Assembly (NCBI GenBank): GCA_028821195.1
Contig: JAPPHB010000066.1
Coordinates: 1 to 64,000 of the forward strand
Source of the DNA: Gammaproteobacteria bacterium
GTDB taxonomy: Bacteria; Gemmatimonadota; Gemmatimonadetes; Longimicrobiales; Gaopeijiaceae
DNA: 64,000 nt
Direction: 5' to 3'
Of the stretch, positions 1 to 64,000 are shown piece by piece. Each line of letters starts with the position of its first letter. Within the stretch, counting starts at the first letter, position 1. A program made the translations under genes and the position numbers. The notes under the pieces were generated by a model. It saw only the letters and a list, made by a program, of their open reading frames with translations. It searched no databases and was not told where the DNA came from.

Positions 1-1
1 C

Positions 2-343
2 TTGGACCCCGGATGGGTTGCTAATCTACTGTCCAGAGAAATCGGGGGCACTATATCTTTGGCTTACGCAATGATCGCCGAACCCGCGGTCGTGTTGCTC
101 GATGAGCCTTTTTCCGGGCTCGACCCACCCTCTCGTCACGCCCTTCGGCAAGAGGTCCTGGACGCCCGACAACGAGGCGCCACGGTGGTGCTGGCCAGCC
201 ACGAACTTGCCGAAGTCGAACGGCTGGCCAACCGGGCGTTCATTCTGGAGAACGGAAGAATCCGTCGTGGCCCGGACCTTACGCCGGCGGACGCACCGGC
301 CGCAACCGCATTGGAGTCTGAATTCACCGGAAATGCACATTAA
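2..343 (+). CDS. ABC transporter ATP-binding protein, C-terminal part (5' end outside window)
   Basis: This is the last 113 codons of an ABC ATPase that energises transport together with the permease encoded immediately downstream. The Walker B segment (VVLLDEPFSGLD), the D-loop and the H-loop histidine (LASHEL) are visible. The Walker A half lies outside the window, so the TTG at base 2 is not taken as a true start. The signature loop is unusual: it reads LSREIGGTISLA where this transporter class normally has LSxGxxxRxxLA, so the conserved Gly and Arg are replaced. The stop overlaps the next start by 11 bases, implying translational coupling. The local DNA is less GC-rich than the rest of the window, which may indicate acquisition from elsewhere. 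The family call is firm; the substrate is unknown. Confidence 0.85.
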   Translation: MDPGWVANLLSREIGGTISLAYAMIAEPAVVLLDEPFSGLDPPSRHALRQEVLDARQRGATVVLASHELAEVERLANRAFILENGRIRRGPDLTPADAPAATALESEFTGNAH

Positions 344-1082
344 TATGTATACTTCCTTCGCCAGACGAGCCGTCCTATTGATCCGATCTCGCCTCAAGGC
401 CTTTGTTCTGACGGTCTTGGCAATTCAGGTTACCGAGTTCCGCGGTCTGACAAGCGGCGAGATGTCGGCCATGCTGGAGAGCTGGATCGACACCTATTCG
501 CTGCTTTGTCTCGCTTTTCCTTTCATCTTCATGGCCGGCGTTGTTTCCGGAGACTTCAGGACGGGTGTGGCACGACTATGGTTACAAAAGCCAGTCGATC
601 CGGTGGCTTTCTATCTATGCAGGTTTGTTGAACGTCTCCTGGTGTCGCTGACATTCGCGCTGCTCGCTCTTGCTGCGATTCGGCTGGCTGCGGCGGTCCT
701 CGGCGAATCCAATGAGGTCGGATTGCTGCTCGCCCGCCTGCCATATGTACCCGTCTTGGCATGCGTCACGTTTGGATTCTCGTCCTGGATCTCACGAGGG
801 TCGACCCTGGTTGCGATCGGCTTCCTGTCAGCAGGAGCCGTGGCGCGACAAGTGGCGTTGCCCGATCTACTCGGGCGGCCCTGGAATTGGCTCTTCGAGG
901 CGATACTCGTCCCGATTCCCGCCCTGAGAGGATTTCGTGACTCCCTTGTCGGCGTGTCCGACGCCTTCTGGATCCCGTCTGCACAAATCCTCGCCTACAG
1001 CATCGGCTGGACGGCGTTGGGAGCGCTGGGCGTCTGGTACACGGTCAACAAGGGCAGGCTGCCGCACGCAGAGCAGTCATGA
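333..1082 (+). CDS. ABC-2 type membrane permease-like protein
   Basis: A 249-residue hydrophobic protein with about six predicted membrane segments, beginning after a short basic N-terminus and spanning most of the chain. Its start overlaps the end of the ATPase gene, so it is most simply the permease subunit of that transporter. An ATG at 333 and a second at 345 are both possible; 333 gives the overlap typical of coupled ABC genes. A motif resembling ABC-2 permeases (GVVSGDFRTGVARLWLQKP, near residue 70) supports an ABC-2/NosY-like fold in which an amphipathic loop contacts the ATPase. Sequence similarity is too weak to name a substrate. GC content is lower than in the genes after 1.1 kb. 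Confidence 0.65.
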   Translation: MHINMYTSFARRAVLLIRSRLKAFVLTVLAIQVTEFRGLTSGEMSAMLESWIDTYSLLCLAFPFIFMAGVVSGDFRTGVARLWLQKPVDPVAFYLCRFVERLLVSLTFALLALAAIRLAAAVLGESNEVGLLLARLPYVPVLACVTFGFSSWISRGSTLVAIGFLSAGAVARQVALPDLLGRPWNWLFEAILVPIPALRGFRDSLVGVSDAFWIPSAQILAYSIGWTALGALGVWYTVNKGRLPHAEQS

Positions 1083-1136
1083 GCATGCTGGATCGCGCAC
1101 TGGTGTGGCCGTCAGGTGGTTTGGTCGAGGGCCGCC

Positions 1137-2141
1137 TCAGCTCGCCGCTGGCCGCACTACCACCGTGAGTTCCACGTCCGCAAACAGCCCGCCGTCGTCG
1201 GCGCGGCCGCGCAGGAGGTATGTGCCCGGCTGGTCGAAGGTCACGTCCACGGTCCACCGGCCGTCTTCCGGTAGGTCGGGTGGGAACCACAGCGGGGCCC
1301 ACGGCGAGTTGGCACCCGTGCGGGTGTCCTCCCACACCTTCACCTGGGGTGGGTCGAACGAGACGGCGCCCTCGCCACGGTAGAGGAACCACGACATGAA
1401 CAGGCCGTTCACCTTCTGCACCGTGACCCGGGAAGGGGGCGCGAGTTGCCGGCGGCTGAAGGTTGGGGGGGCGTTCCAGATCGAGTCGGCGCGCGCGGAG
1501 TCTTCGGCCGTCTCGGGAGGTGGGGGCGTCCGCCGGCGGCGAGGGCGCAACAGGCCGTCGTCCTCGACGAGCACGGTGATGGTGACCGGCCGTCCCACCG
1601 ACGTCTCGCGAACATCCGGTCCCTCGAGCGCGATGGTCGGGGGCTGGTTGGCGCGCATCTCCGGACTGCTGGAGCCGGCCCCCAGGGCGCCGGTCTCGGA
1701 CATGACGACCGTGTTGTCCACGATGTAGTCCGGCCGCAGCGTCGCGTAGGCCCGCTCGGTCACGCCGTTGCTGGTGAGGGTCCACACGAGCTCCCGTTCG
1801 CCCCAGTCGGACGGGACACGGACCTTGAACACGAAGCGGTTGCGGCGGGGGAGGAAGTGGGTCGGCTGGCCGCGGTCGGGCGGGCCGGGCGAGAAGGCGT
1901 TGTCCTCCCCCACCGGCACATCGATTTCCTCGAACCAGTTCCGGTTCATGTAGCCGAACAGAAAGTTGAACGAGCCGTCCTCGTTCCTCTCCCAGCCCTC
2001 GAAGGCCGGAGCGACGTTCTGCCCGCGGGAGTAGGTCTGGGCGGCGGAGTCGGAAGCCCACGCGGCAGCGGCGAGCACAAGCACCGCGACGCCACACCTT
2101 AGCCTGACTACGGCGCGGAGCGCGGCGACGCTACGTCTCAT
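1137..2141 (-). CDS. Secreted protein of unknown function
   Basis: A 334-residue protein starting MRRSVAAL with a clear signal peptide: a basic start, a long Ala/Val/Leu core, and a likely cleavage near WASDSAAQ. An in-frame ATG at 2369 would only add an Arg-rich leader, so 2141 was chosen. The mature part contains a segment reading like a beta-sandwich (ITVLVEDDG, PGTYLLRGRADDGG near the C-terminus), similar to Ig/PKD-like extracellular domains that end in a final strand. No catalytic motif is seen. It is the last of three minus-strand genes behind an M28 peptidase and a cytochrome c/copper protein, and probably belongs to the same exported functional set. The function is unknown. Confidence 0.7.
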   Translation of the reverse strand: MRRSVAALRAVVRLRCGVAVLVLAAAAWASDSAAQTYSRGQNVAPAFEGWERNEDGSFNFLFGYMNRNWFEEIDVPVGEDNAFSPGPPDRGQPTHFLPRRNRFVFKVRVPSDWGERELVWTLTSNGVTERAYATLRPDYIVDNTVVMSETGALGAGSSSPEMRANQPPTIALEGPDVRETSVGRPVTITVLVEDDGLLRPRRRRTPPPPETAEDSARADSIWNAPPTFSRRQLAPPSRVTVQKVNGLFMSWFLYRGEGAVSFDPPQVKVWEDTRTGANSPWAPLWFPPDLPEDGRWTVDVTFDQPGTYLLRGRADDGGLFADVELTVVVRPAAS

Positions 2142-2292
2142 CCTGGATGCGGCGCGGAGCCCGGTCCCGATGCCACGCGTCGCTCGAACGTTCACCGATG
2201 TCGCCGACAACATCGGGATGGTCGCGCGGAGCCCAGCCCCGCCGCCGCCCGTCACACGACCCCGGCGGGTCCTCATGCTCACCCGCACGCCG

Positions 2293-3954
2293 CTATCGGT
2301 TGCGGGGGCCCGGCGGTGGATTGCCCGTGGACCCGGCTCGCTCGCCATCCGCAGCCGCCGCATCCGCATCTGCGTAGTAGCGCGGATTGCCGTTTTCCGG
2401 AACGACCATGCACAGCGGGCAACCGATCACATGGTCGTTGGGACCCAGCGCCAGCTGCTCCCTCCGCCTCGCCATCTCCTCCACGAACTGCTCGTCGGTG
2501 AGCTCCACCCGCATCCCGAGGTCGATGAACATGTTCGCCACCGAACGGTTGCCCGAGCCCTGCCAGTTGCGGGTGTCGGGCACGTTCCGGTTCTCCTCGG
2601 AGGTGTCCATGTAGCCGACGATGTGGAGAATCGTGCCCCTGGGCAGGAGCGGCTGGTGATCCTGGGCGTAGGTGTAGCCGCGCACCCAGTTGTGATCGTA
2701 GCCGACGCAGTTGATGGTCTCGACGTTGAAGCCCCAGATCGCCTCCAGGCACATGCGCATTCCGGGAGCGTGCAGGTGGGGCTCGAAGGTGACGATCTTG
2801 GTGTGCTGGTTCAGGACGCGGTACGCGTGCAGCTCCTGTCCCGACTCCCCGGCGCGGATGTCGATGTCGCTTCCGTTGCCCAGTCCGAAGCTGGCCCGCC
2901 TGTACTTGGGTTCGTAATCCGGAGGATGGAAGCGGAAGCCGATCTCCAGGTGGGCGCGGGTATCGCGGCCATTGGAATGGAGATGCACCGAGTTGGACAC
3001 GACCGACGACCCGGCGCGAAGCAGCCGGCCGGCGTCCTCGTCGAAGATGTCGGGTTCTCGCCCGACCTCGTGCACCGGCCAGCCGACATCGGTGGAAGTT
3101 CGCTCGGCGCCAACCCCCGATTCCCTGCCCTCGAGCACGCGCGTGCTCCAGATCATGTGGTGCACCACGAACCGTCCTCCGACCGTGTGGCGACCCTCGT
3201 GTTCAGCGCCGGTCCGCGTTGACGGCACATCGTTGACCTCGCGGATCTCGACGGATTTCACATACCGGTCCTCGGTGAGGCCGGTCGGGACGCTCTCGAT
3301 CTCGCCCCACCAGTCGGGCGAGTCGCCCCCCACGAGCACTTCGGGCAGGCGGACGATGAGGTCGGGTTCGCCCGCCGTCCACACGATTTCGTCGTCGAAC
3401 TCCAGGGGTGGAGGCATGTCCGCCGGATCCCCTTTGGGCGCGCCCGCGCGGTGCCACGCGTCGATCGCGGCGATCTCCCGGTCGTCGAGGGACATGTCGT
3501 CCTTGAAGTGCTGGATGCCGATGTCCTTCTCGACGTACCAGGGAGGCATGGCGCCCGCCCGATCGCGGATCCCGGTGCGCTCGGCGATTCGGCGCGCGTA
3601 GCGGCGCGCATCGCGGTAGGTGACGAGCGACATGGGGGCAACGCCGTTGTCCCGGTGGCAGCGGACGCAGGCGCGCTGCAGGATGGGCGCGATGTCCCGG
3701 CTGAAGGTCACGTCCTCCAGCTGAGGTCCGCTCGATGGCGATGCCGTGCCCTGAGCCGCGAGCGCCGATACCGCCAGGAGCGCCAGGACGATGCCGGACG
3801 CCGCGCCGGTCAGAGCCGCACCGATTGCCGCGATCGCCCGTCCGCGCGCCACGTGCCTTCGGCCGGCATGCCGGGTTCGCCGAGCCCACCGCCACCGCCG
3901 TCCCGTGCAGGCTTCGAGATTCCGACCCGGGACCTCCTTTCTAATCGTCATCAT
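2293..3954 (-). CDS. Cytochrome c fused to copper type II monooxygenase-like domain
   Basis: A 553-residue exported protein. After a basic N-terminus and a hydrophobic signal segment (about residues 40-67) comes a c-type haem site, CVRCH, near residue 95. The C-terminal half resembles the two-domain copper type II ascorbate-dependent monooxygenase fold (PHM/DBM): a His-His-Met motif (VVHHMIW), a paired His region (NSVHLHSNG) and HLHAPGMRM are likely copper ligands. Such fusions are known from Acidobacteria and Gemmatimonadota, where haem may feed electrons to the copper centre; the substrate is unknown. The ATG at 3954 is followed inside the reading frame by a strong AAGGAGG motif, so an internal GTG start (HVARGRA) is also possible. 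It follows the M28 peptidase gene by 10 bases, suggesting one operon. Confidence 0.8.
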   Translation of the reverse strand: MMTIRKEVPGRNLEACTGRRWRWARRTRHAGRRHVARGRAIAAIGAALTGAASGIVLALLAVSALAAQGTASPSSGPQLEDVTFSRDIAPILQRACVRCHRDNGVAPMSLVTYRDARRYARRIAERTGIRDRAGAMPPWYVEKDIGIQHFKDDMSLDDREIAAIDAWHRAGAPKGDPADMPPPLEFDDEIVWTAGEPDLIVRLPEVLVGGDSPDWWGEIESVPTGLTEDRYVKSVEIREVNDVPSTRTGAEHEGRHTVGGRFVVHHMIWSTRVLEGRESGVGAERTSTDVGWPVHEVGREPDIFDEDAGRLLRAGSSVVSNSVHLHSNGRDTRAHLEIGFRFHPPDYEPKYRRASFGLGNGSDIDIRAGESGQELHAYRVLNQHTKIVTFEPHLHAPGMRMCLEAIWGFNVETINCVGYDHNWVRGYTYAQDHQPLLPRGTILHIVGYMDTSEENRNVPDTRNWQGSGNRSVANMFIDLGMRVELTDEQFVEEMARRREQLALGPNDHVIGCPLCMVVPENGNPRYYADADAAAADGERAGSTGNPPPGPRNR

Positions 3955-3964
3955 CGCTCCCCTC

Positions 3965-5248
3965 TCACCGTTCGACGGTCGCGCCGACCAACTGGGCGAT
4001 CGCCGCGAGCGTGGTCTGGGCGGCGTTCAGGCCGAGGCGGAAGTCGTCGTCCGTGTAGGTGGTCCACACGTCGGTCGGCTGGTGCCAGTTCGGGTTCCAG
4101 CCGGCGCCCACTTGCGCCCCCCTTTCGTTCTCGCGCAGGCTGATCGCGGGAGTGAGGTGCATGAAGGGCGTCGAGTCGGTGTTGGTCATGTGCGGACCGA
4201 CGGTGGCGGGATAGTCGGTCGCGTACTGTTCGTTGGCGGCCTTGAAGAAAAACGCCAGCTCCATGGCCTCGGTCGCCAGCTCGGCGTTGGATTGGAACTC
4301 GATGTTGACGTCGGCCTCGGGGCGCTGATCCCGGCTTACCCGTCCGGCGCGGTCGGGCGCGCCGTGGTCCCAGAGCATCATGTCGTGCTGAATCATCCCA
4401 AGCCAACGCGGCTCGGGATAACTGCCGGACCCGGGCGGATCCTCCACGCCCTGCAGCGCCTCGCGCTGCTCCACGTATGCGCGCGCGCCATTCAGGCCTG
4501 TCTCCTCGTTGTTCCAGAGCACGAAGCGGATCGAGCGCTCGGTCTCGACGTCCGGGGAGCTGAAGACGCGCGCGAGCTCCATCACCAGCGCGGTCCCGGA
4601 ACCGTCGTCGTCCACGGCCTCGTTGACCCCGTGCCCATCCATGTGCGCTCCGAGGATGTACATCTCGTCGGGACGTGTCGCGCCGACCTTGGTGCAGAAG
4701 ACCTGCGACCGGTCCCCGTCCACCGGCTCCTCGCGGTTCAGCTCGCGGATGCGCTCGTCGGGCTGCGCCATCGGGTCGCGGTTCACGCCCGTGCGGGCCC
4801 GGTAGCCGAAGATGACGCTGCCTCCGGGACCGGGGCCTCGTCGGCCGACGTCGCCCCCGGTCGGGGTGCCGGTATTCTCGTTGGGCGGCGGTGGAGGCGG
4901 CCGCGGCAAGGGGTCGGCGAAGGAACGTCGTGGCTGTGCGCCCGCGGGCGGATACTGGTAGTGGACGCGTTCGGTGGTGGTGCAGCCGAAGTCCTGAAGC
5001 GTGGCCTCGATCCAGTCGACGGCGTCTCGGTTGCGTTGTGTACCCTGACGGCGGTCGCCGAACTGGGTAAGCCCCTTGAGCGTGGCCTTGTACTCGTCCA
5101 GGGTGAGACGCGAGACGAGTTCGCGCACGGGATCGTCCGCGTCCTGTCCACGCGGCTGTTGCGCTTCGACCGGAGCGACACCCGCGCCGGCGACCACAGC
5201 GAACAACCAGAGGACCGGCACGTTGATTGCTGGAATACCCCTACCCAT
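3965..5248 (-). CDS. M28 family zinc metallopeptidase, secreted
   Basis: A 427-residue exported aminopeptidase-type enzyme. The start at 5248 is set by a GGAGG seven bases upstream and by a signal peptide (hydrophobic core up to APVEAQ). The co-catalytic zinc motifs of family M28 are present: LGAHMDGHG (His ligand), DDDGSG (bridging Asp), NNEETGLNGA (Glu base and ligand), then an Asp in HDMMLWD and a late His in FMHLTPAI. The region near residues 110-140 is Pro/Gly-rich linker. Family members remove N-terminal residues from peptides in the periplasm or outside the cell. It is the first gene of a three-gene minus-strand operon. Confidence 0.9.
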   Translation of the reverse strand: MGRGIPAINVPVLWLFAVVAGAGVAPVEAQQPRGQDADDPVRELVSRLTLDEYKATLKGLTQFGDRRQGTQRNRDAVDWIEATLQDFGCTTTERVHYQYPPAGAQPRRSFADPLPRPPPPPPNENTGTPTGGDVGRRGPGPGGSVIFGYRARTGVNRDPMAQPDERIRELNREEPVDGDRSQVFCTKVGATRPDEMYILGAHMDGHGVNEAVDDDGSGTALVMELARVFSSPDVETERSIRFVLWNNEETGLNGARAYVEQREALQGVEDPPGSGSYPEPRWLGMIQHDMMLWDHGAPDRAGRVSRDQRPEADVNIEFQSNAELATEAMELAFFFKAANEQYATDYPATVGPHMTNTDSTPFMHLTPAISLRENERGAQVGAGWNPNWHQPTDVWTTYTDDDFRLGLNAAQTTLAAIAQLVGATVER

Positions 5249-5440
5249 CGAGACCTCCGCGGGCTGACCGGACGACACCACGCCGACCGTCGCTGAACTG
5301 GGTGAACTGGCAGCGGATACGGTAGATCCGCGCTGTGGCCATTGCAACACCCGGTGTTGTCCAACGAGGCAGGCGCCAGGGCAGTGCCGGGCGATGATCG
5401 CCAGACTATGACTGTACCGTGGCTCGCCTATGGCGGAGAG

Positions 5441-6242
5441 TCAGGCGCCATGCGCGCGCCCAGGCTGCGACCGGATCACCTCTTCCACGCCGCTCGCGGA
5501 AATCCGCTTCCGGGAGTTGCAGATGGCGGCCGCTTCGAGCACGTGCGCCAGCTCCCGCACGTTCCCGGGCCAGGCATACTCCACCAGGATCTCCTCGACG
5601 CGAACCGGCAGCGTCTTCGTGCGCACGCCGTACCTCTCGATCAGCCGGTGGAGGAGCATGTGCGCCAGCACGGGGATGTCCCCGGGGCGCTCCCGCAGGG
5701 GCGCGAGAGCGATTCGGAGCACGGCGATGCGGTGGAACAGATCGGCTCGGAAGCCGCCGGCCGGCACCGCCTCCGCCAGATCGCGCGAGGTCGCGGAGAT
5801 GACCCGCACGTCCAGCGAGCGGAGCCGTTCATCTCCGACCCGGCGCACTTCGCGGTCCTCCAGCACGGTGAGCAGCTTCGCCTGCTGGGGCGACGGAAGT
5901 TCCCCGATTTCGTCAAGAAAGAGGGTGCCGCTATCCGCAACTTCGAAAAGCCCGCGCCTGCTCTCCACGGCACCGGTAAACGCGCCCCGGCGATGACCGA
6001 AGAATTCGCTCTCGAACAGACCCTCCGGGATTCCGGCGCAATTGACGGAAACCAGCGGTTCGCCCCGGCGCGCGCTGTGCGCGTGGATGAGCCGCGCGGC
6101 AAGGCTCTTGCCGGTCCCGGTCTCTCCCGTGATGAGCACCGGGGCCTCTACGGCCGCCGCGCGCGATCAGATGTCGGACACGTTCGATCTGGGCACTCTC
6201 CCCCAGCAGTTCCCGCTTGATGCTTTGCGCGATAGCGAGCAT
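5441..6242 (-). pseudogene. Sigma-54 interaction AAA+ activator, interrupted by a one-base frameshift
   Basis: Two overlapping frames together encode one sigma-54 activator ATPase. The N-terminal frame starts at ATG 6242 (GGAGG just upstream) and reads ELLGESAQIERVRHLIAR. The downstream frame continues VLITGETGTGKS (Walker A), [12 protein letters not shown] (sigma-54 contacting loop), [11 protein letters not shown] (Walker B) and FRADLFHRI (Arg finger region). Dropping one G in the GC-rich run near 6155-6165 joins them as LIARAAVEAPVLITGETG, so the break is a single extra base. It may be a real mutation, an assembly error, or less likely programmed. Even repaired, the product (about 266 residues) has no receiver or GAF domain and stops soon after the ATPase without a Fis-type DNA-binding helix, so it is a bare AAA+ module. 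Confidence 0.8.
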
Positions 6243-6444
6243 CGTCCCTCCAGGCGCGTCATCCGGTGCACTTCACCACCCTTCCGTGACAAAGCTCGCT
6301 CACCCGGACGGGCGTTGGGATGGCAGCCGGGGATGACCGGCGGGCTTCTGCGCGAACGGGGTCAGTACGGCGACCGGCTCAGGACGTTCTGGGTGGACCG
6401 GCCCAGGATGTGCGGGGCGGACCGGCTCCGGACCTGGAGCGGCA

Positions 6445-6660
6445 CTACTTGTACCGATAGGTGATGCGTCCCTTCGAAAGGTCGTAGGGAGACATCTCGC
6501 ACTTGACCCGGTCGCCTTCCAGCACGCGGATGTAGTGCTGACGCATCTTGCCGGAGAGATAGGCGTGGATCTGGTGTCCGTTCTCGAGACGGACACGGAA
6601 GGTGGCGTTGGGGAGAACCTCGACTACGGTTCCTTCGATTTCGATCGCCTGTTTTGCCAA
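6445..6660 (-). CDS. infA: Translation initiation factor IF-1
   Basis: A 71-residue protein that matches IF-1 over its entire length: [18 protein letters not shown] at the N-terminus, the FRVRLENGH strand, the [15 protein letters not shown] core and the [16 protein letters not shown]-terminus. IF-1 is an OB-fold (S1-like) protein that occupies the ribosomal A site during initiation and modulates IF-2 and IF-3. The length is normal for the family. It is transcribed away from the zinc-ribbon gene at 6748, with 87 bases between them, and is not next to ribosomal protein genes here. Confidence 0.97.
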
Positions 6661-6747
6661 AAGCGGGCCTCTTATCGTGACAAAGGGGAGGGCGCCAGAG
6701 CCGAGCCCCGTGACGCGACGCCTGCCGCGCAGGGGAGTTGGGCCGCC

Positions 6748-6942
6748 ATGAATTTCACACCCGGGGAGGAGCGTCTCCTCAAGGAGCGCCTGGACGGCGG
6801 CGAGCCGCTTCTTTGCCCCAGGTGTCGATCAGCGATGGTTCGGCGCGATGTGCGTCCACGCTCCGATGTCTCGTACGTGCGCGACCGCGTCTGGTTGATG
6901 TGCGAGCGATGCCGGCGCACCGCGGTGCTCGAGCGGAAATAA
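6748..6942 (+). CDS. Small zinc-ribbon protein
   Basis: A 64-residue protein starting [15 protein letters not shown], with two Cys pairs (CPRC near residue 23 and CERC near residue 53) spaced as in a treble-clef or zinc-ribbon fold. The region between the pairs is basic and contains [18 protein letters not shown]. No recognised enzymatic motif is present; the shape suggests a nucleic-acid or protein-binding metal knuckle. The ATG at 6748 follows an AGGGGAG sequence about 12 bases upstream; in-frame codons further upstream lie inside the infA coding region and were not used. It is divergent from infA. Function unknown. Confidence 0.65.
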
Positions 6943-7024
6943 CGGCTCCGCGCCCGTGCCTTGCCTCCGGCCGCGACCCCGAAGGCGCTCCGGTTCCGAT
7001 CTCGAACGGGCAACACCGACAACG

Positions 7025-9457
7025 CTACAGCCGGAACCGGTAGCTCACTTTCGCGAAGAGGCCGTCCGCCCGGGGCTTCATACGCTGGAATCGGAAGGCG
7101 CCCGTGTCTTCCATCTCGCGCGAGTAGCCGACGTACATCACCGTGCCCGGTGAAGGCTCGTAGCTGAGCAGCACCTCGACGTGGACGTCGTGTCCAATGG
7201 ACGTCGACAGCGCGCTGCACGCGTCTGCCGGGCAGTACTCGAGCGGAAGTCCGCTCACCGGGTTCAGCAGCGGCTCCTGATCGCGGTGCGCGTATTCGAC
7301 GATGCTCCGCAGGAAGAGCGCCTTGGTGAACTGATACTGGGCCCTGATGCGCGGAATGGTGGCCGATGAATAACGGCCCCCGCCACGCTTGCGGATGAGG
7401 GTCTCGTGGTTGACCCCGACTTCCGCCTGCAGGGAGGTGAAGGGATAGAGGTTCAGGCTCACGCTGCCGGAATATTGCTCCGCGGTTTCGATGGGCACGT
7501 CGAGCGTGCGGTAGAACAGGGGCGTCTCCCCCCAACTGAAGCGGACGTTGCCGCGCACCTTGCTCCAGGAGCTGGCCATCAGGAAGAAGCTGCCTCCGTA
7601 CAGGCCCTGGAAATGCGACTGGCTCACGGAGAGCGGGGCCAGCATGTCCGATGGCTCGCGCGTGAAGAGCCCGCCGTAGTCGCTCGCGGGGAAGAAGAAG
7701 TCGGTGCGCGTTCCGGTCAGGAACAGCGTGATATTGTTGCGGAACGAGGCCGTGCCCGTGAGCCGGATTTCGCTTTCCTCGGTCTTGCCGCCGTCCCAGA
7801 AGGTGTCGTGGTCCCAGAGCGTGCGCACGGAGAGCGACGGCCCCCAGCGCTCGATCAGATCGCCCGGACGCCCGATGCTGTTGAGCGAGACGTTCCCCTG
7901 CATCTGCGTCAGCCCGACCCGCCGGATGAAGCCGCTGGCGGCTTCGAACGCGGGTTCGATGTTTTCGAACTCGCCGTTGAACGAGAAGGTCCGTCCGGTG
8001 CGGGCGAAGCTGGCGGAGGTCAGCGAACCCCATTCCGAGCCGCCCTCGCTCAGGCCCCGGACACTACCCGCCCCGATGAGCTGCAAGGTGTAGCGGCCAC
8101 CCATCACCAGGCGCGAATCGGCGCTCATGACGCGGTTGAAGACGTCGGTGGAACGGGTACGGTCGGTGTAGGTCAGCCCGAAGGTCGAGCTGGTCCCCAG
8201 GTCGCGGCGAAGACGCACCAGGTTCACGACGGCGTCGTTGGCGGAGCTGCTCGACGCCACCTGGTCGACGGCGCCCATGTAGCCGACGTTGAAGCTCCCC
8301 ACCTTCCCGGTGATCTTCGCGCCCGCGATCGGATCCACGACCGAACGGGTGTAGACGAGCTGCTTGGGCAGCTGGAAGATGTCCATTCCCTCGAGGAAGA
8401 ACGGACGCTTCTCGGGGAAGAAGAGGGCGAAGCGCTCGTTGACCGCGATCTGGCCCGCGTCGGCTTCGACCTGGCTGAAGTCCGGGTTGTAGGTACCGTC
8501 GAGGGTCAGGTTGGAAGTAAGCCCGTAGGTCGTGTAGAAGCCGAAGTCGCCGACGGGATCGTCGTGCTGGAAGGCGTCCACGTCGGAGTCGTATGCGCCC
8601 AGGCGCTTGCCGGTCGCGACCGGATTGATTTCGAGGAACAGGCCGGGATCCAGATCCTGAAGTTCGTCCAGCGTTCCGGACTGCTCGAGCTGGTTGGCCC
8701 TGTCGCGCGAGAGCGGCGCCCAGGACTGTTGGTAGCCGGTGCGCTGCACCCGGCGCATGATGTTGATGCCCCAGGACTGCAGCGGCGTGTTCTGAAAGCG
8801 GATGCTCTTGAACGGGATGCGCATTTCGACCGTGTACCCCTGGTCGTCCAGGCGGCCGTCCGACTCCCAGATGAAGTCGGGGTTGTAGTCCACCGGCGGA
8901 GGCCCGAATCCGCCGCCCCGGCGTCCGCCACCCCCACCACCTCCTCCACCGCGTCGCCCCCGGCCACCACCGCCTCCGCCCTGGCCTCCCTCCACCCAGA
9001 TGCCGTCCTGCTGCACGCCGTAGGCGTTGACCATGAAGTTGTAGGCGCGCCGCCGGTCGTTGAAGGTGTCGAGCACGACGCGGATGTAGTCGTCGGCCCG
9101 GCCCCAGCTGTCACGCTCGCTGAGGGAGGCCCGCACCCCGCCGGGATCGCTGTCGTAGGCGCGAACCCCGAAGTAGATGGCGTCGTCGCTTACCAGCACG
9201 AGCGCTTCGGTCGGCTGCACCGCCGGAATGCCCTCGACCGGATCGTACTGGCTGAAGTTGCGCAGCAGGGCCGCGCCTTCCCAGGCTGCGTCGTCGAGCC
9301 TGCCGTCGATGTTGATGTCCGGGTCTTCAAGCCGCGGCGTCGCGATCTCGAGCTGTCCTGCGGCGCCATCGTATTCGGCGACTGCGGGCGGGCGCTCGGG
9401 CACGTCGCCCTGGGCAGGCGCGAGAATGGCCTGTACGGCGAGCAGCTTGAGAATCAT
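7025..9457 (-). CDS. DUF5916 outer-membrane protein with CBM9-like N-terminal domain
   Basis: An 810-residue exported protein. After a short signal-like N-terminus (MILKLLAVQAILAPAQG) comes a carbohydrate-binding family 9-like region (DGRLDDAAW, then DDYIRVVLDTFNDRR). The remaining two thirds fit DUF5916, a predicted outer-membrane beta-barrel found in Bacteroidota and Gemmatimonadota (NPDFSQVEADAGQIAVNERF, FPEKRPFFLEG), ending in an aromatic strand FAKVSYRFRL. A Gly/Arg-rich low-complexity stretch (roughly bases 8900-8995) is inserted in the N-terminal domain. A longer reading frame extends back across the tRNA gene, so the ATG at 9457 is the sensible start. The role is probably surface binding or transport; the substrate is unknown. 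Confidence 0.85.
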   Translation of the reverse strand: MILKLLAVQAILAPAQGDVPERPPAVAEYDGAAGQLEIATPRLEDPDINIDGRLDDAAWEGAALLRNFSQYDPVEGIPAVQPTEALVLVSDDAIYFGVRAYDSDPGGVRASLSERDSWGRADDYIRVVLDTFNDRRRAYNFMVNAYGVQQDGIWVEGGQGGGGGGRGRRGGGGGGGGGRRGGGFGPPPVDYNPDFIWESDGRLDDQGYTVEMRIPFKSIRFQNTPLQSWGINIMRRVQRTGYQQSWAPLSRDRANQLEQSGTLDELQDLDPGLFLEINPVATGKRLGAYDSDVDAFQHDDPVGDFGFYTTYGLTSNLTLDGTYNPDFSQVEADAGQIAVNERFALFFPEKRPFFLEGMDIFQLPKQLVYTRSVVDPIAGAKITGKVGSFNVGYMGAVDQVASSSSANDAVVNLVRLRRDLGTSSTFGLTYTDRTRSTDVFNRVMSADSRLVMGGRYTLQLIGAGSVRGLSEGGSEWGSLTSASFARTGRTFSFNGEFENIEPAFEAASGFIRRVGLTQMQGNVSLNSIGRPGDLIERWGPSLSVRTLWDHDTFWDGGKTEESEIRLTGTASFRNNITLFLTGTRTDFFFPASDYGGLFTREPSDMLAPLSVSQSHFQGLYGGSFFLMASSWSKVRGNVRFSWGETPLFYRTLDVPIETAEQYSGSVSLNLYPFTSLQAEVGVNHETLIRKRGGGRYSSATIPRIRAQYQFTKALFLRSIVEYAHRDQEPLLNPVSGLPLEYCPADACSALSTSIGHDVHVEVLLSYEPSPGTVMYVGYSREMEDTGAFRFQRMKPRADGLFAKVSYRFRL

Positions 9458-9676
9458 GGGAGATGAGCCCTCTCGGATGACACCTGGCTTGTGGCAAGGA
9501 CGCGGCGAACGCCGCCTCGGGACGGTTGACGCCGTGCGCGCGCAAGCCCGGTAACCTAACTCTTGAGACACGCAGCCGGGAAGCAGTGTTGACACGCGGG
9601 GGCCGAAATGGCTTCGTTTGCAGTTGCGCCGACCCCGGCTTCCCGGGGACGGGCCACATCTGCATACCGGCCGTAG

Positions 9677-9749
9677 TGGGGTGTAGCTCAATAGGCAGAG
9701 CGCCTGGCTGTTAACCAGGAGGTTGGAGGTTCGAGCCCTCCCGCCCCAG
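9677..9749 (+). tRNA. tRNA-Asn (anticodon GTT)
   Basis: A 73-base cloverleaf: acceptor strand TGGGGTG pairs with CGCCCCA (9742-9748, one G-T pair), the D arm is GCTCAATAGGCAGAGC, the anticodon stem CCTGG/CCAGG encloses CTGTTAA with anticodon GTT at 9710-9712, and the T arm is GGAGG TTCGAGC CCTCC. The discriminator base is G, as usual for Asn, and the CCA end is not encoded. It lies alone between the divergent DUF5916 gene and the M56 peptidase gene. Confidence 0.97.
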
Positions 9750-9784
9750 TCGGCTGTCTCGTCAGCCAACCCCCGGCAGGTGCA

Positions 9785-11476
9785 TCACCTGGTCTGGAAC
9801 GTCAACGGAATGGCAATCCAGACGGGGATGGGCTCGTCATCATCGCGTGCGGGGTTGAACCTGAATACGCGGGCGACGCGGAGAGCCGCCGAGTCAAGCG
9901 CTTCATGGCCCGACGGCTCCGCGACGAGCACTCTTTGCACCACGCCCTCCGCGTCGATGAAGAACTGCACGTTGACCGTCCCTCCGATTCCCGCCTCTCT
10001 CAGGATCGGAGGGTATTCTCTCTCCATGGCCCGCTGCACCTCCCGCTCGTTCGACAGGTCGGGACGCACCGTGTAGGGAGTGAACGTCGGTTCCTGCATG
10101 AGATCCGTCAGCGTTGCGTCCTGTGGGGCCTCGGAGTCCGCCGGGGGATCGCCGGGGTCGGCCGCCCGTTCGCGGGCGATGCTGTCAGCGAATTCGCGCA
10201 CCTCGTCAGGCACCCCGTTCGCCCTGGCGGCGCCAGTGGCGAAGGTGATCGGGATGGCGACCCACACGGGCACCACCTCGTCCAGGTTGAGCGCGGGGGT
10301 GAACCGGAAGGTGCGGGCGACTCGAAGGGCGGCCGAGTCGAGTACCTCGTGACCGGAGGTCTCGGCGACGAGAACCTGTTGCACCACGCCACGCGTGTCG
10401 ATGAAGAAGTCCACGCTGGTGGTGCCGCCGATCCCCGCGTCGCGCAGTATCGGGGGATACTCGGCCTCCAGCGCCCGCATGACCGTTCGTTCATTCACCA
10501 GGTCGGGACGCACCGTGTAGGGGGTGAACACCGGCGCCGCCATGAGGTCGACTCGCTCGTCCGACGCCGGTGCATCTTCTCCGCGAACGCGCGGGAACAG
10601 GACCGCCAGGGCCACGACGGCCGCCGCGCCCAGCACGAGCAGCACACCCTGCAGGCGACGCACGCGCGGCATCTGCTCCTCCAGCCTGGTGATGCGTCGC
10701 TCCAGCTGCGACCGCCCCTCGGACAACGCCACGAGCGCCACGCGATGCAGTCCGTTTTGTCCCGCGCCCACGCGCAGAAGCAGGTTGCCGTAGGCGTGGC
10801 GGTGTCCCGGCATCCGCCGCATCACCCTGCGGTCGCAGTCGAGTTCGACGGCGAGATTCAGGCGATGGCGCTGCAGCCAGAGGGCGGGATTCCACGGGAA
10901 GACGAACAGCGGCAGCGTCATCAGGAACCGGAGCCGGGCGTCGCCGGCGCGGATGTGCTCCTCTTCGTGCGCGAGAATCAGTTCCTGCTCCCTCCGGCCA
11001 ATCGCGCGCACCCACGCCGGCAGCACGACACGCGGCCGCAGCAGGCCGACGATGGTCGGCCCGGTGTCCAGGGACCAGAACACGGAGCGATGGCCCAGTG
11101 AACCGGGCTGCCATGACCTTCCCTCCCGCACCAGGCGCGCGAAGGCGAACAGGACCGTGACCACCAGCAGCGAAGAGAGCACAACCCAGCCCAGCACGAG
11201 CAGGTCGTCCAGGGAGCGGAGCATCGAATCGCGGGCGACCGTCACCGTCAGCGGCTCCAGCAGCGGGGGCGCGAACCCGGGTGGAGGGATGATCGCCGGT
11301 TCCGGTGGAGCCCCTGGAAGCCGCAGCACCGACAATGCGGTCGTAGCGGCGCCCGCGACCATCCAGACCCATCGCGTCGGGCGACCGCCGTGGGTGAGGA
11401 GCTTCTCGGCCGCGAGGCCGGCGACCAGGAACAACACGCCGATGCCGGCCGACCAGAGCATCCATGCGGCGATCAT
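9785..11476 (-). CDS. M56 (BlaR1-like) membrane metallopeptidase with two TonB C-terminal domains
   Basis: A 563-residue membrane protein. Residues 1-120 hold N-terminal membrane segments. The M56 zinc site is HEEEH (170-174) with a later ligand Glu in AVELDCD (211), then another membrane segment near 275-295. The periplasmic part carries two near-identical TonB-C domains, about 314-415 and 462-563, each beginning with FTPYTVRPDL and containing YPPILR, AGIGGT and a VARxFRFxPA strand. Other BlaR1-like proteins carry a beta-lactam sensor or a single TonB domain. By analogy the protein cleaves or inactivates the BlaI repressor encoded just upstream (4-base ATGA overlap) upon an envelope signal. 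The signal is unknown. Confidence 0.88.
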   Translation of the reverse strand: MIAAWMLWSAGIGVLFLVAGLAAEKLLTHGGRPTRWVWMVAGAATTALSVLRLPGAPPEPAIIPPPGFAPPLLEPLTVTVARDSMLRSLDDLLVLGWVVLSSLLVVTVLFAFARLVREGRSWQPGSLGHRSVFWSLDTGPTIVGLLRPRVVLPAWVRAIGRREQELILAHEEEHIRAGDARLRFLMTLPLFVFPWNPALWLQRHRLNLAVELDCDRRVMRRMPGHRHAYGNLLLRVGAGQNGLHRVALVALSEGRSQLERRITRLEEQMPRVRRLQGVLLVLGAAAVVALAVLFPRVRGEDAPASDERVDLMAAPVFTPYTVRPDLVNERTVMRALEAEYPPILRDAGIGGTTSVDFFIDTRGVVQQVLVAETSGHEVLDSAALRVARTFRFTPALNLDEVVPVWVAIPITFATGAARANGVPDEVREFADSIARERAADPGDPPADSEAPQDATLTDLMQEPTFTPYTVRPDLSNEREVQRAMEREYPPILREAGIGGTVNVQFFIDAEGVVQRVLVAEPSGHEALDSAALRVARVFRFNPARDDDEPIPVWIAIPLTFQTR

Positions 11477-11847
11477 CCTCGTTCCTCCTTCTCGAGTCGC
11501 TCGTCAAGCAGCTTGCGCAGGCGCCTGATGGTCTTCGCGGAGAGCCTCTCGTCCGTGACCAGGTTGGCCACGAGCATTTCCGTGGATCCCGAGTAGACCT
11601 TCTCCCGGAGCCGGTCGAGCACCGACCGGCCGGCCTCCCGGCGCGCGAGCAAGGGGTGGTAGCGGTGGGCGCGGCCTTCCCTCTCATGGCCGACGAGACC
11701 CTTCGACTCCAGGATGCGCAGCACCGTGAGCACGGTGGTGTAGGCCAGGTCGTCGTCCAGTTGGGCGCTGACCTCGTTCACGGTAGCGGACCCCAGGTCC
11801 CACAGAACCGACATGACGTCCATTTCGCGGGCGGTAAGCGCGGTCAC
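11473..11847 (-). CDS. BlaI/MecI/CopY family transcriptional repressor
   Basis: A 124-residue winged-helix repressor. The family core is clear: TAREMDVMSVLWDLGSATVN, then EVSAQLDDDLAYTTVLTVLR (recognition helix region), GLVGHEREGRAHRY (wing), and a C-terminal dimerisation helix pair (LRKLLDERLEKEE). The GTG at 11847 has GAGGAGG five bases upstream, whereas the longer reading to 11913 adds an unrelated Arg/His-rich leader. Family members dimerise on dyad operators and are removed by proteolysis triggered by the M56 partner. Two dyads of the right type lie just upstream, so the pair is probably autoregulated. Confidence 0.9.
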   Translation of the reverse strand: MTALTAREMDVMSVLWDLGSATVNEVSAQLDDDLAYTTVLTVLRILESKGLVGHEREGRAHRYHPLLARREAGRSVLDRLREKVYSGSTEMLVANLVTDERLSAKTIRRLRKLLDERLEKEERG

Positions 11848-11936
11848 GGATTCCTCCTCGGGTCTTGCGTGTTGGCTTGCCGCGCACCGGCGATGGGCCG
11901 TCCGGAACGGCACGGGCTTCGTTTCGCCAAGGCATC

Positions 11937-11957
11937 GCTACTAAATGATGTAGTAGC
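11937..11957. promoter_or_regulatory. Putative BlaI operator 1
   Basis: A perfect 7-base inverted repeat, GCTACTA - AATGATG - TAGTAGC, sits 90 bases upstream of the blaI-like start. Its inner part resembles the TACTACA/TGTAGTA dyads bound by BlaI-type repressors. Its position fits control of the blaI-M56 pair. Binding is inferred from the pattern only. Confidence 0.6.
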
Positions 11958-11986
11958 ATGATGGGGAGCGCGGATCGGACTTGTCA

Positions 11987-12002
11987 ACTACAGGATTAGT
12001 AG
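11987..12002. promoter_or_regulatory. Putative BlaI operator 2
   Basis: A second dyad, ACTAC AGGATTA GTAG, shares the ACTA/TAGT arms with operator 1 and is centred about 48 bases further upstream. Two sites on the same DNA face would allow cooperative repression. It is less symmetric than the first site. Confidence 0.45.
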
Positions 12003-12066
12003 CACTGGGCCGGCTCGCTCCCCGCCGACAAGCCAACCGGGCCTGGTCATCGGGACCCGGCCCACG

Positions 12067-12106
12067 AAAAAACCGGGCCGCGAGGGCGTCAACCCCCGCG
12101 GCCCGG
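12067..12106 (-). terminator. Rho-independent terminator of the SusC/SusD operon
   Basis: Read on the minus strand, a 10-base GC stem (CCGGGCCGCG with CGCGGCCCGG) encloses a 14-base loop and is followed directly by six T. It lies 23 bases beyond the SusD-like stop codon, exactly where the operon would end. Confidence 0.85.
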
Positions 12107-12129
12107 ATTCTCACTCTGTTCCCCTCGAT

Positions 12130-13476
12130 TCAGCTGATCGGCGGAACGTTGGGGTTGCGGTCGCGCTCCGACTCGGGAATGTCGAAGCAATACGACCTCG
12201 GGTTGCGCGTGAACATGGTAGTGCGGGAGCCCGGCGCGACGGCGGTGCTTTCCCAATCGGGCGTGTCCAGATCTCCCGGCGTGTTGGTCGCCGCCCAGCG
12301 GCGCTCGTCACCCCGCCGGCGTCCCTCGAGCCAGAGCTCGATGTAGCGCTCGCGCTTGAGGAAGGTCCAGGCTTCCTCCATGCTCATCGCGACCCAGGGA
12401 TCGAGCGGCTCGCCGGTGGTGTCGCTGATGTTTCGCGTGCGCACCTTGTTGATGATGGTCATGGCGGCCTGCCAGTTCCCGGCGTTCAACGCCGCCTCCG
12501 CTTCCAGCAGCCGCATCTCCCAGCCGCTGACGATGCGCTGGTCGTCGTTGCGGCTGTTGTATTTGGCCTGGTTCTTCCACTCCACCTGGCCGTAGGTGTC
12601 CAGACTCGCGGTGGCGTACGGAATATTGGCGTCCTCGAACCAGGGCGTCCTGGGGTCTCCCGTCTCCGCGTAGTAGTCCTCGACAAAGGTGTAGATGATG
12701 GAGTAGGATCCCGCCGGCTGGCGCGCGTTGGCCTCGAAGATGGTGTTGTAGTAAGGCTGGAGTTCGTCGTCGTAGTTGATCCAGAAGACGAAGTCGTCCG
12801 GGATCGTCGCGGCGTCGGCTGCGGCCGCGCTCCAGTCCCCCAGCCAGGCGTGTGCGGCTGCCCGGCCGCCCCTTGCCGCGTGAGTCTCGTCGGGGGTCGC
12901 AGCGAACCCCAGGGCGGCCGTAAAGCTGTCGATGGCGCGGTTGAAGTTCCCGGTCGATCCCTGTTCATAGGATCCGGGCGTGGTATCGTCCGGATCGGTG
13001 GGACCGAGCACGGCGTCGCACCACCACTCGCCCATGGTTCGGTAGGAGAAGGCGTTCCACAGGTACGCCTGGTACAGCATGTTGCTGGGCGCGTCGACCT
13101 CGGTAAAGCGCTTGATCGCCGTCTCCGTGATGAAGCGGGCCTGCACTCCGTCGTTCCAGCGATTGGAAAAGCTGCCGGGCAGGATGTGTCCGGACTGGGT
13201 GATGGGGTCGTGACCCATGAACCCGGTCTGGCCGCCCGGGAAGAGTTCCCGGGCCAGGATGGCATGGGTATAGCTGCCGTAGGTGAGCAGCTCCGCCAGC
13301 CGGCGCACGCCGCCGTTGACGAGCCCCTGCTGGGACGCCGGCTGGGCCAGGAACTCGTCCTGGATGGGACCGGGGTTGGTGACTTCGCAGCCGGATGCCA
13401 CCAGCCCGGTGGTTGCAGCAATGAGAAGGATCCGGGTGAACCGAATGCCGATGTTTCTTCCTCTGCTCTCTGTCAT
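12130..13476 (-). CDS. SusD/RagB family outer-membrane lipoprotein
   Basis: A 448-residue lipoprotein partner of the adjacent SusC-type receptor. The N-terminal signal ends in a lipobox (TTGLVASGC), after which the mature protein begins CEVTNPGPIQDEFLAQ, the usual SusD/RagB opening. The helical TPR-like core includes AYLWNAFSYRTMGEWW, and the C-terminal part ends in the family-typical SYCFDIPESERDRNPN region. SusD proteins sit on the outer surface and close like a lid over the SusC channel to capture nutrients. The start at 13476 has GGGAGGG eight bases upstream. The gene lies 14 bases after the susC-like gene and is followed by a strong terminator. Confidence 0.9.
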   Translation of the reverse strand: MTESRGRNIGIRFTRILLIAATTGLVASGCEVTNPGPIQDEFLAQPASQQGLVNGGVRRLAELLTYGSYTHAILARELFPGGQTGFMGHDPITQSGHILPGSFSNRWNDGVQARFITETAIKRFTEVDAPSNMLYQAYLWNAFSYRTMGEWWCDAVLGPTDPDDTTPGSYEQGSTGNFNRAIDSFTAALGFAATPDETHAARGGRAAAHAWLGDWSAAAADAATIPDDFVFWINYDDELQPYYNTIFEANARQPAGSYSIIYTFVEDYYAETGDPRTPWFEDANIPYATASLDTYGQVEWKNQAKYNSRNDDQRIVSGWEMRLLEAEAALNAGNWQAAMTIINKVRTRNISDTTGEPLDPWVAMSMEEAWTFLKRERYIELWLEGRRRGDERRWAATNTPGDLDTPDWESTAVAPGSRTTMFTRNPRSYCFDIPESERDRNPNVPPIS

Positions 13477-13490
13477 CGTTCAGCCCTCCC

Positions 13491-16400
13491 CTAGAAGGTG
13501 ACCCGCATGGACATGCGGAACGTGACCGGGGACGGCACCCGCTCGGTCTGGTTCCCGATTCCGTCGTCGAGGGCCGGCGTGTTGCCGAGCGACTCCGGGT
13601 CGTACCAGGGAATCTCGCGGTACCAGTCGTAGAAGTTGCTGAGGGTGGCGGTGAACGTGGCGTTCGAGACCCTCTCCGGGAACACGGCGTCCACGGGCAC
13701 GGTGAGACTGACGTTACGAAGCTTGAAGTAGTCCGAATCGAACCAGTAGTCGCGCGAGAACCCGGGCGTGCAGCGTTCGCGCCATATGGCCGGCGTCTCC
13801 GGCTTCAGTTCGATGGAGGTCTTGGGAGTGACATACCACGGGAAGCAGAGCGGGGAGCGCACGGAACGGCTGATGGAGATCTCGTTGATGTACGCCACAT
13901 GTCCGCCCATGTACTCTCCGCGCGCGGAGAGCAGGATGTTGCCGGGGAAGCGCACGGCGAGGGACGGCGTGATGGTGTGGGTGGGCAGCTGGGGCCCGAT
14001 GATGACGTTCTCCCCGGTCCTGCCGGGCGCCGCCGGAGTATCAGGATTGTCCGCAAACTGCGGGTCGGCGATCTCGTCCCGATTGATGACCCGGCGTCCC
14101 ACCTCCACGGGCAGCGCCTGTCCCTCGATGATCCGTCCGTTCAGGTCCCAGAACGGAGCGATGCACTCGGCATCGGGATCGCGCGCGAGCACGACTTCGC
14201 TCGGCTCGGTTTCGCCCTTGCACAGGCTCATCACCTCCGAATTGTAGGTGCTGACCCCCAGCCCCGCGTCTACGCTGAAGTTGGTACTCTGGAACAGCCT
14301 CGCGTCGAGTTGGAGTTCGATCCCGTTGGCGCCGACCGTCCCCACGTTCTGGAGCTGGCTCCGCGTGAACCCCTGCGATGGAACGGCGCTGACGAACATG
14401 AGCGCGTCGGTGGTTTGCTGATCGAAGTAGGTGAAGGTGGCCGAGAGCCGGTCGTCCAGCCACGAGGCATCGAAGCCGAACTCCCACTCTCTGGACACCT
14501 CCGGTCCCAGATCGGGATTCCCGAGGTTGGCGGGCGTGAAGGCGGGCGTGCCCGCATAGCCCGCTGGATCCCAGGTTCTAACCGCGTCGAACGCACCCGG
14601 AGCCCGGCCGGACTGGCCGTATGCGGCGCGCAGCTTGATGGAGCCCAGCCCGGGATCCCAGAAGTCCTCGTCGCTGATCACCCAGGTGCCGCTCACCTTG
14701 GGGTAGACCTGGAGCCCGAACCCCGAGCCGAAGGCGCTGTTGCCGTCGACCCGGATCCCGCCGGTGACGAAGTACTTGTTGCTGAAGTCGAAGACGTTCT
14801 GGAAGAAGAACCCTGCGTTCCAGACCTTCTCGCGATCCTCCTCGGCCACCTTGATGGCCGCGGAGCTCACCGTGGGCTCGGCTGCGCCGGGGAAGTCCTC
14901 GCCCAACAGGCGTAGTCGCACCTGCGAGTCGCCGATCGACTGGCCGCCCCACGAGAAGTTGGAGTTGATGGTGGACGTGATCGGCAGGTTGTACGTCCCC
15001 ACGTAGTCGAAGGTGAGCACCCGTCTCTGGAAGGTATCGTTGGTGCGTGAACCCAGCGGCTTGAGGAAGAAGCCGAAGTTGCGCTGGTTCTCACCCTCCT
15101 GGTTGGAGTAGTCGTAGCCGAAGGTGAAGCGGTTGGTGAGCCGCGCCTGAGGCGTGTAGGTCAGGGTGATCCCGGAGTTGAGGCGCTCGTTGCGCTGGTC
15201 GAACTCGTATTCCAGAAGCTTGCCGATCTCGCGCGGATCGGCCGAGCCCACGTAGTTGCGCTCCTGGCGGAAGGCATTGAGCTGGATGCCCTCGGCGTTG
15301 TTGCCCGACGGAGTTCCGCTCAGCCACTGGCTGGTATACCCCGTGTTCCACTGGATCTGGAGATCCTCGACCGGCGTCATCGTGAAGTTGCCGCGGAAGT
15401 TGTACTTCTCCAGCTCGTCGTTGGCGAGCACGTAGCTGTCGTCCTGATACTGGCCCGAAATGAAGTACTGCAAGGCCTCGGCGCCGCCGCGAACCGAGAG
15501 CAGGTAGTTCTGGAACCACACCGACCCGGGGAAGCTGCACGGGCCACTGGCGCTGGAGTTCACACCTTTCCAGCGGTCGTCGTCGGTGACGCAGTCCGTG
15601 GAATACTGGCCGCCCTCGTATCCGCCGCCCCACCAGGCGTCGCGCATGTAGTGTTCCATCTGGATGAAGTCGCCGCCGGGCGCGCCGAACGGCTGCATCC
15701 ATCCCGTGCCCTGCTGGATCTCCGCGGTCCACACCGGCGCGCCGGCGGAGCCGCGCTTGGTGAAGACCTGGATGACGCCGGCCGAGGCTTCGGTGCCATA
15801 CAGGGTGGTCGCCGCGGAGCCCTTGATGACCTCGATGCGCTCGATGTCGTTGGGGTTGATCATGTCGAGCGGGGTCACCGTGATGAGCGACGGACGTCCC
15901 AGCCCGGTGCCGGGGGTGGCCACCACCGGGAAGGCGTCGTCCATGATCCTCACGCCGTCCACATAGATGATGGGCTGGTTCGACATGGCCACGCTGGAGT
16001 TGCCGCGCAGGCGGATCTGCTTGCCCTGCGCGGGCTCGCTGCTTCCGCCGATCACCTGTATGCCGGGCGCGGCCGCCTGCAGCAGGTCGGAAACGTTGGC
16101 CTCGCGCTCGGGGATGTCGGTGAGGTTGATCTGGGCGATGGCGTTGCCGATCTCGCGCCGGCGCGCGGCGCCCGCCGCCCCGGTCACGACGATCTCGTCG
16201 AGCCCCAGCGCCTCCGTCGTCAGAGCAAAGTCCCGGGTGACGGTGCCGTCAACGGGCACGTCGACCGATTCGGTCACCGTCTGGAAGCCGATGCGCTCCG
16301 CCCGGAGTTCGTACGAACCCGGAGGTACGTTGAGGATGAGGTAGCGCCCGTTCGACCGGGTCAGCGTCCCCAGGGTGGAACCGACCACGTACACCTGCAC

Positions 16401-16580
16401 CTCGCCGACCGGAGCGCCCGACTGGGCGTCGGTGACGATTCCCGTGATGCGGCCGTTCTGGGCGTGCGCGGGCAGCGCGGAGAGCATCGCGAGGCCCGCC
16501 ACAATCAGAACGGTCAACCCTCCTCCCAATCGACCAGGCCCGCGGGGTCTGTGTGGAAAGAACAGGGACAATCGGGACAT
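13491..16580 (-). CDS. SusC/RagA family TonB-linked outer-membrane receptor
   Basis: A 1029-residue TonB-dependent transporter. After the signal peptide (ending PAHAQ) comes a carboxypeptidase-regulatory-like domain (GRITGIVTDAQSGAPVGEVQ), a linker ending LDEIVVTG, then the plug domain (LLQAAAPGIQV, IYVDGVRI, GSAATTLYGTEASAGVIQV) and a 22-strand barrel. The last strand ends in Phe (FRMSMRVTF) as required for barrel assembly. It imports a large or oligomeric nutrient using TonB energy, together with the SusD partner. GGAGG lies six bases before the ATG at 16580. No linked glycosidase is present, so a peptide or other substrate is as likely as a glycan. Confidence 0.93.
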   Translation of the reverse strand: MSRLSLFFPHRPRGPGRLGGGLTVLIVAGLAMLSALPAHAQNGRITGIVTDAQSGAPVGEVQVYVVGSTLGTLTRSNGRYLILNVPPGSYELRAERIGFQTVTESVDVPVDGTVTRDFALTTEALGLDEIVVTGAAGAARRREIGNAIAQINLTDIPEREANVSDLLQAAAPGIQVIGGSSEPAQGKQIRLRGNSSVAMSNQPIIYVDGVRIMDDAFPVVATPGTGLGRPSLITVTPLDMINPNDIERIEVIKGSAATTLYGTEASAGVIQVFTKRGSAGAPVWTAEIQQGTGWMQPFGAPGGDFIQMEHYMRDAWWGGGYEGGQYSTDCVTDDDRWKGVNSSASGPCSFPGSVWFQNYLLSVRGGAEALQYFISGQYQDDSYVLANDELEKYNFRGNFTMTPVEDLQIQWNTGYTSQWLSGTPSGNNAEGIQLNAFRQERNYVGSADPREIGKLLEYEFDQRNERLNSGITLTYTPQARLTNRFTFGYDYSNQEGENQRNFGFFLKPLGSRTNDTFQRRVLTFDYVGTYNLPITSTINSNFSWGGQSIGDSQVRLRLLGEDFPGAAEPTVSSAAIKVAEEDREKVWNAGFFFQNVFDFSNKYFVTGGIRVDGNSAFGSGFGLQVYPKVSGTWVISDEDFWDPGLGSIKLRAAYGQSGRAPGAFDAVRTWDPAGYAGTPAFTPANLGNPDLGPEVSREWEFGFDASWLDDRLSATFTYFDQQTTDALMFVSAVPSQGFTRSQLQNVGTVGANGIELQLDARLFQSTNFSVDAGLGVSTYNSEVMSLCKGETEPSEVVLARDPDAECIAPFWDLNGRIIEGQALPVEVGRRVINRDEIADPQFADNPDTPAAPGRTGENVIIGPQLPTHTITPSLAVRFPGNILLSARGEYMGGHVAYINEISISRSVRSPLCFPWYVTPKTSIELKPETPAIWRERCTPGFSRDYWFDSDYFKLRNVSLTVPVDAVFPERVSNATFTATLSNFYDWYREIPWYDPESLGNTPALDDGIGNQTERVPSPVTFRMSMRVTF

Positions 16581-16935
16581 GGAGCCCTCCTTCGGCGACG
16601 CAAGTCACCGGCGTTGCGCCCGGTGCGCCGAGAAACAGACTCCTGCCAAAAGCCCCTGGGACGAACTCCCAGACCGCGCGTTGACCGAACTGCCGTCCCA
16701 AACGACGCTGGTGCTGGTGAATAGAGGGGTCGAACCGCAAACGTGTAGAATTGGCCGTGAGTGGGGGTCACGCAAGCAGCCGCGCGGGCGGCAGTTGGGA
16801 GACCGGAGCCGGCGTCGAGGCTTTCGGGGGTTGCGCGCGTCCGCGGCGGCGCGATAATCGTCAACCGAACGCCCATCGATTTGCGTGCGACACGGTGCCT
16901 CGCTCGAGCCCGTTGTCGGCCGGCCGGGAGGTGCC
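16581..16935. other. Intergenic region between divergent genes
   Basis: A 355-base stretch between the susC-like gene (minus) and a small lipoprotein gene (plus). It must hold the promoters for both. Apart from the two ribosome-binding sites at its ends, I see no convincing promoter boxes, RNA gene, repeat or coding signal. Open frames across it lack a family-like pattern. Confidence 0.6.
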
Positions 16936-17427
16936 ATGCGAGGGACGACCGCGAGACAGGCCATCTGCACTGTCGCGACCTTGCTGCTGTCCTCCGCGTG
17001 TTACCGCTACGTGCCGATGGAAACGGCGGCGGCGGCGCCCGGGGAGCCGGTGAGAGTCTACGTGACCCAGGCCGGCGCAGAGGACTTCCGGGAGGTCTAC
17101 GAGGTGGACCAGGCCTTGCCCAGGGTGCGCGGGACGGTTGTCGGACGGGACGCCGGCGATCTGTTGCTGATGGTAGAGGTCGCGCGGAGGCAGGTGGGCT
17201 TCCAGGCGGTCGGGCTCGAGCAGACGCTGCGCATCCCCGAGGGCGAAATACTCGCGACGGAACGCCGTTCCCTGAACGGGCTCGCCACTTCCGCCTTCGT
17301 GGGGGTCGTCGCCGGTGGAGTGGCGGCGATCCTCAGCTTCATTCTGGAGTCCGAGGGCGAGCCCGCGCCGCCCGATCCGGACCCGGATCTGATGGTGCCG
17401 CTGATCTCTGTACCCGTGGGACGGTAG
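16936..17427 (+). CDS. Small predicted lipoprotein of unknown function
   Basis: A 163-residue protein starting MRGTTARQAI, with a lipoprotein-type signal ending LLSSAC (Cys near residue 22). GGGAGG lies a few bases before the ATG at 16936. The mature domain has a beta-rich segment (GEPVRVYVTQAGAEDF, VRGTVVGRDAGDLLLMVEV), and a later hydrophobic helix (TSAFVGVVAGGVAAILSFI) may re-enter the membrane. The C-terminus is Pro/Asp-rich. It resembles small envelope lipoproteins common in Gemmatimonadota, but no function can be assigned. It faces the convergent membrane-protein genes at 17.4-19.2 kb. Confidence 0.65.
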   Translation: MRGTTARQAICTVATLLLSSACYRYVPMETAAAAPGEPVRVYVTQAGAEDFREVYEVDQALPRVRGTVVGRDAGDLLLMVEVARRQVGFQAVGLEQTLRIPEGEILATERRSLNGLATSAFVGVVAGGVAAILSFILESEGEPAPPDPDPDLMVPLISVPVGR

Positions 17428-17443
17428 GCTGAAGCGAGCCCGG

Positions 17444-18112
17444 CTACCGCCGCTCGGCGGTGCAGTCGATCAGGTTCACGCAGGTCACCTCGTAGAGATG
17501 CCGCTGGCCGGGGGGCAGGGCCAGCACGCTGGCGGCCGCGACCGCGTCCCGGATGTCCACCGGCTGACCGGGGCGGAAGGTGATGGTGGCGCGCCAGCGC
17601 TGCGCGCCGCCGTCCTCGTAGGACTCGATCCTGGAATCGATCACCCAGGGGACCTCGGAGAATGCCCGGTTCAGATCCGAAAGATCGGTGGCGCCCCGCG
17701 GCCCGCTCGCAAGCTGAAGCCACACCGTCTCCACCGAGAACGGATGGTTCTCGCGCCAGCGGGCGAGGGCCGCGTTCACCTTCTCGTGGTCCGCCCCCGT
17801 GTTCAGGAGATGCTGGGCGTAGGACTGGAGCAGCAGATCGTTGTGCTTGACGTCCGAGGCGAGCGCCTCTTCCAGGTGCGCGAGAAACGTCTCCTCGTCC
17901 CCCTGCTGCAGCGCCTGCACCGCCTCCAGGAAGTCCGTGTCAGGGTCTCCGGGGTTGATGGCCGAGACGACATCGGTCATCTCCCCCCACTTCTCGTTCA
18001 GAAAATCGATCGGCTCCTGTCCGCGCGACACCAGATACTCCCGCGCCCCCACGATGACGGCGATCGCGTAGATGCCGATCAGCATGCGATAACGCCTGTA
18101 CCAGTCGGCCAC
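17444..18112 (-). CDS. Membrane-anchored protein of unknown function
   Basis: A 222-residue protein whose GTG start (18112) shares one base with the stop of the preceding membrane-protein gene, so the two are translationally coupled. It has a single N-terminal membrane anchor (LIGIYAIAVIVGA) followed by a helical region resembling TPR-like repeats (FLEAVQALQQGDEETFLAHL, QSYAQHLLNTGAD) and a C-terminal domain containing two Cys (CVNLIDC). An ATG eight codons in is a possible alternative start. A much longer reading in the same frame covers the upstream gene and is a shadow. Function unknown; it presumably acts with its neighbour. Confidence 0.7.
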   Translation of the reverse strand: MADWYRRYRMLIGIYAIAVIVGAREYLVSRGQEPIDFLNEKWGEMTDVVSAINPGDPDTDFLEAVQALQQGDEETFLAHLEEALASDVKHNDLLLQSYAQHLLNTGADHEKVNAALARWRENHPFSVETVWLQLASGPRGATDLSDLNRAFSEVPWVIDSRIESYEDGGAQRWRATITFRPGQPVDIRDAVAAASVLALPPGQRHLYEVTCVNLIDCTAERR

Positions 18113-19194
18113 TAGAGCCCCCGCTGGGTCTGCTTGTCGCGCACCTTCCAGATGAACGAGTCGAGGTAGTAGTGCATGAGCCCGTAGGCGTAGACCATCA
18201 TCTGCGAGAAGAGGGCGTAGCCGCTCGAGTAGTCGAGCGCCGGGATGCCGAACTCGGGCAGCGCGGGATAGGGCGCGAAGTTCACTACCCCGAATCCGAA
18301 CTCGTCCAGCGGACGGTTGATGAGGAGCTGGAAGAGGACGGCGTAGGCCGCCCCGCCCACCAGGAACCAGCGAAGCCTGCCCTTGCCGGTCACCCGCGAC
18401 CAGAAGCCGGGTCTGGAGGTCCCCTTGCTGGCGGTCCGGCGCATGTAGGAATACACCATGACGATGTACTGGACGCCGTGCATGAGGCGGTGCGCGACCG
18501 CGTACAGCAGAATCGAGGTGGTCTGCCAGGCCACAAAGTACCAGAGGAAGTAGCTGGCCCCGATGAACAGGTACTTGATGGGGTTGATGGTTCCGCCCGC
18601 GGCCGCGATCTGCCGCAGGTGCAGCGCGTAGACGATCAGATACCCCACCAGCACGATCTGGCTGACCGTCAGCAGCCCGTCCACGAAGCCCGCCGACACG
18701 GGCACGTGCATGCGGTGCAGCTCCCGGATCCACAGGAAGCGGAACATGGGCGCGCTGATGAACATGTAGCCGTACAGCACGCAGTGCAGGCCGAGGTCGA
18801 AGCGGCGCGTCGAGGGAAGCCCGGCGCCGGCCTTGAAGTCGTAGATGCGCGCGAGCCCGTGCTGCTGCATGAGGCTGTGCTGATGGTCCCAGGCGGTCAC
18901 CAGCAGCAGCAGGGTGATGGGCGCGAACTGCAGGCCCAGGACGGTGAAGCCGACGATCACGATCGGGCCGGCGATCAGGCGGTTCCTGAAGCGCTCCCAG
19001 ATGTCGGGCATCCCGTAGGAGCGCACCCACCCGGCGTAGTGGTGCGGGATGGTGATCCACAGATTGATGGACGCCACCGCCACGTAGGGGAGCCAGGCCT
19101 GGAAGCCCAGCGCGAGCGCGACGGCGAAGAAGGGCAGCCCGAGGAACCAGACGATGTCCGCTCGGCGATTCAGGATGTAGCCCGTTTTGAACAT
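18112..19194 (-). CDS. Polytopic membrane protein of unknown function
   Basis: A 360-residue integral membrane protein with about eight hydrophobic segments. Conserved-looking His motifs occur in loops: PHHYAGW (near residue 50), WDHQHSLMQQHG (near 102) and AHRLMHGVQY (near 235). Clustered histidines in a membrane protein can bind metals, as in desaturase or oxygenase families, but the spacing does not match the classic eight-His pattern, so no enzyme is named. It begins 147 bases from the divergent SRAP gene and is followed without a gap by the 222-residue anchored protein. Confidence 0.75.
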   Translation of the reverse strand: MFKTGYILNRRADIVWFLGLPFFAVALALGFQAWLPYVAVASINLWITIPHHYAGWVRSYGMPDIWERFRNRLIAGPIVIVGFTVLGLQFAPITLLLLVTAWDHQHSLMQQHGLARIYDFKAGAGLPSTRRFDLGLHCVLYGYMFISAPMFRFLWIRELHRMHVPVSAGFVDGLLTVSQIVLVGYLIVYALHLRQIAAAGGTINPIKYLFIGASYFLWYFVAWQTTSILLYAVAHRLMHGVQYIVMVYSYMRRTASKGTSRPGFWSRVTGKGRLRWFLVGGAAYAVLFQLLINRPLDEFGFGVVNFAPYPALPEFGIPALDYSSGYALFSQMMVYAYGLMHYYLDSFIWKVRDKQTQRGL

Positions 19195-19341
19195 GCCCGC
19201 CAGGTTGCAGATGACGACGTTCCGCTGGACCTCTGGTACCCATCATCCCACAGTGGACGGTAGGACCGGGGGTGGCGGGAAAGCAACACTCGGATTCCCT
19301 CTTGCACCGAGCTTGAGCACGGGATGGGCAACACCTGACTG

Positions 19342-20031
19342 ATGTGTGGCCGCTTCACCCGGAAGCTGTCGCCGCGGGAGGTATACGACCTCTACGGTGT
19401 GAGCGGGCCGCCGCCTTTGCTTGCGCGGGAGCCCCGCTACAACGGCGCTCCGACGCAGGATTTTGCGGTATGCCGTGTCGATGGCGGCGGGCGCCGGCAC
19501 ATCGCGGAGCTCCGCTGGGGTCTCGTCCCCTCGTGGTGGAACGACGCCGGCGCGGGGCCGCCGCTGATCAACGCGCGCGCAGAGACGATTCGAGAGAAGC
19601 GGGTGTTCGCGGACGCCTTTCGCGAGCGGCGTTGCCTCGTTCCCGCCAGCGGCTGGTTCGAGTGGCAGGGGCCGTCGCAGGCGCGCCAGCCGTTCTACCT
19701 GACGCTCGCCGGGGGAGGCCCCATCTCCTTTGCCGGCATCTGGGAACGCTGGGAGGCGCAGCGGGAAGTCGTCGAGTCCTTCGCGATCCTCACCACGCCG
19801 GCGGCGGCCGAACTCGCCGACATCCACCACCGCCAGCCCGCCATCGTGGATCGGGAGTGGTTCGCGGAGTGGCTTGACCCTTCCAGTCAGGCCCACGAGC
19901 TTCTCGATCGACTGAGCACCCCCAATCCCGGGCCGTACGAACGATGGCCCGTCAGCGCGCGCGTCAACAGTGTTCGGAACGACGACCCGGACCTTCTGCG
20001 GCCCGTCGGGGAGCAGTTGCGGCTGATCTGA
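19342..20031 (+). CDS. SRAP (HMCES/YedK) abasic-site DNA-protein crosslink protein
   Basis: A 229-residue SOS-response-associated peptidase. The catalytic Cys2 immediately follows the initiator Met (MCGRFT). Other hallmarks are present: YNGAPTQDF (active-site Asn), WGLVPSWW, NARAETIREK with the following Phe, RRCLVPASGWFEW (Glu) and the late His motif HHRQPAIV. These proteins form a thiazolidine link to abasic sites in single-stranded DNA, shielding them from cleavage. The length is normal. The start must be the ATG at 19342 because Cys2 becomes N-terminal after Met removal. It stands directly before the PhoX-like gene on the same strand. Confidence 0.93.
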   Translation: MCGRFTRKLSPREVYDLYGVSGPPPLLAREPRYNGAPTQDFAVCRVDGGGRRHIAELRWGLVPSWWNDAGAGPPLINARAETIREKRVFADAFRERRCLVPASGWFEWQGPSQARQPFYLTLAGGGPISFAGIWERWEAQREVVESFAILTTPAAAELADIHHRQPAIVDREWFAEWLDPSSQAHELLDRLSTPNPGPYERWPVSARVNSVRNDDPDLLRPVGEQLRLI

Positions 20032-20047
20032 TGAGGGAGGAATCGAG

Positions 20048-21481
20048 ATGACTCTGGGACGCCGAACCTTTATCTCGCGGCTCGCTTCCGCCGGGGGGCT
20101 TGCCGCCTGTGCGCCATCCCTTGCGGGACTGGTTGCCTGCGGCAGCGAACGGCGGGGTGGGGGCGCCGATCGAAGCTCGCTCGTCATCGAGCCCTATGGC
20201 CCGCTGGTGCGCTCTCCGGACTGCCCCGAAATCGAGATCGCCGAGCGCCTCCACTGCGTGCGTCTGAGTTCGGGCGGCGTTCCCTCGCCGGTGCGCGAGG
20301 GGTTCCTGGTCCCCAACGCGTTCGACGGGATGGCGGCGTTTCCGATGGCGAACGGCAACGTGCGCCTCATCCGGAATCACGAGATGACCGACCCGCCGGA
20401 GTCGGCGCGGCCGATCGGCTCGCCCGCCTACGACGACGCCGGGAGCGGCGGCACGACCTCCCTCGAGGTGCGCATCACGGGCGAAGGCGAGGGCCTGCGG
20501 GTGGAGCTGGTGGACGAGTTTGCGTCACTCGCGGGGACTCGCGTGAACTGCGCCGGCGGTCCGACCCCCTGGGGAAGCTGGCTGTCGTGCGAAGAGACCA
20601 CGGAGGGGCGGGGTGATGGTTTCGAAAGGCCCCACGGGTACATCTTCGAGGTGCCCGTCGACGCCACCGGCCCCGTCGATCCGGTGGCGCTCACGGCCAT
20701 GGGCCGTTTCGTGCACGAAGCGGTGGCGGTCGATCCGGAGACGGGGATCGTGTACGAGACCGAGGACACCTGGTACGTGCCGCTCGTCCCCAATCGGCCC
20801 GGCGCCGGCCTCTACCGCTTCATCCCGCGCGAGCCCGGGGTGCTCGCCGCGGGAGGGCGGCTTCAGATGATGGCGGTCACCGGGGAGCCCGGCTACCTGA
20901 CCGCCCGCAACCAGACTCCGGGTACGGTCCTGCCCGTCCACTGGGTGGAAATCGACGACCCGGATCCCGAAGACGCACGGGAGGACGAACTGGCGGTTTT
21001 CAGGCAGGGTCTCGCGAAGGGAGGCGCCCGCTTCGCCCGCCTGGAGGGGGCCTTCCATGGGGACGGCGGCATCTACGTGGTCTCCACCAACGGCGGCGAC
21101 GCAACCTCTGGGCAGGTGTTCCACTACCGGCCGGTCTCCGCCGACCGGGGCGAGCTGACGCTCGTGTTCGAGTCGCCCGCGCCGGAGGTGCTGGACAGTC
21201 CGGACAACATCGTGCTCAGCCCGCGGGGCGGGCTGGTCATGTGCGAGGACGGAAGCGGCGAGCAGCACGTGCGCGCGCTCGACCGGGAGGGCAGGATCGT
21301 CAACCTGGCACGCGCGCCGCTGGGGCCGGAGGGAGGGACGGCCGGCGAGTTCGCGGGCTCCTGCTTCAGCCCGGACGGGCGCGTGCTCTTCTTCAACCAG
21401 CAGGGCGGGCGGCGGGCGGGCAGCACGCTGTCGAGCAGCACCTACGCGATGTGGGGACCGTGGGAGGACGGGCCCGTATGA
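20048..21481 (+). CDS. PhoX-like (DUF839) secreted phosphatase-family protein
   Basis: A 477-residue protein with a Tat-type signal (GRRTFISRLASAGG) that also contains a possible lipobox (LVAC). The body matches the DUF839/PhoX family: a beta-propeller with NHEM, YDDAGSGGTTSLEV, CAGGPTPWGSWLSCEET, FVHEAVAVDPETG and a late CEDGSGEQHVR motif. PhoX enzymes use calcium and iron to hydrolyse phosphomonoesters after Tat export. Some paralogues are not phosphatases, so activity is inferred. It begins 16 bases after the SRAP gene with GGGAGGAA upstream, and its stop overlaps the next start (ATGA). Confidence 0.85.
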   Translation: MTLGRRTFISRLASAGGLAACAPSLAGLVACGSERRGGGADRSSLVIEPYGPLVRSPDCPEIEIAERLHCVRLSSGGVPSPVREGFLVPNAFDGMAAFPMANGNVRLIRNHEMTDPPESARPIGSPAYDDAGSGGTTSLEVRITGEGEGLRVELVDEFASLAGTRVNCAGGPTPWGSWLSCEETTEGRGDGFERPHGYIFEVPVDATGPVDPVALTAMGRFVHEAVAVDPETGIVYETEDTWYVPLVPNRPGAGLYRFIPREPGVLAAGGRLQMMAVTGEPGYLTARNQTPGTVLPVHWVEIDDPDPEDAREDELAVFRQGLAKGGARFARLEGAFHGDGGIYVVSTNGGDATSGQVFHYRPVSADRGELTLVFESPAPEVLDSPDNIVLSPRGGLVMCEDGSGEQHVRALDREGRIVNLARAPLGPEGGTAGEFAGSCFSPDGRVLFFNQQGGRRAGSTLSSSTYAMWGPWEDGPV

Positions 21482-22407
21482 GCGGCGCCGCGGTGTTCGG
21501 CGCGCTTGCGATTGCGGGCGCATGGGCCCTCAGCCCCGCTGACGGGCGGGCCCAGTCCGCCGAACACGGGCCGCTCGTGCTCGAGTTGCCCGCCAGCACC
21601 CGCGGGCTGGCGCTGGGCGGCGCCTTCTACACGGTGGGCAACGACAGCGACGCCGTGTTCCACAATCCGGCCCTGATTGGGGGCAACGGCGTGATCGGCG
21701 GGGCGATGCAGCGCTTCGGGACCGCAAGCCTGCTCGCCACGGTGTCCGGCGCGGCTGACTGGTCTTCCGCCAGCGTCGCCGTGGGGGTTCAGACGCTGAG
21801 CTTTGGAGTACCGGACCGGGGTGCGGCCGTGCTGTCCCACGACGCGCAGTCGCTCTTCACCAACGGGAAGACGGGAACGGCCGAGGTCGCCGTCTCGGTA
21901 GGGTATGCGCGGGAGGTGCGGGGCATACGGGCGGGCATCACCGGCAAGCTGGTGGACCAGCGCCTCGGCGGTCACCACGACGCCACCGGGGCCCTCGACC
22001 TGGGGGTGGCGGTCGCGGCCGGGCCCGCGCGGCTGGGGCTCGCCGTGCACAACCTGGGGCCGGGGCTCACGCTGGGCGAAGTCGAGGTCCCGCTGCCCTG
22101 GCGGGTCACGGCGGGCGGGTCGACGCCGGCCATCCCGGTGGGACCGCTCGACCTGGGCTGGACCGCCGCGGTCTCCCGCGAGGCGGATGGCGCGGTCGTT
22201 CCCGGGGCGGGGATGGAGATCGCGTACTGGCCCGTGCGCGGACGGACCTTTACGGCCCGCTTCGGCGTGCGTCGCGCTCCGGACGGCTTCGGCCGCCCGG
22301 TCACCTTCGGTGGCGCGTTCAACGGCGACCGGCTCGCCATCGACTACGCCTGGCAGCGCTACGACGGCGGAGAGGCGGCCCACCGCTTCGGGTTGAGCTG
22401 GCGATAG
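21478..22407 (+). CDS. PorV/PorQ-like outer-membrane barrel protein
   Basis: A 309-residue exported protein with a signal peptide (MSGAAVFGALAIAGAWAL, cleaved near GRAQS). The mature sequence opens with a pattern typical of the PorV/PorQ/UPF0164 barrels: STRGLALGGAFYTVGNDSDA, then FHNPALI. The rest alternates short amphipathic strands (VGVQTLSFGV, VAVSVGYAREV, FTARFGVRRAPDG) and finishes with an aromatic strand (HRFGLSWR). It probably forms a 14-strand outer-membrane barrel. The ATG overlaps the PhoX-like stop by four bases, so the two are co-translated. Substrate unknown. Confidence 0.75.
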   Translation: MSGAAVFGALAIAGAWALSPADGRAQSAEHGPLVLELPASTRGLALGGAFYTVGNDSDAVFHNPALIGGNGVIGGAMQRFGTASLLATVSGAADWSSASVAVGVQTLSFGVPDRGAAVLSHDAQSLFTNGKTGTAEVAVSVGYAREVRGIRAGITGKLVDQRLGGHHDATGALDLGVAVAAGPARLGLAVHNLGPGLTLGEVEVPLPWRVTAGGSTPAIPVGPLDLGWTAAVSREADGAVVPGAGMEIAYWPVRGRTFTARFGVRRAPDGFGRPVTFGGAFNGDRLAIDYAWQRYDGGEAAHRFGLSWR

Positions 22408-22429
22408 GCTGAGGGGCGCGGGTGACGGC

Positions 22430-24376
22430 TCAGGGCACCCGCACCGCCGTGTAGGCCGGGTCCATGCGGGCGAACCCTACATCGTCCAGCACCACCTCGC
22501 CCGCGACCGTCCGGTCGAAGACCAGCCCCACCTCCCTCAGTTCGTCCAGCCGGAGCCCCGGAGCCGCTTCCACGAAGTCCGCCAGCGGAATCGAGTAGCT
22601 CTGTAGCAGCAGCTCGAACAGATTGGCGAATCGGTCGTCCTCGAGATCGCGGCGCCGCAGGACCCGCATCTCCAGGGGCTTGCGCACCGGTCCGTAGCGG
22701 CTGAGCGGCACCGAGGCGACGCGTCCGGTCCCATCCCGCGCAATGATGCTCAGGTCGGGTGGCCCATCGTCGCCCTCCTCGTCCTCGGACTCGCGGACGT
22801 CATCTCCGCGATCTTCGGAGTCGCTTGCGTCATCTCCGCTTTCGTCCCCGGCGCTCCGCGGCCTCGGAGTCGCCCGCGTGACCGCAAGCGACAGCTCCAA
22901 CGAGGCTTCGGGCCCGAGATCCCACTCCGCGGCGAGCGTTGCGGGGAGCTCGATGGTGTACGCCGCCGCCGGGCCCAGCGTGTCCGCGCCCGCGATGCGG
23001 TTGTTCCACCCCAGCCACACGGCCTGGTTGTCCTGTGAGGCCGAGGTTTCCGGCCGGTTGCTGGAACGCAGCCCGATGCGGCCCTCCCGCCAGGTGGACA
23101 GGCTGTCGCCGCGCATGCGAACTCCGCGGTGGGTTCCCGAGGTGACGTCGATATCCTCCTCGAAATCGGCCAGCGTGCGGAAGCTCTCGGTCTGGAAACG
23201 GGTCACATACATGGTCTTCGGCAGCCAGCCGCCGATCACCCGGTGATCGCGGAACATCGGCAGATAACGGCGGTCGTCCCGCAGCGTGGTCTCGAGGAAG
23301 GCGGAGATGTAGATCTCGGCAAAACGGCGCTGGTCCTCGCCGGGCATGAGCGCGCGCAGGTCCAGGATACGCCCGCTGCGCGGCCCGTTGTCGTGCGCAC
23401 CCCACACCGTATTCCACTGCCCGTGGTTGGCGCGGTAGACCCAGACGGCGGTCTTGAGGCGCGGCTGCCCATCGGTGAAGCTCACGCGCTTGTACAGGCG
23501 CAGGCCGTGAAAGCTGGTCACGTCGCCGTCGTGCGACCCGTGGAAGACCATGTAGTTCACGTTCTCGACCGGGACGAAGCGATTGGTGGGCAGGTACTGC
23601 CCGTCCACCGGGGCGATGGCGATGATCGCGCGGATGTCGTAGTCGAAGTCGAACTCGAGCGAGGCGTCGTCCGGGTAGCGCTCCAAGCGGTTGAAGGCCG
23701 CGGCGTGCCCCACCGCTTCTCCGCCCCGGGAATGGCCGATGAGGGCGATGCGCTCCATGTCGACGCGCCCGTGGAAAAGGTTGGCCTCGTCCTCGTTGAA
23801 CTCTTTCCACACGCCGACGTGCTGGAGCAGGAACCAGCCCCGGGCGTCGTTCTCGCCCCGGATACCGCCGTTGATGAAGTTCATGTCCACGGACGCCAGG
23901 ATGTACCCACGGCTGGCCAACAGCTCTCCCAGATAGTCGTAGCCGGGATCCGAGAAGTCGCGCATGTTGTGGTTGCCGTGCACCACCAGCACCAGCGGGA
24001 AGGGCCCTTCGCCCACCGGATACCAGACGCGCGCGTTGAGCGGGAAGCGATCCGGCTCGAAGCCCCAGTAGCTGTTGCGGCTCTCCGCCGACGAACCGAG
24101 ATCGACCAGCTTCGAGGCGTCGACGGGCTCGGTGACGTAGGTGACCGAGTCGCGGTACTCGGGCCGGTTCCTGTCGGAACCGCTGCCGTAGTAGAGGGTG
24201 CGCACCTCGTGGGGGCCGCGCTGCCCGGGATCGGGCGCCTCCAGAAGCTGGCGCGCGAGGACGTCATCGGCGTCGCTGGGAGCCAGTTCCAGTGGTCCCC
24301 GGCAACCCGCAAGCGGAATGAGCGCGAGGATCCCGACCCATCTTACGGCAGTCCGCAGGTAGCCGGATGGTTGCAA
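22430..24376 (-). CDS. Alpha/beta-hydrolase lipoprotein
   Basis: A 648-residue protein with a TTG start at 24376, preceded by GGAGGAGAAAGG. This start gives a clean lipoprotein signal (VGILALIPLAGC, Cys near residue 27). The alpha/beta-hydrolase core shows the oxyanion segment LVLVVHGNHN, the nucleophile elbow GHSRGG and later Asp/His candidates (HGSHDGDV, ANHGQW), similar to large platelet-activating-factor hydrolase/esterase relatives. An acidic low-complexity stretch (about bases 22745-22860, repeated Asp/Glu/Ser) separates the hydrolase from a C-terminal beta-rich domain (LVFDRTVAGEVVLDDVGFAR). It probably hydrolyses an ester or amide at the periplasmic side of a membrane. It converges with the barrel gene, 22 bases apart. 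Confidence 0.8.
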   Translation of the reverse strand: MQPSGYLRTAVRWVGILALIPLAGCRGPLELAPSDADDVLARQLLEAPDPGQRGPHEVRTLYYGSGSDRNRPEYRDSVTYVTEPVDASKLVDLGSSAESRNSYWGFEPDRFPLNARVWYPVGEGPFPLVLVVHGNHNMRDFSDPGYDYLGELLASRGYILASVDMNFINGGIRGENDARGWFLLQHVGVWKEFNEDEANLFHGRVDMERIALIGHSRGGEAVGHAAAFNRLERYPDDASLEFDFDYDIRAIIAIAPVDGQYLPTNRFVPVENVNYMVFHGSHDGDVTSFHGLRLYKRVSFTDGQPRLKTAVWVYRANHGQWNTVWGAHDNGPRSGRILDLRALMPGEDQRRFAEIYISAFLETTLRDDRRYLPMFRDHRVIGGWLPKTMYVTRFQTESFRTLADFEEDIDVTSGTHRGVRMRGDSLSTWREGRIGLRSSNRPETSASQDNQAVWLGWNNRIAGADTLGPAAAYTIELPATLAAEWDLGPEASLELSLAVTRATPRPRSAGDESGDDASDSEDRGDDVRESEDEEGDDGPPDLSIIARDGTGRVASVPLSRYGPVRKPLEMRVLRRRDLEDDRFANLFELLLQSYSIPLADFVEAAPGLRLDELREVGLVFDRTVAGEVVLDDVGFARMDPAYTAVRVP

Positions 24377-24545
24377 GACCTTTCTCCTCCACGCAAAATG
24401 CGCTAGCGGCGGCGCGTTGCTCGGCGGTGGCCCGGACGGAGCCCGGGCGCAGCATTCTAGGTGTCCCCGGCCACCTCGATCAAGCAGCCCGCCGAGGCGG
24501 ACCCATTCAGGAACCTTCCGCCGGATGAAGCGATAGGAGCGTTCC

Positions 24546-25508
24546 GTGCTTGCGCCGGCAAAGGCGCGAGGGCAGCTCTCAAACCTGGGGTGTGACGTGA
24601 GCCGAGAGCGACGCTGGCAGAAGATGGGAGGCGGGTGGAGGGGGGGAGCCATTGGCATCGCGCTCGCCGCGGGGGGCATTTCGGCCGCTGCCGTCCTGAG
24701 CGACGGACCCTCGTTGGGGTCCGCGACGGCCGCGGTCCCCACCCCGACCGGACTTGCGTCCGACACACCCGCCCCGATCCCGGGCGCGCCTCCCGGGCTC
24801 CCGCTCCCGGAAGAGGCGCAGCAGGGACGCCCCCTGCCCATGCACGAGTTCTACTTTACCCGCGCGGCGTATAGTGGCGGAGGCGGAGGCTTCCGCCGCT
24901 GGCGGCGGCAGTCGTGGGCGACGGACTATCCCAAGTCGGACCGCCAGTTCCTGATCGTGGCGGAGCGCCTCACCGGGCTGGACATGTTCATGGAGGAACA
25001 TCCCCGGACTCTCACCGACGAGCACCTCAACCGCTTCCCCTTCCTATACGCCCTGGAAGTCGGCGGCATGTCGATGACGCCGGAGGAAGCCACCGCGCTG
25101 AGGGACTACCTCCTGCGGGGCGGCTTCCTGGTGGTGGACGACTTCTGGGGCACGTACGAGTGGGAGATCTTCGAGTACGAGATGCAGAAGGTCCTCCCCG
25201 AATACCCGATCGTCGACGTGCCGCTCGAGCACGAGATCTTCCACACCTTCTACGACATCGACGAGATCATCCAGGTACCGAACGTCAACAACGGCAGGAG
25301 CGGATGGCGCACCCACGAACGGGACGGCTACGAGCCCTTCGTGAAAGGCATCTTCGACGAAGAGGGCCGGCTGATGGTGATCATCAACTGGAACACCGAT
25401 CTGGGTGATGCCTGGGAGTGGGCGGAAGACCCCTACTATCCGCTCAGGTACTCGACCTACGCCATCCAGATGGGCGTCAACTTCATCATCTACGCCATGA
25501 GCCACTGA
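24546..25508 (+). CDS. DUF4159 protein, first copy
   Basis: A 320-residue exported protein. The GTG at 24546 has TAGGAG seven bases upstream; later starts at 24597 (GTG) and 24624 (ATG) are possible. A hydrophobic N-terminal segment (GIALAAGGISAAAVL) is followed by a Pro-rich linker, then the DUF4159 domain from about residue 95: FYFTRAAYS, WATDYPKSDRQF, LRGGFLVVDDFWG and the C-terminal NFIIYAMSH. DUF4159 resembles a glutamine-amidotransferase-like flavodoxin fold and occurs next to MoxR/DUF58/VWA genes. It heads the long plus-strand envelope operon, and a paralogue is encoded at 31489. Function unknown. Confidence 0.85.
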   Translation: MLAPAKARGQLSNLGCDVSRERRWQKMGGGWRGGAIGIALAAGGISAAAVLSDGPSLGSATAAVPTPTGLASDTPAPIPGAPPGLPLPEEAQQGRPLPMHEFYFTRAAYSGGGGGFRRWRRQSWATDYPKSDRQFLIVAERLTGLDMFMEEHPRTLTDEHLNRFPFLYALEVGGMSMTPEEATALRDYLLRGGFLVVDDFWGTYEWEIFEYEMQKVLPEYPIVDVPLEHEIFHTFYDIDEIIQVPNVNNGRSGWRTHERDGYEPFVKGIFDEEGRLMVIINWNTDLGDAWEWAEDPYYPLRYSTYAIQMGVNFIIYAMSH

Positions 25509-25521
25509 CCGGACCCCGGAC

Positions 25522-27807
25522 GTGCTGACCAGCCTCTTCGAGTTCCTCTTCAAGTACCGCCCGGTAGTCTTCCAGGAGGGCGACTTCTCCCTGGGGGTGG
25601 CCGGTGCGGTGGCGACCGGCGCCGTGGTGGCGGGCCTGATCTCCGTCTTCGCGCTCCTGACCTACCTGGGCGTGCGCGGCAAGACCAGACCGCTGGATCG
25701 CCTGGTGCTCGGGGGGCTCCGCTTCGCGGGACTGTTGGTGCTCTCCTTCTGTCTGCTGCGCCCGGCCCTGGTGGTCTCGACGGTGGTGCCCCAGCAGAAC
25801 TTCGTGGGAGTGCTTCTCGACGACTCGCGCAGCATGGAGATCCAGGACTTCGACGGTCGCTCCCGCGGCTCCTTCCTGCAGGAGACCTTCGGCACGCCGG
25901 ATTCCCCGGTTCTCTCCGCCCTGTCCGACCGCTTCGCGGTGCGCTACTTCCGCTTCTCGTCGCGCACGGACCGCATCGAGGACTTCTCCGAGATGAGCTT
26001 CATGGGAAGCCGCACGCGCCTCGGGCCGGCGCTCGAGCGCGCCCGCTCGGAACTGGCCTCGGTGCCGCTCTCGGGCCTGGTTCTGGTCACCGACGGAGCC
26101 GACAACTCGGGCGAGGAGCTCACCGAGGCGCTCATGCCGCTGCAGGCGCAGGGGATTCCGGTCTACACCGTGGGCGTGGGCGAAGAGAGCTTCCAGCGGG
26201 ACATCCAGGTCAGCCGCGCCGACCCGCCCAGGACCGTGCTCACGGGTTCGTCGGTGGTGGTCGACGTGGTGGTCACCCACATGGGCTACGAGGGCGAGAC
26301 CGTGTCCCTGATCGTCGAGGACGAGGGGCAGATCGTCAGCACCGAAGAGGTCGAGCTGCCGGACGAAGGGCAGCCGGTCACGGTTCCGGTTCGCTTCACC
26401 GCCTCCACGCCGGGCGCGCGCGCCTACACCTTCCGCATTCCCGTGGCCGTGGACGAGCAGGTCACGCAGAACAACAGCCAGACCGCGCTGGTGAGTGTCG
26501 AGGACCGGCGCGAGAAGATTCTCTACTTCGAGGGCGAGCCGCGCTACGAGGTGGGCTTCCTGGGGCGGGCGGTGGCGGACGACGACAACCTGCAGCTAGT
26601 GGTGCTGCAGCGCACCGCCGAGAACAAGTTCCTGCGCCTGAACGTCGACGACGGCGAAGAGCTCCAGGGCGGATTCCCCGATACCCGGGCGGAGCTCTAC
26701 GCCTACCGCAGCCTGATTCTCGGCACAGTGGAAGCCAGCTTCTTCACCGGCGACCAACTGCAGATGATCGCCGACTTCGTCGACAAGCGGGGCGGCAGCC
26801 TGCTCGCGCTGGGCGGACGCAACTCCTTCGCCCGCGGCGGCTACGCGGGCACGCCGGTCGCGGACGTGCTTCCGGTAGTGTTTTCCGACGCAGACGCGCG
26901 TCCCGACGGCTATCACAACTTCGTCAGGATCGAGCCCACCCAGGCGGGGCTCGGCGTCCCGGCGCTCCAGTTGGCCGGCACCGAGGAGGAATCCGGGGCG
27001 CGCTGGGCGGAGCTTCCCCATCTCCTCACCTACAATCCGCTGCACCGGATAAAGCCGGGCGCCACGACTCTGCTCCGGGGCATCGCCGACGATCTGCCGG
27101 AGGACCATGTCGCGCTCGCCTTCCAGCGCTACGGCGCGGGCAAGAGCATGAGTCTGGCCGTCCAGGACACCTGGATCTGGCAGATGCAGCTTCCGCTCGA
27201 GGACGAAACCCACGAGACCTTCTGGCGGCAGATGCTGCGCTGGCTGGTGGACGGCGTGCCCGACCAGGTCACCGGCCAGGTGCCGCGGGACCGCGCGGAG
27301 CCCGGGGAGAGCGTGGCCCTCACGGCGATCGTGAACGACTCCAGCTATCTCGGCATGAGCAACAGCGTCGTGGAGGCCACCGTGACCACTCCCCTGGGCG
27401 GGGAGGTGGAGCTGGGGATGGACTGGGCGGTGGACAGCGACGCCGGCGAGTACGAGGCCGACTTTACGCCTTCGGAGGAGGGGCTCCACACGCTGACCGT
27501 GCGCGCCTACGACGGAGACGACCTGATCGGCGTGGACGAGGCGTACTTCCAGGTGGCGCCCCAGCGGAGCGAGTACTTCGACGCGGGGGCGCGCACGCCG
27601 CTGCTCGAGCGCATCGCCGACGAGACCGGCGGGATTTCCTACACGCCGGAGACGGTCGCGGCGCTGCCGGAGGACATCCGCGTGACCGGCGCGGGGGTCA
27701 CCCTGGTGGAAGAGATGGACCTTTGGGACATGCCGATCCTGCTCCTCCTGCTGCTCGTGCTGATCCTGGGCGAGTGGGGCTACCGCCGGGTGCGGGGGCT
27801 GGTGTGA
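25522..27807 (+). CDS. VWA and glutamine-amidotransferase-like membrane protein
   Basis: A 761-residue membrane protein. It has N-terminal membrane segments (residues 25-50 and 62-88), then a von Willebrand A domain with a metal-binding MIDAS motif, DDSRS (100-104), and VTDGADNSG later in the domain. An Ig-like region follows, and a class I glutamine-amidotransferase-like segment near 390-450 (LILGTVEASFF, GGSLLALGGRNSF). A last membrane helix (PILLLLLLVLILGEWG) ends the protein. Proteins of this architecture accompany MoxR ATPases and are thought to act in envelope assembly or chaperoning. It starts 14 bases after the DUF4159 gene, and its stop overlaps the next gene. Confidence 0.85.
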   Translation: MLTSLFEFLFKYRPVVFQEGDFSLGVAGAVATGAVVAGLISVFALLTYLGVRGKTRPLDRLVLGGLRFAGLLVLSFCLLRPALVVSTVVPQQNFVGVLLDDSRSMEIQDFDGRSRGSFLQETFGTPDSPVLSALSDRFAVRYFRFSSRTDRIEDFSEMSFMGSRTRLGPALERARSELASVPLSGLVLVTDGADNSGEELTEALMPLQAQGIPVYTVGVGEESFQRDIQVSRADPPRTVLTGSSVVVDVVVTHMGYEGETVSLIVEDEGQIVSTEEVELPDEGQPVTVPVRFTASTPGARAYTFRIPVAVDEQVTQNNSQTALVSVEDRREKILYFEGEPRYEVGFLGRAVADDDNLQLVVLQRTAENKFLRLNVDDGEELQGGFPDTRAELYAYRSLILGTVEASFFTGDQLQMIADFVDKRGGSLLALGGRNSFARGGYAGTPVADVLPVVFSDADARPDGYHNFVRIEPTQAGLGVPALQLAGTEEESGARWAELPHLLTYNPLHRIKPGATTLLRGIADDLPEDHVALAFQRYGAGKSMSLAVQDTWIWQMQLPLEDETHETFWRQMLRWLVDGVPDQVTGQVPRDRAEPGESVALTAIVNDSSYLGMSNSVVEATVTTPLGGEVELGMDWAVDSDAGEYEADFTPSEEGLHTLTVRAYDGDDLIGVDEAYFQVAPQRSEYFDAGARTPLLERIADETGGISYTPETVAALPEDIRVTGAGVTLVEEMDLWDMPILLLLLLVLILGEWGYRRVRGLV

Positions 27808-28835
27808 GGGGTTTGCTCCGTGGCGCGGGATGGAGGCGGGTCGCCGCCGCCACGGGGATGATCCTGGCAGTTTCGGCCCTTGATGCGAGAGCTCAGCAGA
27901 CGCACCTCGTGGTCGTCAGCGGGGCGAGCGGAGCCGCGGAGTTCCGCGAGCGGTTCCACCAGTGGGGGCTCACGGTGGTGCAGGCGGCGGTGGACAAGCA
28001 CGGGCTTGATCCGGACGATGTGATATGGCTGGCCGAGCGGCCCGGGATGGATCCGCTCATCGACGGGCCGTCCCGGCGCGAGAACGTCGAGGCCGCGCTG
28101 GGGGAACTGAGCGAGCGGGCGGGCCCGAACGATGCCGTGATGATCGTGCTGATCGGGCACGGCACCTCCAGCGGGGGCGAGTCTCGCTTCAACGTGCCCG
28201 GGAGGGATTTGAGCGCCACCGACTTCGCCTTTCTGGTGGAGCGGTTCGGGACCCGGAACGTCGTGTTCGTCAACACGGCCAGCGCGTCGGGCGCCTTCAT
28301 ATCGGAGATATCCGGTCCGAACCGGACGGTGATTACGGCGACCCGCTCTCCCCGGGAGGGCAACGCCACCCGCTTCGCCGGGTTCTTCGCCGACGCCTTC
28401 GCGGGCGAGGTCGCCGACACCGACAAGGACCAGCGGGTGTCGGTGCTCGAGGCCTTCGCCTACGCCCGCAGGGAGGTCGAGCGCAGCTTCGAGGAGGAGG
28501 GCCTGCTCGCCACGGAGCACGCCCTGCTCGACGACAACGGGGACGGAGTGGGGAGCGGCTTCGAGGAAGAAGACGATCTGGACGGCGCCCTGGCGCGCAC
28601 TGTGTTCCTCTCCCGGGGCGGGGGGCGGGTGACGGAGGCCGAGATTGCGGCGGACCCGGAGCTCGCGGCGCTCTACGGGCAGCGGCAGGCACTCGAGGAG
28701 CAGATCGCCGCGCTCACGGCGCTGAAGGACACCATGGACGCAGAGCAGTACGAGGCGGAGCTGGAGGGGCTGCTGGTGGAGCTGACGCTGACCACGCGGG
28801 CGATCCGGGAGCGGGAAGGGGGAGGAGGGCGGTGA
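27804..28835 (+). CDS. Caspase-like (C13/legumain-type) secreted protein lacking the catalytic Cys
   Basis: A 343-residue exported protein with a GTG start overlapping the previous stop (GTGA). After a signal segment (ATGMILAVSALDARAQ), the fold follows caspase/legumain-type peptidases: strand HLVVVSGASG, the catalytic-His motif VLIGHGT (His119), and the strand expected to end in the nucleophile, VVFVNTASASG. At the Cys position (family pattern DxCxSG) it has Ser160, so ordinary Cys-protease activity looks lost; a Ser nucleophile or a scaffold role are alternatives. The C-terminal part is a helical coiled-coil-like tail. It is translationally coupled to the VWA gene before it and the TPR metalloprotease gene after it. 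Confidence 0.7.
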   Translation: MRGLLRGAGWRRVAAATGMILAVSALDARAQQTHLVVVSGASGAAEFRERFHQWGLTVVQAAVDKHGLDPDDVIWLAERPGMDPLIDGPSRRENVEAALGELSERAGPNDAVMIVLIGHGTSSGGESRFNVPGRDLSATDFAFLVERFGTRNVVFVNTASASGAFISEISGPNRTVITATRSPREGNATRFAGFFADAFAGEVADTDKDQRVSVLEAFAYARREVERSFEEEGLLATEHALLDDNGDGVGSGFEEEDDLDGALARTVFLSRGGGRVTEAEIAADPELAALYGQRQALEEQIAALTALKDTMDAEQYEAELEGLLVELTLTTRAIREREGGGGR

Positions 28836-31495
28836 AGGTCGGCTTCCAGCCGCGGTCGCTGGTGCGCGCCGCGTTCCTGCTGACGCTCGCGATCGCTCCT
28901 TCGGTGGCCGCGCCGCTGGCCGCGCAGGCCGAGGCGAGCGCCCTCGCGGCGCTGGCGAGCGGGGAGTACGACGACGCCATCCGCGAGTTGCGGCGGCTCG
29001 CGCGCGGCCGTGACGCCACGGTGGCTGTGCATCGCGCGCTCGCAAGCGCGCTCGCCCGGGTGGGACGATACGAGGAGGCGGAGGAGGCGGCCCGAAACGG
29101 CCGCGACCGTCTCGGAGCCGCGCTCGAGAACGTGCTCGGCGAAGTGCTGGTGGAGCGGGGGCGCCATCAGGAGGCGGCGGCCAGCTTCCGCGCGGCGATG
29201 GCGGGGGACGCCGACGACCAGGTCACCGCCCGCGTGAACCTTGCGGAGTTGCAGCTGCGCACCGGCCAGCGCGACGAGGCCATGCGCGCCTTCGACGGGT
29301 TCATCGACTTCTACAATCGGACCACCTCGCTGTCGTCAGCCGAGCTCACCGCGGTAGGCATCGCCGTGCGCCACCTGGGGGTCGAGGAATCGCCACTGCT
29401 GCAGGACGCGCTGCGCGCCTTCGACGAGGCCCTGGCCGCCGACCCGTCCAACCCGGAACCGCACCTGCGCACGGGACAGCTCTTCCTCGATACCTACCGG
29501 AGCCCCGACGCGCGCGAATCGTATCAACAGGTGCTCGCCCGCAATCCCCGCCATCCGCAGGCGATCCTGGGGATGGCGCTGGCGCACGAATTCGACGGCT
29601 CGCCCGAGGCCATGGGCACGGCGCGGAGCGCCCTCGAAATCAATCCCGACCTGGTCCCGGCCCGGACATTGCTCGCGCGCCTGCATCTGCGTCTGGAGGA
29701 GTACCCGGCGGCCGAGGAGGAGGCGCGCGCCGCGCTGGAGGTAAACCCGTCGTCGCTGGAGGCGCTCTCGGTGCTCGCGGCGACCTTCTTCCTGCGCGAC
29801 CGTCACGAAGACTTCGAGGCGGTCCGCGAGCAGGTGCGCGCGCTGAACCCGGAGTACCCCGGTCTTCTCACCACAGTGGCCGACATGGCGGTGCAGACCC
29901 GCCGGTACGCGGACGCGGTCTCGCTCGCCGCCGAAGCGGCGGACATCGATCCCTACTCGTGGAAGGCCCGGGGCATCCTCGGCATCAACCAGCTGCGGGT
30001 GGGCGCGATCGAGGAGGGCCAGGCCGAACTGGAGCGGGCCTTCGCGGGCGATCCCTTCAACCCGTGGTACAAGAACACCCTCGATCTGCTCGACACCTTC
30101 GAGCGCTATCGCATCACCGAGACCGAACACTTCATCATCGCCATCGACGGTCGGGAAGCGGAGCTGCTGGCGCCGTTCGTGGCCGAGCTGGCCGAGCAGA
30201 CCTACCAGGCTCTGGCCGAGCGCTACCAGTACGAACCGCCCACCCCGATCCGGCTCGAGCTCTTCCCCAGCCACGCCGACTTCTCGGTGCGCACGGTCGG
30301 GCTCGCCGGCCTCGGCGCGCTGGGGGTGAGCTTCGGCTCCGTGGTGGCCATGGATTCCCCGTCCGCCCGCGACCGGGGCGAGTTCAACTGGGCGTCCACC
30401 CTTTGGCACGAGATCGCACACGTCTTTCATCTCGCGCTCTCCAACCACCGCGTGCCGCGCTGGCTGGCGGAGGGATTCGCCGTCTACGAGCAGCGCCGCG
30501 GGGCGCCCTCCTGGGGACACAACCTGAATCCCGGCTTCCTGATCGCCTACAACCAGGGGCGGGTCCTGCCGGTCAGCCAACTCAACAACGGCTTCGTGCG
30601 CCCGAGCTATGGAGACCAGGTGGTCCACTCCTATTACCAGGCGTCTCTGGTGTGCGAGCTGATCGCGCGCGATCACGGGCCCGAGGCGCTGGTTGCCATG
30701 CTGCGCGAGTACGCGGCGGGCGCCACCACCGAGGAGGTGTTCGAACGGGTGCTGGGCACGGAGATCAAGCGCTTCGACCGGATCTTCACGGACTACTTCG
30801 AGGAACGCTTCGCCGGGGCACTGGCGGCGGTCGAGCCCCTGCCCGCGCTGGCCGAACGGGGCTCGCGCGCGCCGGACGAGGTGCGGCGGCTGGCGGCGGC
30901 CCATCCCGACAACTTCATGGCGCAGATGGCGATGGGTGCGCAGCTCTTCGACGAGGAGAGGTTCGGCGAGGCTGAGGAGTACCTGGCGCGGGCCCGCGAC
31001 CTGTTCCCGGAATACGCGGGACCCGGAAGTCCGGGCTGGCTGCTCGCGCGCATCCATATGGAGCGGGGCGACAGCGCCGGTGCCCTGCGCGAACTCGAGA
31101 CGCTCACCAGCATCGACGAGTCCTTCCTGGCGGCGAACCTGGAAGAGTCGCAACTCAGGGAAGCGGCCGGGGACGGGACGGGGGCCATCGAGGCCCTGCA
31201 GCGGGCCGTGAACATCTACCCGTTCGACGAGGAGACCCACGGCCGGCTGGCCGAGCTGGCCGCCGGTCGGGCGCTCCATCCCGTCGCGGTGCGCGCGCGC
31301 AAAGCTCTGGTGGCGCTCGATCCCGTGGACATGGCCGGGGCGCTTTACCAGCTGGCACTGGCGCAGTACCAGGCCGGCGACGTGGCCAGCGCCCGCCGCA
31401 CGGTGCTGCGCGCGCTGGAACGGGCGCCCAACTTCGAGGCCGCCCAGGACCTCCTCATGACCCTGCGCGGCAGCCCGGAGCCACAACCATGGTGA
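28832..31495 (+). CDS. TPR-repeat protein with gluzincin (peptidase MA-like) domain
   Basis: An 887-residue exported protein. The GTG start overlaps the previous stop (GTGA), and a signal peptide follows (AFLLTLAIAPSVAAPLAAQA). Residues about 30-400 are tetratricopeptide repeats (EYDDAIRELRRLARG, LAADPSNPEPHLRTGQ). A zinc peptidase domain sits in the middle with HEIAH (526-530) and a ligand Glu547 in WLAEGFAVYE, the gluzincin pattern. More TPRs fill the C-terminus. Such proteins combine protein-protein docking with proteolysis, probably periplasmic. It lies in the tightly coupled envelope operon and overlaps the next gene by seven bases. Confidence 0.87.
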   Translation: MKVGFQPRSLVRAAFLLTLAIAPSVAAPLAAQAEASALAALASGEYDDAIRELRRLARGRDATVAVHRALASALARVGRYEEAEEAARNGRDRLGAALENVLGEVLVERGRHQEAAASFRAAMAGDADDQVTARVNLAELQLRTGQRDEAMRAFDGFIDFYNRTTSLSSAELTAVGIAVRHLGVEESPLLQDALRAFDEALAADPSNPEPHLRTGQLFLDTYRSPDARESYQQVLARNPRHPQAILGMALAHEFDGSPEAMGTARSALEINPDLVPARTLLARLHLRLEEYPAAEEEARAALEVNPSSLEALSVLAATFFLRDRHEDFEAVREQVRALNPEYPGLLTTVADMAVQTRRYADAVSLAAEAADIDPYSWKARGILGINQLRVGAIEEGQAELERAFAGDPFNPWYKNTLDLLDTFERYRITETEHFIIAIDGREAELLAPFVAELAEQTYQALAERYQYEPPTPIRLELFPSHADFSVRTVGLAGLGALGVSFGSVVAMDSPSARDRGEFNWASTLWHEIAHVFHLALSNHRVPRWLAEGFAVYEQRRGAPSWGHNLNPGFLIAYNQGRVLPVSQLNNGFVRPSYGDQVVHSYYQASLVCELIARDHGPEALVAMLREYAAGATTEEVFERVLGTEIKRFDRIFTDYFEERFAGALAAVEPLPALAERGSRAPDEVRRLAAAHPDNFMAQMAMGAQLFDEERFGEAEEYLARARDLFPEYAGPGSPGWLLARIHMERGDSAGALRELETLTSIDESFLAANLEESQLREAAGDGTGAIEALQRAVNIYPFDEETHGRLAELAAGRALHPVAVRARKALVALDPVDMAGALYQLALAQYQAGDVASARRTVLRALERAPNFEAAQDLLMTLRGSPEPQPW

Positions 31496-32364
31496 CGCGG
31501 GCACTGGTGGGGATGGCGGGGGTCGCGGGGGCCGCCGCCGTGGGCGTGCTCGCGGCCGCCGCAACCGGTTCGGACATCGCGGCCAACGAGCCGACCCCGG
31601 AAGCTCGCCCGTCCCTCGCGGTCCCGGCGCCGTCCGGTTCGCCGGCGGCCCCCGTCCAGGAAGCGAACATCCCCTACGATGGCCGCTTCACCTTCGTGCG
31701 CATCCGCACCGACGTGTCCGGCGGGCGGGGCATGCCCCGCAGCTTCCTGCCGGGTGGCCGCCGGGGCTGGGGCCAGCCGCCCTGGGCGCACGACTACCCG
31801 AGGGCCGAGCGCAATCTGGCCAGGATCCTGACCGCAACCACCCTCCTGAACACCTACGAGGGCGGCAGCAACATCCTCACCTTCGACGACCCGGAGCTTC
31901 ACAGCTATCCGCTGGCCTACGTCTCCGAGCCCGGCTTCTGGCAGATGGACGAGGCCGAAAAGGAAGGACTCAGGAGCTATCTCCTCAAGGGTGGCTTCGT
32001 GATCTTCGACGACTTCGGCGGCCCGCGCGACTGGGCCAACTTCGAGGCCCAGATGATGCGGGTGCTCCCCGAGGGGGTGTTCTACGACCTCTCCGACCTG
32101 GACCCCCTGCCGACGGTCTTCGACTCGTTCTTCGAGATCTCCGATCCCGAAGCGCTGGCGCCTCCCTACCGAGGCGGCTGGCCGCAGTACCATGGCATCT
32201 TCGAGGATAACGATCCCGCGAAGCGGCTTATGCTGGTCGCCAACTTCAACAACGACCTGGGAGACTACTGGGAGTTCTCCGACTCCGGATGGCTCCCCAT
32301 AGATCTGACCAACGAAGCGTACAAGTTCGGTGTCAATTACATCATCTACGCGATGACGCACTGA
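31489..32364 (+). CDS. DUF4159 protein, second copy
   Basis: A 291-residue paralogue of the protein encoded at 24546. It has an N-terminal hydrophobic segment (ALVGMAGVAGAAAVGVLAAA), a Pro-rich linker, then the DUF4159 domain: FTFVRIRTD, WAHDYPRAERN, LLKGGFVIFDDFGG and a matching C-terminus VNYIIYAMTH. The two copies share order and motifs but differ in many positions, so the duplication is old. Its start overlaps the end of the TPR protease gene. It directly precedes the MoxR/DUF58 genes, the usual location for this family. Function unknown. Confidence 0.85.
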   Translation: MVTRALVGMAGVAGAAAVGVLAAAATGSDIAANEPTPEARPSLAVPAPSGSPAAPVQEANIPYDGRFTFVRIRTDVSGGRGMPRSFLPGGRRGWGQPPWAHDYPRAERNLARILTATTLLNTYEGGSNILTFDDPELHSYPLAYVSEPGFWQMDEAEKEGLRSYLLKGGFVIFDDFGGPRDWANFEAQMMRVLPEGVFYDLSDLDPLPTVFDSFFEISDPEALAPPYRGGWPQYHGIFEDNDPAKRLMLVANFNNDLGDYWEFSDSGWLPIDLTNEAYKFGVNYIIYAMTH

Positions 32365-32415
32365 CCTCCGTTCCATCCCATCCCTTCCCCCTCGGGGGCT
32401 CCCGGAGAAACCAGA

Positions 32416-33477
32416 GTGGCCTTCATCAAGAAACCCGCACCGGGCGGCGCCGACGCCCTTCCGTCCCTCGAAGACACGGACGACGTCGCGCTGGCCGCGC
32501 GCATGACCGCCGGCCGCGACCAGATCCTCAGCGAGCTGCGCAAGGTCATCATCGGGCAGGACGAAGTCATCGAGCAGGTCCTGCTCACCCTGTTCGTGGG
32601 CGGCAACAGCCTGATCGTGGGGGTGCCCGGGCTGGCGAAGACGCTGCTCGTGCACACCATGGCGCAGGTGCTGGACCTGAACTTCGCGCGCATCCAGTTC
32701 ACCCCCGACCTGATGCCCTCGGACATCACCGGAACCGACATCATCCAGGAGGACCCCAAGACCGGGAGGCGCACCATGGTGTTCGCTCCCGGCCCCGTGT
32801 TCACCAACATCCTGCTCGCCGACGAAATCAACCGGACTCCGCCGAAGACCCAGTCGGCGCTGCTGGAGGCGATGCAGGAACACCGCGTGACCATCCAGGG
32901 ACGCACCTACGACCTGGATCCGCCCTTCTTCGTCTTCGCCACCCAGAACCCCATCGAGCTGGAGGGGACCTACCCGCTGCCGGAGGCCCAGCTCGACCGC
33001 TTCATGTTCCACATCATCATGGAGCACCTGCCGGAGGACGATGAACTGGAGGTCGTGCGCGAGACGACGTCGCTGCAGGACATCGAGTTCTCGCACGCCG
33101 TCACCGGCGAGGACCTGATCTGCTTCCAGCAGCTGGTGCGGAAGGTTCCCGTGTCCGACGCGGTGCTGCGCTACGCGGTGCAGCTTGGACGGACCAGCCG
33201 GCCCAGCCCGAACGGCGACAGCCCTGAAGTGATCGGCAAGTGGGTCTCCTTCGGCGCCAGCGTGCGCGGCGCCCAGAACCTCATTCTGGCCGGGAAGGCG
33301 CGTGCGCTCACCCGTGGGCGCTACCACGTCAGCTTCGACGACATCCGCGCCCTGTCGAAGCCGGTGCTCCGGCACCGCGTGCTCACCAACTTCCACGCGG
33401 AATCGGAAGGGATTACCACCGACGAGATCATCGAAGAGCTGATCACCCAGGTCCCCACGCCTTCTTCCGGGATGTAG
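32416..33477 (+). CDS. MoxR family AAA+ ATPase
   Basis: A 353-residue cytoplasmic ATPase with a GTG start. Motifs are in the MoxR order: Walker A GVPGLAKT, pre-sensor FTPDLMPSDITGTD, Walker B LLADEINRTPPKTQSALLEAMQE, sensor ATQNPIELEGTYPLPEAQLDRF, and a C-terminal lid with sensor 2 (ALTRGRYHVSFDDIRAL). MoxR ATPases work with VWA and DUF58 proteins as chaperones for assembling or activating envelope or metal enzymes. The gene is followed one base later by the DUF58 gene, and the surrounding operon supplies several VWA partners. Confidence 0.95.
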   Translation: MAFIKKPAPGGADALPSLEDTDDVALAARMTAGRDQILSELRKVIIGQDEVIEQVLLTLFVGGNSLIVGVPGLAKTLLVHTMAQVLDLNFARIQFTPDLMPSDITGTDIIQEDPKTGRRTMVFAPGPVFTNILLADEINRTPPKTQSALLEAMQEHRVTIQGRTYDLDPPFFVFATQNPIELEGTYPLPEAQLDRFMFHIIMEHLPEDDELEVVRETTSLQDIEFSHAVTGEDLICFQQLVRKVPVSDAVLRYAVQLGRTSRPSPNGDSPEVIGKWVSFGASVRGAQNLILAGKARALTRGRYHVSFDDIRALSKPVLRHRVLTNFHAESEGITTDEIIEELITQVPTPSSGM

Positions 33478-33478
33478 C

Positions 33479-34399
33479 ATGGCGCGCACCGCCGTCCGCC
33501 CGACCGGTCCGGGGACCGGGTTCATCCACCCGCAGGTCCTCGGGCGCATCCACAACCTCGAGCTGCTGGCGCGCACGGTGGTGGACGGCTTCATCAGCGG
33601 GCTGCACCGGGCCCCCTTCCTGGGGCTCTCGGTCGACTTCGCCGAGCACCGGCAGTACATGCCCGGTGACGACATACGCAGAATCGACTGGCGCCTTTTC
33701 GCGCGTAGCGACCGCTTCTACCTGAAGCACTACGAGGCGGACTCGAACGCCAACTTCATCGTCGTCCTCGACATCTCCCGCTCCATGACCTTCCAGCAGG
33801 ACGGCATCTCCAAGCTGGACTACGGGCGCTATCTGGCGGCGTGCCTGACGTACTTCTCGAGGCAGCAGAGGGATCGGGTGGGCCTCCTCACCATCGCCGG
33901 GGAGATCGTGGACTACATCCCGCCGGCAGCCGGTCACCTCGACTTGGTGCTGCACGCCATCGACCGCATCGAGGCCGGGGGCGCCGGCACCCTGGCCGAA
34001 CCGCTCTTCGAGCTCACCGGCCGCATCGGGCGGCGGGGCATCATGGTGGTGATCTCGGATTTCTACGAAGAGCCTCAGGCGGTGGTGGATGCGGTCAAGG
34101 ACCTACGCTACGCCGGCCACGACGTGATCGTCTTCCATCTTCTGGATCCCGCCGAGCTCGACTTTCCCTTCGAGAGGCCGGCGAGCTTCCAGGATCTCGA
34201 GTCCGAGGCGCGCCTCCCCGTCGTGCCGGGACGGCTCCGGGAGGGGTATCGCGAACTCATCCGCGACCACACCGAGAGACTGTCGCGCCGCTTCGTCGAG
34301 CACCGCATCGACTACGCGCTGTTCAACACGGGGACGCCCCTCGACTACGCGCTCTTCAGTTACCTGTCCGCACGCCAGAGGCTCACCCGGGTTCGATGA
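33479..34399 (+). CDS. DUF58 domain protein
   Basis: A 306-residue protein. The DUF58 signature is present (LSVDFAEHRQYMPGDDIRRIDWRLFAR near residues 55-82), followed by a VWA-like region with a MIDAS motif, VVLDISRSM, and FHLLDPAELDF further on. DUF58 proteins interact with MoxR ATPases. The start codon directly follows the moxR stop, and the stop overlaps the next gene by four bases (ATGA). No membrane segments are seen. Confidence 0.93.
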   Translation: MARTAVRPTGPGTGFIHPQVLGRIHNLELLARTVVDGFISGLHRAPFLGLSVDFAEHRQYMPGDDIRRIDWRLFARSDRFYLKHYEADSNANFIVVLDISRSMTFQQDGISKLDYGRYLAACLTYFSRQQRDRVGLLTIAGEIVDYIPPAAGHLDLVLHAIDRIEAGGAGTLAEPLFELTGRIGRRGIMVVISDFYEEPQAVVDAVKDLRYAGHDVIVFHLLDPAELDFPFERPASFQDLESEARLPVVPGRLREGYRELIRDHTERLSRRFVEHRIDYALFNTGTPLDYALFSYLSARQRLTRVR

Positions 34400-36519
34400 G
34401 TGCCCTCGCCTTCCTCGCGCCCCTGTTCCTGCTGGGCCTCGGCTTCCTGGTGTGGCCGGTGCTCGTTCACCTGGTGCAGAGGGACCGCAAGGAGGTGGTC
34501 GAGTTTCCCTCGCTGATGTTCCTCGAGCGGGTTCCCTACAAGTCGTCGCGGCGCCAGAAGATTCGCCACTGGCTGTTGCTGCTGATGCGGCTCGCGGCGC
34601 TGACGCTGCTCATCGCCGCATTCGCGCGCCCCTTCATGGACCGCGACGATGTCGCCCTGGGAGGAGCGCCGGTGGCGCGCGAGGTGGTGATCCTCGTCGA
34701 TCGTTCCTACAGCATGGACTACGGCGATCGCTGGGCGGAAGCCCTTGCGGGCGCCCGCGCGGCGGTCCGCCAGCTGGGCCCGGAGGACCGCGCCTCGCTG
34801 GTGTTCTTCTCGGCCGGCGCGACCCTGGCGGTTCGCTCGACCACCGACCGCACGGTGCTCTTCGCCGCCCTGGACACTGCCGCTCCCGGCGCGGGAGCCA
34901 CCCGCTTCGGTCCCGCGCTCGACCTCGCGCGCACCGTGCTGGAGCAGTCGAACCTGCCGGGCCGGCACTCCGTGGTGATCTCCGATTTCCAGCGCGCGGG
35001 ATGGGACGGCGACGAAGGGGCGCGCCTGCCTCCCGGGACCACGGTGGACCCGGTCGTGGTGACCGGACCGTACGAGGGCGACCTGGCCGTCGGCCAGCTC
35101 CTCTTCCAGCGAAGCTACCGCGACGGGCTGGAGAGGGTCGAGACCCTGGCCCGCCTCGTCAACTCCGGGGATCGCGAGGTCGAGGAGGTGGAGGTGGTCC
35201 TGGAGCTGGACGGCAGACCCGTCGGTTCGTCGGCGGCAACGCTCGGGCCCAACGGCACCGCGCTGGTCACGCTGCCGGCGTTCACCCTGAGCGAACCGTT
35301 CACGCGCGGGTCGGTCCGGGTCCCGGCCGACGGCCTGCCCGCCAACGACGTCGCCCACTTCGTGCTGTCGCCGGGCGAGGGGTTCTCGGTGCTGGTGGTG
35401 GAGGACGGCGGCGAGCCCAGGGACCCGAGCCTGTACCTCGACCAGGCGCTGGCCATCGGCACCGATCCCGCATTCGACGTCGATGCCACGACCGTGGGTG
35501 CGATGACCGCGGGCGACCTGGCCGGCCGGTCGGTGGTGATCCTCAACGGCTCGCGGCCGCCGCGGGGGGCGGTGGGGGCGCTCCTGCGCGAATTCGTGGA
35601 AGACGGCGGCGGCCTGGTGGTCATTCTGGGCGAACGGAGCAGCTGGCCCGCCGACGGGCCCGACCTCCTCCCCGGTCCGGTGGGGCCGGTGATGGAACCG
35701 GAGTGGCGCGAGGGCCGCGGCGGCACGCTGGGCCGCATCGACTACACCCACCCCGTCTTCGCCCTGTTCGCCGCCCCCCGCAGCGGCGACCTCACCGACG
35801 CCAACTTCTTCCGCTACCGCAACGTGGAGCTCGCGGGGGCGGAGGGCGTACTGGCCCGCTTCGACAACGGCGCGGTGGCGCTGGCGGAACGGCAGGTGGG
35901 CCAGGGCCGTGTGCTGCTGTGGACGTCGATGCTCGACAACTACTGGAACGACATGGTCCTGCAGCCCATCTTCCTGCCCTTCGCGCACCAGTTGGTCAAG
36001 CACGCCGGGAGCTTCCGTCCTCCCACGCCCTCCTACACCGTGGACGACGTGCTCAACCTCTCGGGACAGGGCGAAGGACGGGAAGCCGATCGCCTCCTCG
36101 CCGGTGTCGCGCAGGACGACAGGGACGGACTGGTCGCGCTTTCGCCCTCCAATCGTTCCATTGACGTGAGCGGAGCTGCCCGACCCGGCTTTCTGGCGCT
36201 CGCGGAGCAGGGCTTCTACGAGCTGCGTGGCGGGGGCGGGGGAGGAGGGCCGGGCACACCGGCAGTCGCGGTGAACGTCAACCTCGGGGAAGCGGATCTC
36301 GAGGCGATGGACCCCGAGGAGTTCGCCGGGTCCATCACCAGTCCGGACGTCGGCGCGGAGGGCGCAGCCGGCGCCGAACTCGGGCCGGGGGACAGGGAAC
36401 GGCGCCAGGGAATCTGGTGGTATCTGCTGGTGGCGGCGTTCCTGCTTCTGGCACTGGAGACGATTGTCTCCAATTATTTGTCACGAAAGGCCGCCAGCCT
36501 GCCATCGGGAGCACCGTAG
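34396..36519 (+). CDS. BatA/VWA domain membrane protein
   Basis: A 707-residue membrane protein. The N-terminus is the BatA-type two-helix domain (LAFLAPLFLLGLGFLVWPVLVHL, then a second helix LLLLMRLAALTLLIAAF), followed by a VWA domain with MIDAS motif DRSYS (near residue 102). A later segment resembles a glutamine-amidotransferase-like fold (VVILNGSRPPRGA, GGLVVILGERSSW). A Gly-rich stretch (near residue 615) and a C-terminal membrane helix (WWYLLVAAFLLLALETIV) finish it. Together with MoxR and DUF58 it forms the core of this envelope-maintenance system. Its ATG overlaps the DUF58 stop. Confidence 0.88.
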   Translation: MSALAFLAPLFLLGLGFLVWPVLVHLVQRDRKEVVEFPSLMFLERVPYKSSRRQKIRHWLLLLMRLAALTLLIAAFARPFMDRDDVALGGAPVAREVVILVDRSYSMDYGDRWAEALAGARAAVRQLGPEDRASLVFFSAGATLAVRSTTDRTVLFAALDTAAPGAGATRFGPALDLARTVLEQSNLPGRHSVVISDFQRAGWDGDEGARLPPGTTVDPVVVTGPYEGDLAVGQLLFQRSYRDGLERVETLARLVNSGDREVEEVEVVLELDGRPVGSSAATLGPNGTALVTLPAFTLSEPFTRGSVRVPADGLPANDVAHFVLSPGEGFSVLVVEDGGEPRDPSLYLDQALAIGTDPAFDVDATTVGAMTAGDLAGRSVVILNGSRPPRGAVGALLREFVEDGGGLVVILGERSSWPADGPDLLPGPVGPVMEPEWREGRGGTLGRIDYTHPVFALFAAPRSGDLTDANFFRYRNVELAGAEGVLARFDNGAVALAERQVGQGRVLLWTSMLDNYWNDMVLQPIFLPFAHQLVKHAGSFRPPTPSYTVDDVLNLSGQGEGREADRLLAGVAQDDRDGLVALSPSNRSIDVSGAARPGFLALAEQGFYELRGGGGGGGPGTPAVAVNVNLGEADLEAMDPEEFAGSITSPDVGAEGAAGAELGPGDRERRQGIWWYLLVAAFLLLALETIVSNYLSRKAASLPSGAP

Positions 36520-36556
36520 GCGGGCAGGCATCGCACCGGAGAGGGGGGGAGCAGAG

Positions 36557-39500
36557 GTGCCTACACGACTCAACCACCGCGCCAGACTCGAGCTTCTCGA
36601 CGCCATTCGCCACGTGCGAACCCGCTGGCGCATGCGCATCGCGCTGCGCGGGCTGGCCGCGCTGCTCGGGATCGGGCTGGTCGCCTTCCTGGTGTCCTCC
36701 TGGGGGATGGAAGGCAGCCGCTTCAGCCCCGCGGTAGTGAACGGCTTCCGCATCTTCACCTGGCTCTCGCTGCTCGTGGTGGGAATCTGGTTCCTGGTGC
36801 GCCCGCTCTGGCGGCGGCCTTCCGACGCGCAGGTCGCGCTCTATCTGGAAGAGCACGAGCCATCCCTCAAGGCCGCGGTCCTGAGCGCGATCGACGCGGG
36901 GGCCGACCCCGAGGCCGCGGGCACGGCGCACTCGCCCGCGCTGGTGCAGCGGCTCATGGAGTCCGCGGTCAAGAAGGCGCGCGCCGTGGATGGCGGACAC
37001 CGGATCGAGCGGGCGGGGCTGTTCCGCTGGACGGCGGCCGTCGCGGGCATCGCGCTCGCCATCCTCATCATCTTCCTGACCGGCCCGGCCTTCCTGCGCA
37101 CCGGCGCCTCGGCACTGCTCTCGCCGACGGCGGACGCGGCGGAGGTCAACCCCTACTCCATCGAGGTGACCCCGGGCGACGTCACCATCACGCGCGGCTC
37201 GGATCTGCGCATCGCGGCGCGCAACCTGGGTTTCGACGCCGTAGACGCGGAACTCTTCCTGCGCACCGGCTCCGACGGTGAATTCCGCCCCCTGTCCATG
37301 CTCCTGGCGGGCGACACGGGCGAGGAGGATGCCGGGGAGTTCGAGGTCGTGCTCTTCGGCGTGGAAGACGTCACCGAGTATTTCGTGCGCTCCTCGGGCG
37401 TGCAGTCGGACCTGTACCGGATCGATGTGGAGATCCTGCCGTACGTGGACCGGCTCGAGCTGGTGTACGATTTCCCGGCCTATACCGGGCTTCCCGACCG
37501 CACCATCGACGACGGTGGCGACATCGCGGTCCTGCGCGGAACCCGCGTCCATCTGCGCGCCTTCCCCACGATTCCCGCCCCGAGCGCCAACCTGTGGCGC
37601 GACGACGCGCTGGCGAGCGAACTGACGCCTGACGAGGACGGCTCCTTCACCGGATCCTTCGTGGTGGAGCAGAACGGCTTCTACCACCTCGAGATGGAGA
37701 GCTCGCGCGCCGGGCTGGTGCCCGCCTCCCCCCAGTACACCATCGACGTGCTGAACGACCAGCCTCCGTCGCTCTCCTTCACCCGCCCCGGCCGCGACAC
37801 ACGCGCCACGGCGCTGGAGGAGTTCTTCATCGAGGCGCGCGCCAATGACGACTACGGCATCCGGCAACTCGAGCTCGTCTTTTCGGTCAACGGCGGCGAG
37901 GAACAGACCGTCGAACTGTTCGGCTCCGGGGCCGCGCCCCTGAGCGAAGTGAGCGCGGGCTACACGTTCTTCCTGGAGGAGTACGAGCTCGTCCCGGGCG
38001 ACATCATCTCCTACTACGCCAAGGCGCGCGACAACGCGGGCACGGGCAGCCAGGAAGCCATCAGCGACATCTACTTCCTCCAGATCCGCCGCTTCGACAC
38101 CGAGTTCCGCCAGGCCGAGCAGCAGCCCGGAGGCGGCGGTGGTGGCGGCGGCGGTGGCCAGATGGGCGGCGAACAGGAGCTTTCCGAACAACAGCGGGAG
38201 GTCATCTCGGCGACCTTCAACCTGAACCGGGACCGCGACCGCTACTCGCCGGAGGGGTTCAGCGAGGGGCTGGTCGTGGTGCGGCTCTCGCAGGAGAGGC
38301 TTCGCGACCAGGTCGCGACCCTGACGACGCGCCTCAACAACCGGGGCGTGGTGCGCGATCCCGAGTTCGAACAGATCGCCCAGTTGCTGCCGCAGGCGAT
38401 GGAGGAGATGGAGGCCGCGATGGAGCGGCTGGACGCCGCCGACCCGCAGGGCGCGCTCTCCGAGGAACAGCAGGCCCTGCAATACCTGCTGCGCGCGGAA
38501 GCGCTCTACGACGAGGTGCAGGTGAGCCAGCAGCAGGGCGGCGGGGGCGGAGGCGGGGGTGGCGGGCCCAACGCGGACGACCTCGCCGACCTTTTCGAGC
38601 TGGAGCTGGACAAGCTCAAGAACCAGTACGAGAGCGTGCAGCGCGGCGAGCGCCAGCAGGCCGACGAGCAGATCGACGAGACGCTTGAGCGCCTGCGCGA
38701 ACTGGCGCGGCGCCAGGAGCAGGAGGCCGAGCGCCAGCAGCGCCTCGCCAACCGCTCGCAGGGTTCCGCCGGGGGCGGCGCACAGAACCAGCGCTCGCTC
38801 GCCGATGAGGTGGAGGAGGAGGCGCGGCGCCTGGAGGAGCTCTCGCGCATGCAGTCCAACCAGCGCCTGGCGGAGACGGCGCGCCAGCTTCAGGACGCCG
38901 CCAACGCGATGCGGGAAGCTGCCGCCGCCAGAGGAGGCGAGGCAGCCGCCGACGCCCGTTCCGCGCTCGACCGGCTGCGGGCCGCGCGGCGACTGCTGGA
39001 GCGCGATCAGTCCGGGCGCATCGAGCGGGACGCGCAGGATGCCCTGCAGCGGAGCGAGGAGCTGATCGAGGAGCAGCTCGACGTCGCCGAGGAATCGGTG
39101 GACATCTCCGGCGCAGACCAGGTCACCGCGGAACGCATGCGCAGGCTCATCGAGCGCAAGAACGAGATGTCCACGGAGGTAGCCGACCTGGAGCGGCAGA
39201 TCGACGAGATGTCGGCGGAGGCCGGCTCCGAACAGCAGCAGGCGGCCGAGTCGTTCGACGATGCCCTGCGCAACATCCGCGACAACAAGATCAGGGAACG
39301 CATCCAGTACTCGCGCGGGCTGCCGGGCGCGCGCAGCCCCGACTTCACGCGCGATTTCGAGCAGCAGACCACCGAGCACCTGATGGAGCTGCGGGACCAG
39401 TTGCGGCAAGCGTCGGAAGCGATCGGCGAGCCCGTGGACGACCGCACCATGGAGTCACTCGACCAGGCCCGCGACATGGTACGCAACATGGAGTCGCTCA

Positions 39501-40204
39501 ACCGGCGGCTGCAGGCGCGCGCCGACGAGAACGCCCGGCGGGGACTGGGCCAGCGGCCCGGCGAGGAAGCCCAGGGACAACAGGGTGAAGGTCAGCAGGG
39601 GCAGGAGGGGCAGCAGGGTCAGGGCGGACAGCAGGGCCAGCAAGGCCAGGGCGGTCAGCAAGGCGAAGGTCAGCAAGGCGAAGGTCAGCAAGGCGAAGGT
39701 CAGCAAGGCGAAGGTCAGGAGGGCCAGGGCGGCCAGCAAGGCCAAGGCGGCCAACAAGGCCAGCAGGGTGGCGGCGGCGGACCCGACGGTTTGAGGGATA
39801 TGGCCGGCGCCGGGTTCGGACCCGGCGGCAGCGGCTGGGCGCGCGGGCTGACGCCCGAGGACATTCGCCAGTTCCGGGGCGAGTACCGTGAACGCGCCCG
39901 CGAGATGGCCGATCTGCGCGAACAACTCTCCGACGCCGGCGTGGGCGTCGAGGAGCTCGACGACGTCATCCGCTCCATGAGGGCGCTGGACGACCGCCGC
40001 GTCTACGACGACATGGAGGAGATCCTCCGGCTGCAGACCCAGATTCTCGAAGGCGTAAAGCGCTTCGAGTTCGGACTCCGCCGGGCTGCGGGGGAGGACG
40101 ACCCCGAGCGGCTGCTCCTGTCCGGCTCCGACGAGGTGCCTCAGGGCTTCCGCCAGCTGATCGAAGAGTATTACCGTTCGCTGTCCCGCACCCCCGGAGG
40201 CTGA
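36557..40204 (+). CDS. DUF4175-type membrane protein with coiled coils and Gln/Gly repeats
   Basis: A 1215-residue protein. The GTG at 36557 follows GGGGGAG by about seven bases. Three N-terminal membrane segments ([52 protein letters not shown]) anchor a large domain of Ig-like beta sections (residues about 190-520), then long Glu/Arg/Gln-rich coiled coils interrupted by poly-Gly loops. Near residues 1005-1075 a Gln/Gly/Glu low-complexity tract is built partly from a 15-base tandem repeat. DUF4175 proteins commonly follow MoxR/DUF58/VWA operons, as here. The function is unknown, probably an envelope-spanning scaffold. Confidence 0.8.
39653..39718 (+). repeat. In-frame 15-base tandem repeat
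   Basis: The unit GGTCAGCAAGGCGAA occurs four times in exact tandem followed by a partial fifth copy, encoding Gly-Gln-Gln-Gly-Glu units. It lies in a wider Gln/Gly-coding tract (about 39570-39780) with related imperfect units. The exactness suggests recent expansion by slippage; the repeat stays in frame. Confidence 0.9.
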
Positions 40205-40214
40205 GGAAACCAGC

Positions 40215-41173
<959 letters not shown>

Positions 41174-41183
<10 letters not shown>

Positions 41184-41779
41184 CCCGTGCCCGGGTGACC
41201 AGCGCGGTCATCTGGGCCATCTGCCTGGCGCCCCTGCTCTGGCTCATCCTCCGGTTCCGCGAGGACGGGCTGGGCGCCAACCCCATCGAGGAGTTCACCC
41301 ACTGGGGCGGCACCTCGACGCTGATCCTGCTGCTGCTGACGCTGACCGTGACCCCGCTTCGGCGCTGGGCGGGCTGGAACCTGGTGCGCTACCGGCGGCG
41401 GCTCGGGCTGGCCGCGTTCTTCTACGGCCTGACCCACTTCATGACGTACGTCGCCCTCGACCAGTTCTTCGCCTTCGAGTACGTCCTCGAAGACATTGCC
41501 GAGCGGCCGTACATCACCGCTGGCTTCGCCGCCTTCGTGCTGCTCATCCCGCTGGCGGTCACGTCGACCCGGGGGTGGATCCGCCGCCTGGGCAGGCGCT
41601 GGCAGCGCCTCCACCGCATCGTATACGTGGCCGCCGGACTCGGGGTGCTCCACTACCTCTGGAAGGTGAAGGCGGACACCCTCTGGCCGATGGTGGCCGC
41701 GGTGGTGCTGGCGGTGCTGCTGGCGGCGCGTCTCAAGCCGAAGCGGGCGAGACGCCGGAAGGCCCGCATCAGGCGGTGA
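41174..41779 (+). CDS. msrQ: MsrQ, haem-binding membrane subunit of the MsrPQ system
   Basis: A 201-residue membrane protein of the ferric-reductase-like family that passes electrons from the quinone pool or flavin to MsrP. Six hydrophobic segments are seen, with conserved haem-ligand His residues in [12 protein letters not shown] and [20 protein letters not shown], and the [11 protein letters not shown] motif near the N-terminus. The GTG at 41174 overlaps msrP; a second GTG at 41195 is possible. The C-terminal tail is strongly basic. Confidence 0.93.
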
Positions 41780-41913
41780 CCTTTTTTTCGCCAAGGAAGC
41801 GGCAACCCGTCCTCGTCCCGTGATCCGCCTCGTCGTTGGCATTGCTCCGCCTCGACGATAAATTCGGATCGGACGCGTGCGGCGCAGCGAACACCGCGAT
41901 AGAGGATTCCGCG

Positions 41914-44007
41914 ATGGAAGCACACAGTGCCGGTGCCACGATAGGTGCGGGCGGGCGGGCCGTCGAGCCCTCCGTCGCGAACGCGCTCCCGCACTTCGCT
42001 CCACTTCTCATCTTCCCGCTCGTCGTCTGCGCCGCCATGTTCGGCGGCTGGTGGATCGCGGGTCCGTTCGCCTTCTTCATGCTCGCGAGCCCGTTCGACC
42101 GGCTCCTGGGCCTGGAGGAGCGGAACATGGATCCGGCGACGACCCGCGAGAGCCAGTTGTTCCTGTACAAGCTCGCCGCGTGGGTGTGGGCGGTTGTCTG
42201 GCCCGCGACCTTCGTCTTCGCGCTCTGGCAGATGCTGGTGGGCGGCCGACTGTCTCTCTGGGAAGCCGGCCTGATCGCCGGCGCACTGGTCATGGTGGCG
42301 CAGACCGTGTTCGTCGTGGGCCACGAGCTGGTTCATCGACGCGCGCCGTGGGAACGCCGGCTCGGCGAGTTCCTGCTGGCTTCCGTCTCCTACCCGCACT
42401 ATGCGACGGAGCACGTCTACATTCACCACCCCCGCGTATGCACGCCTCTGGACCCGGGGTCCGCGCCGAAGGGCGTGAGTTTCTGGGAATACCTGCCGCA
42501 GGAAGTGCTGAACAACATTGTGGGAGCCTGGCGGTTTGAACGGCGGCGACTGACGCGCCGTCAGTTGCCGGTGTGGCACCACACGAACGCGTTCTGGCGC
42601 TACGCAGTGCAGATCGCGTTCTGGTACGGGCTCATCTTCCGGTGGGGCGGCCCCTGGGCCCTGCTGCTCTACCTTGTCCTGTGCGGCAGCGTGGTCTTCT
42701 CGATGAAGATGAGCAACTACGTGCAGCACTACGGGCTGCGGCGCATCCGCATGCCCAACGGCAGGTTCGAGCCGGTCAAGCCGAGGCACGCCTGGAGTGC
42801 GGCCTACAAGTTCACCAACTGGCTGTACTACAACATGCAGCGCCACGCCGACCACCACACGTCGAACCGGCGATATCCGCTGTTGCAGCACTACGGCGAA
42901 GCCGCCTCTCCGCAGTTGCCGGGCAGCTACATGGAGATGAACGGCATGGCGCTCTTTCCCAAGCGGTGGTTCGAGACCATCGATCCTCTGGTCGACCGTC
43001 AGCGAGCCCGGTTCTATCCCGAGATCGACGACTGGAGCGCCTACGACAGCCGGGCGTTCGCGGCGCGCCCCGACGCGTTCGACGCCATCGCGGAGATTCA
43101 TGCCGCCGCCCCCGGCCTCGCCGAGTGGATAGACCGCTCACCGGCCCTCCTCGACACGCTGCGCGAGCGGGAATTCACGGACCTGGAACTGCCGGAGGGA
43201 TTCCTGTCGGACGCGGAATCGGAGGCGATCGCCCGGTCCGGGCTGGCGCGCCTCTACTGGACGTACGAACTCAGCCTCTCCGAAATGAGGGCCCAGCTCG
43301 ACGACATCCCCGTCCAGGACGCCGGTGAGGCGGTCGCGGCGGCGCGGGAGTGGTCGAACGGCAAGGTCTTCCAGATCGCCGTGCACACGATGCGCGGCAG
43401 CCTGTCCGTGAGCGAGGCGACGACGGCTCTGTCGCGCGTCGGCGAAGCCTGCATCGCCACCGTCCTGTCCGCGGTCGAGGAGGACTTCGCCGACCGCGGC
43501 GTGCCGCAAGCCAGCGGCGGCGTGGCGGTCGCGGTCCTGGGACCGCTGGCTAGCGGGGAGGCGCTGCCGGGCGCGGAACTCGATGTCCGGTTCGTGTACG
43601 ACGGCGGCCCGGCCAGGTACTACGAAGCACTGTGCCGACGCTTTCGCAAGGCGCTCCATGCGCTTTCGCGCAAGAACCTGCTGCTGGCGCCCGTCCCGCG
43701 CGACGGGATGGAGGACCTCCGTTCCCTCGCCGAGTTCGAGGAACAACTCCGCAATCCCGGTTCGGATCGTGAGCTGATGGCGCTCGCGCAGGCGCGTTGC
43801 GTGTTCGTGTCGGGCGATGACGAAATCGGGGAACGGTTCGCGCAGGCGGTGCAGGACGCTCCGGCACGGAGTGCGGCCCGCGAGATGCCGATGGCCGGGT
43901 TGCGCGAAGCCGCCGCGGGGGAAGTTATCGGTGATACCGCGTCCCGAGCCGCAACCGACATCGCCGCGCTTGCGGATGGCCCGGCTCGGGAGGTGAACGG
44001 GACTTGA
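41914..44007 (+). CDS. AlkB-type di-iron monooxygenase fused to a degenerate GlnE-like domain
   Basis: A 697-residue fusion. Residues about 25-370 match AlkB alkane hydroxylases: membrane helices plus the His boxes HELVH (137-141), EHVYIHH (166-172) followed by CTPLDPGSAPKGVSFW, NYVQHYG (268-274) and QRHADHH (309-315). Such enzymes insert oxygen into unactivated C-H bonds at a membrane di-iron site. Residues about 480-650 resemble the nucleotidyltransferase domain of glutamine synthetase adenylyltransferase GlnE: a helical lead-in, then VAVLGPLASGE and GAELDVRFVYDG where GlnE has GSDLD. The first catalytic Asp is Glu here, so activity is doubtful. The ATG at 41914 has GAGG upstream; a TTG at 41836 is an alternative. 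It lies 79 bases before the RiPP precursor on the same strand. I know of no standard family with this architecture. Confidence 0.8.
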   Translation: MEAHSAGATIGAGGRAVEPSVANALPHFAPLLIFPLVVCAAMFGGWWIAGPFAFFMLASPFDRLLGLEERNMDPATTRESQLFLYKLAAWVWAVVWPATFVFALWQMLVGGRLSLWEAGLIAGALVMVAQTVFVVGHELVHRRAPWERRLGEFLLASVSYPHYATEHVYIHHPRVCTPLDPGSAPKGVSFWEYLPQEVLNNIVGAWRFERRRLTRRQLPVWHHTNAFWRYAVQIAFWYGLIFRWGGPWALLLYLVLCGSVVFSMKMSNYVQHYGLRRIRMPNGRFEPVKPRHAWSAAYKFTNWLYYNMQRHADHHTSNRRYPLLQHYGEAASPQLPGSYMEMNGMALFPKRWFETIDPLVDRQRARFYPEIDDWSAYDSRAFAARPDAFDAIAEIHAAAPGLAEWIDRSPALLDTLREREFTDLELPEGFLSDAESEAIARSGLARLYWTYELSLSEMRAQLDDIPVQDAGEAVAAAREWSNGKVFQIAVHTMRGSLSVSEATTALSRVGEACIATVLSAVEEDFADRGVPQASGGVAVAVLGPLASGEALPGAELDVRFVYDGGPARYYEALCRRFRKALHALSRKNLLLAPVPRDGMEDLRSLAEFEEQLRNPGSDRELMALAQARCVFVSGDDEIGERFAQAVQDAPARSAAREMPMAGLREAAAGEVIGDTASRAATDIAALADGPAREVNGT

Positions 44008-44031
44008 CTTAAGACTTAATCCCTCTAATTT
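44004..44031 (+). promoter_or_regulatory. Candidate promoter of the RiPP precursor gene
   Basis: The 79 bases before the precursor are clearly AT-richer than the flanking genes. They contain TTGACT (44004-44009) and, 16 bases later, TAATTT (44026-44031). The -35 box is good and the -10 box is poor, so the exact site is uncertain, but the base composition supports separate transcription of the precursor. Confidence 0.35.
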
Positions 44032-44086
44032 GCGACAAAATAGGGTTGGTCATGTGGTTCATAGCCTCCAACGATGGAGAATTGCC

Positions 44087-44338
44087 ATGAGAAGCGGCGA
44101 TGAAATGCTGGCGCAAGTTGTTGAGAAGTCCACCGTGGACGCGGATTTCAGGGAACAGCTTCTCGCAGATCCAAAGGCTGCGATCAGCAGCGAATTGGGC
44201 ATTACGATTCCCGATTCGATGAACATCCGGGTCCATGAGAGCGACATGCAGACGGTGCACCTCGCGTTGCCGCCGGACTCGCACATCACCGAAGAGCAGA
44301 TGGAAGCCATCTCGGCCGGCCTCTGCTGCTGCTGGTAG
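44087..44338 (+). CDS. NHLP-leader RiPP precursor peptide with core LCCCW
   Basis: An 83-residue peptide precursor. GGAGA lies seven bases before the ATG. Residues 1-78 form a nitrile-hydratase-like leader (NHLP): VDADFREQLLADPKAAIS, ELGITIPDSMNIRVHE, HLALPPDSHITEEQMEAISAG. This matches the leader type recognised by NHLM exporters and TOMM cyclodehydratases. The C-terminal SAG resembles the double-glycine-type site cut by C39 peptidases, leaving only Leu-Cys-Cys-Cys-Trp. The Cys run is an obvious substrate for YcaO-dependent azoline formation, and the terminal Trp for the halogenase encoded in the same locus. The leader lacks the CxLCSC metal motif and length of true nitrile hydratase alpha subunits. 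Confidence 0.9.
   Translation: MRSGDEMLAQVVEKSTVDADFREQLLADPKAAISSELGITIPDSMNIRVHESDMQTVHLALPPDSHITEEQMEAISAGLCCCW
44321..44335 (+). other. Predicted mature core region of the precursor
   Basis: Codons CTC TGC TGC TGC TGG encode Leu-Cys-Cys-Cys-Trp directly before the stop. This is what remains after predicted cleavage behind Ala-Gly. The cut position is inferred; if it is one residue earlier the core is GLCCCW. Confidence 0.65.
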
Positions 44339-44397
44339 CCTCGCCGTAAGCCGGCGAGCCGGCGGTCAGGAACTCCTGTGCGCGTTGTCCGGATAAC

Positions 44398-46716
44398 TCA
44401 CGCGATCACAGGCGCGGGGTTCAGGTCGGCTTCGGCGAGGGAGGGCTCACGGTAGCCCATCTTGACGGGCACGTCGTACAGGCGCCCAGGCGCAAACCTT
44501 GCCCAGAAGTGGCGCATGCCCGGCACGATGACCCGCGCCACGGGCATGCCGATATCGGGCCGCGTCTGATCGAGCACAAGGAACTCCATGCCCCTGGCCT
44601 CGACGAGCGCGCGGCAACTCTCCACATCTTCGCGCGTGTCCGCCGATTCGGTCACCGGATAGTGCGAAGCCTTGCGGGACGGTTCGTCCGGCACCGGCGC
44701 CAACCAGGAACAGTCGGCGAGCCGGGCGGTGTTCCACCACCAGAGGGCCAGCGGATCATCGATCCTGGGCCGGCCGTCCCCCGCCCCGGGACGCGGCAGC
44801 CAGGTGAGGCACTGGTTCAATTCGCAAAGCGCGCGCAGGGCTGCTATGCGCGGGTCGGCGTGGGTCCCGGCACCGTAGATGATGTCCTCGGTCGGGGCGT
44901 CCGGCCGGCGGGAGAGCGCAACGAAGGTGGGAATGCCGATATCGGATGTGACGTCGAGCATCCATAGATCCCGCTCGCGGCGGCCGTAGTAGTCCGAGGC
45001 CGCTGCAATGTACTCGTCGTCAAAGCTGGATAGATCGACTGCCGGAACTCGCAATCGGTTATACCACCAGATGGCGAACGCATCGCGCTCAGCCAGTTCG
45101 TAGAAGCCCTGCAGGATGGCCTCTTCCAGGGTGTTGCCCGCGGCGCAGCCGTTCGAATCGGCGATCAGATCCGCGGGGCCGCGCTCCTCGGCCGACATGC
45201 TATAGAGGAGGGATGTCGGCAGGTAGCGGTGCCGCTGCTGCGTCAGCGACCACACCGGCGTCCAGTCGATTTCGGCGTCGGGCTCGAGACGCGGCGGGAC
45301 GATGTTGTAGGGGTGGCCCTTCGCGTTGATGCTCGCCGCATCGTCGAGCTGACTCTCGCTGAACAGCTGCACCTCGTTGGGGTGGATCGCCTCTTCCCTG
45401 CCGGCGAACTCGACGAATCGCTTGCGGACACGGATCTCGTCCCCATGACGGGCACCCGAATAGCGCTCGACCGCCTCGCAGAGGGCGCTGACCTTGGACT
45501 GCTGTCTTGTGCTGCCCTTGCCGGCGCTGTTGCTTCGCAGGCTGCGCCTGAGCGAACTCAGGCTCCGGTTTCTCATGCCGGGATTGCTCCCGGCCCAGTA
45601 GACGTGGAGCCAGGAGTCGGCCTCATCGGTGGTGCGCGACAGCCAGGTCACGACACCGCTGATCGGGCTCACTAGGTGCCGGTATTTCGCCAGGGTGGCT
45701 TCCGGCGCCACGGCACGTGCGCCGCCGCTGGTGCGATGAGCCTTGGGGCTCGCCCTCAGAGACACCGGCGCCGGTGGTCGATCCGGCCGGTGCAAGGCTT
45801 CGTCGCCGCAGGCCAGGCACTGTGGCCGACGCACGACCCGATGCTGCGAACTTGCAAATGTGGCCAAATCCATCGCGATTGCATGTTCGTGAATCGGGGC
45901 CGACTCACCCAGCACCAGCCATTTGACGATCTCCGCCGCGATCAGCCCGTACATCGCTTCCAGCACTTGGGGCTGAGCCGCGAACGGCCTGAAGGCGGCT
46001 TCCTCGCCGGCGACGTTGCGCAGGAAACCGTGGACTTCCCGGTGGCTGCGCAGGCGGTACGCGAGGCAATCCCGGCAGGGCCCCTTCCTGTCCGCCGGAA
46101 AGACGGGGCCGAAGAGCGGCTCCACGCCGTTCGGCCGCACCGGCGCCCACGGCGCTCCCGCCTCGAGCCGGCGCCGATTCACCTCCGCGAGATGTGATTC
46201 GAGATAGTCGCCGCAGACAACTACGGCGAGCGCCGGCTCGCCGGTCCCCACCCTGGCGCCGTTCGCCTCCAGATGCCGGACGAGCCCGCCGTCGTCACCT
46301 TCAACCGTGACGCGCGACCGCGCCAGCCGCTCCTCGACCCAGCGAGGCGACGCGCCAAGCGACGACCAGTAGGCTGCCTCGCACCGGTCCATGCCGTGGT
46401 CGGCGGAGACCAGATAGCCCCTGGCCGCGAACGCGGCAATGGCCGCCAGGACATCGGTCGCCGCATGGGCGCCCTCGAGGGCCGCGACAATCTCGTCCCA
46501 GGGGTGCCGACCGTCGAGCAGCGGCAGCAGATCACAGTGCAGCCTGCCGTGCAGCAGCGTATTGAACGACTCGGAGACGAGAAGCGCCTGCGCCTCGCCG
46601 ATATCGTGGAATCGGAGGTGCGGGGTGAGCGCGGGAAGCTTGACAATGCCCCGGTCCGCAAGAGTCGTTCGGATCAGGATCCCGTGCCGGGGAGGCGCGT
46701 CCTTCTCCGCTGCCAT
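44398..46716 (-). CDS. Fused leader-binding/E1-like and YcaO cyclodehydratase (TOMM synthetase)
   Basis: A 772-residue fusion that would convert Cys residues of the precursor to thiazolines using ATP. Residues about 1-320 form the TOMM leader-binding/E1-ThiF-like partner, with two structural-zinc Cys pairs, CRDC (214-217) and CLAC (300-303). Residues about 340-772 are the YcaO ATPase: the nucleotide-site Glu motif ALCEAVERYSG (412-421), SNGCAAGNTLEEAI (521-534) and FYELAERD (538-545). The C-terminus ends NPAPVIA, a shortened form of the proline-rich tail (PxPxP) that is important in azoline-forming YcaOs. It is the last gene of the minus-strand operon, 5 bases after the cyclase-like gene, and converges with the precursor. 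Confidence 0.92.
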   Translation of the reverse strand: MAAEKDAPPRHGILIRTTLADRGIVKLPALTPHLRFHDIGEAQALLVSESFNTLLHGRLHCDLLPLLDGRHPWDEIVAALEGAHAATDVLAAIAAFAARGYLVSADHGMDRCEAAYWSSLGASPRWVEERLARSRVTVEGDDGGLVRHLEANGARVGTGEPALAVVVCGDYLESHLAEVNRRRLEAGAPWAPVRPNGVEPLFGPVFPADRKGPCRDCLAYRLRSHREVHGFLRNVAGEEAAFRPFAAQPQVLEAMYGLIAAEIVKWLVLGESAPIHEHAIAMDLATFASSQHRVVRRPQCLACGDEALHRPDRPPAPVSLRASPKAHRTSGGARAVAPEATLAKYRHLVSPISGVVTWLSRTTDEADSWLHVYWAGSNPGMRNRSLSSLRRSLRSNSAGKGSTRQQSKVSALCEAVERYSGARHGDEIRVRKRFVEFAGREEAIHPNEVQLFSESQLDDAASINAKGHPYNIVPPRLEPDAEIDWTPVWSLTQQRHRYLPTSLLYSMSAEERGPADLIADSNGCAAGNTLEEAILQGFYELAERDAFAIWWYNRLRVPAVDLSSFDDEYIAAASDYYGRRERDLWMLDVTSDIGIPTFVALSRRPDAPTEDIIYGAGTHADPRIAALRALCELNQCLTWLPRPGAGDGRPRIDDPLALWWWNTARLADCSWLAPVPDEPSRKASHYPVTESADTREDVESCRALVEARGMEFLVLDQTRPDIGMPVARVIVPGMRHFWARFAPGRLYDVPVKMGYREPSLAEADLNPAPVIA

Positions 46717-46721
46717 CCAGC

Positions 46722-48008
46722 TCAGGCCCGCAGCACTTCGACGAGACGCTCCAGGGCCTCAATGCAGAACGCGGAGGTCACGGCCTCGGAGCCATGCCCG
46801 ATCTGTCCTGCCACGCCCCACTTCAACGACTGGTCGCCGAACGCGAGCAACTCCGGCCAGCTTCCGTCCCCGCGCTGCGAGCTCAGCAGTCTCTCCGCCT
46901 CGCGCTTCGCGTCGATCCGCTCGAGGCTTCCGATGTTGTGGAGCGCCGACACCGCCTGAGCGGAATGAAGGACATTGCCGAACTCTCCCTTCTCATCACG
47001 CAGGCCGAGGATACGATCCGCGAGCATCGGGCGCAGGGGATCGAGGGCGGGTTTCGCACGAATCAGCGCGCGTGTGATCGCATGGTAGATCGTGACCGTG
47101 TCGGGATACCACTTCGACGAGCCCTCGAGGTTGCCCTCGGTCACCAGGGCTTCCAGCCATCGCCGGGCGCCCCTGGTTCCCGGATGGTTGCCCAGGCAGG
47201 CGAGGACATTCGCATTGACGACCGGGTCGGCCTCGATACGAAAGGGCGACACGACGTTGGGTTCGTCTTCCGCCAGCACCCAGGTCAGGAAGCGGCCTTC
47301 CTCGTCGCGATTTGCCAGCATGCCCGGAACGTTCCTCCCCAGCCAGATCCAGGGGTGGGTCCCGATGACGAGCGAACAGAGCGCGGTACTGTCGAGATCC
47401 GGGGGCAGGTGACGATAGTACCGCCAGAATCCGGGGTATTCGATGGTGTCGATGAGATACGCCTTCGTAGCGGTGCATATCGCCCTGGCCCGCGGCTCAT
47501 CGGAGCTGTCAAGGGCAAGCGCGCAGAGAGCCGACACGAAAGGAGGCCTTTCGAAATGCCTTGGGATCTCCGGGTCGGCCACATTGAACCGGATGCAGTG
47601 CCAGGCCCCATTCTCGTCGATCGTGGATTCCAGGAACCCAAGCCCGCGGCGGATCCCTTCCCTCGCTGCCCTGGCCAGCGCCCCGGAGGTGGCGCTGCTT
47701 CGGACCCCCTTTTCTTTCGCTGCAAAGGGCCGAAGGGGCGGCGCGGGGTCGTGGAGCGTCCTTCGAAGAAACTCGAGCGATGCCGCACCGGTCCTCGCCG
47801 CCTCTCGTTCGGCCTCGCTGAGCTTGCTCCGCGGCGGGAGCACGACATGCGTCGCGGTATACGACTCTTCGTGCACGCGAATCTCATGGTCCTCGGCCAG
47901 CGTCACGCCGAATTCCGTCTCGATTGTCTCCCTGGGGTTCCGGAGAAGACGTTCACGAAAGTCACTGTCTTCAGCGGCTCTCGATACGAGAATATCGTCT
48001 GCGTCCAT
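46722..48008 (-). CDS. NHLP leader domain fused to a terpene-cyclase-like alpha/alpha barrel
   Basis: A 428-residue protein. Residues 1-75 are a second NHLP leader, closely parallel to the precursor (DSDFRERLLRNPRETIETEFG, then HEIRVHEESYTATHVVLPP, then KLSEAERE), but without a cleavage motif and core. A linker (76-108) leads to an alpha/alpha barrel of the prenyltransferase/squalene-hopene-cyclase type with repeats such as SSQRGDGSWPE (376-386) and PPDLDSTA (202-209). The latter resembles the catalytic DxDDTA of class II terpene cyclases with one Asp replaced by Ser. The enzyme may be recruited through its leader-like domain to the same leader-binding partner or exporter. Substrate unknown. 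It follows the exporter gene without a gap. Confidence 0.8.
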   Translation of the reverse strand: MDADDILVSRAAEDSDFRERLLRNPRETIETEFGVTLAEDHEIRVHEESYTATHVVLPPRSKLSEAEREAARTGAASLEFLRRTLHDPAPPLRPFAAKEKGVRSSATSGALARAAREGIRRGLGFLESTIDENGAWHCIRFNVADPEIPRHFERPPFVSALCALALDSSDEPRARAICTATKAYLIDTIEYPGFWRYYRHLPPDLDSTALCSLVIGTHPWIWLGRNVPGMLANRDEEGRFLTWVLAEDEPNVVSPFRIEADPVVNANVLACLGNHPGTRGARRWLEALVTEGNLEGSSKWYPDTVTIYHAITRALIRAKPALDPLRPMLADRILGLRDEKGEFGNVLHSAQAVSALHNIGSLERIDAKREAERLLSSQRGDGSWPELLAFGDQSLKWGVAGQIGHGSEAVTSAFCIEALERLVEVLRA

Positions 48009-50951
48009 TCAGGCGACCTGCCTCCTTACCAGATCTCTGAACACCCCGTCGGCCTCCATCAGTTCGTTGAAGGAGCCGCTCTGTACGACTCTTCCGGCCT
48101 GCAAAACATAGATGCGATCGGCCTGTTCCAGCGTGGACAGGCGGTGGGCGATGACGACCCGGGTGGAGGTCAGAGCGGTGAGGTTTCGCATGACCCTGGC
48201 CTGGCTCTCGTTATCCAGCCAGTTGGTCGCCTCGTCCAGGAGCATGATTCGCGGGCTGCCGATCACCGACCGGGCGATTGAAACGCGCTGACTCTCGCCG
48301 CCCGAAAGGACAGACCCGCTCGTGCCGACCATGGTCATCATGTCCATGGGCATGCCCTTGATCTCCTCTTCGACGTCGGCGACTCGCGTCGCCGTCCATA
48401 TCTCGTCACTCGCCACCTCATCGTGGTGACCGATCAGATTGTCCCAGAGATCCGAGGGATGGAGTCCAACGGACTGCGGCACCACGCCGATTCTGCGGCG
48501 CACCTGTTTCAGGTTCAGGTTCCTCAGATCACGTCCGTCGTAGCACACTGCTCCCGCGGTGGGCCGGTCGAATCCAAGCGCCAGCCGGAAGAGGGTGCTC
48601 TTGCCAGCGCCGGACTCGCCCGCAATCGCGACGAACTCCCCGGGGCGGACGTGAATCGTGACATCGTCGAGGATCAACGGGCCGTCGGGATCGTACCGGT
48701 AGGAAATGTGGTCGAAGACAATGTCGCCCCCCAGATCCTCGACCGGCGCTCCTTCGACTTCGGCCTCGGGGACCGCAGCGAGAAGCGGGCGCATCTGGTC
48801 GAACGCCGGGAGTATGGCGGCAACCGCGCCAAAGGACTCGCCGAGCCGGGCGACGGCGGATTGAAACGCGGCGAAGACGAGGTAGACGACGAGAAAATCG
48901 CCGACCGGGAGGTTCCCGTCGCCCATGGCTACGACCGCGAACAGCAGGATCCCGGCGGCAAGAAGGGGGAGCGCCGCGCCAAACGCCCGCGAATGTCCCT
49001 CGAGCGCGCTCAGCTCGAGCTCCGTACGCTTCTGCTCCCGGTAGTCCTGCGCCCAGATGGCGAAAGCCGACGCTTCCGCGTTTTCCACACGCAGCTTGCC
49101 TATGCTGCCCACGATCTGAAATAGCCGGCCGGAGACGCGCCGCGCCGCGCGGATCATCCGCCCATGGAGCGGAATCTGGCGCAGCCCGAGGACGACGGTG
49201 ACCAGGAGCGAAGCCAGGCTGAACGCGAGGGCAACGGTCCCGAGCGTCGCATCGTAGAGGAAGATGACGCCAAGCACCGGAAGCAGAAAAAGGATCGAAA
49301 GCAGGCCGTGGGCCGCGACTCCCTGCAACCCGTCGCGAAGATTCTGGAACGTCATCCCCGACACGGCGAGATCGCCAGCCCGACGACCGTGCAGAATGCT
49401 TGGCGGAAGACGCATGAGACGGTCCCAGAAGGACGCTTCGACCCGTGAAACCGAGCGACCCTCGATCCGCATCATCGCCGTGCTCTGAAGCAGATGCAGC
49501 AGTGCGCCGAGCAGGCCGAACCCCGTCACCGCCACCGCCACCGCATAGAGCTGGCCGGCGGTTCCGCCCGCCGCAGTCTGGTTCGCAACGAACCCGAGCG
49601 CGAGCGCCGGCACGAGCTTGATCAGGCCGCCCGGAAGCCCGGCAAGCACCAGCCGCGCAAGATCCGCCCCCGATCCACGCAGCGCGATCCTCAGCAGGTC
49701 CGCCGGCTTCACGTTCCCCAACGGCAGTGGCCGATAGAACATCCAGGCCTCGTCCGCCAGCGCGGCGGCACGATCCGCCGTCATCCTGACGCTGCGCTTG
49801 CTGACCGGATCGAATTCCCGGTAGCGCCCCAACCATCCCGGCAGAAGCGCCACGGGCCGGTCGTCTTCGGCGCGGAATGCCAGCATCGCGTTGCTGTCGC
49901 CGCGCCACCAGGCGTCCTCGGCCCTGAACCGCACGCGTCGGGCGCGCACGCCCGACGCATCGAGAACGTCTGTAAGGCCGACTGGATCGCCGGAGGGATC
50001 CGAGCGCACCGGGATCCTGAAATCGATTCCCTCACGGCGTCCGATCGCCCGCAGGGCGTCCGCCAGCGACGTGTCCTCGACACTCACGTCCCGGTCGATC
50101 GGCAGATCATGGATATTGAAGAGGCGCTGCCGCGCGGCTCTCTCGACCGTGCGGCGGCTCGTGGTCCGCACGCGCTCGAGATTCGCGTCATCGACCACGG
50201 CCAGTCGGCGGTTCAGGCGCTCCAGGGCGAAGGCAACCGCGTGAAACCATGCAAGCGCCGAGAGCAGGATGCCCTGCTTTGCCAATGTCTCGGTCGAGGA
50301 GCCCGAGAGTGTCGTCTCGTCGGACAGGATGAGCCAGCTTGTCCGCGTCAGCGGTATCACCGCTTCGCCTGGGCCGCGCGCCTCGACGATGTCCGCCGGG
50401 TCGACCAGGTCCATGAAGAGGCCGGTGCCGCGCGGCGGTTCGGACACCCATACGACGCCGCGCTGTACGGACAGCGTACAGGGAGCCGGCGTCCGCGTCA
50501 GACCGGGTTTGGCCAGCGCAGTCGGACGCGGAAGGCGGCTCGCAAAACGCGAGAGTGTGTCCGTAATCGCGGTCAGCCAGGTATCGGTCTGTTCCGCCAG
50601 CTCCGCCGGATCGGCGTCGGACAGCACGGAGGCGGGCAGGCGTTTCAGAATGGTGCCCGGCGATCCCTTGGCGATCAGGCTGAGCGTGGTGTCATCCTCA
50701 TCGCGTGGCCCGTCCGGCGCGACCCCCGGCAGCAGCGAGCCCGATCCGCGGCGCAGCAGATGCTGCGGCGCCGCCTGCTCCACCCCGTCCCGGAATTCGA
50801 CCAGGAACAGATTGACGGCGCCCTGATCGATGAACCAGACGGTGTCCGGGTCGTCGAGCTTCACCGGCAGATTGCCGGCGCAGGGCACGGACTCGCCGGA
50901 GAGGGCGGCGAGTTCCGCGATGGATGTGTACGCCGGGCTGGTGTCCCGCAT
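48009..50951 (-). CDS. NHLM-type bacteriocin export ABC transporter, permease/ATPase subunit
   Basis: A 980-residue ABC half-transporter of the NHLM class dedicated to NHLP-leader peptides. The first ~430 residues are a long cytoplasmic extension typical of this subunit, without a C39 protease. An ABC membrane domain (helices from about residue 435 to 700) and an ATPase follow: Walker [10 protein letters not shown] (near 780), signature LSGGESQR (near 884), Walker [13 protein letters not shown] and H-loop VIAHRLS. It probably pairs with the C39-bearing subunit encoded just upstream, whose stop overlaps this ATG by one base. Confidence 0.93.
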
Positions 50952-53161
50952 CAGCCGGACTTGACCAGCTTGAAGTAGGTGCCGTCCCGATCCGCGATCA
51001 GCTCGTCGTGCGTCCCGCGCTGCACTTCGACACCCCCGTCGAGCACGATGATCTCGTCGCAGTCCCGCACGGTGCTCAGCCGGTGCGCCACGATCAGGCA
51101 CGTTACACCCCGACGTCGCAAGGCGTCGTCGACGTATTCCTCCGTCGCGGCATCGAGGGCGCTGGTCGCCTCATCCAGAATGAGCAGCGTCGGATTGCCC
51201 AGCAGCCCCCGGGCGATCTCCAGCCGCTGGCGCTGGCCGCCGCTGAAATTCACGCCGCCGTCCTCGACCCGGGTTGAATACCCGGCCGGCCGAAGCAGTA
51301 TTTCGTCGTGGATCCGGGCATCGCGTGTCGCCGCGAAGATGGCCTCATCGGGAACGGCGGGGTTCCACAGGGTGATGTTGTCGCGCACGGACCCGGAAAA
51401 GAGCACGACCTCCTGATCCACCATGGAGATGGATCGCCGCAGCACCTCCTCGGGAATCTCGTCCCGGGGGTGGCCATCGAACAGGATTTCGCCGGACCAG
51501 GGCTGATAGAGACCGGCAATCAGACGCGCGAGGGTCGACTTGCCGGAACCGCTGGGACCGACAACGGCAACCCGCTGCCCCGGCCTGATCAGGAGGTTGA
51601 AGTCCTTGATCAGAGCGGGCCGACTCCTGTTGAAGCCGAAGCTGACGTTCCCCAGCTCGAGCCGGCCGGTGAGCTGGAGTCGGCCCTTGAAGGTGGGAAG
51701 CGACTCCGACTCAGGACTCCGGCGGCGGAAGGCGGGGTCTTCCGCCGCTTTGGAGATATCTTCGAGTCGCTGCAGATCGGTTTCGAGCGCCTGGCGTTGT
51801 CCGGCGAACTCCAGGAAGCGCCCAACCGGTGCCAGAAACATCTCGGCCAGGATATAGAACCCGACCAGCGTGCCCAGGGTCATCTCTCCGGCCATGACCA
51901 GGCTTCCCCCGATGCCCAGGACCGTCGCGGCGCGAAGTGCGGCGATCAGGCCCGGGAGCGCGGTGTTGACGGAGCCCAGTGCGGAATAGCGCCGGCGTGC
52001 ATGCAGTTCGCGCGCCTGATGGCCGCCCCACCGCGAAAAGAAACGGTCGTCCGATCCTGTCATGCGCAGGTTGTCGGCATGATTCAGCATCTGCATGCCG
52101 ACGCCGAGCAAAAGCCCCTGTTCGCGCCTCATCGCCTGGCTGCGAACCACCCGGAGCCCGTTGAGAACGTGTGCCAGCACGCCGTGCAGAAAGGCCAGAA
52201 ACAGCACAACCAGCGTGAGCCGGACATCGTAGGCCAACATGGCAATGAGCAGCACGGCGCTCATTCCCATGTCGACAATGAGCACCAGAAACTGTTCCGT
52301 CAGGTTTCTCGCGACTCTGTCGATGGACGAGACTCGATCCGTCAGATCGCCTGCGAGACGGTGTTCGAAGAACTCCACCGGCAACCGCAGCAGCCGCGAC
52401 AGGCCTCGACTGTAGCCCATCACCGAAACCCGGATCGCAAGCCGTTTCAGGAACCGGTGCTTGAGCACGGACAGGATGTATATGAGGACACCGCCGCCGA
52501 GCAGGGCCGTCACGAGTCCGCCCCAGGGCCCCCGGTTCTCCAGAACATCGTCCACGAAGACGCCCAGGGATGCGGGGACCACAAGGGCCAGCAGCGTCAA
52601 CATGAGGCCGCAGGCGATTACCCAGGCAAGCGCGCTCCGCGATCCGGTGAGCAGCGTGCCCAGTTGCGTGTACAATCCGGGCGGTTCGCCGCCGGGTTCG
52701 AAACCGGAGCCCCGCTTGAATCGCAGCGCAATTCCGCTGTAGCCCTTGCCGAACTCTTCCGCCGAGAGCCTGCGCCGCCCCGTGGACGGATCATTGAGAT
52801 AGAAGTGGCGACTGTCGAACCCCTCGAGGACGACAAAATGGCTGAATTGCCAGAACACGATCAGAGGCAACTGCAACCTCTTCAGTTGACCGGCACGTAC
52901 GCTGAGTCCACTGCATTCGAGACCGTAGTGCCTGGAGGCGCGCGCGATGCTCGCCGCACTGCTTCCGTCCCGACTCACCTCGCATCTTTCCCGCAATTCC
53001 ACCAGCGAAACCCAGCGTCCGAAGTAGGCGAGAACGCTGCCGAGGCAGGCGGCGCCACATTCCGACGCGTGCATCTGCAACACAATCGGCGTGGTTACGC
53101 GCTGTTCCTCGAAGCTCGCTGCGGCCTTGTCGTCACCCCCCCTGAAGGCGATCAGCGCCAT
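50951..53161 (-). CDS. NHLM-type ABC exporter with C39 leader peptidase
   Basis: A 736-residue peptidase-containing ABC transporter that removes the leader and exports the product. The C39 peptidase has QMHASECGAACL with catalytic Cys35, His108 (QFSHFVVLEGF) and Asp124 (LNDP). Membrane helices occupy about 170-460, and the ATPase shows Walker A GPSGSGKST (near 537), FSGGQRQRLE (near 644), Walker B LLILDEATSALD and VAHRLS. The specificity fits the Ala-Gly site of the precursor. The ATG at 53161 follows the adaptor stop by one base. It is the natural maturation and export enzyme of this locus. Confidence 0.95.
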   Translation of the reverse strand: MALIAFRGGDDKAAASFEEQRVTTPIVLQMHASECGAACLGSVLAYFGRWVSLVELRERCEVSRDGSSAASIARASRHYGLECSGLSVRAGQLKRLQLPLIVFWQFSHFVVLEGFDSRHFYLNDPSTGRRRLSAEEFGKGYSGIALRFKRGSGFEPGGEPPGLYTQLGTLLTGSRSALAWVIACGLMLTLLALVVPASLGVFVDDVLENRGPWGGLVTALLGGGVLIYILSVLKHRFLKRLAIRVSVMGYSRGLSRLLRLPVEFFEHRLAGDLTDRVSSIDRVARNLTEQFLVLIVDMGMSAVLLIAMLAYDVRLTLVVLFLAFLHGVLAHVLNGLRVVRSQAMRREQGLLLGVGMQMLNHADNLRMTGSDDRFFSRWGGHQARELHARRRYSALGSVNTALPGLIAALRAATVLGIGGSLVMAGEMTLGTLVGFYILAEMFLAPVGRFLEFAGQRQALETDLQRLEDISKAAEDPAFRRRSPESESLPTFKGRLQLTGRLELGNVSFGFNRSRPALIKDFNLLIRPGQRVAVVGPSGSGKSTLARLIAGLYQPWSGEILFDGHPRDEIPEEVLRRSISMVDQEVVLFSGSVRDNITLWNPAVPDEAIFAATRDARIHDEILLRPAGYSTRVEDGGVNFSGGQRQRLEIARGLLGNPTLLILDEATSALDAATEEYVDDALRRRGVTCLIVAHRLSTVRDCDEIIVLDGGVEVQRGTHDELIADRDGTYFKLVKSG

Positions 53162-53162
53162 A

Positions 53163-53714
53163 TCATGACCGCCCCATCCGCAGGAATGCGACCGGAGATT
53201 GCGTGCCAATCTCGATGACGATCCGACATTCTCTGCCCACAATGGAAGCAAGGTCGAGGCTCTCGTCCAGCGCGATATCGAGGCGGTGCACCGATACCGG
53301 CACCGCAGACTCGAAGGCCGCGGGAGCCTCCAACAGGCGAACGGCGGAAATTGCCGCGACTTCCACGCTTATTGTGTCCGCTTCTCCATCCGCCATGCCC
53401 AGCTCCATCACCGCCGGCATTCCTGCCCTGATCTGCGGCACGATGTCGCTGTCGATCCAGACGAGCGCCTGCACGGACCGGCCCGCTTCGGACAGGCTTG
53501 TGCCCGGGTCGACCAGCACACCGTCCACCGCGAGGCTGCGGGTTACGCTGCCAAGAAAGAGCCACGTCACGAAGATGAACAACGACAGCGCGACGGCGAC
53601 GACGAGCAGGCGCTCCCGCGGTGTGGAAACCGTCAGCAGCCGGTCGAGTTGTTCCCGTTCCTGCTTTGCTTCCGCAACGGTATCGTGAAACGAACCAAAC
53701 GGATTATTGAACAC
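53163..53714 (-). CDS. Short HlyD-like NHLM secretion adaptor
   Basis: A 183-residue membrane-anchored protein. The first 33 residues are polar and cytoplasmic (LTVSTPRERL precedes the helix), one membrane helix follows (LLVVAVALSLFIFVTWLFL), and then the start of a periplasmic adaptor (VTRSLAVDGVLVDPG) with a beta-rich domain. The N-terminal portion matches NHLM-type secretion proteins, but the usual coiled-coil hairpin of full HlyD adaptors (commonly about 400 residues) is missing. It may be a reduced adaptor, or a partner for a separate periplasmic protein. It is directly upstream of the two exporter genes on the same strand. Confidence 0.75.
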   Translation of the reverse strand: MFNNPFGSFHDTVAEAKQEREQLDRLLTVSTPRERLLVVAVALSLFIFVTWLFLGSVTRSLAVDGVLVDPGTSLSEAGRSVQALVWIDSDIVPQIRAGMPAVMELGMADGEADTISVEVAAISAVRLLEAPAAFESAVPVSVHRLDIALDESLDLASIVGRECRIVIEIGTQSPVAFLRMGRS

Positions 53715-53798
53715 GCCTCTGTATCGCCTCCTTACCTAGTATCGAACAAGGATAGCACGTCAGGGTGCGCGGTGCAGGCTTCGCCGGCCGCCGGCCGG

Positions 53799-55109
53799 CT
53801 ACGTCGGCATGGAGTCGTGCTTCCGCCCCAATGGCGCACCCAGACCGTGGGCGATTTGCGCGAAGCTGCTCACGGGAAGGAACGCGCACTGCCGCTCCCA
53901 GTCCGCCGGATCGGGGGTCAACGCGGTGACCAGTTCGAGCATCTCGTCGAACTTGCGCAAGGCGGAACAGTCCACGGCCAGCGGATCGGCGGCCTCCCGG
54001 TAGTTCGGCCACACGCGGTCCCGGGCGTTGCGCCAGAACGCACTGTCGTACTTCGAACCACAGCAATAGTGCCAACCGACGAACAAGCCGGCTGCGAGCG
54101 CATCGGTGACGAGAAAGCGGTTGATGACGGGCGCGTCGCTCTGCACATACTCCGCCGGCCGGTGGAACCGCATGCGCAGAACCAGCGCGACCTGCAGTTG
54201 CGCCAACCTGATGGCGGTCGCTTCGAGCGGCTCCATGAAGGCGGCGGCATTCCCGACGCGGACCACGGCACCATCATAGATCCGGCGGCGGACGAAATTG
54301 GGAAACGGAATGACGGCGCGCTTCTCGAAATCCGACACGCCGTCCTCCGCAAGGAACTCGTCGAAGTCCGCCTCGACTGCATCGAGATCGGACACGTCCT
54401 TATTGAAGACATAGCCGTAGGATGTGTGCACGGTCAGCGGAATGACGAACACCCATCCGTGCGGACGCGCCACCGCACGGGTATACGTGAGTTCGCGGAC
54501 CGGCGCGTTCGGCGGCGCCTTGACGACCGGGGGGCCGCGGCGAATGGCGGCGCAGTTCGTGGGGATGAAGGAAATGTCGATGTGCTCCTGCGGATCCAGT
54601 TGCCGCGGATAGCCGCGGGCATCGAAGACCAGATCGTAGCGCTCGGCCTCACGGCCCTCGAACTGCACCTGCGCGCCGCCGTCGACTTTCGTGATCGCGG
54701 TCACCCTCGCGTCGATGTGGCGGGCTCGCGTACTCGCGCGCAACAGATCCGCCATCAGGTCGGCCGACAGGTGGTAGGCATAGGCCACCTGTTGTGGCGT
54801 GAAGTAGTGAACAAAGTCCTGTCGGCGTCGACCCCATCCCTCGAAGCGGCTGCCGAACTTGCGGGTGCCGTTCAGGCGTTGCTGAACCGTCTCGTGGGGC
54901 AACTGCGATAGTTGCTGCAGTTCGCGGACCAGACTGGGCCAACTTCCTTCGCCCACGCCGATGATGGGAATGCGAGAATCGTAGATGTGGTGCAGCTCAT
55001 GATCGCGCTCCGGGTGCAACCGCGATACGCTGGCGGCGGCCAGCGCGCCCGCGGTGCCGGCTCCGACGACCGCAATCTTTCCGCACGTCCCGCTGCCGAG
55101 TTCCTTCAC
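53799..55109 (-). CDS. Flavin-dependent tryptophan halogenase family protein
   Basis: A 436-residue FAD enzyme. The GTG at 55109 is chosen because GGGGAGG lies eight bases upstream and the FAD motif KIAVVGAGTAGALAAASV then begins at residue 11; an ATG at 55175 is an alternative. GVGEGSWPS follows. The catalytic Lys of tryptophan halogenases aligns with Lys84 (GTRKFGSRFEGW) and the catalytic Glu with Glu296 (EPLEATAI). The WxWxIP motif is altered to GWVFVIP. The family uses reduced flavin, O2 and halide to halogenate indoles. Because the precursor core ends in Trp, peptide halogenation is the obvious proposal. The required flavin reductase is not encoded here. Confidence 0.88.
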   Translation of the reverse strand: MKELGSGTCGKIAVVGAGTAGALAAASVSRLHPERDHELHHIYDSRIPIIGVGEGSWPSLVRELQQLSQLPHETVQQRLNGTRKFGSRFEGWGRRRQDFVHYFTPQQVAYAYHLSADLMADLLRASTRARHIDARVTAITKVDGGAQVQFEGREAERYDLVFDARGYPRQLDPQEHIDISFIPTNCAAIRRGPPVVKAPPNAPVRELTYTRAVARPHGWVFVIPLTVHTSYGYVFNKDVSDLDAVEADFDEFLAEDGVSDFEKRAVIPFPNFVRRRIYDGAVVRVGNAAAFMEPLEATAIRLAQLQVALVLRMRFHRPAEYVQSDAPVINRFLVTDALAAGLFVGWHYCCGSKYDSAFWRNARDRVWPNYREAADPLAVDCSALRKFDEMLELVTALTPDPADWERQCAFLPVSSFAQIAHGLGAPLGRKHDSMPT

Positions 55110-55223
55110 CGTGGCGACCTCCCCGGGCGCACCGCCCCCTGAACGCGACAGCGCGCGGCAAACGCGACGCGCCATGTCCCGGCCCCACCCGCGCCATCCG
55201 CAAGGCCGCGCGCGATGCGGATA

Positions 55224-56339
55224 TCAGGGCGTGATGACACCCGACAGCACCATGTAGACGTAGGCCTTGATCTGTTCAACCCGGTCTCCGGCGATGACCA
55301 GCTTGATGTGGTGGATTCCCCGCAACAGTACGAACCGCCCGGTTCTGCCAAACAGAATGGTCGGTTGCGAGACCCAGCCGACCAGCGCCGCAACTTTCTC
55401 CGACACTACACGGTCCTCGTGGCGCAGGGCCTCCAGCACCGGCTGCCAATCCGTCAGGCCATCGATCCAGACCCGGGAAGCAGCCGTATATCTCTGCTTG
55501 ACTATGGGCGTCAGGCCGAGGGTCGGACCGACGCCATCCGCCTGCGCGTCGACGTTCACCCCGGTCCTGACGATCTGCGTGCGCTCGCCGAAGCGTGCAA
55601 GCACCGTCTCCACGGTCGCGATGTTCCCGGGCCAGGCGATCTTCTCGAGGAAGGAACGGACCTCCCGCTGCCCGGCAAAGCCCATGATCGCCAGGCGGAT
55701 CTGGCGTGCGCGCGACGGAAACAGGCCGAACGAGTCGAGGCGGGTGTCTTCAGGTTGCGCCAGGTAGACCCGCTCGGCGTTGCTCCGCTCCGCCGCGCTC
55801 GGTTCCAGGTCGTGGCAGTCCACGAGTTCGTCCACCACGACGCCGACGTCGTGCCGCTGCCCGGCGCCGCCGACGATCATGCGTTCGTTGGGCCGCAGGA
55901 ACATCCCGGGCAGCGGATCGCCCTCGCCTCCCGAGCCGATGTCGTATTCCAGCATCAACTTGCGGCCGACTATCGCGCGCAGGGGCGAGTCCGCGGCCTC
56001 CATGCTGCGAAACAGGCGGCTGACCGCCGCCGCCGTGCGATCCGATGGGTCGCGCCGCGCCTTCTCCTCGAAGAACGCGCCCGACCGGTTGCCGCTCGCC
56101 AGCGAGACGCCGAAATCCGCCCGCGGCCGACTGTCGTGCAGCGGCAGCTCGAAACCGAACGGCTGGGCACCCATGGTTATGGGCAGGGTCCCCGCCCTTG
56201 CCAGCAGGTGTTTCCACTCCTGCTCTCCGATCAGAACGGGAGAGATCCTGTCTCGCAGGTGCCCGAGCAGGTCATGCATGGTGGCACCCTCTCCCGCCAG
56301 TCGCTCCTGGGTGACTGCTATCGCTTCGTGGATGTCCAT
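55224..56339 (-). CDS. Conserved-looking protein of unknown function in the RiPP operon
   Basis: A 371-residue soluble protein that I do not recognise. It starts MDIHEAIAV with GAGG eight bases upstream. The N-terminal third carries PFGFELPLHDSRPRADFG, the middle is rich in charged loops (PGMFLRPNERMIVGG), and a segment with SRARQIRLAIMGFAGQ is followed by a possible helical domain. No signal peptide, membrane helix, Cys-based metal site, nitroreductase-like FMN motif or nucleotide loop is evident. Its place at the head of the halogenase-exporter genes suggests a biosynthetic role. It could be a modifying enzyme or a condensation/regulatory protein. Confidence 0.7.
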   Translation of the reverse strand: MDIHEAIAVTQERLAGEGATMHDLLGHLRDRISPVLIGEQEWKHLLARAGTLPITMGAQPFGFELPLHDSRPRADFGVSLASGNRSGAFFEEKARRDPSDRTAAAVSRLFRSMEAADSPLRAIVGRKLMLEYDIGSGGEGDPLPGMFLRPNERMIVGGAGQRHDVGVVVDELVDCHDLEPSAAERSNAERVYLAQPEDTRLDSFGLFPSRARQIRLAIMGFAGQREVRSFLEKIAWPGNIATVETVLARFGERTQIVRTGVNVDAQADGVGPTLGLTPIVKQRYTAASRVWIDGLTDWQPVLEALRHEDRVVSEKVAALVGWVSQPTILFGRTGRFVLLRGIHHIKLVIAGDRVEQIKAYVYMVLSGVITP

Positions 56340-56404
56340 TGCTCGCGCCTCAAGCCTCAAGGCGTGCCGAACACCCGGCAGGAGCTTTGAGGCAGGTCTT
56401 CCGC

Positions 56405-57109
56405 TCAGGATCGGCGCTCGTCGTCATGCACCGTGCCGTCGACCATGCGGATCAGACGCCGGGACCGCTCCATGACGCGGCTGTCGTGGGTGGCGAAGAC
56501 GAAGGTCACTCCGAGGTCGCGATTCAGCTCGCCCATGACATCGAGGAGCGCGTCGCTGGTGACCGAGTCCAGGTTCGCCGTCGGCTCGTCCGCGAGCACC
56601 AGGGCCGGACGGCTGGCCACCGCACGCACGACGGCGACCCGCTGCTGCTGGCCGCCGGACAGCTTGCCCGGGCGCCGGTCTTCGAGCCCTTCCATTCCCG
56701 TCCGCGCAAAGAGTCCGCGGACCCGCGCCTGACGCTCCTCTGCCGGCACGCCCTGAAGGAGCATCGGGAATTCCGCATTCTCCAACGCCGTGAGCACGGG
56801 GAGCAGGTTATAGGCCTGGAAGACAAAGCCGACCTCCTCGAGCCGGAGCCGCGCCAGCTCCCGGTTCGACATGCGGCTCACCTCGCGCCCGGCGACCCAG
56901 ACCCGTCCCTGCGTGGGGCGGGTCAGGCCACCGATCAGATTCAGCAGCGTCGTCTTGCCGGAGCCCGACGGCCCCGCGAGCGCGGTGAATTCGCCACGCT
57001 CGATGGTCAGGCTGACGTCGCGGACCGCCTGCACGGATTCGGCTTCCTGCTGGAAGACCTTCCAGACGCCGTCGGTCCGGGCGGCTGCCGTGTCGCGCAC
57101 TGCCATCAC
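56405..57109 (-). CDS. MacB/LolD-type ABC ATPase
   Basis: A 234-residue ABC ATPase of the MacB/LolD group. It has Walker A GPSGSGKTT, the Q-loop FVFQAYNLLPVLT, signature LSGGQQQR, Walker B ALVLADEPTANLD and H-loop FATHDSRVM. These ATPases power FtsX-fold permeases that extract lipoproteins or export peptides mechanically. Two such permeases are encoded immediately upstream on the same strand, with a LolA-like periplasmic protein. Location in front of the RiPP genes makes a role in product export, self-protection or envelope stress plausible. Confidence 0.95.
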   Translation of the reverse strand: MMAVRDTAAARTDGVWKVFQQEAESVQAVRDVSLTIERGEFTALAGPSGSGKTTLLNLIGGLTRPTQGRVWVAGREVSRMSNRELARLRLEEVGFVFQAYNLLPVLTALENAEFPMLLQGVPAEERQARVRGLFARTGMEGLEDRRPGKLSGGQQQRVAVVRAVASRPALVLADEPTANLDSVTSDALLDVMGELNRDLGVTFVFATHDSRVMERSRRLIRMVDGTVHDDERRS

Positions 57110-57152
57110 ACCTCGATTCTCCTTGCGCGCCAGGGGGTCGGCACGAGAGTGG

Positions 57153-58430
57153 CTACCGATCGAACTTCATCGCCTCGGTAACGTCGACCCGGGCAGCGCG
57201 CAGCGCCGGATAGACCGAGGCGAGAATTCCAATGCCGAGAATGAACGCGACAATCTGGACGATGCGTCGCACCCCGAAGATCGGGACGATGACAGGGTCG
57301 ACGGCGACACCCGAGAATGTCAACTCGTCAATGTCCTGCATGAAGACCGACGTGTCGAGCCCGTCGCCGAAGAAGTACCAGGTGGCCAGGAGTCCCAGGC
57401 CGACGCCGACCAGCCCGCTGACAGCGGACATCGTGAGGCCTTCGATGAGAACGACGGTGCCCGTCTGACCCGGCGTCAGCCCCTGCGCCTGAAGTATGCC
57501 GAACTCGCGCTGGCGATGCATCACCGACATGAGCACCGTGTTGACGATCCCGAACGCGATGATGACGAACAGGAACCCCTGAATCACATAATTCCCGAAC
57601 TCGTCGATCGCGATCCCCGCCGCCAGGACGGGGTTCGCCTCGCGCCACCCCACGACGCGTGCCTCGCCGCGTTCCACCGGCTCCGCCAGCGCCAGCGCCA
57701 GGCGGTCGGAGACCCATCGGGTCCTGCCGCTGCCCTGCAGGACGACCGCGACGTTGGTCACGTCGCTCCCGGAACCGAGCCACTCGCCGGCGGTCGCGAG
57801 CGTGATGTGGATCGTCGCCTGGTCGATGGCGGCGACGCGGCTGCGGAAGATCCCCACCACGTGGAGCAGCTGCCCCGTAATCTCGCCGTCGGCACCCTGC
57901 GCCTGCACGACGAAGCGCGATCCGATCTCGAGTCCAAGGCTGCGGGCCAGATCGGTGCCGACAAAGGCCGCCAGCCGATCATCGGGCTCGAGGTAGCGCC
58001 CTTCGATCACGCCATCGTCGATCATGCCGAAGCCGGCTTCGGCGACGGGGTCGACCCCCACGATCTGCGCCGGGCGCGCACCGGCCGCCGAACTCGCCAG
58101 CCCGTTGATGCCGAGCCTGGCGGACATGCTCTCAACGTGCGGTGCGATCTCCGGAGAGGTCAGCGCCTGCTCAGCGGCGCGGCTGACGTCCGCCGTCAGC
58201 CGGTCGTCGATCTGACGGTGCAGCCGGTACTCGGGCCGCTCGATGGTCAGGTGTCCGCTCCCCATGCGCACACCGGAATCGACCCACTGCTCGTGGCTGC
58301 CGTCGTCGATCGTCATCGACCAGACCAGGAATGCGCCGCCCACGATCATCGCCGAGGCGGTCAGCACCGTGCGACGGAGCTGACGGCGCAGGTTCCTCAG
58401 GGCGAGCCGGACCAGGACGCGCAGGAGCAC
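57153..58430 (-). CDS. FtsX/MacB-fold ABC permease
   Basis: A 425-residue permease. The GTG at 58430 lies right after the stop of the preceding permease gene. An N-terminal helix (TVLTASAMIVGGAFLVWSM), a large periplasmic domain (about residues 45-265), and three C-terminal helices (GFLFVIIAFGIVNTVLMSV, GLVGVGLGLLATWYF, IVAFILGIGILASVYPALRA) give the four-helix MacB/FtsX topology, finishing with the typical PALRAARVDVTEAMK tail. It forms the membrane unit with the ATPase encoded 44 bases downstream. Confidence 0.9.
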   Translation of the reverse strand: MLLRVLVRLALRNLRRQLRRTVLTASAMIVGGAFLVWSMTIDDGSHEQWVDSGVRMGSGHLTIERPEYRLHRQIDDRLTADVSRAAEQALTSPEIAPHVESMSARLGINGLASSAAGARPAQIVGVDPVAEAGFGMIDDGVIEGRYLEPDDRLAAFVGTDLARSLGLEIGSRFVVQAQGADGEITGQLLHVVGIFRSRVAAIDQATIHITLATAGEWLGSGSDVTNVAVVLQGSGRTRWVSDRLALALAEPVERGEARVVGWREANPVLAAGIAIDEFGNYVIQGFLFVIIAFGIVNTVLMSVMHRQREFGILQAQGLTPGQTGTVVLIEGLTMSAVSGLVGVGLGLLATWYFFGDGLDTSVFMQDIDELTFSGVAVDPVIVPIFGVRRIVQIVAFILGIGILASVYPALRAARVDVTEAMKFDR

Positions 58431-58432
58431 GG

Positions 58433-59689
58433 CTACACGCCCGACAGAGTGTCGGCGGGCGGCACCCGCGCCGCACGGAGTGCCGGGTAGAGGGCGGAGA
58501 CGAGTGCCGTGACGATCAGGCCGATGGTCGCCCAGGTCCATGCCGGCACGTTGGTCCCGACGCGGAGACTCGGCGTCAGCAGTACGCCCTCCACTGTGAG
58601 GCTTCCGTAGAGCCATCCCAGGTCGGGCGGCGCCGTGGAGAACCAGACCATCAGCGGCACTGTGACGACGGTCCCGAGGCCCAGCCCGATGATGCCGGTC
58701 GCGACCGCCTCGGACAGCACCGTGCCGACCACCGACCGCGGCGATGCACCCAGCGCCAGCATGACGGCGAACTCGCGGCGGCGTTCGAAGGTGGCCATCA
58801 GCGTCGTGTTGGCGATGCCGAAGCTGGCGACTGAATAAATGAGGACGATGAAGATCCAGTACGTCGCATCGGCGAGCGCGACATACTGGGCAAGCACCGG
58901 ATTGAGCTCCGTCCACGACGCGACCGACATCGCCCGTTCGGGAGCTCGAAGGGTGGCTGCGAGGCGGGTCGCGGTCAGGTCGGCCTGCGACGGATCGTCA
59001 GTGCTGACCGCGATTTCGTGGACCCGACCCGGATCGAGGACCACGAGCGTCTGGAGGTCTGCGACCGGCATGACCATGGTGCTGGCATCGAACTCGAGCA
59101 GGCCGGTCCGGAAGATGCCGGTCACCGTGTACAGGTCGTTGCCCATCGAGCCGTCCGCTGCCGAGGCGACGACGATGAGTTCGTCCCCGACGCTCAGCTC
59201 GAGCTGCCGCGCCATCTCGTCTCCCACCACGGCTTCGTATCGGCCGGTGGCAGGCAGGCGGCCCGCTGCCAGGGGATTCAGAAAACGGGTCAGCGCCACC
59301 TCGCGCTCGGGGTCGACGCCGAGCAGAACGCCGGCCAGTGTCGCTTCGCCGGAACTCACGAGCCCGCTCGCGTACACGCGCGGGGCGGCGGCCACGACCG
59401 AGGGGTCGGCCTCGATGGTGCGCAGGATCTCCGCCACGTCGGCACCCTCGCGGCCGCCGATGGTCTCGTACAGGCTGCGCTCGGGCCGGTAGTCGGCATC
59501 GTGGATCTCGATCGGTCCGCTGACGAGCGACGTGGCGTTCTCGACGAGTCCCGTCGAGACCCCCTCGGCCCATCCGACCATGAACACCACGGCAAAGTAG
59601 CCGACCCCGAGGCCGAGCGCGGTGAGAACTGTTCGCTTCCGGTTACGGCCGAGGTTGCGCCACCCGATTCGCCACAACCGGCCCGTCAC
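58433..59689 (-). CDS. FtsX/MacB-fold ABC permease, partner copy
   Basis: A 418-residue paralogue of the neighbouring permease with the same topology: N-terminal RNLGRNRKRTVLTALGLGVGYF, a periplasmic domain, then C-terminal helices (FIVLIYSVASFGIANTTLMA and others) and the tail ALYPALRAARVPPADTLSG. Two different permeases suggest a heterodimer driven by a single ATPase, as in LolCDE. The stop is two bases from the next start, and it begins six bases after the LolA-like gene. Confidence 0.9.
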   Translation of the reverse strand: MTGRLWRIGWRNLGRNRKRTVLTALGLGVGYFAVVFMVGWAEGVSTGLVENATSLVSGPIEIHDADYRPERSLYETIGGREGADVAEILRTIEADPSVVAAAPRVYASGLVSSGEATLAGVLLGVDPEREVALTRFLNPLAAGRLPATGRYEAVVGDEMARQLELSVGDELIVVASAADGSMGNDLYTVTGIFRTGLLEFDASTMVMPVADLQTLVVLDPGRVHEIAVSTDDPSQADLTATRLAATLRAPERAMSVASWTELNPVLAQYVALADATYWIFIVLIYSVASFGIANTTLMATFERRREFAVMLALGASPRSVVGTVLSEAVATGIIGLGLGTVVTVPLMVWFSTAPPDLGWLYGSLTVEGVLLTPSLRVGTNVPAWTWATIGLIVTALVSALYPALRAARVPPADTLSGV

Positions 59690-59695
59690 GCGGCG

Positions 59696-60499
59696 CTACC
59701 TCCCGCGCTGAAGGGTCCGGAGCGAGAAGAAGGATGGATCGACATCGATGTCGAACTCAAGCTCCTCGTAGCGGATCGTCGTGCGTTCGTCCGGCTTGTC
59801 CGCCGGGTGCATGTTCATGACCCTGGGAACGATCCGCCCGCTGAACTCGGTGTAGTCGCCGTGCTCTATGGTCCTGGCCAGTTCGCCGTTCTCGTCGAAG
59901 AATTCCGCCCGGACCGGCATGTCGTCGGACTGCCGGATCCGGTAGTCGATGTGCCCCCAGACGACGGGCACCTCCGGCTTGGGAGTCAGGCGAAAGTCCC
60001 AGACGGCCACGCCATCCGCATCCTCTCCGTCGAACACGAGTTCGATGTCATAGTCATCGACGAGCCTGCTGTCCTTGACCAGGTCGTCGTTCGTGAAGTG
60101 CGATCCCATCCACGATCCGCCCATCATCGAGGCAGGAACCTTGATCGTCCGATCGACCTTGGGGAGGTAGTTCCAGATGTCCTCGGCGGCCTTCAGAGTC
60201 GCCGTTCCGGCTTCCCTCCGCGGCGCCCGCAGGCGGACGAGCGAATAGTCCGTGCCGAGCGACCAGATCTCCATCGTCATCTGCCGCTCCCAGTGCTCGG
60301 TCACGATCTCCATCGTCGCGACGCCCCGGCTGGACTCACCGCGCAGCAGCCGGTCCACGCGATCGATGATGGCGTTCGGGTCCAACTGGGCCTGGGCTGG
60401 CGCCGCGACGGCCAGATGCAGGATCGTGCCCGCAAGCGCGAGCCACATCGCCATGCCGCGCCTGTGCGGCCCCTGGAGTCCCTGGCGTGTTCCTGGCAT
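59696..60499 (-). CDS. LolA-like outer-membrane lipoprotein-sorting family protein
   Basis: A 267-residue exported protein. The signal segment (LALAGTILHLAVAAPAQAQ) follows a basic leader; an ATG at 60454 would shorten the leader. The mature domain matches the 'outer membrane lipoprotein-sorting protein' family with a LolA/LppX-like beta-fold: DRVDRLLRGESSRGVATMEI, EDIWNYLPKVDRTIKVP, MMGGSWMGSHFTNDDLV and a C-terminal FDIDVDPSFFSLRTLQ. These proteins bind lipids or lipoproteins in a hydrophobic half-barrel. The family is often encoded with paired FtsX permeases and an ATPase, as here. It is the promoter-proximal gene of the unit running toward the RiPP genes. Confidence 0.87.
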   Translation of the reverse strand: MPGTRQGLQGPHRRGMAMWLALAGTILHLAVAAPAQAQLDPNAIIDRVDRLLRGESSRGVATMEIVTEHWERQMTMEIWSLGTDYSLVRLRAPRREAGTATLKAAEDIWNYLPKVDRTIKVPASMMGGSWMGSHFTNDDLVKDSRLVDDYDIELVFDGEDADGVAVWDFRLTPKPEVPVVWGHIDYRIRQSDDMPVRAEFFDENGELARTIEHGDYTEFSGRIVPRVMNMHPADKPDERTTIRYEELEFDIDVDPSFFSLRTLQRGR

Positions 60500-60535
60500 G
60501 TGAGTGCACCGTGGCGTGATCCGGACGTCAGGTAG

Positions 60536-60564
60536 TTAATACCGCGGCCGCTCGAAGGCGGCAA
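60536..60564 (-). promoter_or_regulatory. Candidate promoter of the transporter/RiPP operon
   Basis: Read on the minus strand, TTGCCG (60564-60559) and TATTAA (60541-60536) are separated by 17 bases, a good sigma-70-like pair (4 of 6 matches each). It lies about 30 bases before the LolA-like start. All genes from here to 44.4 kb run in the same direction with small gaps, so a long transcript from this site is possible, though internal promoters are likely. Confidence 0.5.
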
Positions 60565-60626
60565 CACCCGCGAGGCCGGTGCCCACCAGGGTTCGAGGGG
60601 TACCAATGACGCCGGCAGGTTAGCGA

Positions 60627-61550
60627 CTACCCCCCTTCCCGTCCCAGCAGCCGGTCCGGCTCGGGCACGATCCGGGTGGCGCGGAAGGCCGCCAGGCGGT
60701 AGAGGGTATCGTTCCCCGCGGCGCGCACCCAGTACTCGGCGTCCACCGGCGCCATGTCCAGCGCCAGCACCGTGTCGCCGCTCTCGTTGAGAGCCACGAA
60801 GCGACGCAGGTCCTCGGCCGGAAACTCGGATCCTTCCTCCACGAAGCCGATGGCGCGCAGCTCGTCGACCTCGTCGAGCATGTTCGCGACCGCAGCCGAA
60901 TCCGGCACCGAGCCCGACTCCGCCACCGTCCAGCCCGCCTCGCCGCGCTCGACGATGACGACCTCTCCGTCGCGTTCCACCTCGATGGATGCGATGGACT
61001 CCACGTCCGTGCGCGCGATGAGCTTGTCGCGCCAGTCCGTGAGGGTGCGGGTGAAGGAGCCGCGCAGGTCTCCCCGGACGGTGTAGACCTCGTCGGAGCC
61101 GGGCAGCCGGACGTAGGCGGTCTGAAAGGCCGATCCCACCCGGCCCAGCGCCAGGATGCGGCTTTCGCCGCCGAGGAGGCGGAACTCGAGCATCCAGGCG
61201 TCGCGGCCGGTCACCCCCAGGCGCTCGTGGTTGTCCGGGTTGGCCGCGGCCAGTGCGCCCACCTCGACCTCCGAGAGCGCCGTGAACATGCGCGCCACCG
61301 CGGCGGAGTCGGCTTCGTACCCGTTCACCGTCCATTCACCGGCGACGCGCGCGACCTCGATCTCCCGGTCGGACCCGCTGAAGGTGGCGCCCTCCAGGGT
61401 GCGCTCGTCGATGCCCTCCAGCTCCGCCGCCAGCTCGACCGCTCCGGGGGGGACCTCCGGACTGCGGCCGCCCACCAGGCGGATGACGCCGTACAGGACC
61501 AGCAGTCCCGCGAGCGCGATGACAAGTCTCTGCAGTGCGTTCTTGCTCAT
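60627..61550 (-). CDS. DUF4340 domain protein
   Basis: A 307-residue membrane-anchored protein with one N-terminal helix (LVIALAGLLVLYGVIRLV) and the DUF4340 periplasmic fold: repeated strands such as REIEVARVAGEWTVNGY, then ESIASIEVERDGEVVIVERG. DUF4340 proteins accompany GldF/GldG-type ABC systems in many phyla; their function is unknown. The ATG overlaps the stop of the permease/GldG gene by four bases (ATGA). Confidence 0.9.
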   Translation of the reverse strand: MSKNALQRLVIALAGLLVLYGVIRLVGGRSPEVPPGAVELAAELEGIDERTLEGATFSGSDREIEVARVAGEWTVNGYEADSAAVARMFTALSEVEVGALAAANPDNHERLGVTGRDAWMLEFRLLGGESRILALGRVGSAFQTAYVRLPGSDEVYTVRGDLRGSFTRTLTDWRDKLIARTDVESIASIEVERDGEVVIVERGEAGWTVAESGSVPDSAAVANMLDEVDELRAIGFVEEGSEFPAEDLRRFVALNESGDTVLALDMAPVDAEYWVRAAGNDTLYRLAAFRATRIVPEPDRLLGREGG

Positions 61551-63823
61551 GCGTCCTTCTCGTTCCAGCGGCGCTCGGCGCGGGCCCGCCTGCCCGTCAC
61601 CCGCAAGGCGCCGGCGAGGCAAAAGAAGAGGGGGATGCCCACCAGGTTCCCCCACTTGAGCGCGTTCTTGGCGAAGTCCGACTCCAGCGCCAGCGGAGGC
61701 GGCGTGCGATCCTTGGAGCGGATGCTGATGAGCGCCTCGTCCTGCGCCAGCCAGTCGACCGAGTTGGCGGCGAAGAGCAGGTTCTGGCGGCTCGACCGGA
61801 CGAACTGCTCGTCCAGGAAGTCCACATCGGCGACCACGATCATGCGGCCGGCCGGTTCGGAACCGTCGCCCTCCCGCCCTTCCTCGGCGGGAAGCGCGAA
61901 ATCCACCGCCGCCGCTACAACCTCAACACCGAGATTGGATTCGTCGGGGAAGGCCTGCATGTCGGGCGCGATGGGGCTGCCCGGCGCCTGCACGCCCCCC
62001 GCTTCCGTGGTGGTCCAGAGCGGCGTGACGCGCGCCGAGTCGGTCAGGATCAGCGAGCTGGCCCATCCGACGGAGAGGTTGTTGAGGTCGCGGGTCACCG
62101 GATGATCGGCGCCCCGGAAGAGGATGGGCCAGAGCGGGTAGGAACGCACCACGGCGAAGATCCCCTGGCGACCCATCTGCACCCGCTCCGCGGAGGCCAG
62201 GTCGTAGACGATGCCCCCGTCGTATCTGATTCCGCGCTCCTCCAGGAAAGTCTCGAGCCCCGACGTCACCGGCGACGCCATCGGCGACTGCGGATCGATC
62301 TGCGTCCCCTCCACCAGCAGCATCGCGGCACCGCCGCCGTCCACGTACTCCGCGAGCCGCTCCAGGGCGAGCGCCGACATGGGCTCCGTCGGCCCCGCCA
62401 CCACCAGCACGTCGATGGAATCCGGATTCAGCGGAGGCACCGTGTCGCCGTCGAGCGCGACGCTTCCGATCGAGTAGCGGTCGCCGAGCGCCTGCTGCAG
62501 CACCGGCATCTCGAAGGCCTGCCTGGCGCCGAACCCGGAGGCGAAGCGCAGGCTAGGGCGCGCGTCGGTGGTCATGGACACGACCGCCGTCGCCATGCGC
62601 AGCTCCAGGTCGTCGGTGCGGTCGATGATGGGGATGATCTCGCGCTGGTCCGCGTACTGCATGGCCAGCCCGAAGTATCCCCGGCGCACCTCGAACTCGT
62701 CGTCGCGCAGGACGTTGAAGTCGAGTTCCGGGATCCCCATGCCGCTGGCCTCGGTACGCGCCTCGTCGCTGTCGCCGGGATCGATCTTCTCCACCACCAG
62801 TTGCCCGCCGCCCGCGCGCCGGAAGTCCGCGAGCAGATCCTCCACGTCGCGCAGCGTGAGCTGCACCTCCGGGGGAAGCTCGTCGGACGCGAAGAGCTTG
62901 AAGGTGACGATGTCGTCGATGTTCCCCAGCACCTCGCGGGTCCCGTCGGCGAGGGTGTAGAGGTTGCCGCGGGTCAGGTCCAGGCGCCCCCGGATGTAGC
63001 CGCCGACCAGGTTCAGCACCACGACCAGGGCCGCGATTGCGATGGTGCCCACGCGCAGGCGCCGATAGTCGGCCCGGCCGTGACTCAGCCGCTCTCGGCT
63101 CACCATCGCGATCGACAGCACCAGGAAGAGGGCGGCGGTGGAGAGGAAGTACAGGACGTCGCGCAGGTCGATCACGCCCCGGGCGACGTTCTCGAAGTGC
63201 CCGATCACGGAGAGCCGGGCCGCGGCGCCGCCGATCATCGGCGTCAGCCCGATCTGCACGAACGGCAGGCCGATGAGCACCAGCACCAGGCTGACGGCGA
63301 TCGCCAGCATGAACGAGGTGATCTGGTTGCGGGTCATGCTCGACGCCCACAGGCCGATGGCCACGAACTGGGCCGCGAGCAACGAAGCGCCCACGTACTG
63401 CGCGGTGATGATTCCCGGATCGGCTTCGGACGCCATCAGCACCCCGATCGACATCGGCAGCGTGCCGGCGAGCGCGACCAGGGCGAAGATCCAGTTCCCC
63501 AGGAACTTGCCGAGGACGGTCTCGACCTCGTTGAACGGATGCGCCAGCAGCCACTCAAGCGTCCCGCTGCGGCGCTCCTCCGCGAGCGAACGCATGGTCG
63601 CGGCCGGAATCAGGATCGCGAACAGCCAGGGCAGGAGATCGAAAAGGGGACGCAGGGTGGCGATGTTGGAGGCGTACAGCGAGCGGAACTCGATGAAGAT
63701 CCCGAGGGTCAGGAAGGCGACGATCAGGATGTAGGCCGTGGCCTGATCGAAGAAGCCCGCGAGTTCTCGGCGCGCGATGGTGGGCACGCCTCTCAGGCCG
63801 GCCAGAATGCTGGAGAGGTTCAT
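61547..63823 (-). CDS. Fused GldF-type ABC permease and GldG-like auxiliary protein
   Basis: A 758-residue membrane protein that joins two normally separate subunits. Residues about 1-245 are a GldF/ABC-2 type permease (IARRELAGFFDQATAYILIVAFL, LAEERRSGTLEWLLAHPFNEVETVLGK). After a helix (LRVGTIAIAALVVVLNLVGG) comes a GldG-like 'ABC-type uncharacterized' periplasmic domain from about 290 (LTRGNLYTLADGTREVL, then DVEDLLADFRR), with a C-terminal helix. GGAGG lies seven bases before the ATG. The partner ATPase ends just upstream and DUF4340 follows. This type of system is linked to gliding or envelope processes; here the role is unknown. Confidence 0.88.
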   Translation of the reverse strand: MNLSSILAGLRGVPTIARRELAGFFDQATAYILIVAFLTLGIFIEFRSLYASNIATLRPLFDLLPWLFAILIPAATMRSLAEERRSGTLEWLLAHPFNEVETVLGKFLGNWIFALVALAGTLPMSIGVLMASEADPGIITAQYVGASLLAAQFVAIGLWASSMTRNQITSFMLAIAVSLVLVLIGLPFVQIGLTPMIGGAAARLSVIGHFENVARGVIDLRDVLYFLSTAALFLVLSIAMVSRERLSHGRADYRRLRVGTIAIAALVVVLNLVGGYIRGRLDLTRGNLYTLADGTREVLGNIDDIVTFKLFASDELPPEVQLTLRDVEDLLADFRRAGGGQLVVEKIDPGDSDEARTEASGMGIPELDFNVLRDDEFEVRRGYFGLAMQYADQREIIPIIDRTDDLELRMATAVVSMTTDARPSLRFASGFGARQAFEMPVLQQALGDRYSIGSVALDGDTVPPLNPDSIDVLVVAGPTEPMSALALERLAEYVDGGGAAMLLVEGTQIDPQSPMASPVTSGLETFLEERGIRYDGGIVYDLASAERVQMGRQGIFAVVRSYPLWPILFRGADHPVTRDLNNLSVGWASSLILTDSARVTPLWTTTEAGGVQAPGSPIAPDMQAFPDESNLGVEVVAAAVDFALPAEEGREGDGSEPAGRMIVVADVDFLDEQFVRSSRQNLLFAANSVDWLAQDEALISIRSKDRTPPPLALESDFAKNALKWGNLVGIPLFFCLAGALRVTGRRARAERRWNEKDA

Positions 63824-64000
63824 TCTTCCACCTCCTCGGCCGGCGTTGTGGAAGCTTCGCCGTTCGCGGTGAGGGACCGGAAGACCCGCTCCAGGTTGGC
63901 CTGCTCCCGATGCAACTCCCAGAGCGCCCACCCGCGGCGGGTGGCGAGCTGGAATATGGTGGGGCGCAGTTCCGCGCCGGACGCGACCTCCAGACGCACG
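63820..64000 (-). CDS. ABC ATPase of the GldA type, C-terminal part (gene continues outside window)
   Basis: The last 59 codons of an ABC ATPase, reading RPTIFQLATRRGWALWELHR, then NLERVFRSLT and a Glu-rich tail. This matches the C-terminal regulatory segment of GldA-like and ABC-2 ATPases (pattern xxIFxLAxxxGWxLxEL...xLExVFxxLT). The nucleotide-binding core lies beyond base 64000. Its stop overlaps the fused permease start by four bases, confirming the pair. Confidence 0.85.
   Translation of the reverse strand, partial: VRLEVASGAELRPTIFQLATRRGWALWELHREQANLERVFRSLTANGEASTTPAEEVEE

Follow-up and report, generated by a model that had tools for sequence, protein, structure and literature searches.

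Which product does a proteusin locus with a predicted core of only five residues encode, and has a product of this form been described before? The locus lies at positions 41914–56339 of the window, i.e. the whole 64,000-nucleotide stretch of DNA analyzed here. This interval runs from the ATG of an AlkB/GlnE-like fusion gene to the ATG of a prenyltransferase-like gene; the initial annotation named neither of these end genes, nor the NHLP-cyclase fusion located between the YcaO and ABC genes. The 83-residue NHLP precursor ending in SAG-LCCCW that it described is present at 44087–44338 (+) as a proteusin precursor of the SrpE type, which scores 63.4 bits against TIGR03793 (cut-off 50.9) and terminates in EAISAGLCCCW, with a leader of residues 1–78 and the predicted core LCCCW at residues 79–83 after SAG. 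At the two leucine positions of the L(X)4L leader motif, it carries Ile67 and Met72, which are hydrophobic but not leucine, a departure that counts against an srp-type reading. The accompanying claim that no product of this form had been described proved wrong, as LCCCW is the stated core of SrpE in the searched parts of PMC10286304 and PMC10858898; with both core and chemistry published there for srp, the reading as an undescribed product was rejected. The locus is already known, being the published srp cluster of sponge microbiomes, the claim of novelty fails, and the finding as first given provides by itself no new chemistry lead. Leaving the terpene extension discussed below aside, we regard the assignment as an srp-type proteusin cluster as highly probable.

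A scan for relatives of the precursor yielded 80 named loci (best 80 of 210), all of which end in LCCCW; as the ranking followed similarity to a precursor with this very core, the count is no measure of how common other cores are. Across 81 precursors, i.e. these 80 and that of the window, SAGLCCCW is invariant while 48 of the 83 positions vary, the DNA differs among all genes compared, and codon variation occurs at all 31 invariant residues that have degenerate codons. Because the best 80 of 210 relatives all share the LCCCW terminus, with different DNA throughout and varying codons, the precursor family is not a product of chance. Long variable cores, named beforehand as a sign against the proposed reading, were looked for; every core observed was short and almost invariant, and a variable-core RiPP was rejected.

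Profile matches were obtained for all neighbors named beforehand (YcaO/E1 fusion, NHLM exporters, adaptor and tryptophan halogenase homologue). The SrpC-type YcaO cyclodehydratase, which is joined to an E1-like part for leader binding (44398–46716, −), ends in NPAPVIA and exceeds the cut-offs of both TIGR03604 (281 bits, cut-off 219.25) and TIGR03882 (141.8 bits, cut-off 36.9). The flavin-dependent tryptophan halogenase of the SrpI type (53799–55109, −; likely GTG start at 55109) is a PF04820 homologue (164 bits for the ORF 53799–55175, −) and, counted from the GTG, contains the lysine K84, Y102, a PQQV(S/A) loop and Y110, with the published SrpI loop at 102–110. Tryptophan halogenases usually read WxWxIP; the window protein reads GWVFVIP, which was counted against the proposed explanation. 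According to the searched parts of PMC10286304 and PMC10858898, the SrpC product carries three thiazolines and SrpI brominates the C-terminal Trp of the SrpE core at indole-6. The predicted conversion of Cys to azoline and the predicted halogenation of Trp are thus published for an identical core and homologous enzymes, with bromine as the halogen and indole-6 as the site.

The exporter comprises NHLM ABC subunit 2 (48009–50951, −; likely ATG start at 50951, inside the ORF 48009–51101) and subunit 1 with a C39 peptidase (50951–53161, −; likely ATG start at 53161), both starts being read from the sequence. The best matches were TIGR03796 (833.1 bits, cut-off 853.3) and TIGR03797 (670.6 bits, cut-off 709.4), and as both, though clear, fall slightly under their curated cut-offs, we call the subunits NHLM-like. 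A short HlyD-like adaptor (53163–53714, −) matches TIGR03794 weakly (19.2 bits). Next to the prenyltransferase-like gene and in the same orientation is an ABC ATPase (56405–57109, −), of Lol/Mac type judging by its neighbors, followed by an FtsX-type permease (57153–58916, −) and a MacB/FtsX-type permease (58433–59689, −), both given as the ORFs listed, and a LolA-like outer-membrane lipoprotein-sorting protein (59696–60499, −). At the other end, an FA_desaturase/AlkB-like domain is fused to a GlnE-like nucleotidyltransferase domain (41914–44007, +), and many other loci likewise have this gene inside the row.

While thiazoline formation and Trp halogenation stood from the initial interpretation, two genes had been overlooked. 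The protein encoded at 46722–48008 (−) is, by fold prediction and profiles, a fusion of an NHLP-like domain (about residues 1–70) with a class II terpene cyclase (about residues 107–426) of predicted activity: its model shows the alpha/alpha toroid of this class, and its motif D204-L-D206-S-T aligns with DLDTT of 9mhs, albeit in a weak match (E 0.034). SQHop_cyclase_C was matched at E 0.038 only. The leader domain (P0003) scores 48.2 bits against TIGR03793, below the cut-off of 50.9, and is therefore termed NHLP-like; against NHase_alpha it reaches 29.8 bits, above the cut-off of 27.2. Fusion of a terpene cyclase to a RiPP leader-type domain would be an unusual way of bringing a terpene enzyme to a peptide. 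The second protein (55224–56339, −), which has no Pfam family, is predicted to adopt the ABBA barrel fold of prenyltransferases, with modest Foldseek TM-scores. As Pfam searches with 28 members matched no ABBA model and the PDB sequence search returned no useful match, the prenyltransferase-like assignment rests on the fold. The gene is also present in Trp-less LCCCG clusters, and the acceptor therefore need not be Trp.

Srp clusters are said to be widely spread over bacterial groups, as reported in the 2021 srp paper by Nguyen et al. Within the class, 44 genomes matched, 22 with LCCCW (one with the precursor divided between two contigs and its terminus not read as letters), 8 with LCCCG and 14 with only the cyclase leader domain or another NHLP protein. 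For co-occurrence, 13 further LCCCW genomes were counted, 8 of them chosen from the best 80 loci for breadth of title. Cyclase and brominase were each found in 31/35 LCCCW genomes and in 0/9 LCCCG(I) genomes; both go with the terminal Trp of the core, and the sister type LCCCG has an FAD oxidase in place of Trp, brominase and cyclase. Trp-less precursors beside the same enzymes had been named as evidence against the initial reading, and the Trp-less LCCCG type goes with loss of the halogenase. Among the class genomes with LCCCW, 4/22 lack both halogenase and cyclase; three of these precursors lie less than 500 bases from a contig end and the fourth on a 5.4-kb contig, and the loss is possibly due to assembly. 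In 5 of the other 18, the cyclase is on a different contig than the precursor. Genome G241 contains the cyclase but neither halogenase nor precursor, and the halogenase was in two frames in G298, found only in part in G013, and without its middle at one LCCCW copy (G181:C160).

Within the best 80 of 210 loci, 39 had both flanks and contained YcaO in 36, the cyclase in 39, ABC subunits 2 and 1 in 38 and 23, the adaptor in 17, the halogenase in 22, the prenyltransferase-like gene in 31 and the AlkB/GlnE-like gene in 30; presence counts are lower bounds, the full 10-kb flank being missing in 41 of the 80. Among 396 genomes from the phylum to which G297 (a record titled Acidobacteria) belongs, 3 matched at E 1e-15 or better; LCCCW was present in G508 and G297, while G297 and G323 had NHLP precursors not of the srp type. 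In the order of G295 (Rhodospirillaceae-titled), 6/11 genomes matched, one with LCCCGI. Record titles of relatives are unsafe as taxonomy, and antisense ORFs, which gave spurious conserved groups, were ignored.

In the pathway we propose, the NHLP leader would offer its five-residue core, LCCCW, to two enzymes, the YcaO fusion, turning the three Cys into thiazolines, and the flavin halogenase, placing bromine on the C-terminal Trp at indole-6; both steps are in print for srp homologues, and for this genome we infer them from homology. The ABBA-fold enzyme would add a polyprenyl group, which the NHLP-tethered class II cyclase would protonate and cyclize on the Trp side, and the C39-type NHLM exporter would cut after SAG and export the product. 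A Lol-like lipid-handling system may pass on the resulting bromo-Trp tris-thiazoline meroterpenoid. We lean slightly towards this sequence of prenyl transfer and cyclization, and oxidation of the chain by the AlkB/GlnE-like fusion is a tentative addition. With similarly narrow preference, we consider the srp product across several phyla to be a RiPP meroterpenoid that combines LCCCW, three thiazolines, 6-bromo-Trp and a class II-cyclized prenyl chain. Should the two overlooked genes have the activities predicted from their folds, a terpene would add to the mass of the native molecule, and searches at the unprenylated mass would then have missed it; since these genes were overlooked, the mass predicted initially is probably incomplete. 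The computed MH+ values (79Br) are 651.088 for the bare peptide and 787.213, 855.275 and 923.338 with C10, C15 and C20, respectively, which makes a search of sponge extracts directly testable.

A simpler outcome would be the plain brominated tris-thiazoline pentapeptide, with the ABBA-like and cyclase-like proteins acting elsewhere or serving as non-catalytic scaffolds. Srp chemistry in the searched parts of PMC10286304 and PMC10858898 consists of bromination and cyclodehydration only, an NHLP-like domain is what a scaffold might have, and the prenyltransferase-like gene persists in loci whose core lacks Trp. However, the cyclase occurs in all 39 named both-flank loci, the DLDS residues of its motif are conserved in 27/27, and in 44 of the 48 loci with both seen the prenyltransferase-like gene adjoins YcaO in the same orientation (all from the best 80 of 210); prenyltransferase-cyclase pairs also recur as direct neighbors at other proteusin loci. 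We thus regard the plain pentapeptide as possible but rather unlikely.

Two further readings concern the core. The initial annotation allowed for a tris-thiazoline or a tris-thiazole; the former agrees with the published SrpC product (PMC10286304 and PMC10858898, searched parts), and the latter is less likely as the scan of the cluster genes in the window showed no azoline oxidase. An FAD_binding_4 oxidase accompanies 7/8 LCCCG(I) loci, the eighth being cut at that side, so that an oxidized form is conceivable there, but it was found in 0/80 named LCCCW loci (best 80 of 210), and a tris-thiazole from the window locus appears improbable. The constancy of the core across phyla, with SAGLCCCW unchanged in a precursor that varies elsewhere, could also point to a metal-binding or cofactor-like bromo-peptide. 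We give this little credence, as the scanned cluster genes include no metal transporter or receptor and the thiols would be masked by thiazolines.

The preferred bromo-Trp meroterpenoid has counterparts in known systems. With srp (SrpE/SrpC/SrpI), the window shares the LCCCW core, NHLP leader, YcaO and halogenase with K84 and the 102–110 loop, whereas its prenyltransferase-like and NHLP-cyclase genes, like prenylation and terpene cyclization in general, are unmentioned in the searched parts of PMC10286304, PMC10858898 and further texts citing srp, such as PMC9426513; the sole match for prenyl or terpene was a reference title in PMC10286304. MstE and drimenol synthase have the toroid fold in common with the window cyclase, and in drimenol synthase the DxD(S/T)T-like motif is placed alike; no NHLP-like domain is named for the matched solved chains, in a fold search that barely tested that part of the model. 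As far as the searched part of the review PMC13290415 describes it, NctPC combines an ABBA prenyltransferase and an MstE-like cyclase in one fusion protein, which transfers geranylgeranyl to Trp and then cyclizes it. Its two folds and its Trp target resemble those proposed for the window pair, whose enzymes are instead separate proteins, with an NHLP-like domain attached to the cyclase and with thiazolines and bromine as further features of the proposed core. PalX, in the searched part of PMC10853753, is an NHLP precursor with a prenylated C-terminal Trp, as proposed for the window, but PalQ belongs to the isoprenoid-synthase superfamily and does not have the ABBA fold. The mpp cluster of Moorena encodes the brominase MppI, the alpha-beta-beta-alpha prenyltransferase MppC, which puts geranyl on Trp and requires the leader, and the terpene synthase MppD (searched parts of PMC11791876 and PMC12715784). 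Although its product is a lanthipeptide from a Nif11-type leader without a row of three thiazolines, it shares with the window the combination of an SrpI-like brominase, a prenyltransferase and a terpene synthase, the last two predicted from fold in the window.

The precursor, YcaO/E1 fusion, pair of NHLM exporter subunits, short adaptor and halogenase homologue that the initial annotation had placed at this locus were borne out. The precursor (44087–44338, plus strand) comprises 83 residues and ends in SAGLCCCW, and a search of the window's genome (E ≤ 1e-6) returned no further match besides the N-terminus of the NHLP-cyclase (46722–48008, minus strand). Genes separated by short gaps run along the minus strand from 60499 down to 44398, encoding a LolA-like protein, permeases, an ATPase, an ABBA-fold prenyltransferase-like protein (55224–56339), the halogenase (53799–55109), the adaptor, both ABC subunits, the cyclase and YcaO (44398–46716). 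The plus strand carries the precursor and a gene (41914–44007) for a fusion protein that combines an FA_desaturase/AlkB-like domain with a GlnE-like nucleotidyltransferase domain. Among the 80 LCCCW loci discussed below, 37 show both this gene and the cyclase gene; in 25 of them the two are adjacent and co-oriented, so the fusion gene is probably a cluster member.

Scanning 84,980 species genomes yielded 210 precursor relatives, the best 80 of which were returned; all 80 end in LCCCW, in a ranking that favours this ending. Record titles of these best 80, which serve as a guide only, span six phyla: Gemmatimonadota, Proteobacteria (Alpha, Gamma and Delta), Acidobacteria, Nitrospinae, Verrucomicrobia (Opitutales) and Bacteroidota-type Rhodothermales. 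One record is named Spongia_Bin9, and most other relatives may likewise originate from sponges. Since precursor identity to the window is 77–99% in these best 80 despite titles spanning phyla, transfer of the srp precursor between lineages is suggested. All 81 precursor genes compared are distinct in DNA, and codons vary at 31/31 invariant residues where they could, while 35/83 residues, SAGLCCCW among them, remain unchanged; the core is therefore under selection.

Of the 295 genomes in the window's class, 44 match the precursor at E 1e-6, with LCCCW in 22 and LCCCG in eight. Searched for across whole genomes, halogenase and NHLP-cyclase turned up in 18/22 LCCCW versus 0/8 LCCCG genomes (Fisher p 8e-5 for halogenase, ignoring relatedness of the genomes), the four LCCCW genomes without halogenase being the same four without cyclase, and in 13/13 LCCCW genomes outside the class. 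A precursor ending in LCCCGI (L146:9679–9924) came from the order of an alphaproteobacterium-titled genome, and a search of its whole genome found neither enzyme. Seven LCCCG loci and this LCCCGI locus, compared over 18–20 kb each, share the two ABC subunits, the prenyltransferase-like gene and YcaO, the last being cut in one of them; the adaptor (E 1e-10) and the AlkB/GlnE-like gene are each found in 6/8, halogenase or cyclase in 0/8. A FAD_binding_4 oxidase (L045:14132–15451; counterparts in L046–L050 and L146) lies near YcaO in 7/8, the eighth being cut on that side, and in 0/80 LCCCW loci. Trp, brominase and cyclase are therefore gained or lost together, with the oxidase in their place in the Trp-less type. 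One genome (G241) contains the cyclase without halogenase or precursor.

Established in this analysis are gene content, invariance, co-occurrence with Trp, and folds; prenyl transfer, cyclisation, the sequence in which the steps follow one another, and export after cleavage behind SAG are predicted. Two other proteusin clusters with Trp cores pair a prenyltransferase-like gene directly with a stand-alone class II cyclase lacking an NHLP-like domain: L149 (12601–14872; precursor end CDGSTDYAWDC, PF04820 halogenase at 595 bits) and L150 (9036–10975; FAPGGDSW). The proteusin locus L151 (1411–9817), with core end GYY, two prenyltransferase-like genes and no cyclase, is possibly a Tyr-prenylating relative, and L152, whose core contains a Trp, has a single prenyltransferase-like gene and no cyclase within the stretch examined. 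Within this small set, only Trp cores are accompanied by a cyclase. A Lol-like gene set adjoins the window cluster, and relatives of a LolA-like protein (from L118) and an MMPL protein (from L072) occur in 22/80 and 15/80 LCCCW loci, neighbours that would fit a lipid-like product. The weak point of this model is that LCCCG clusters retain the prenyltransferase-like gene without Trp (36–39% identity; 49% for LCCCGI), so that its product there must have another acceptor or a changed specificity. The searchable srp texts, which do not include the founding 2021 paper, make no mention of a terpene on the srp product.

The initial annotation knew of no described product of this form; the LCCCW finding itself is already known, as srp. 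According to PMC10286304 and PMC10858898, the SrpE core is LCCCW, SrpC turns its three Cys into thiazolines, and indole-6 of the C-terminal Trp is brominated by SrpI, which requires the leader and does not chlorinate; published SrpI residues are K84, Y102, P105-Q106-Q107-V108-S109 and Y110. The window halogenase lysine, residue 106 on the longest ORF, becomes K84, with YFTPQQVAY at 102–110, when GTG at codon 23 is taken as start. All 36 relatives covering these positions keep the lysine, and 26 of them have YFTPQQVSY as the loop; a second srp copy in G181 (L036:1771–2579) lacks the middle of its halogenase. SrpE NLTEEQL (66–72) aligns with HITEEQM (66–72) of the window precursor, which, together with the SrpI match and the published core, identifies the window locus as an srp cluster. 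Thiazolines, bromination and leader dependence have been demonstrated in print for homologues.
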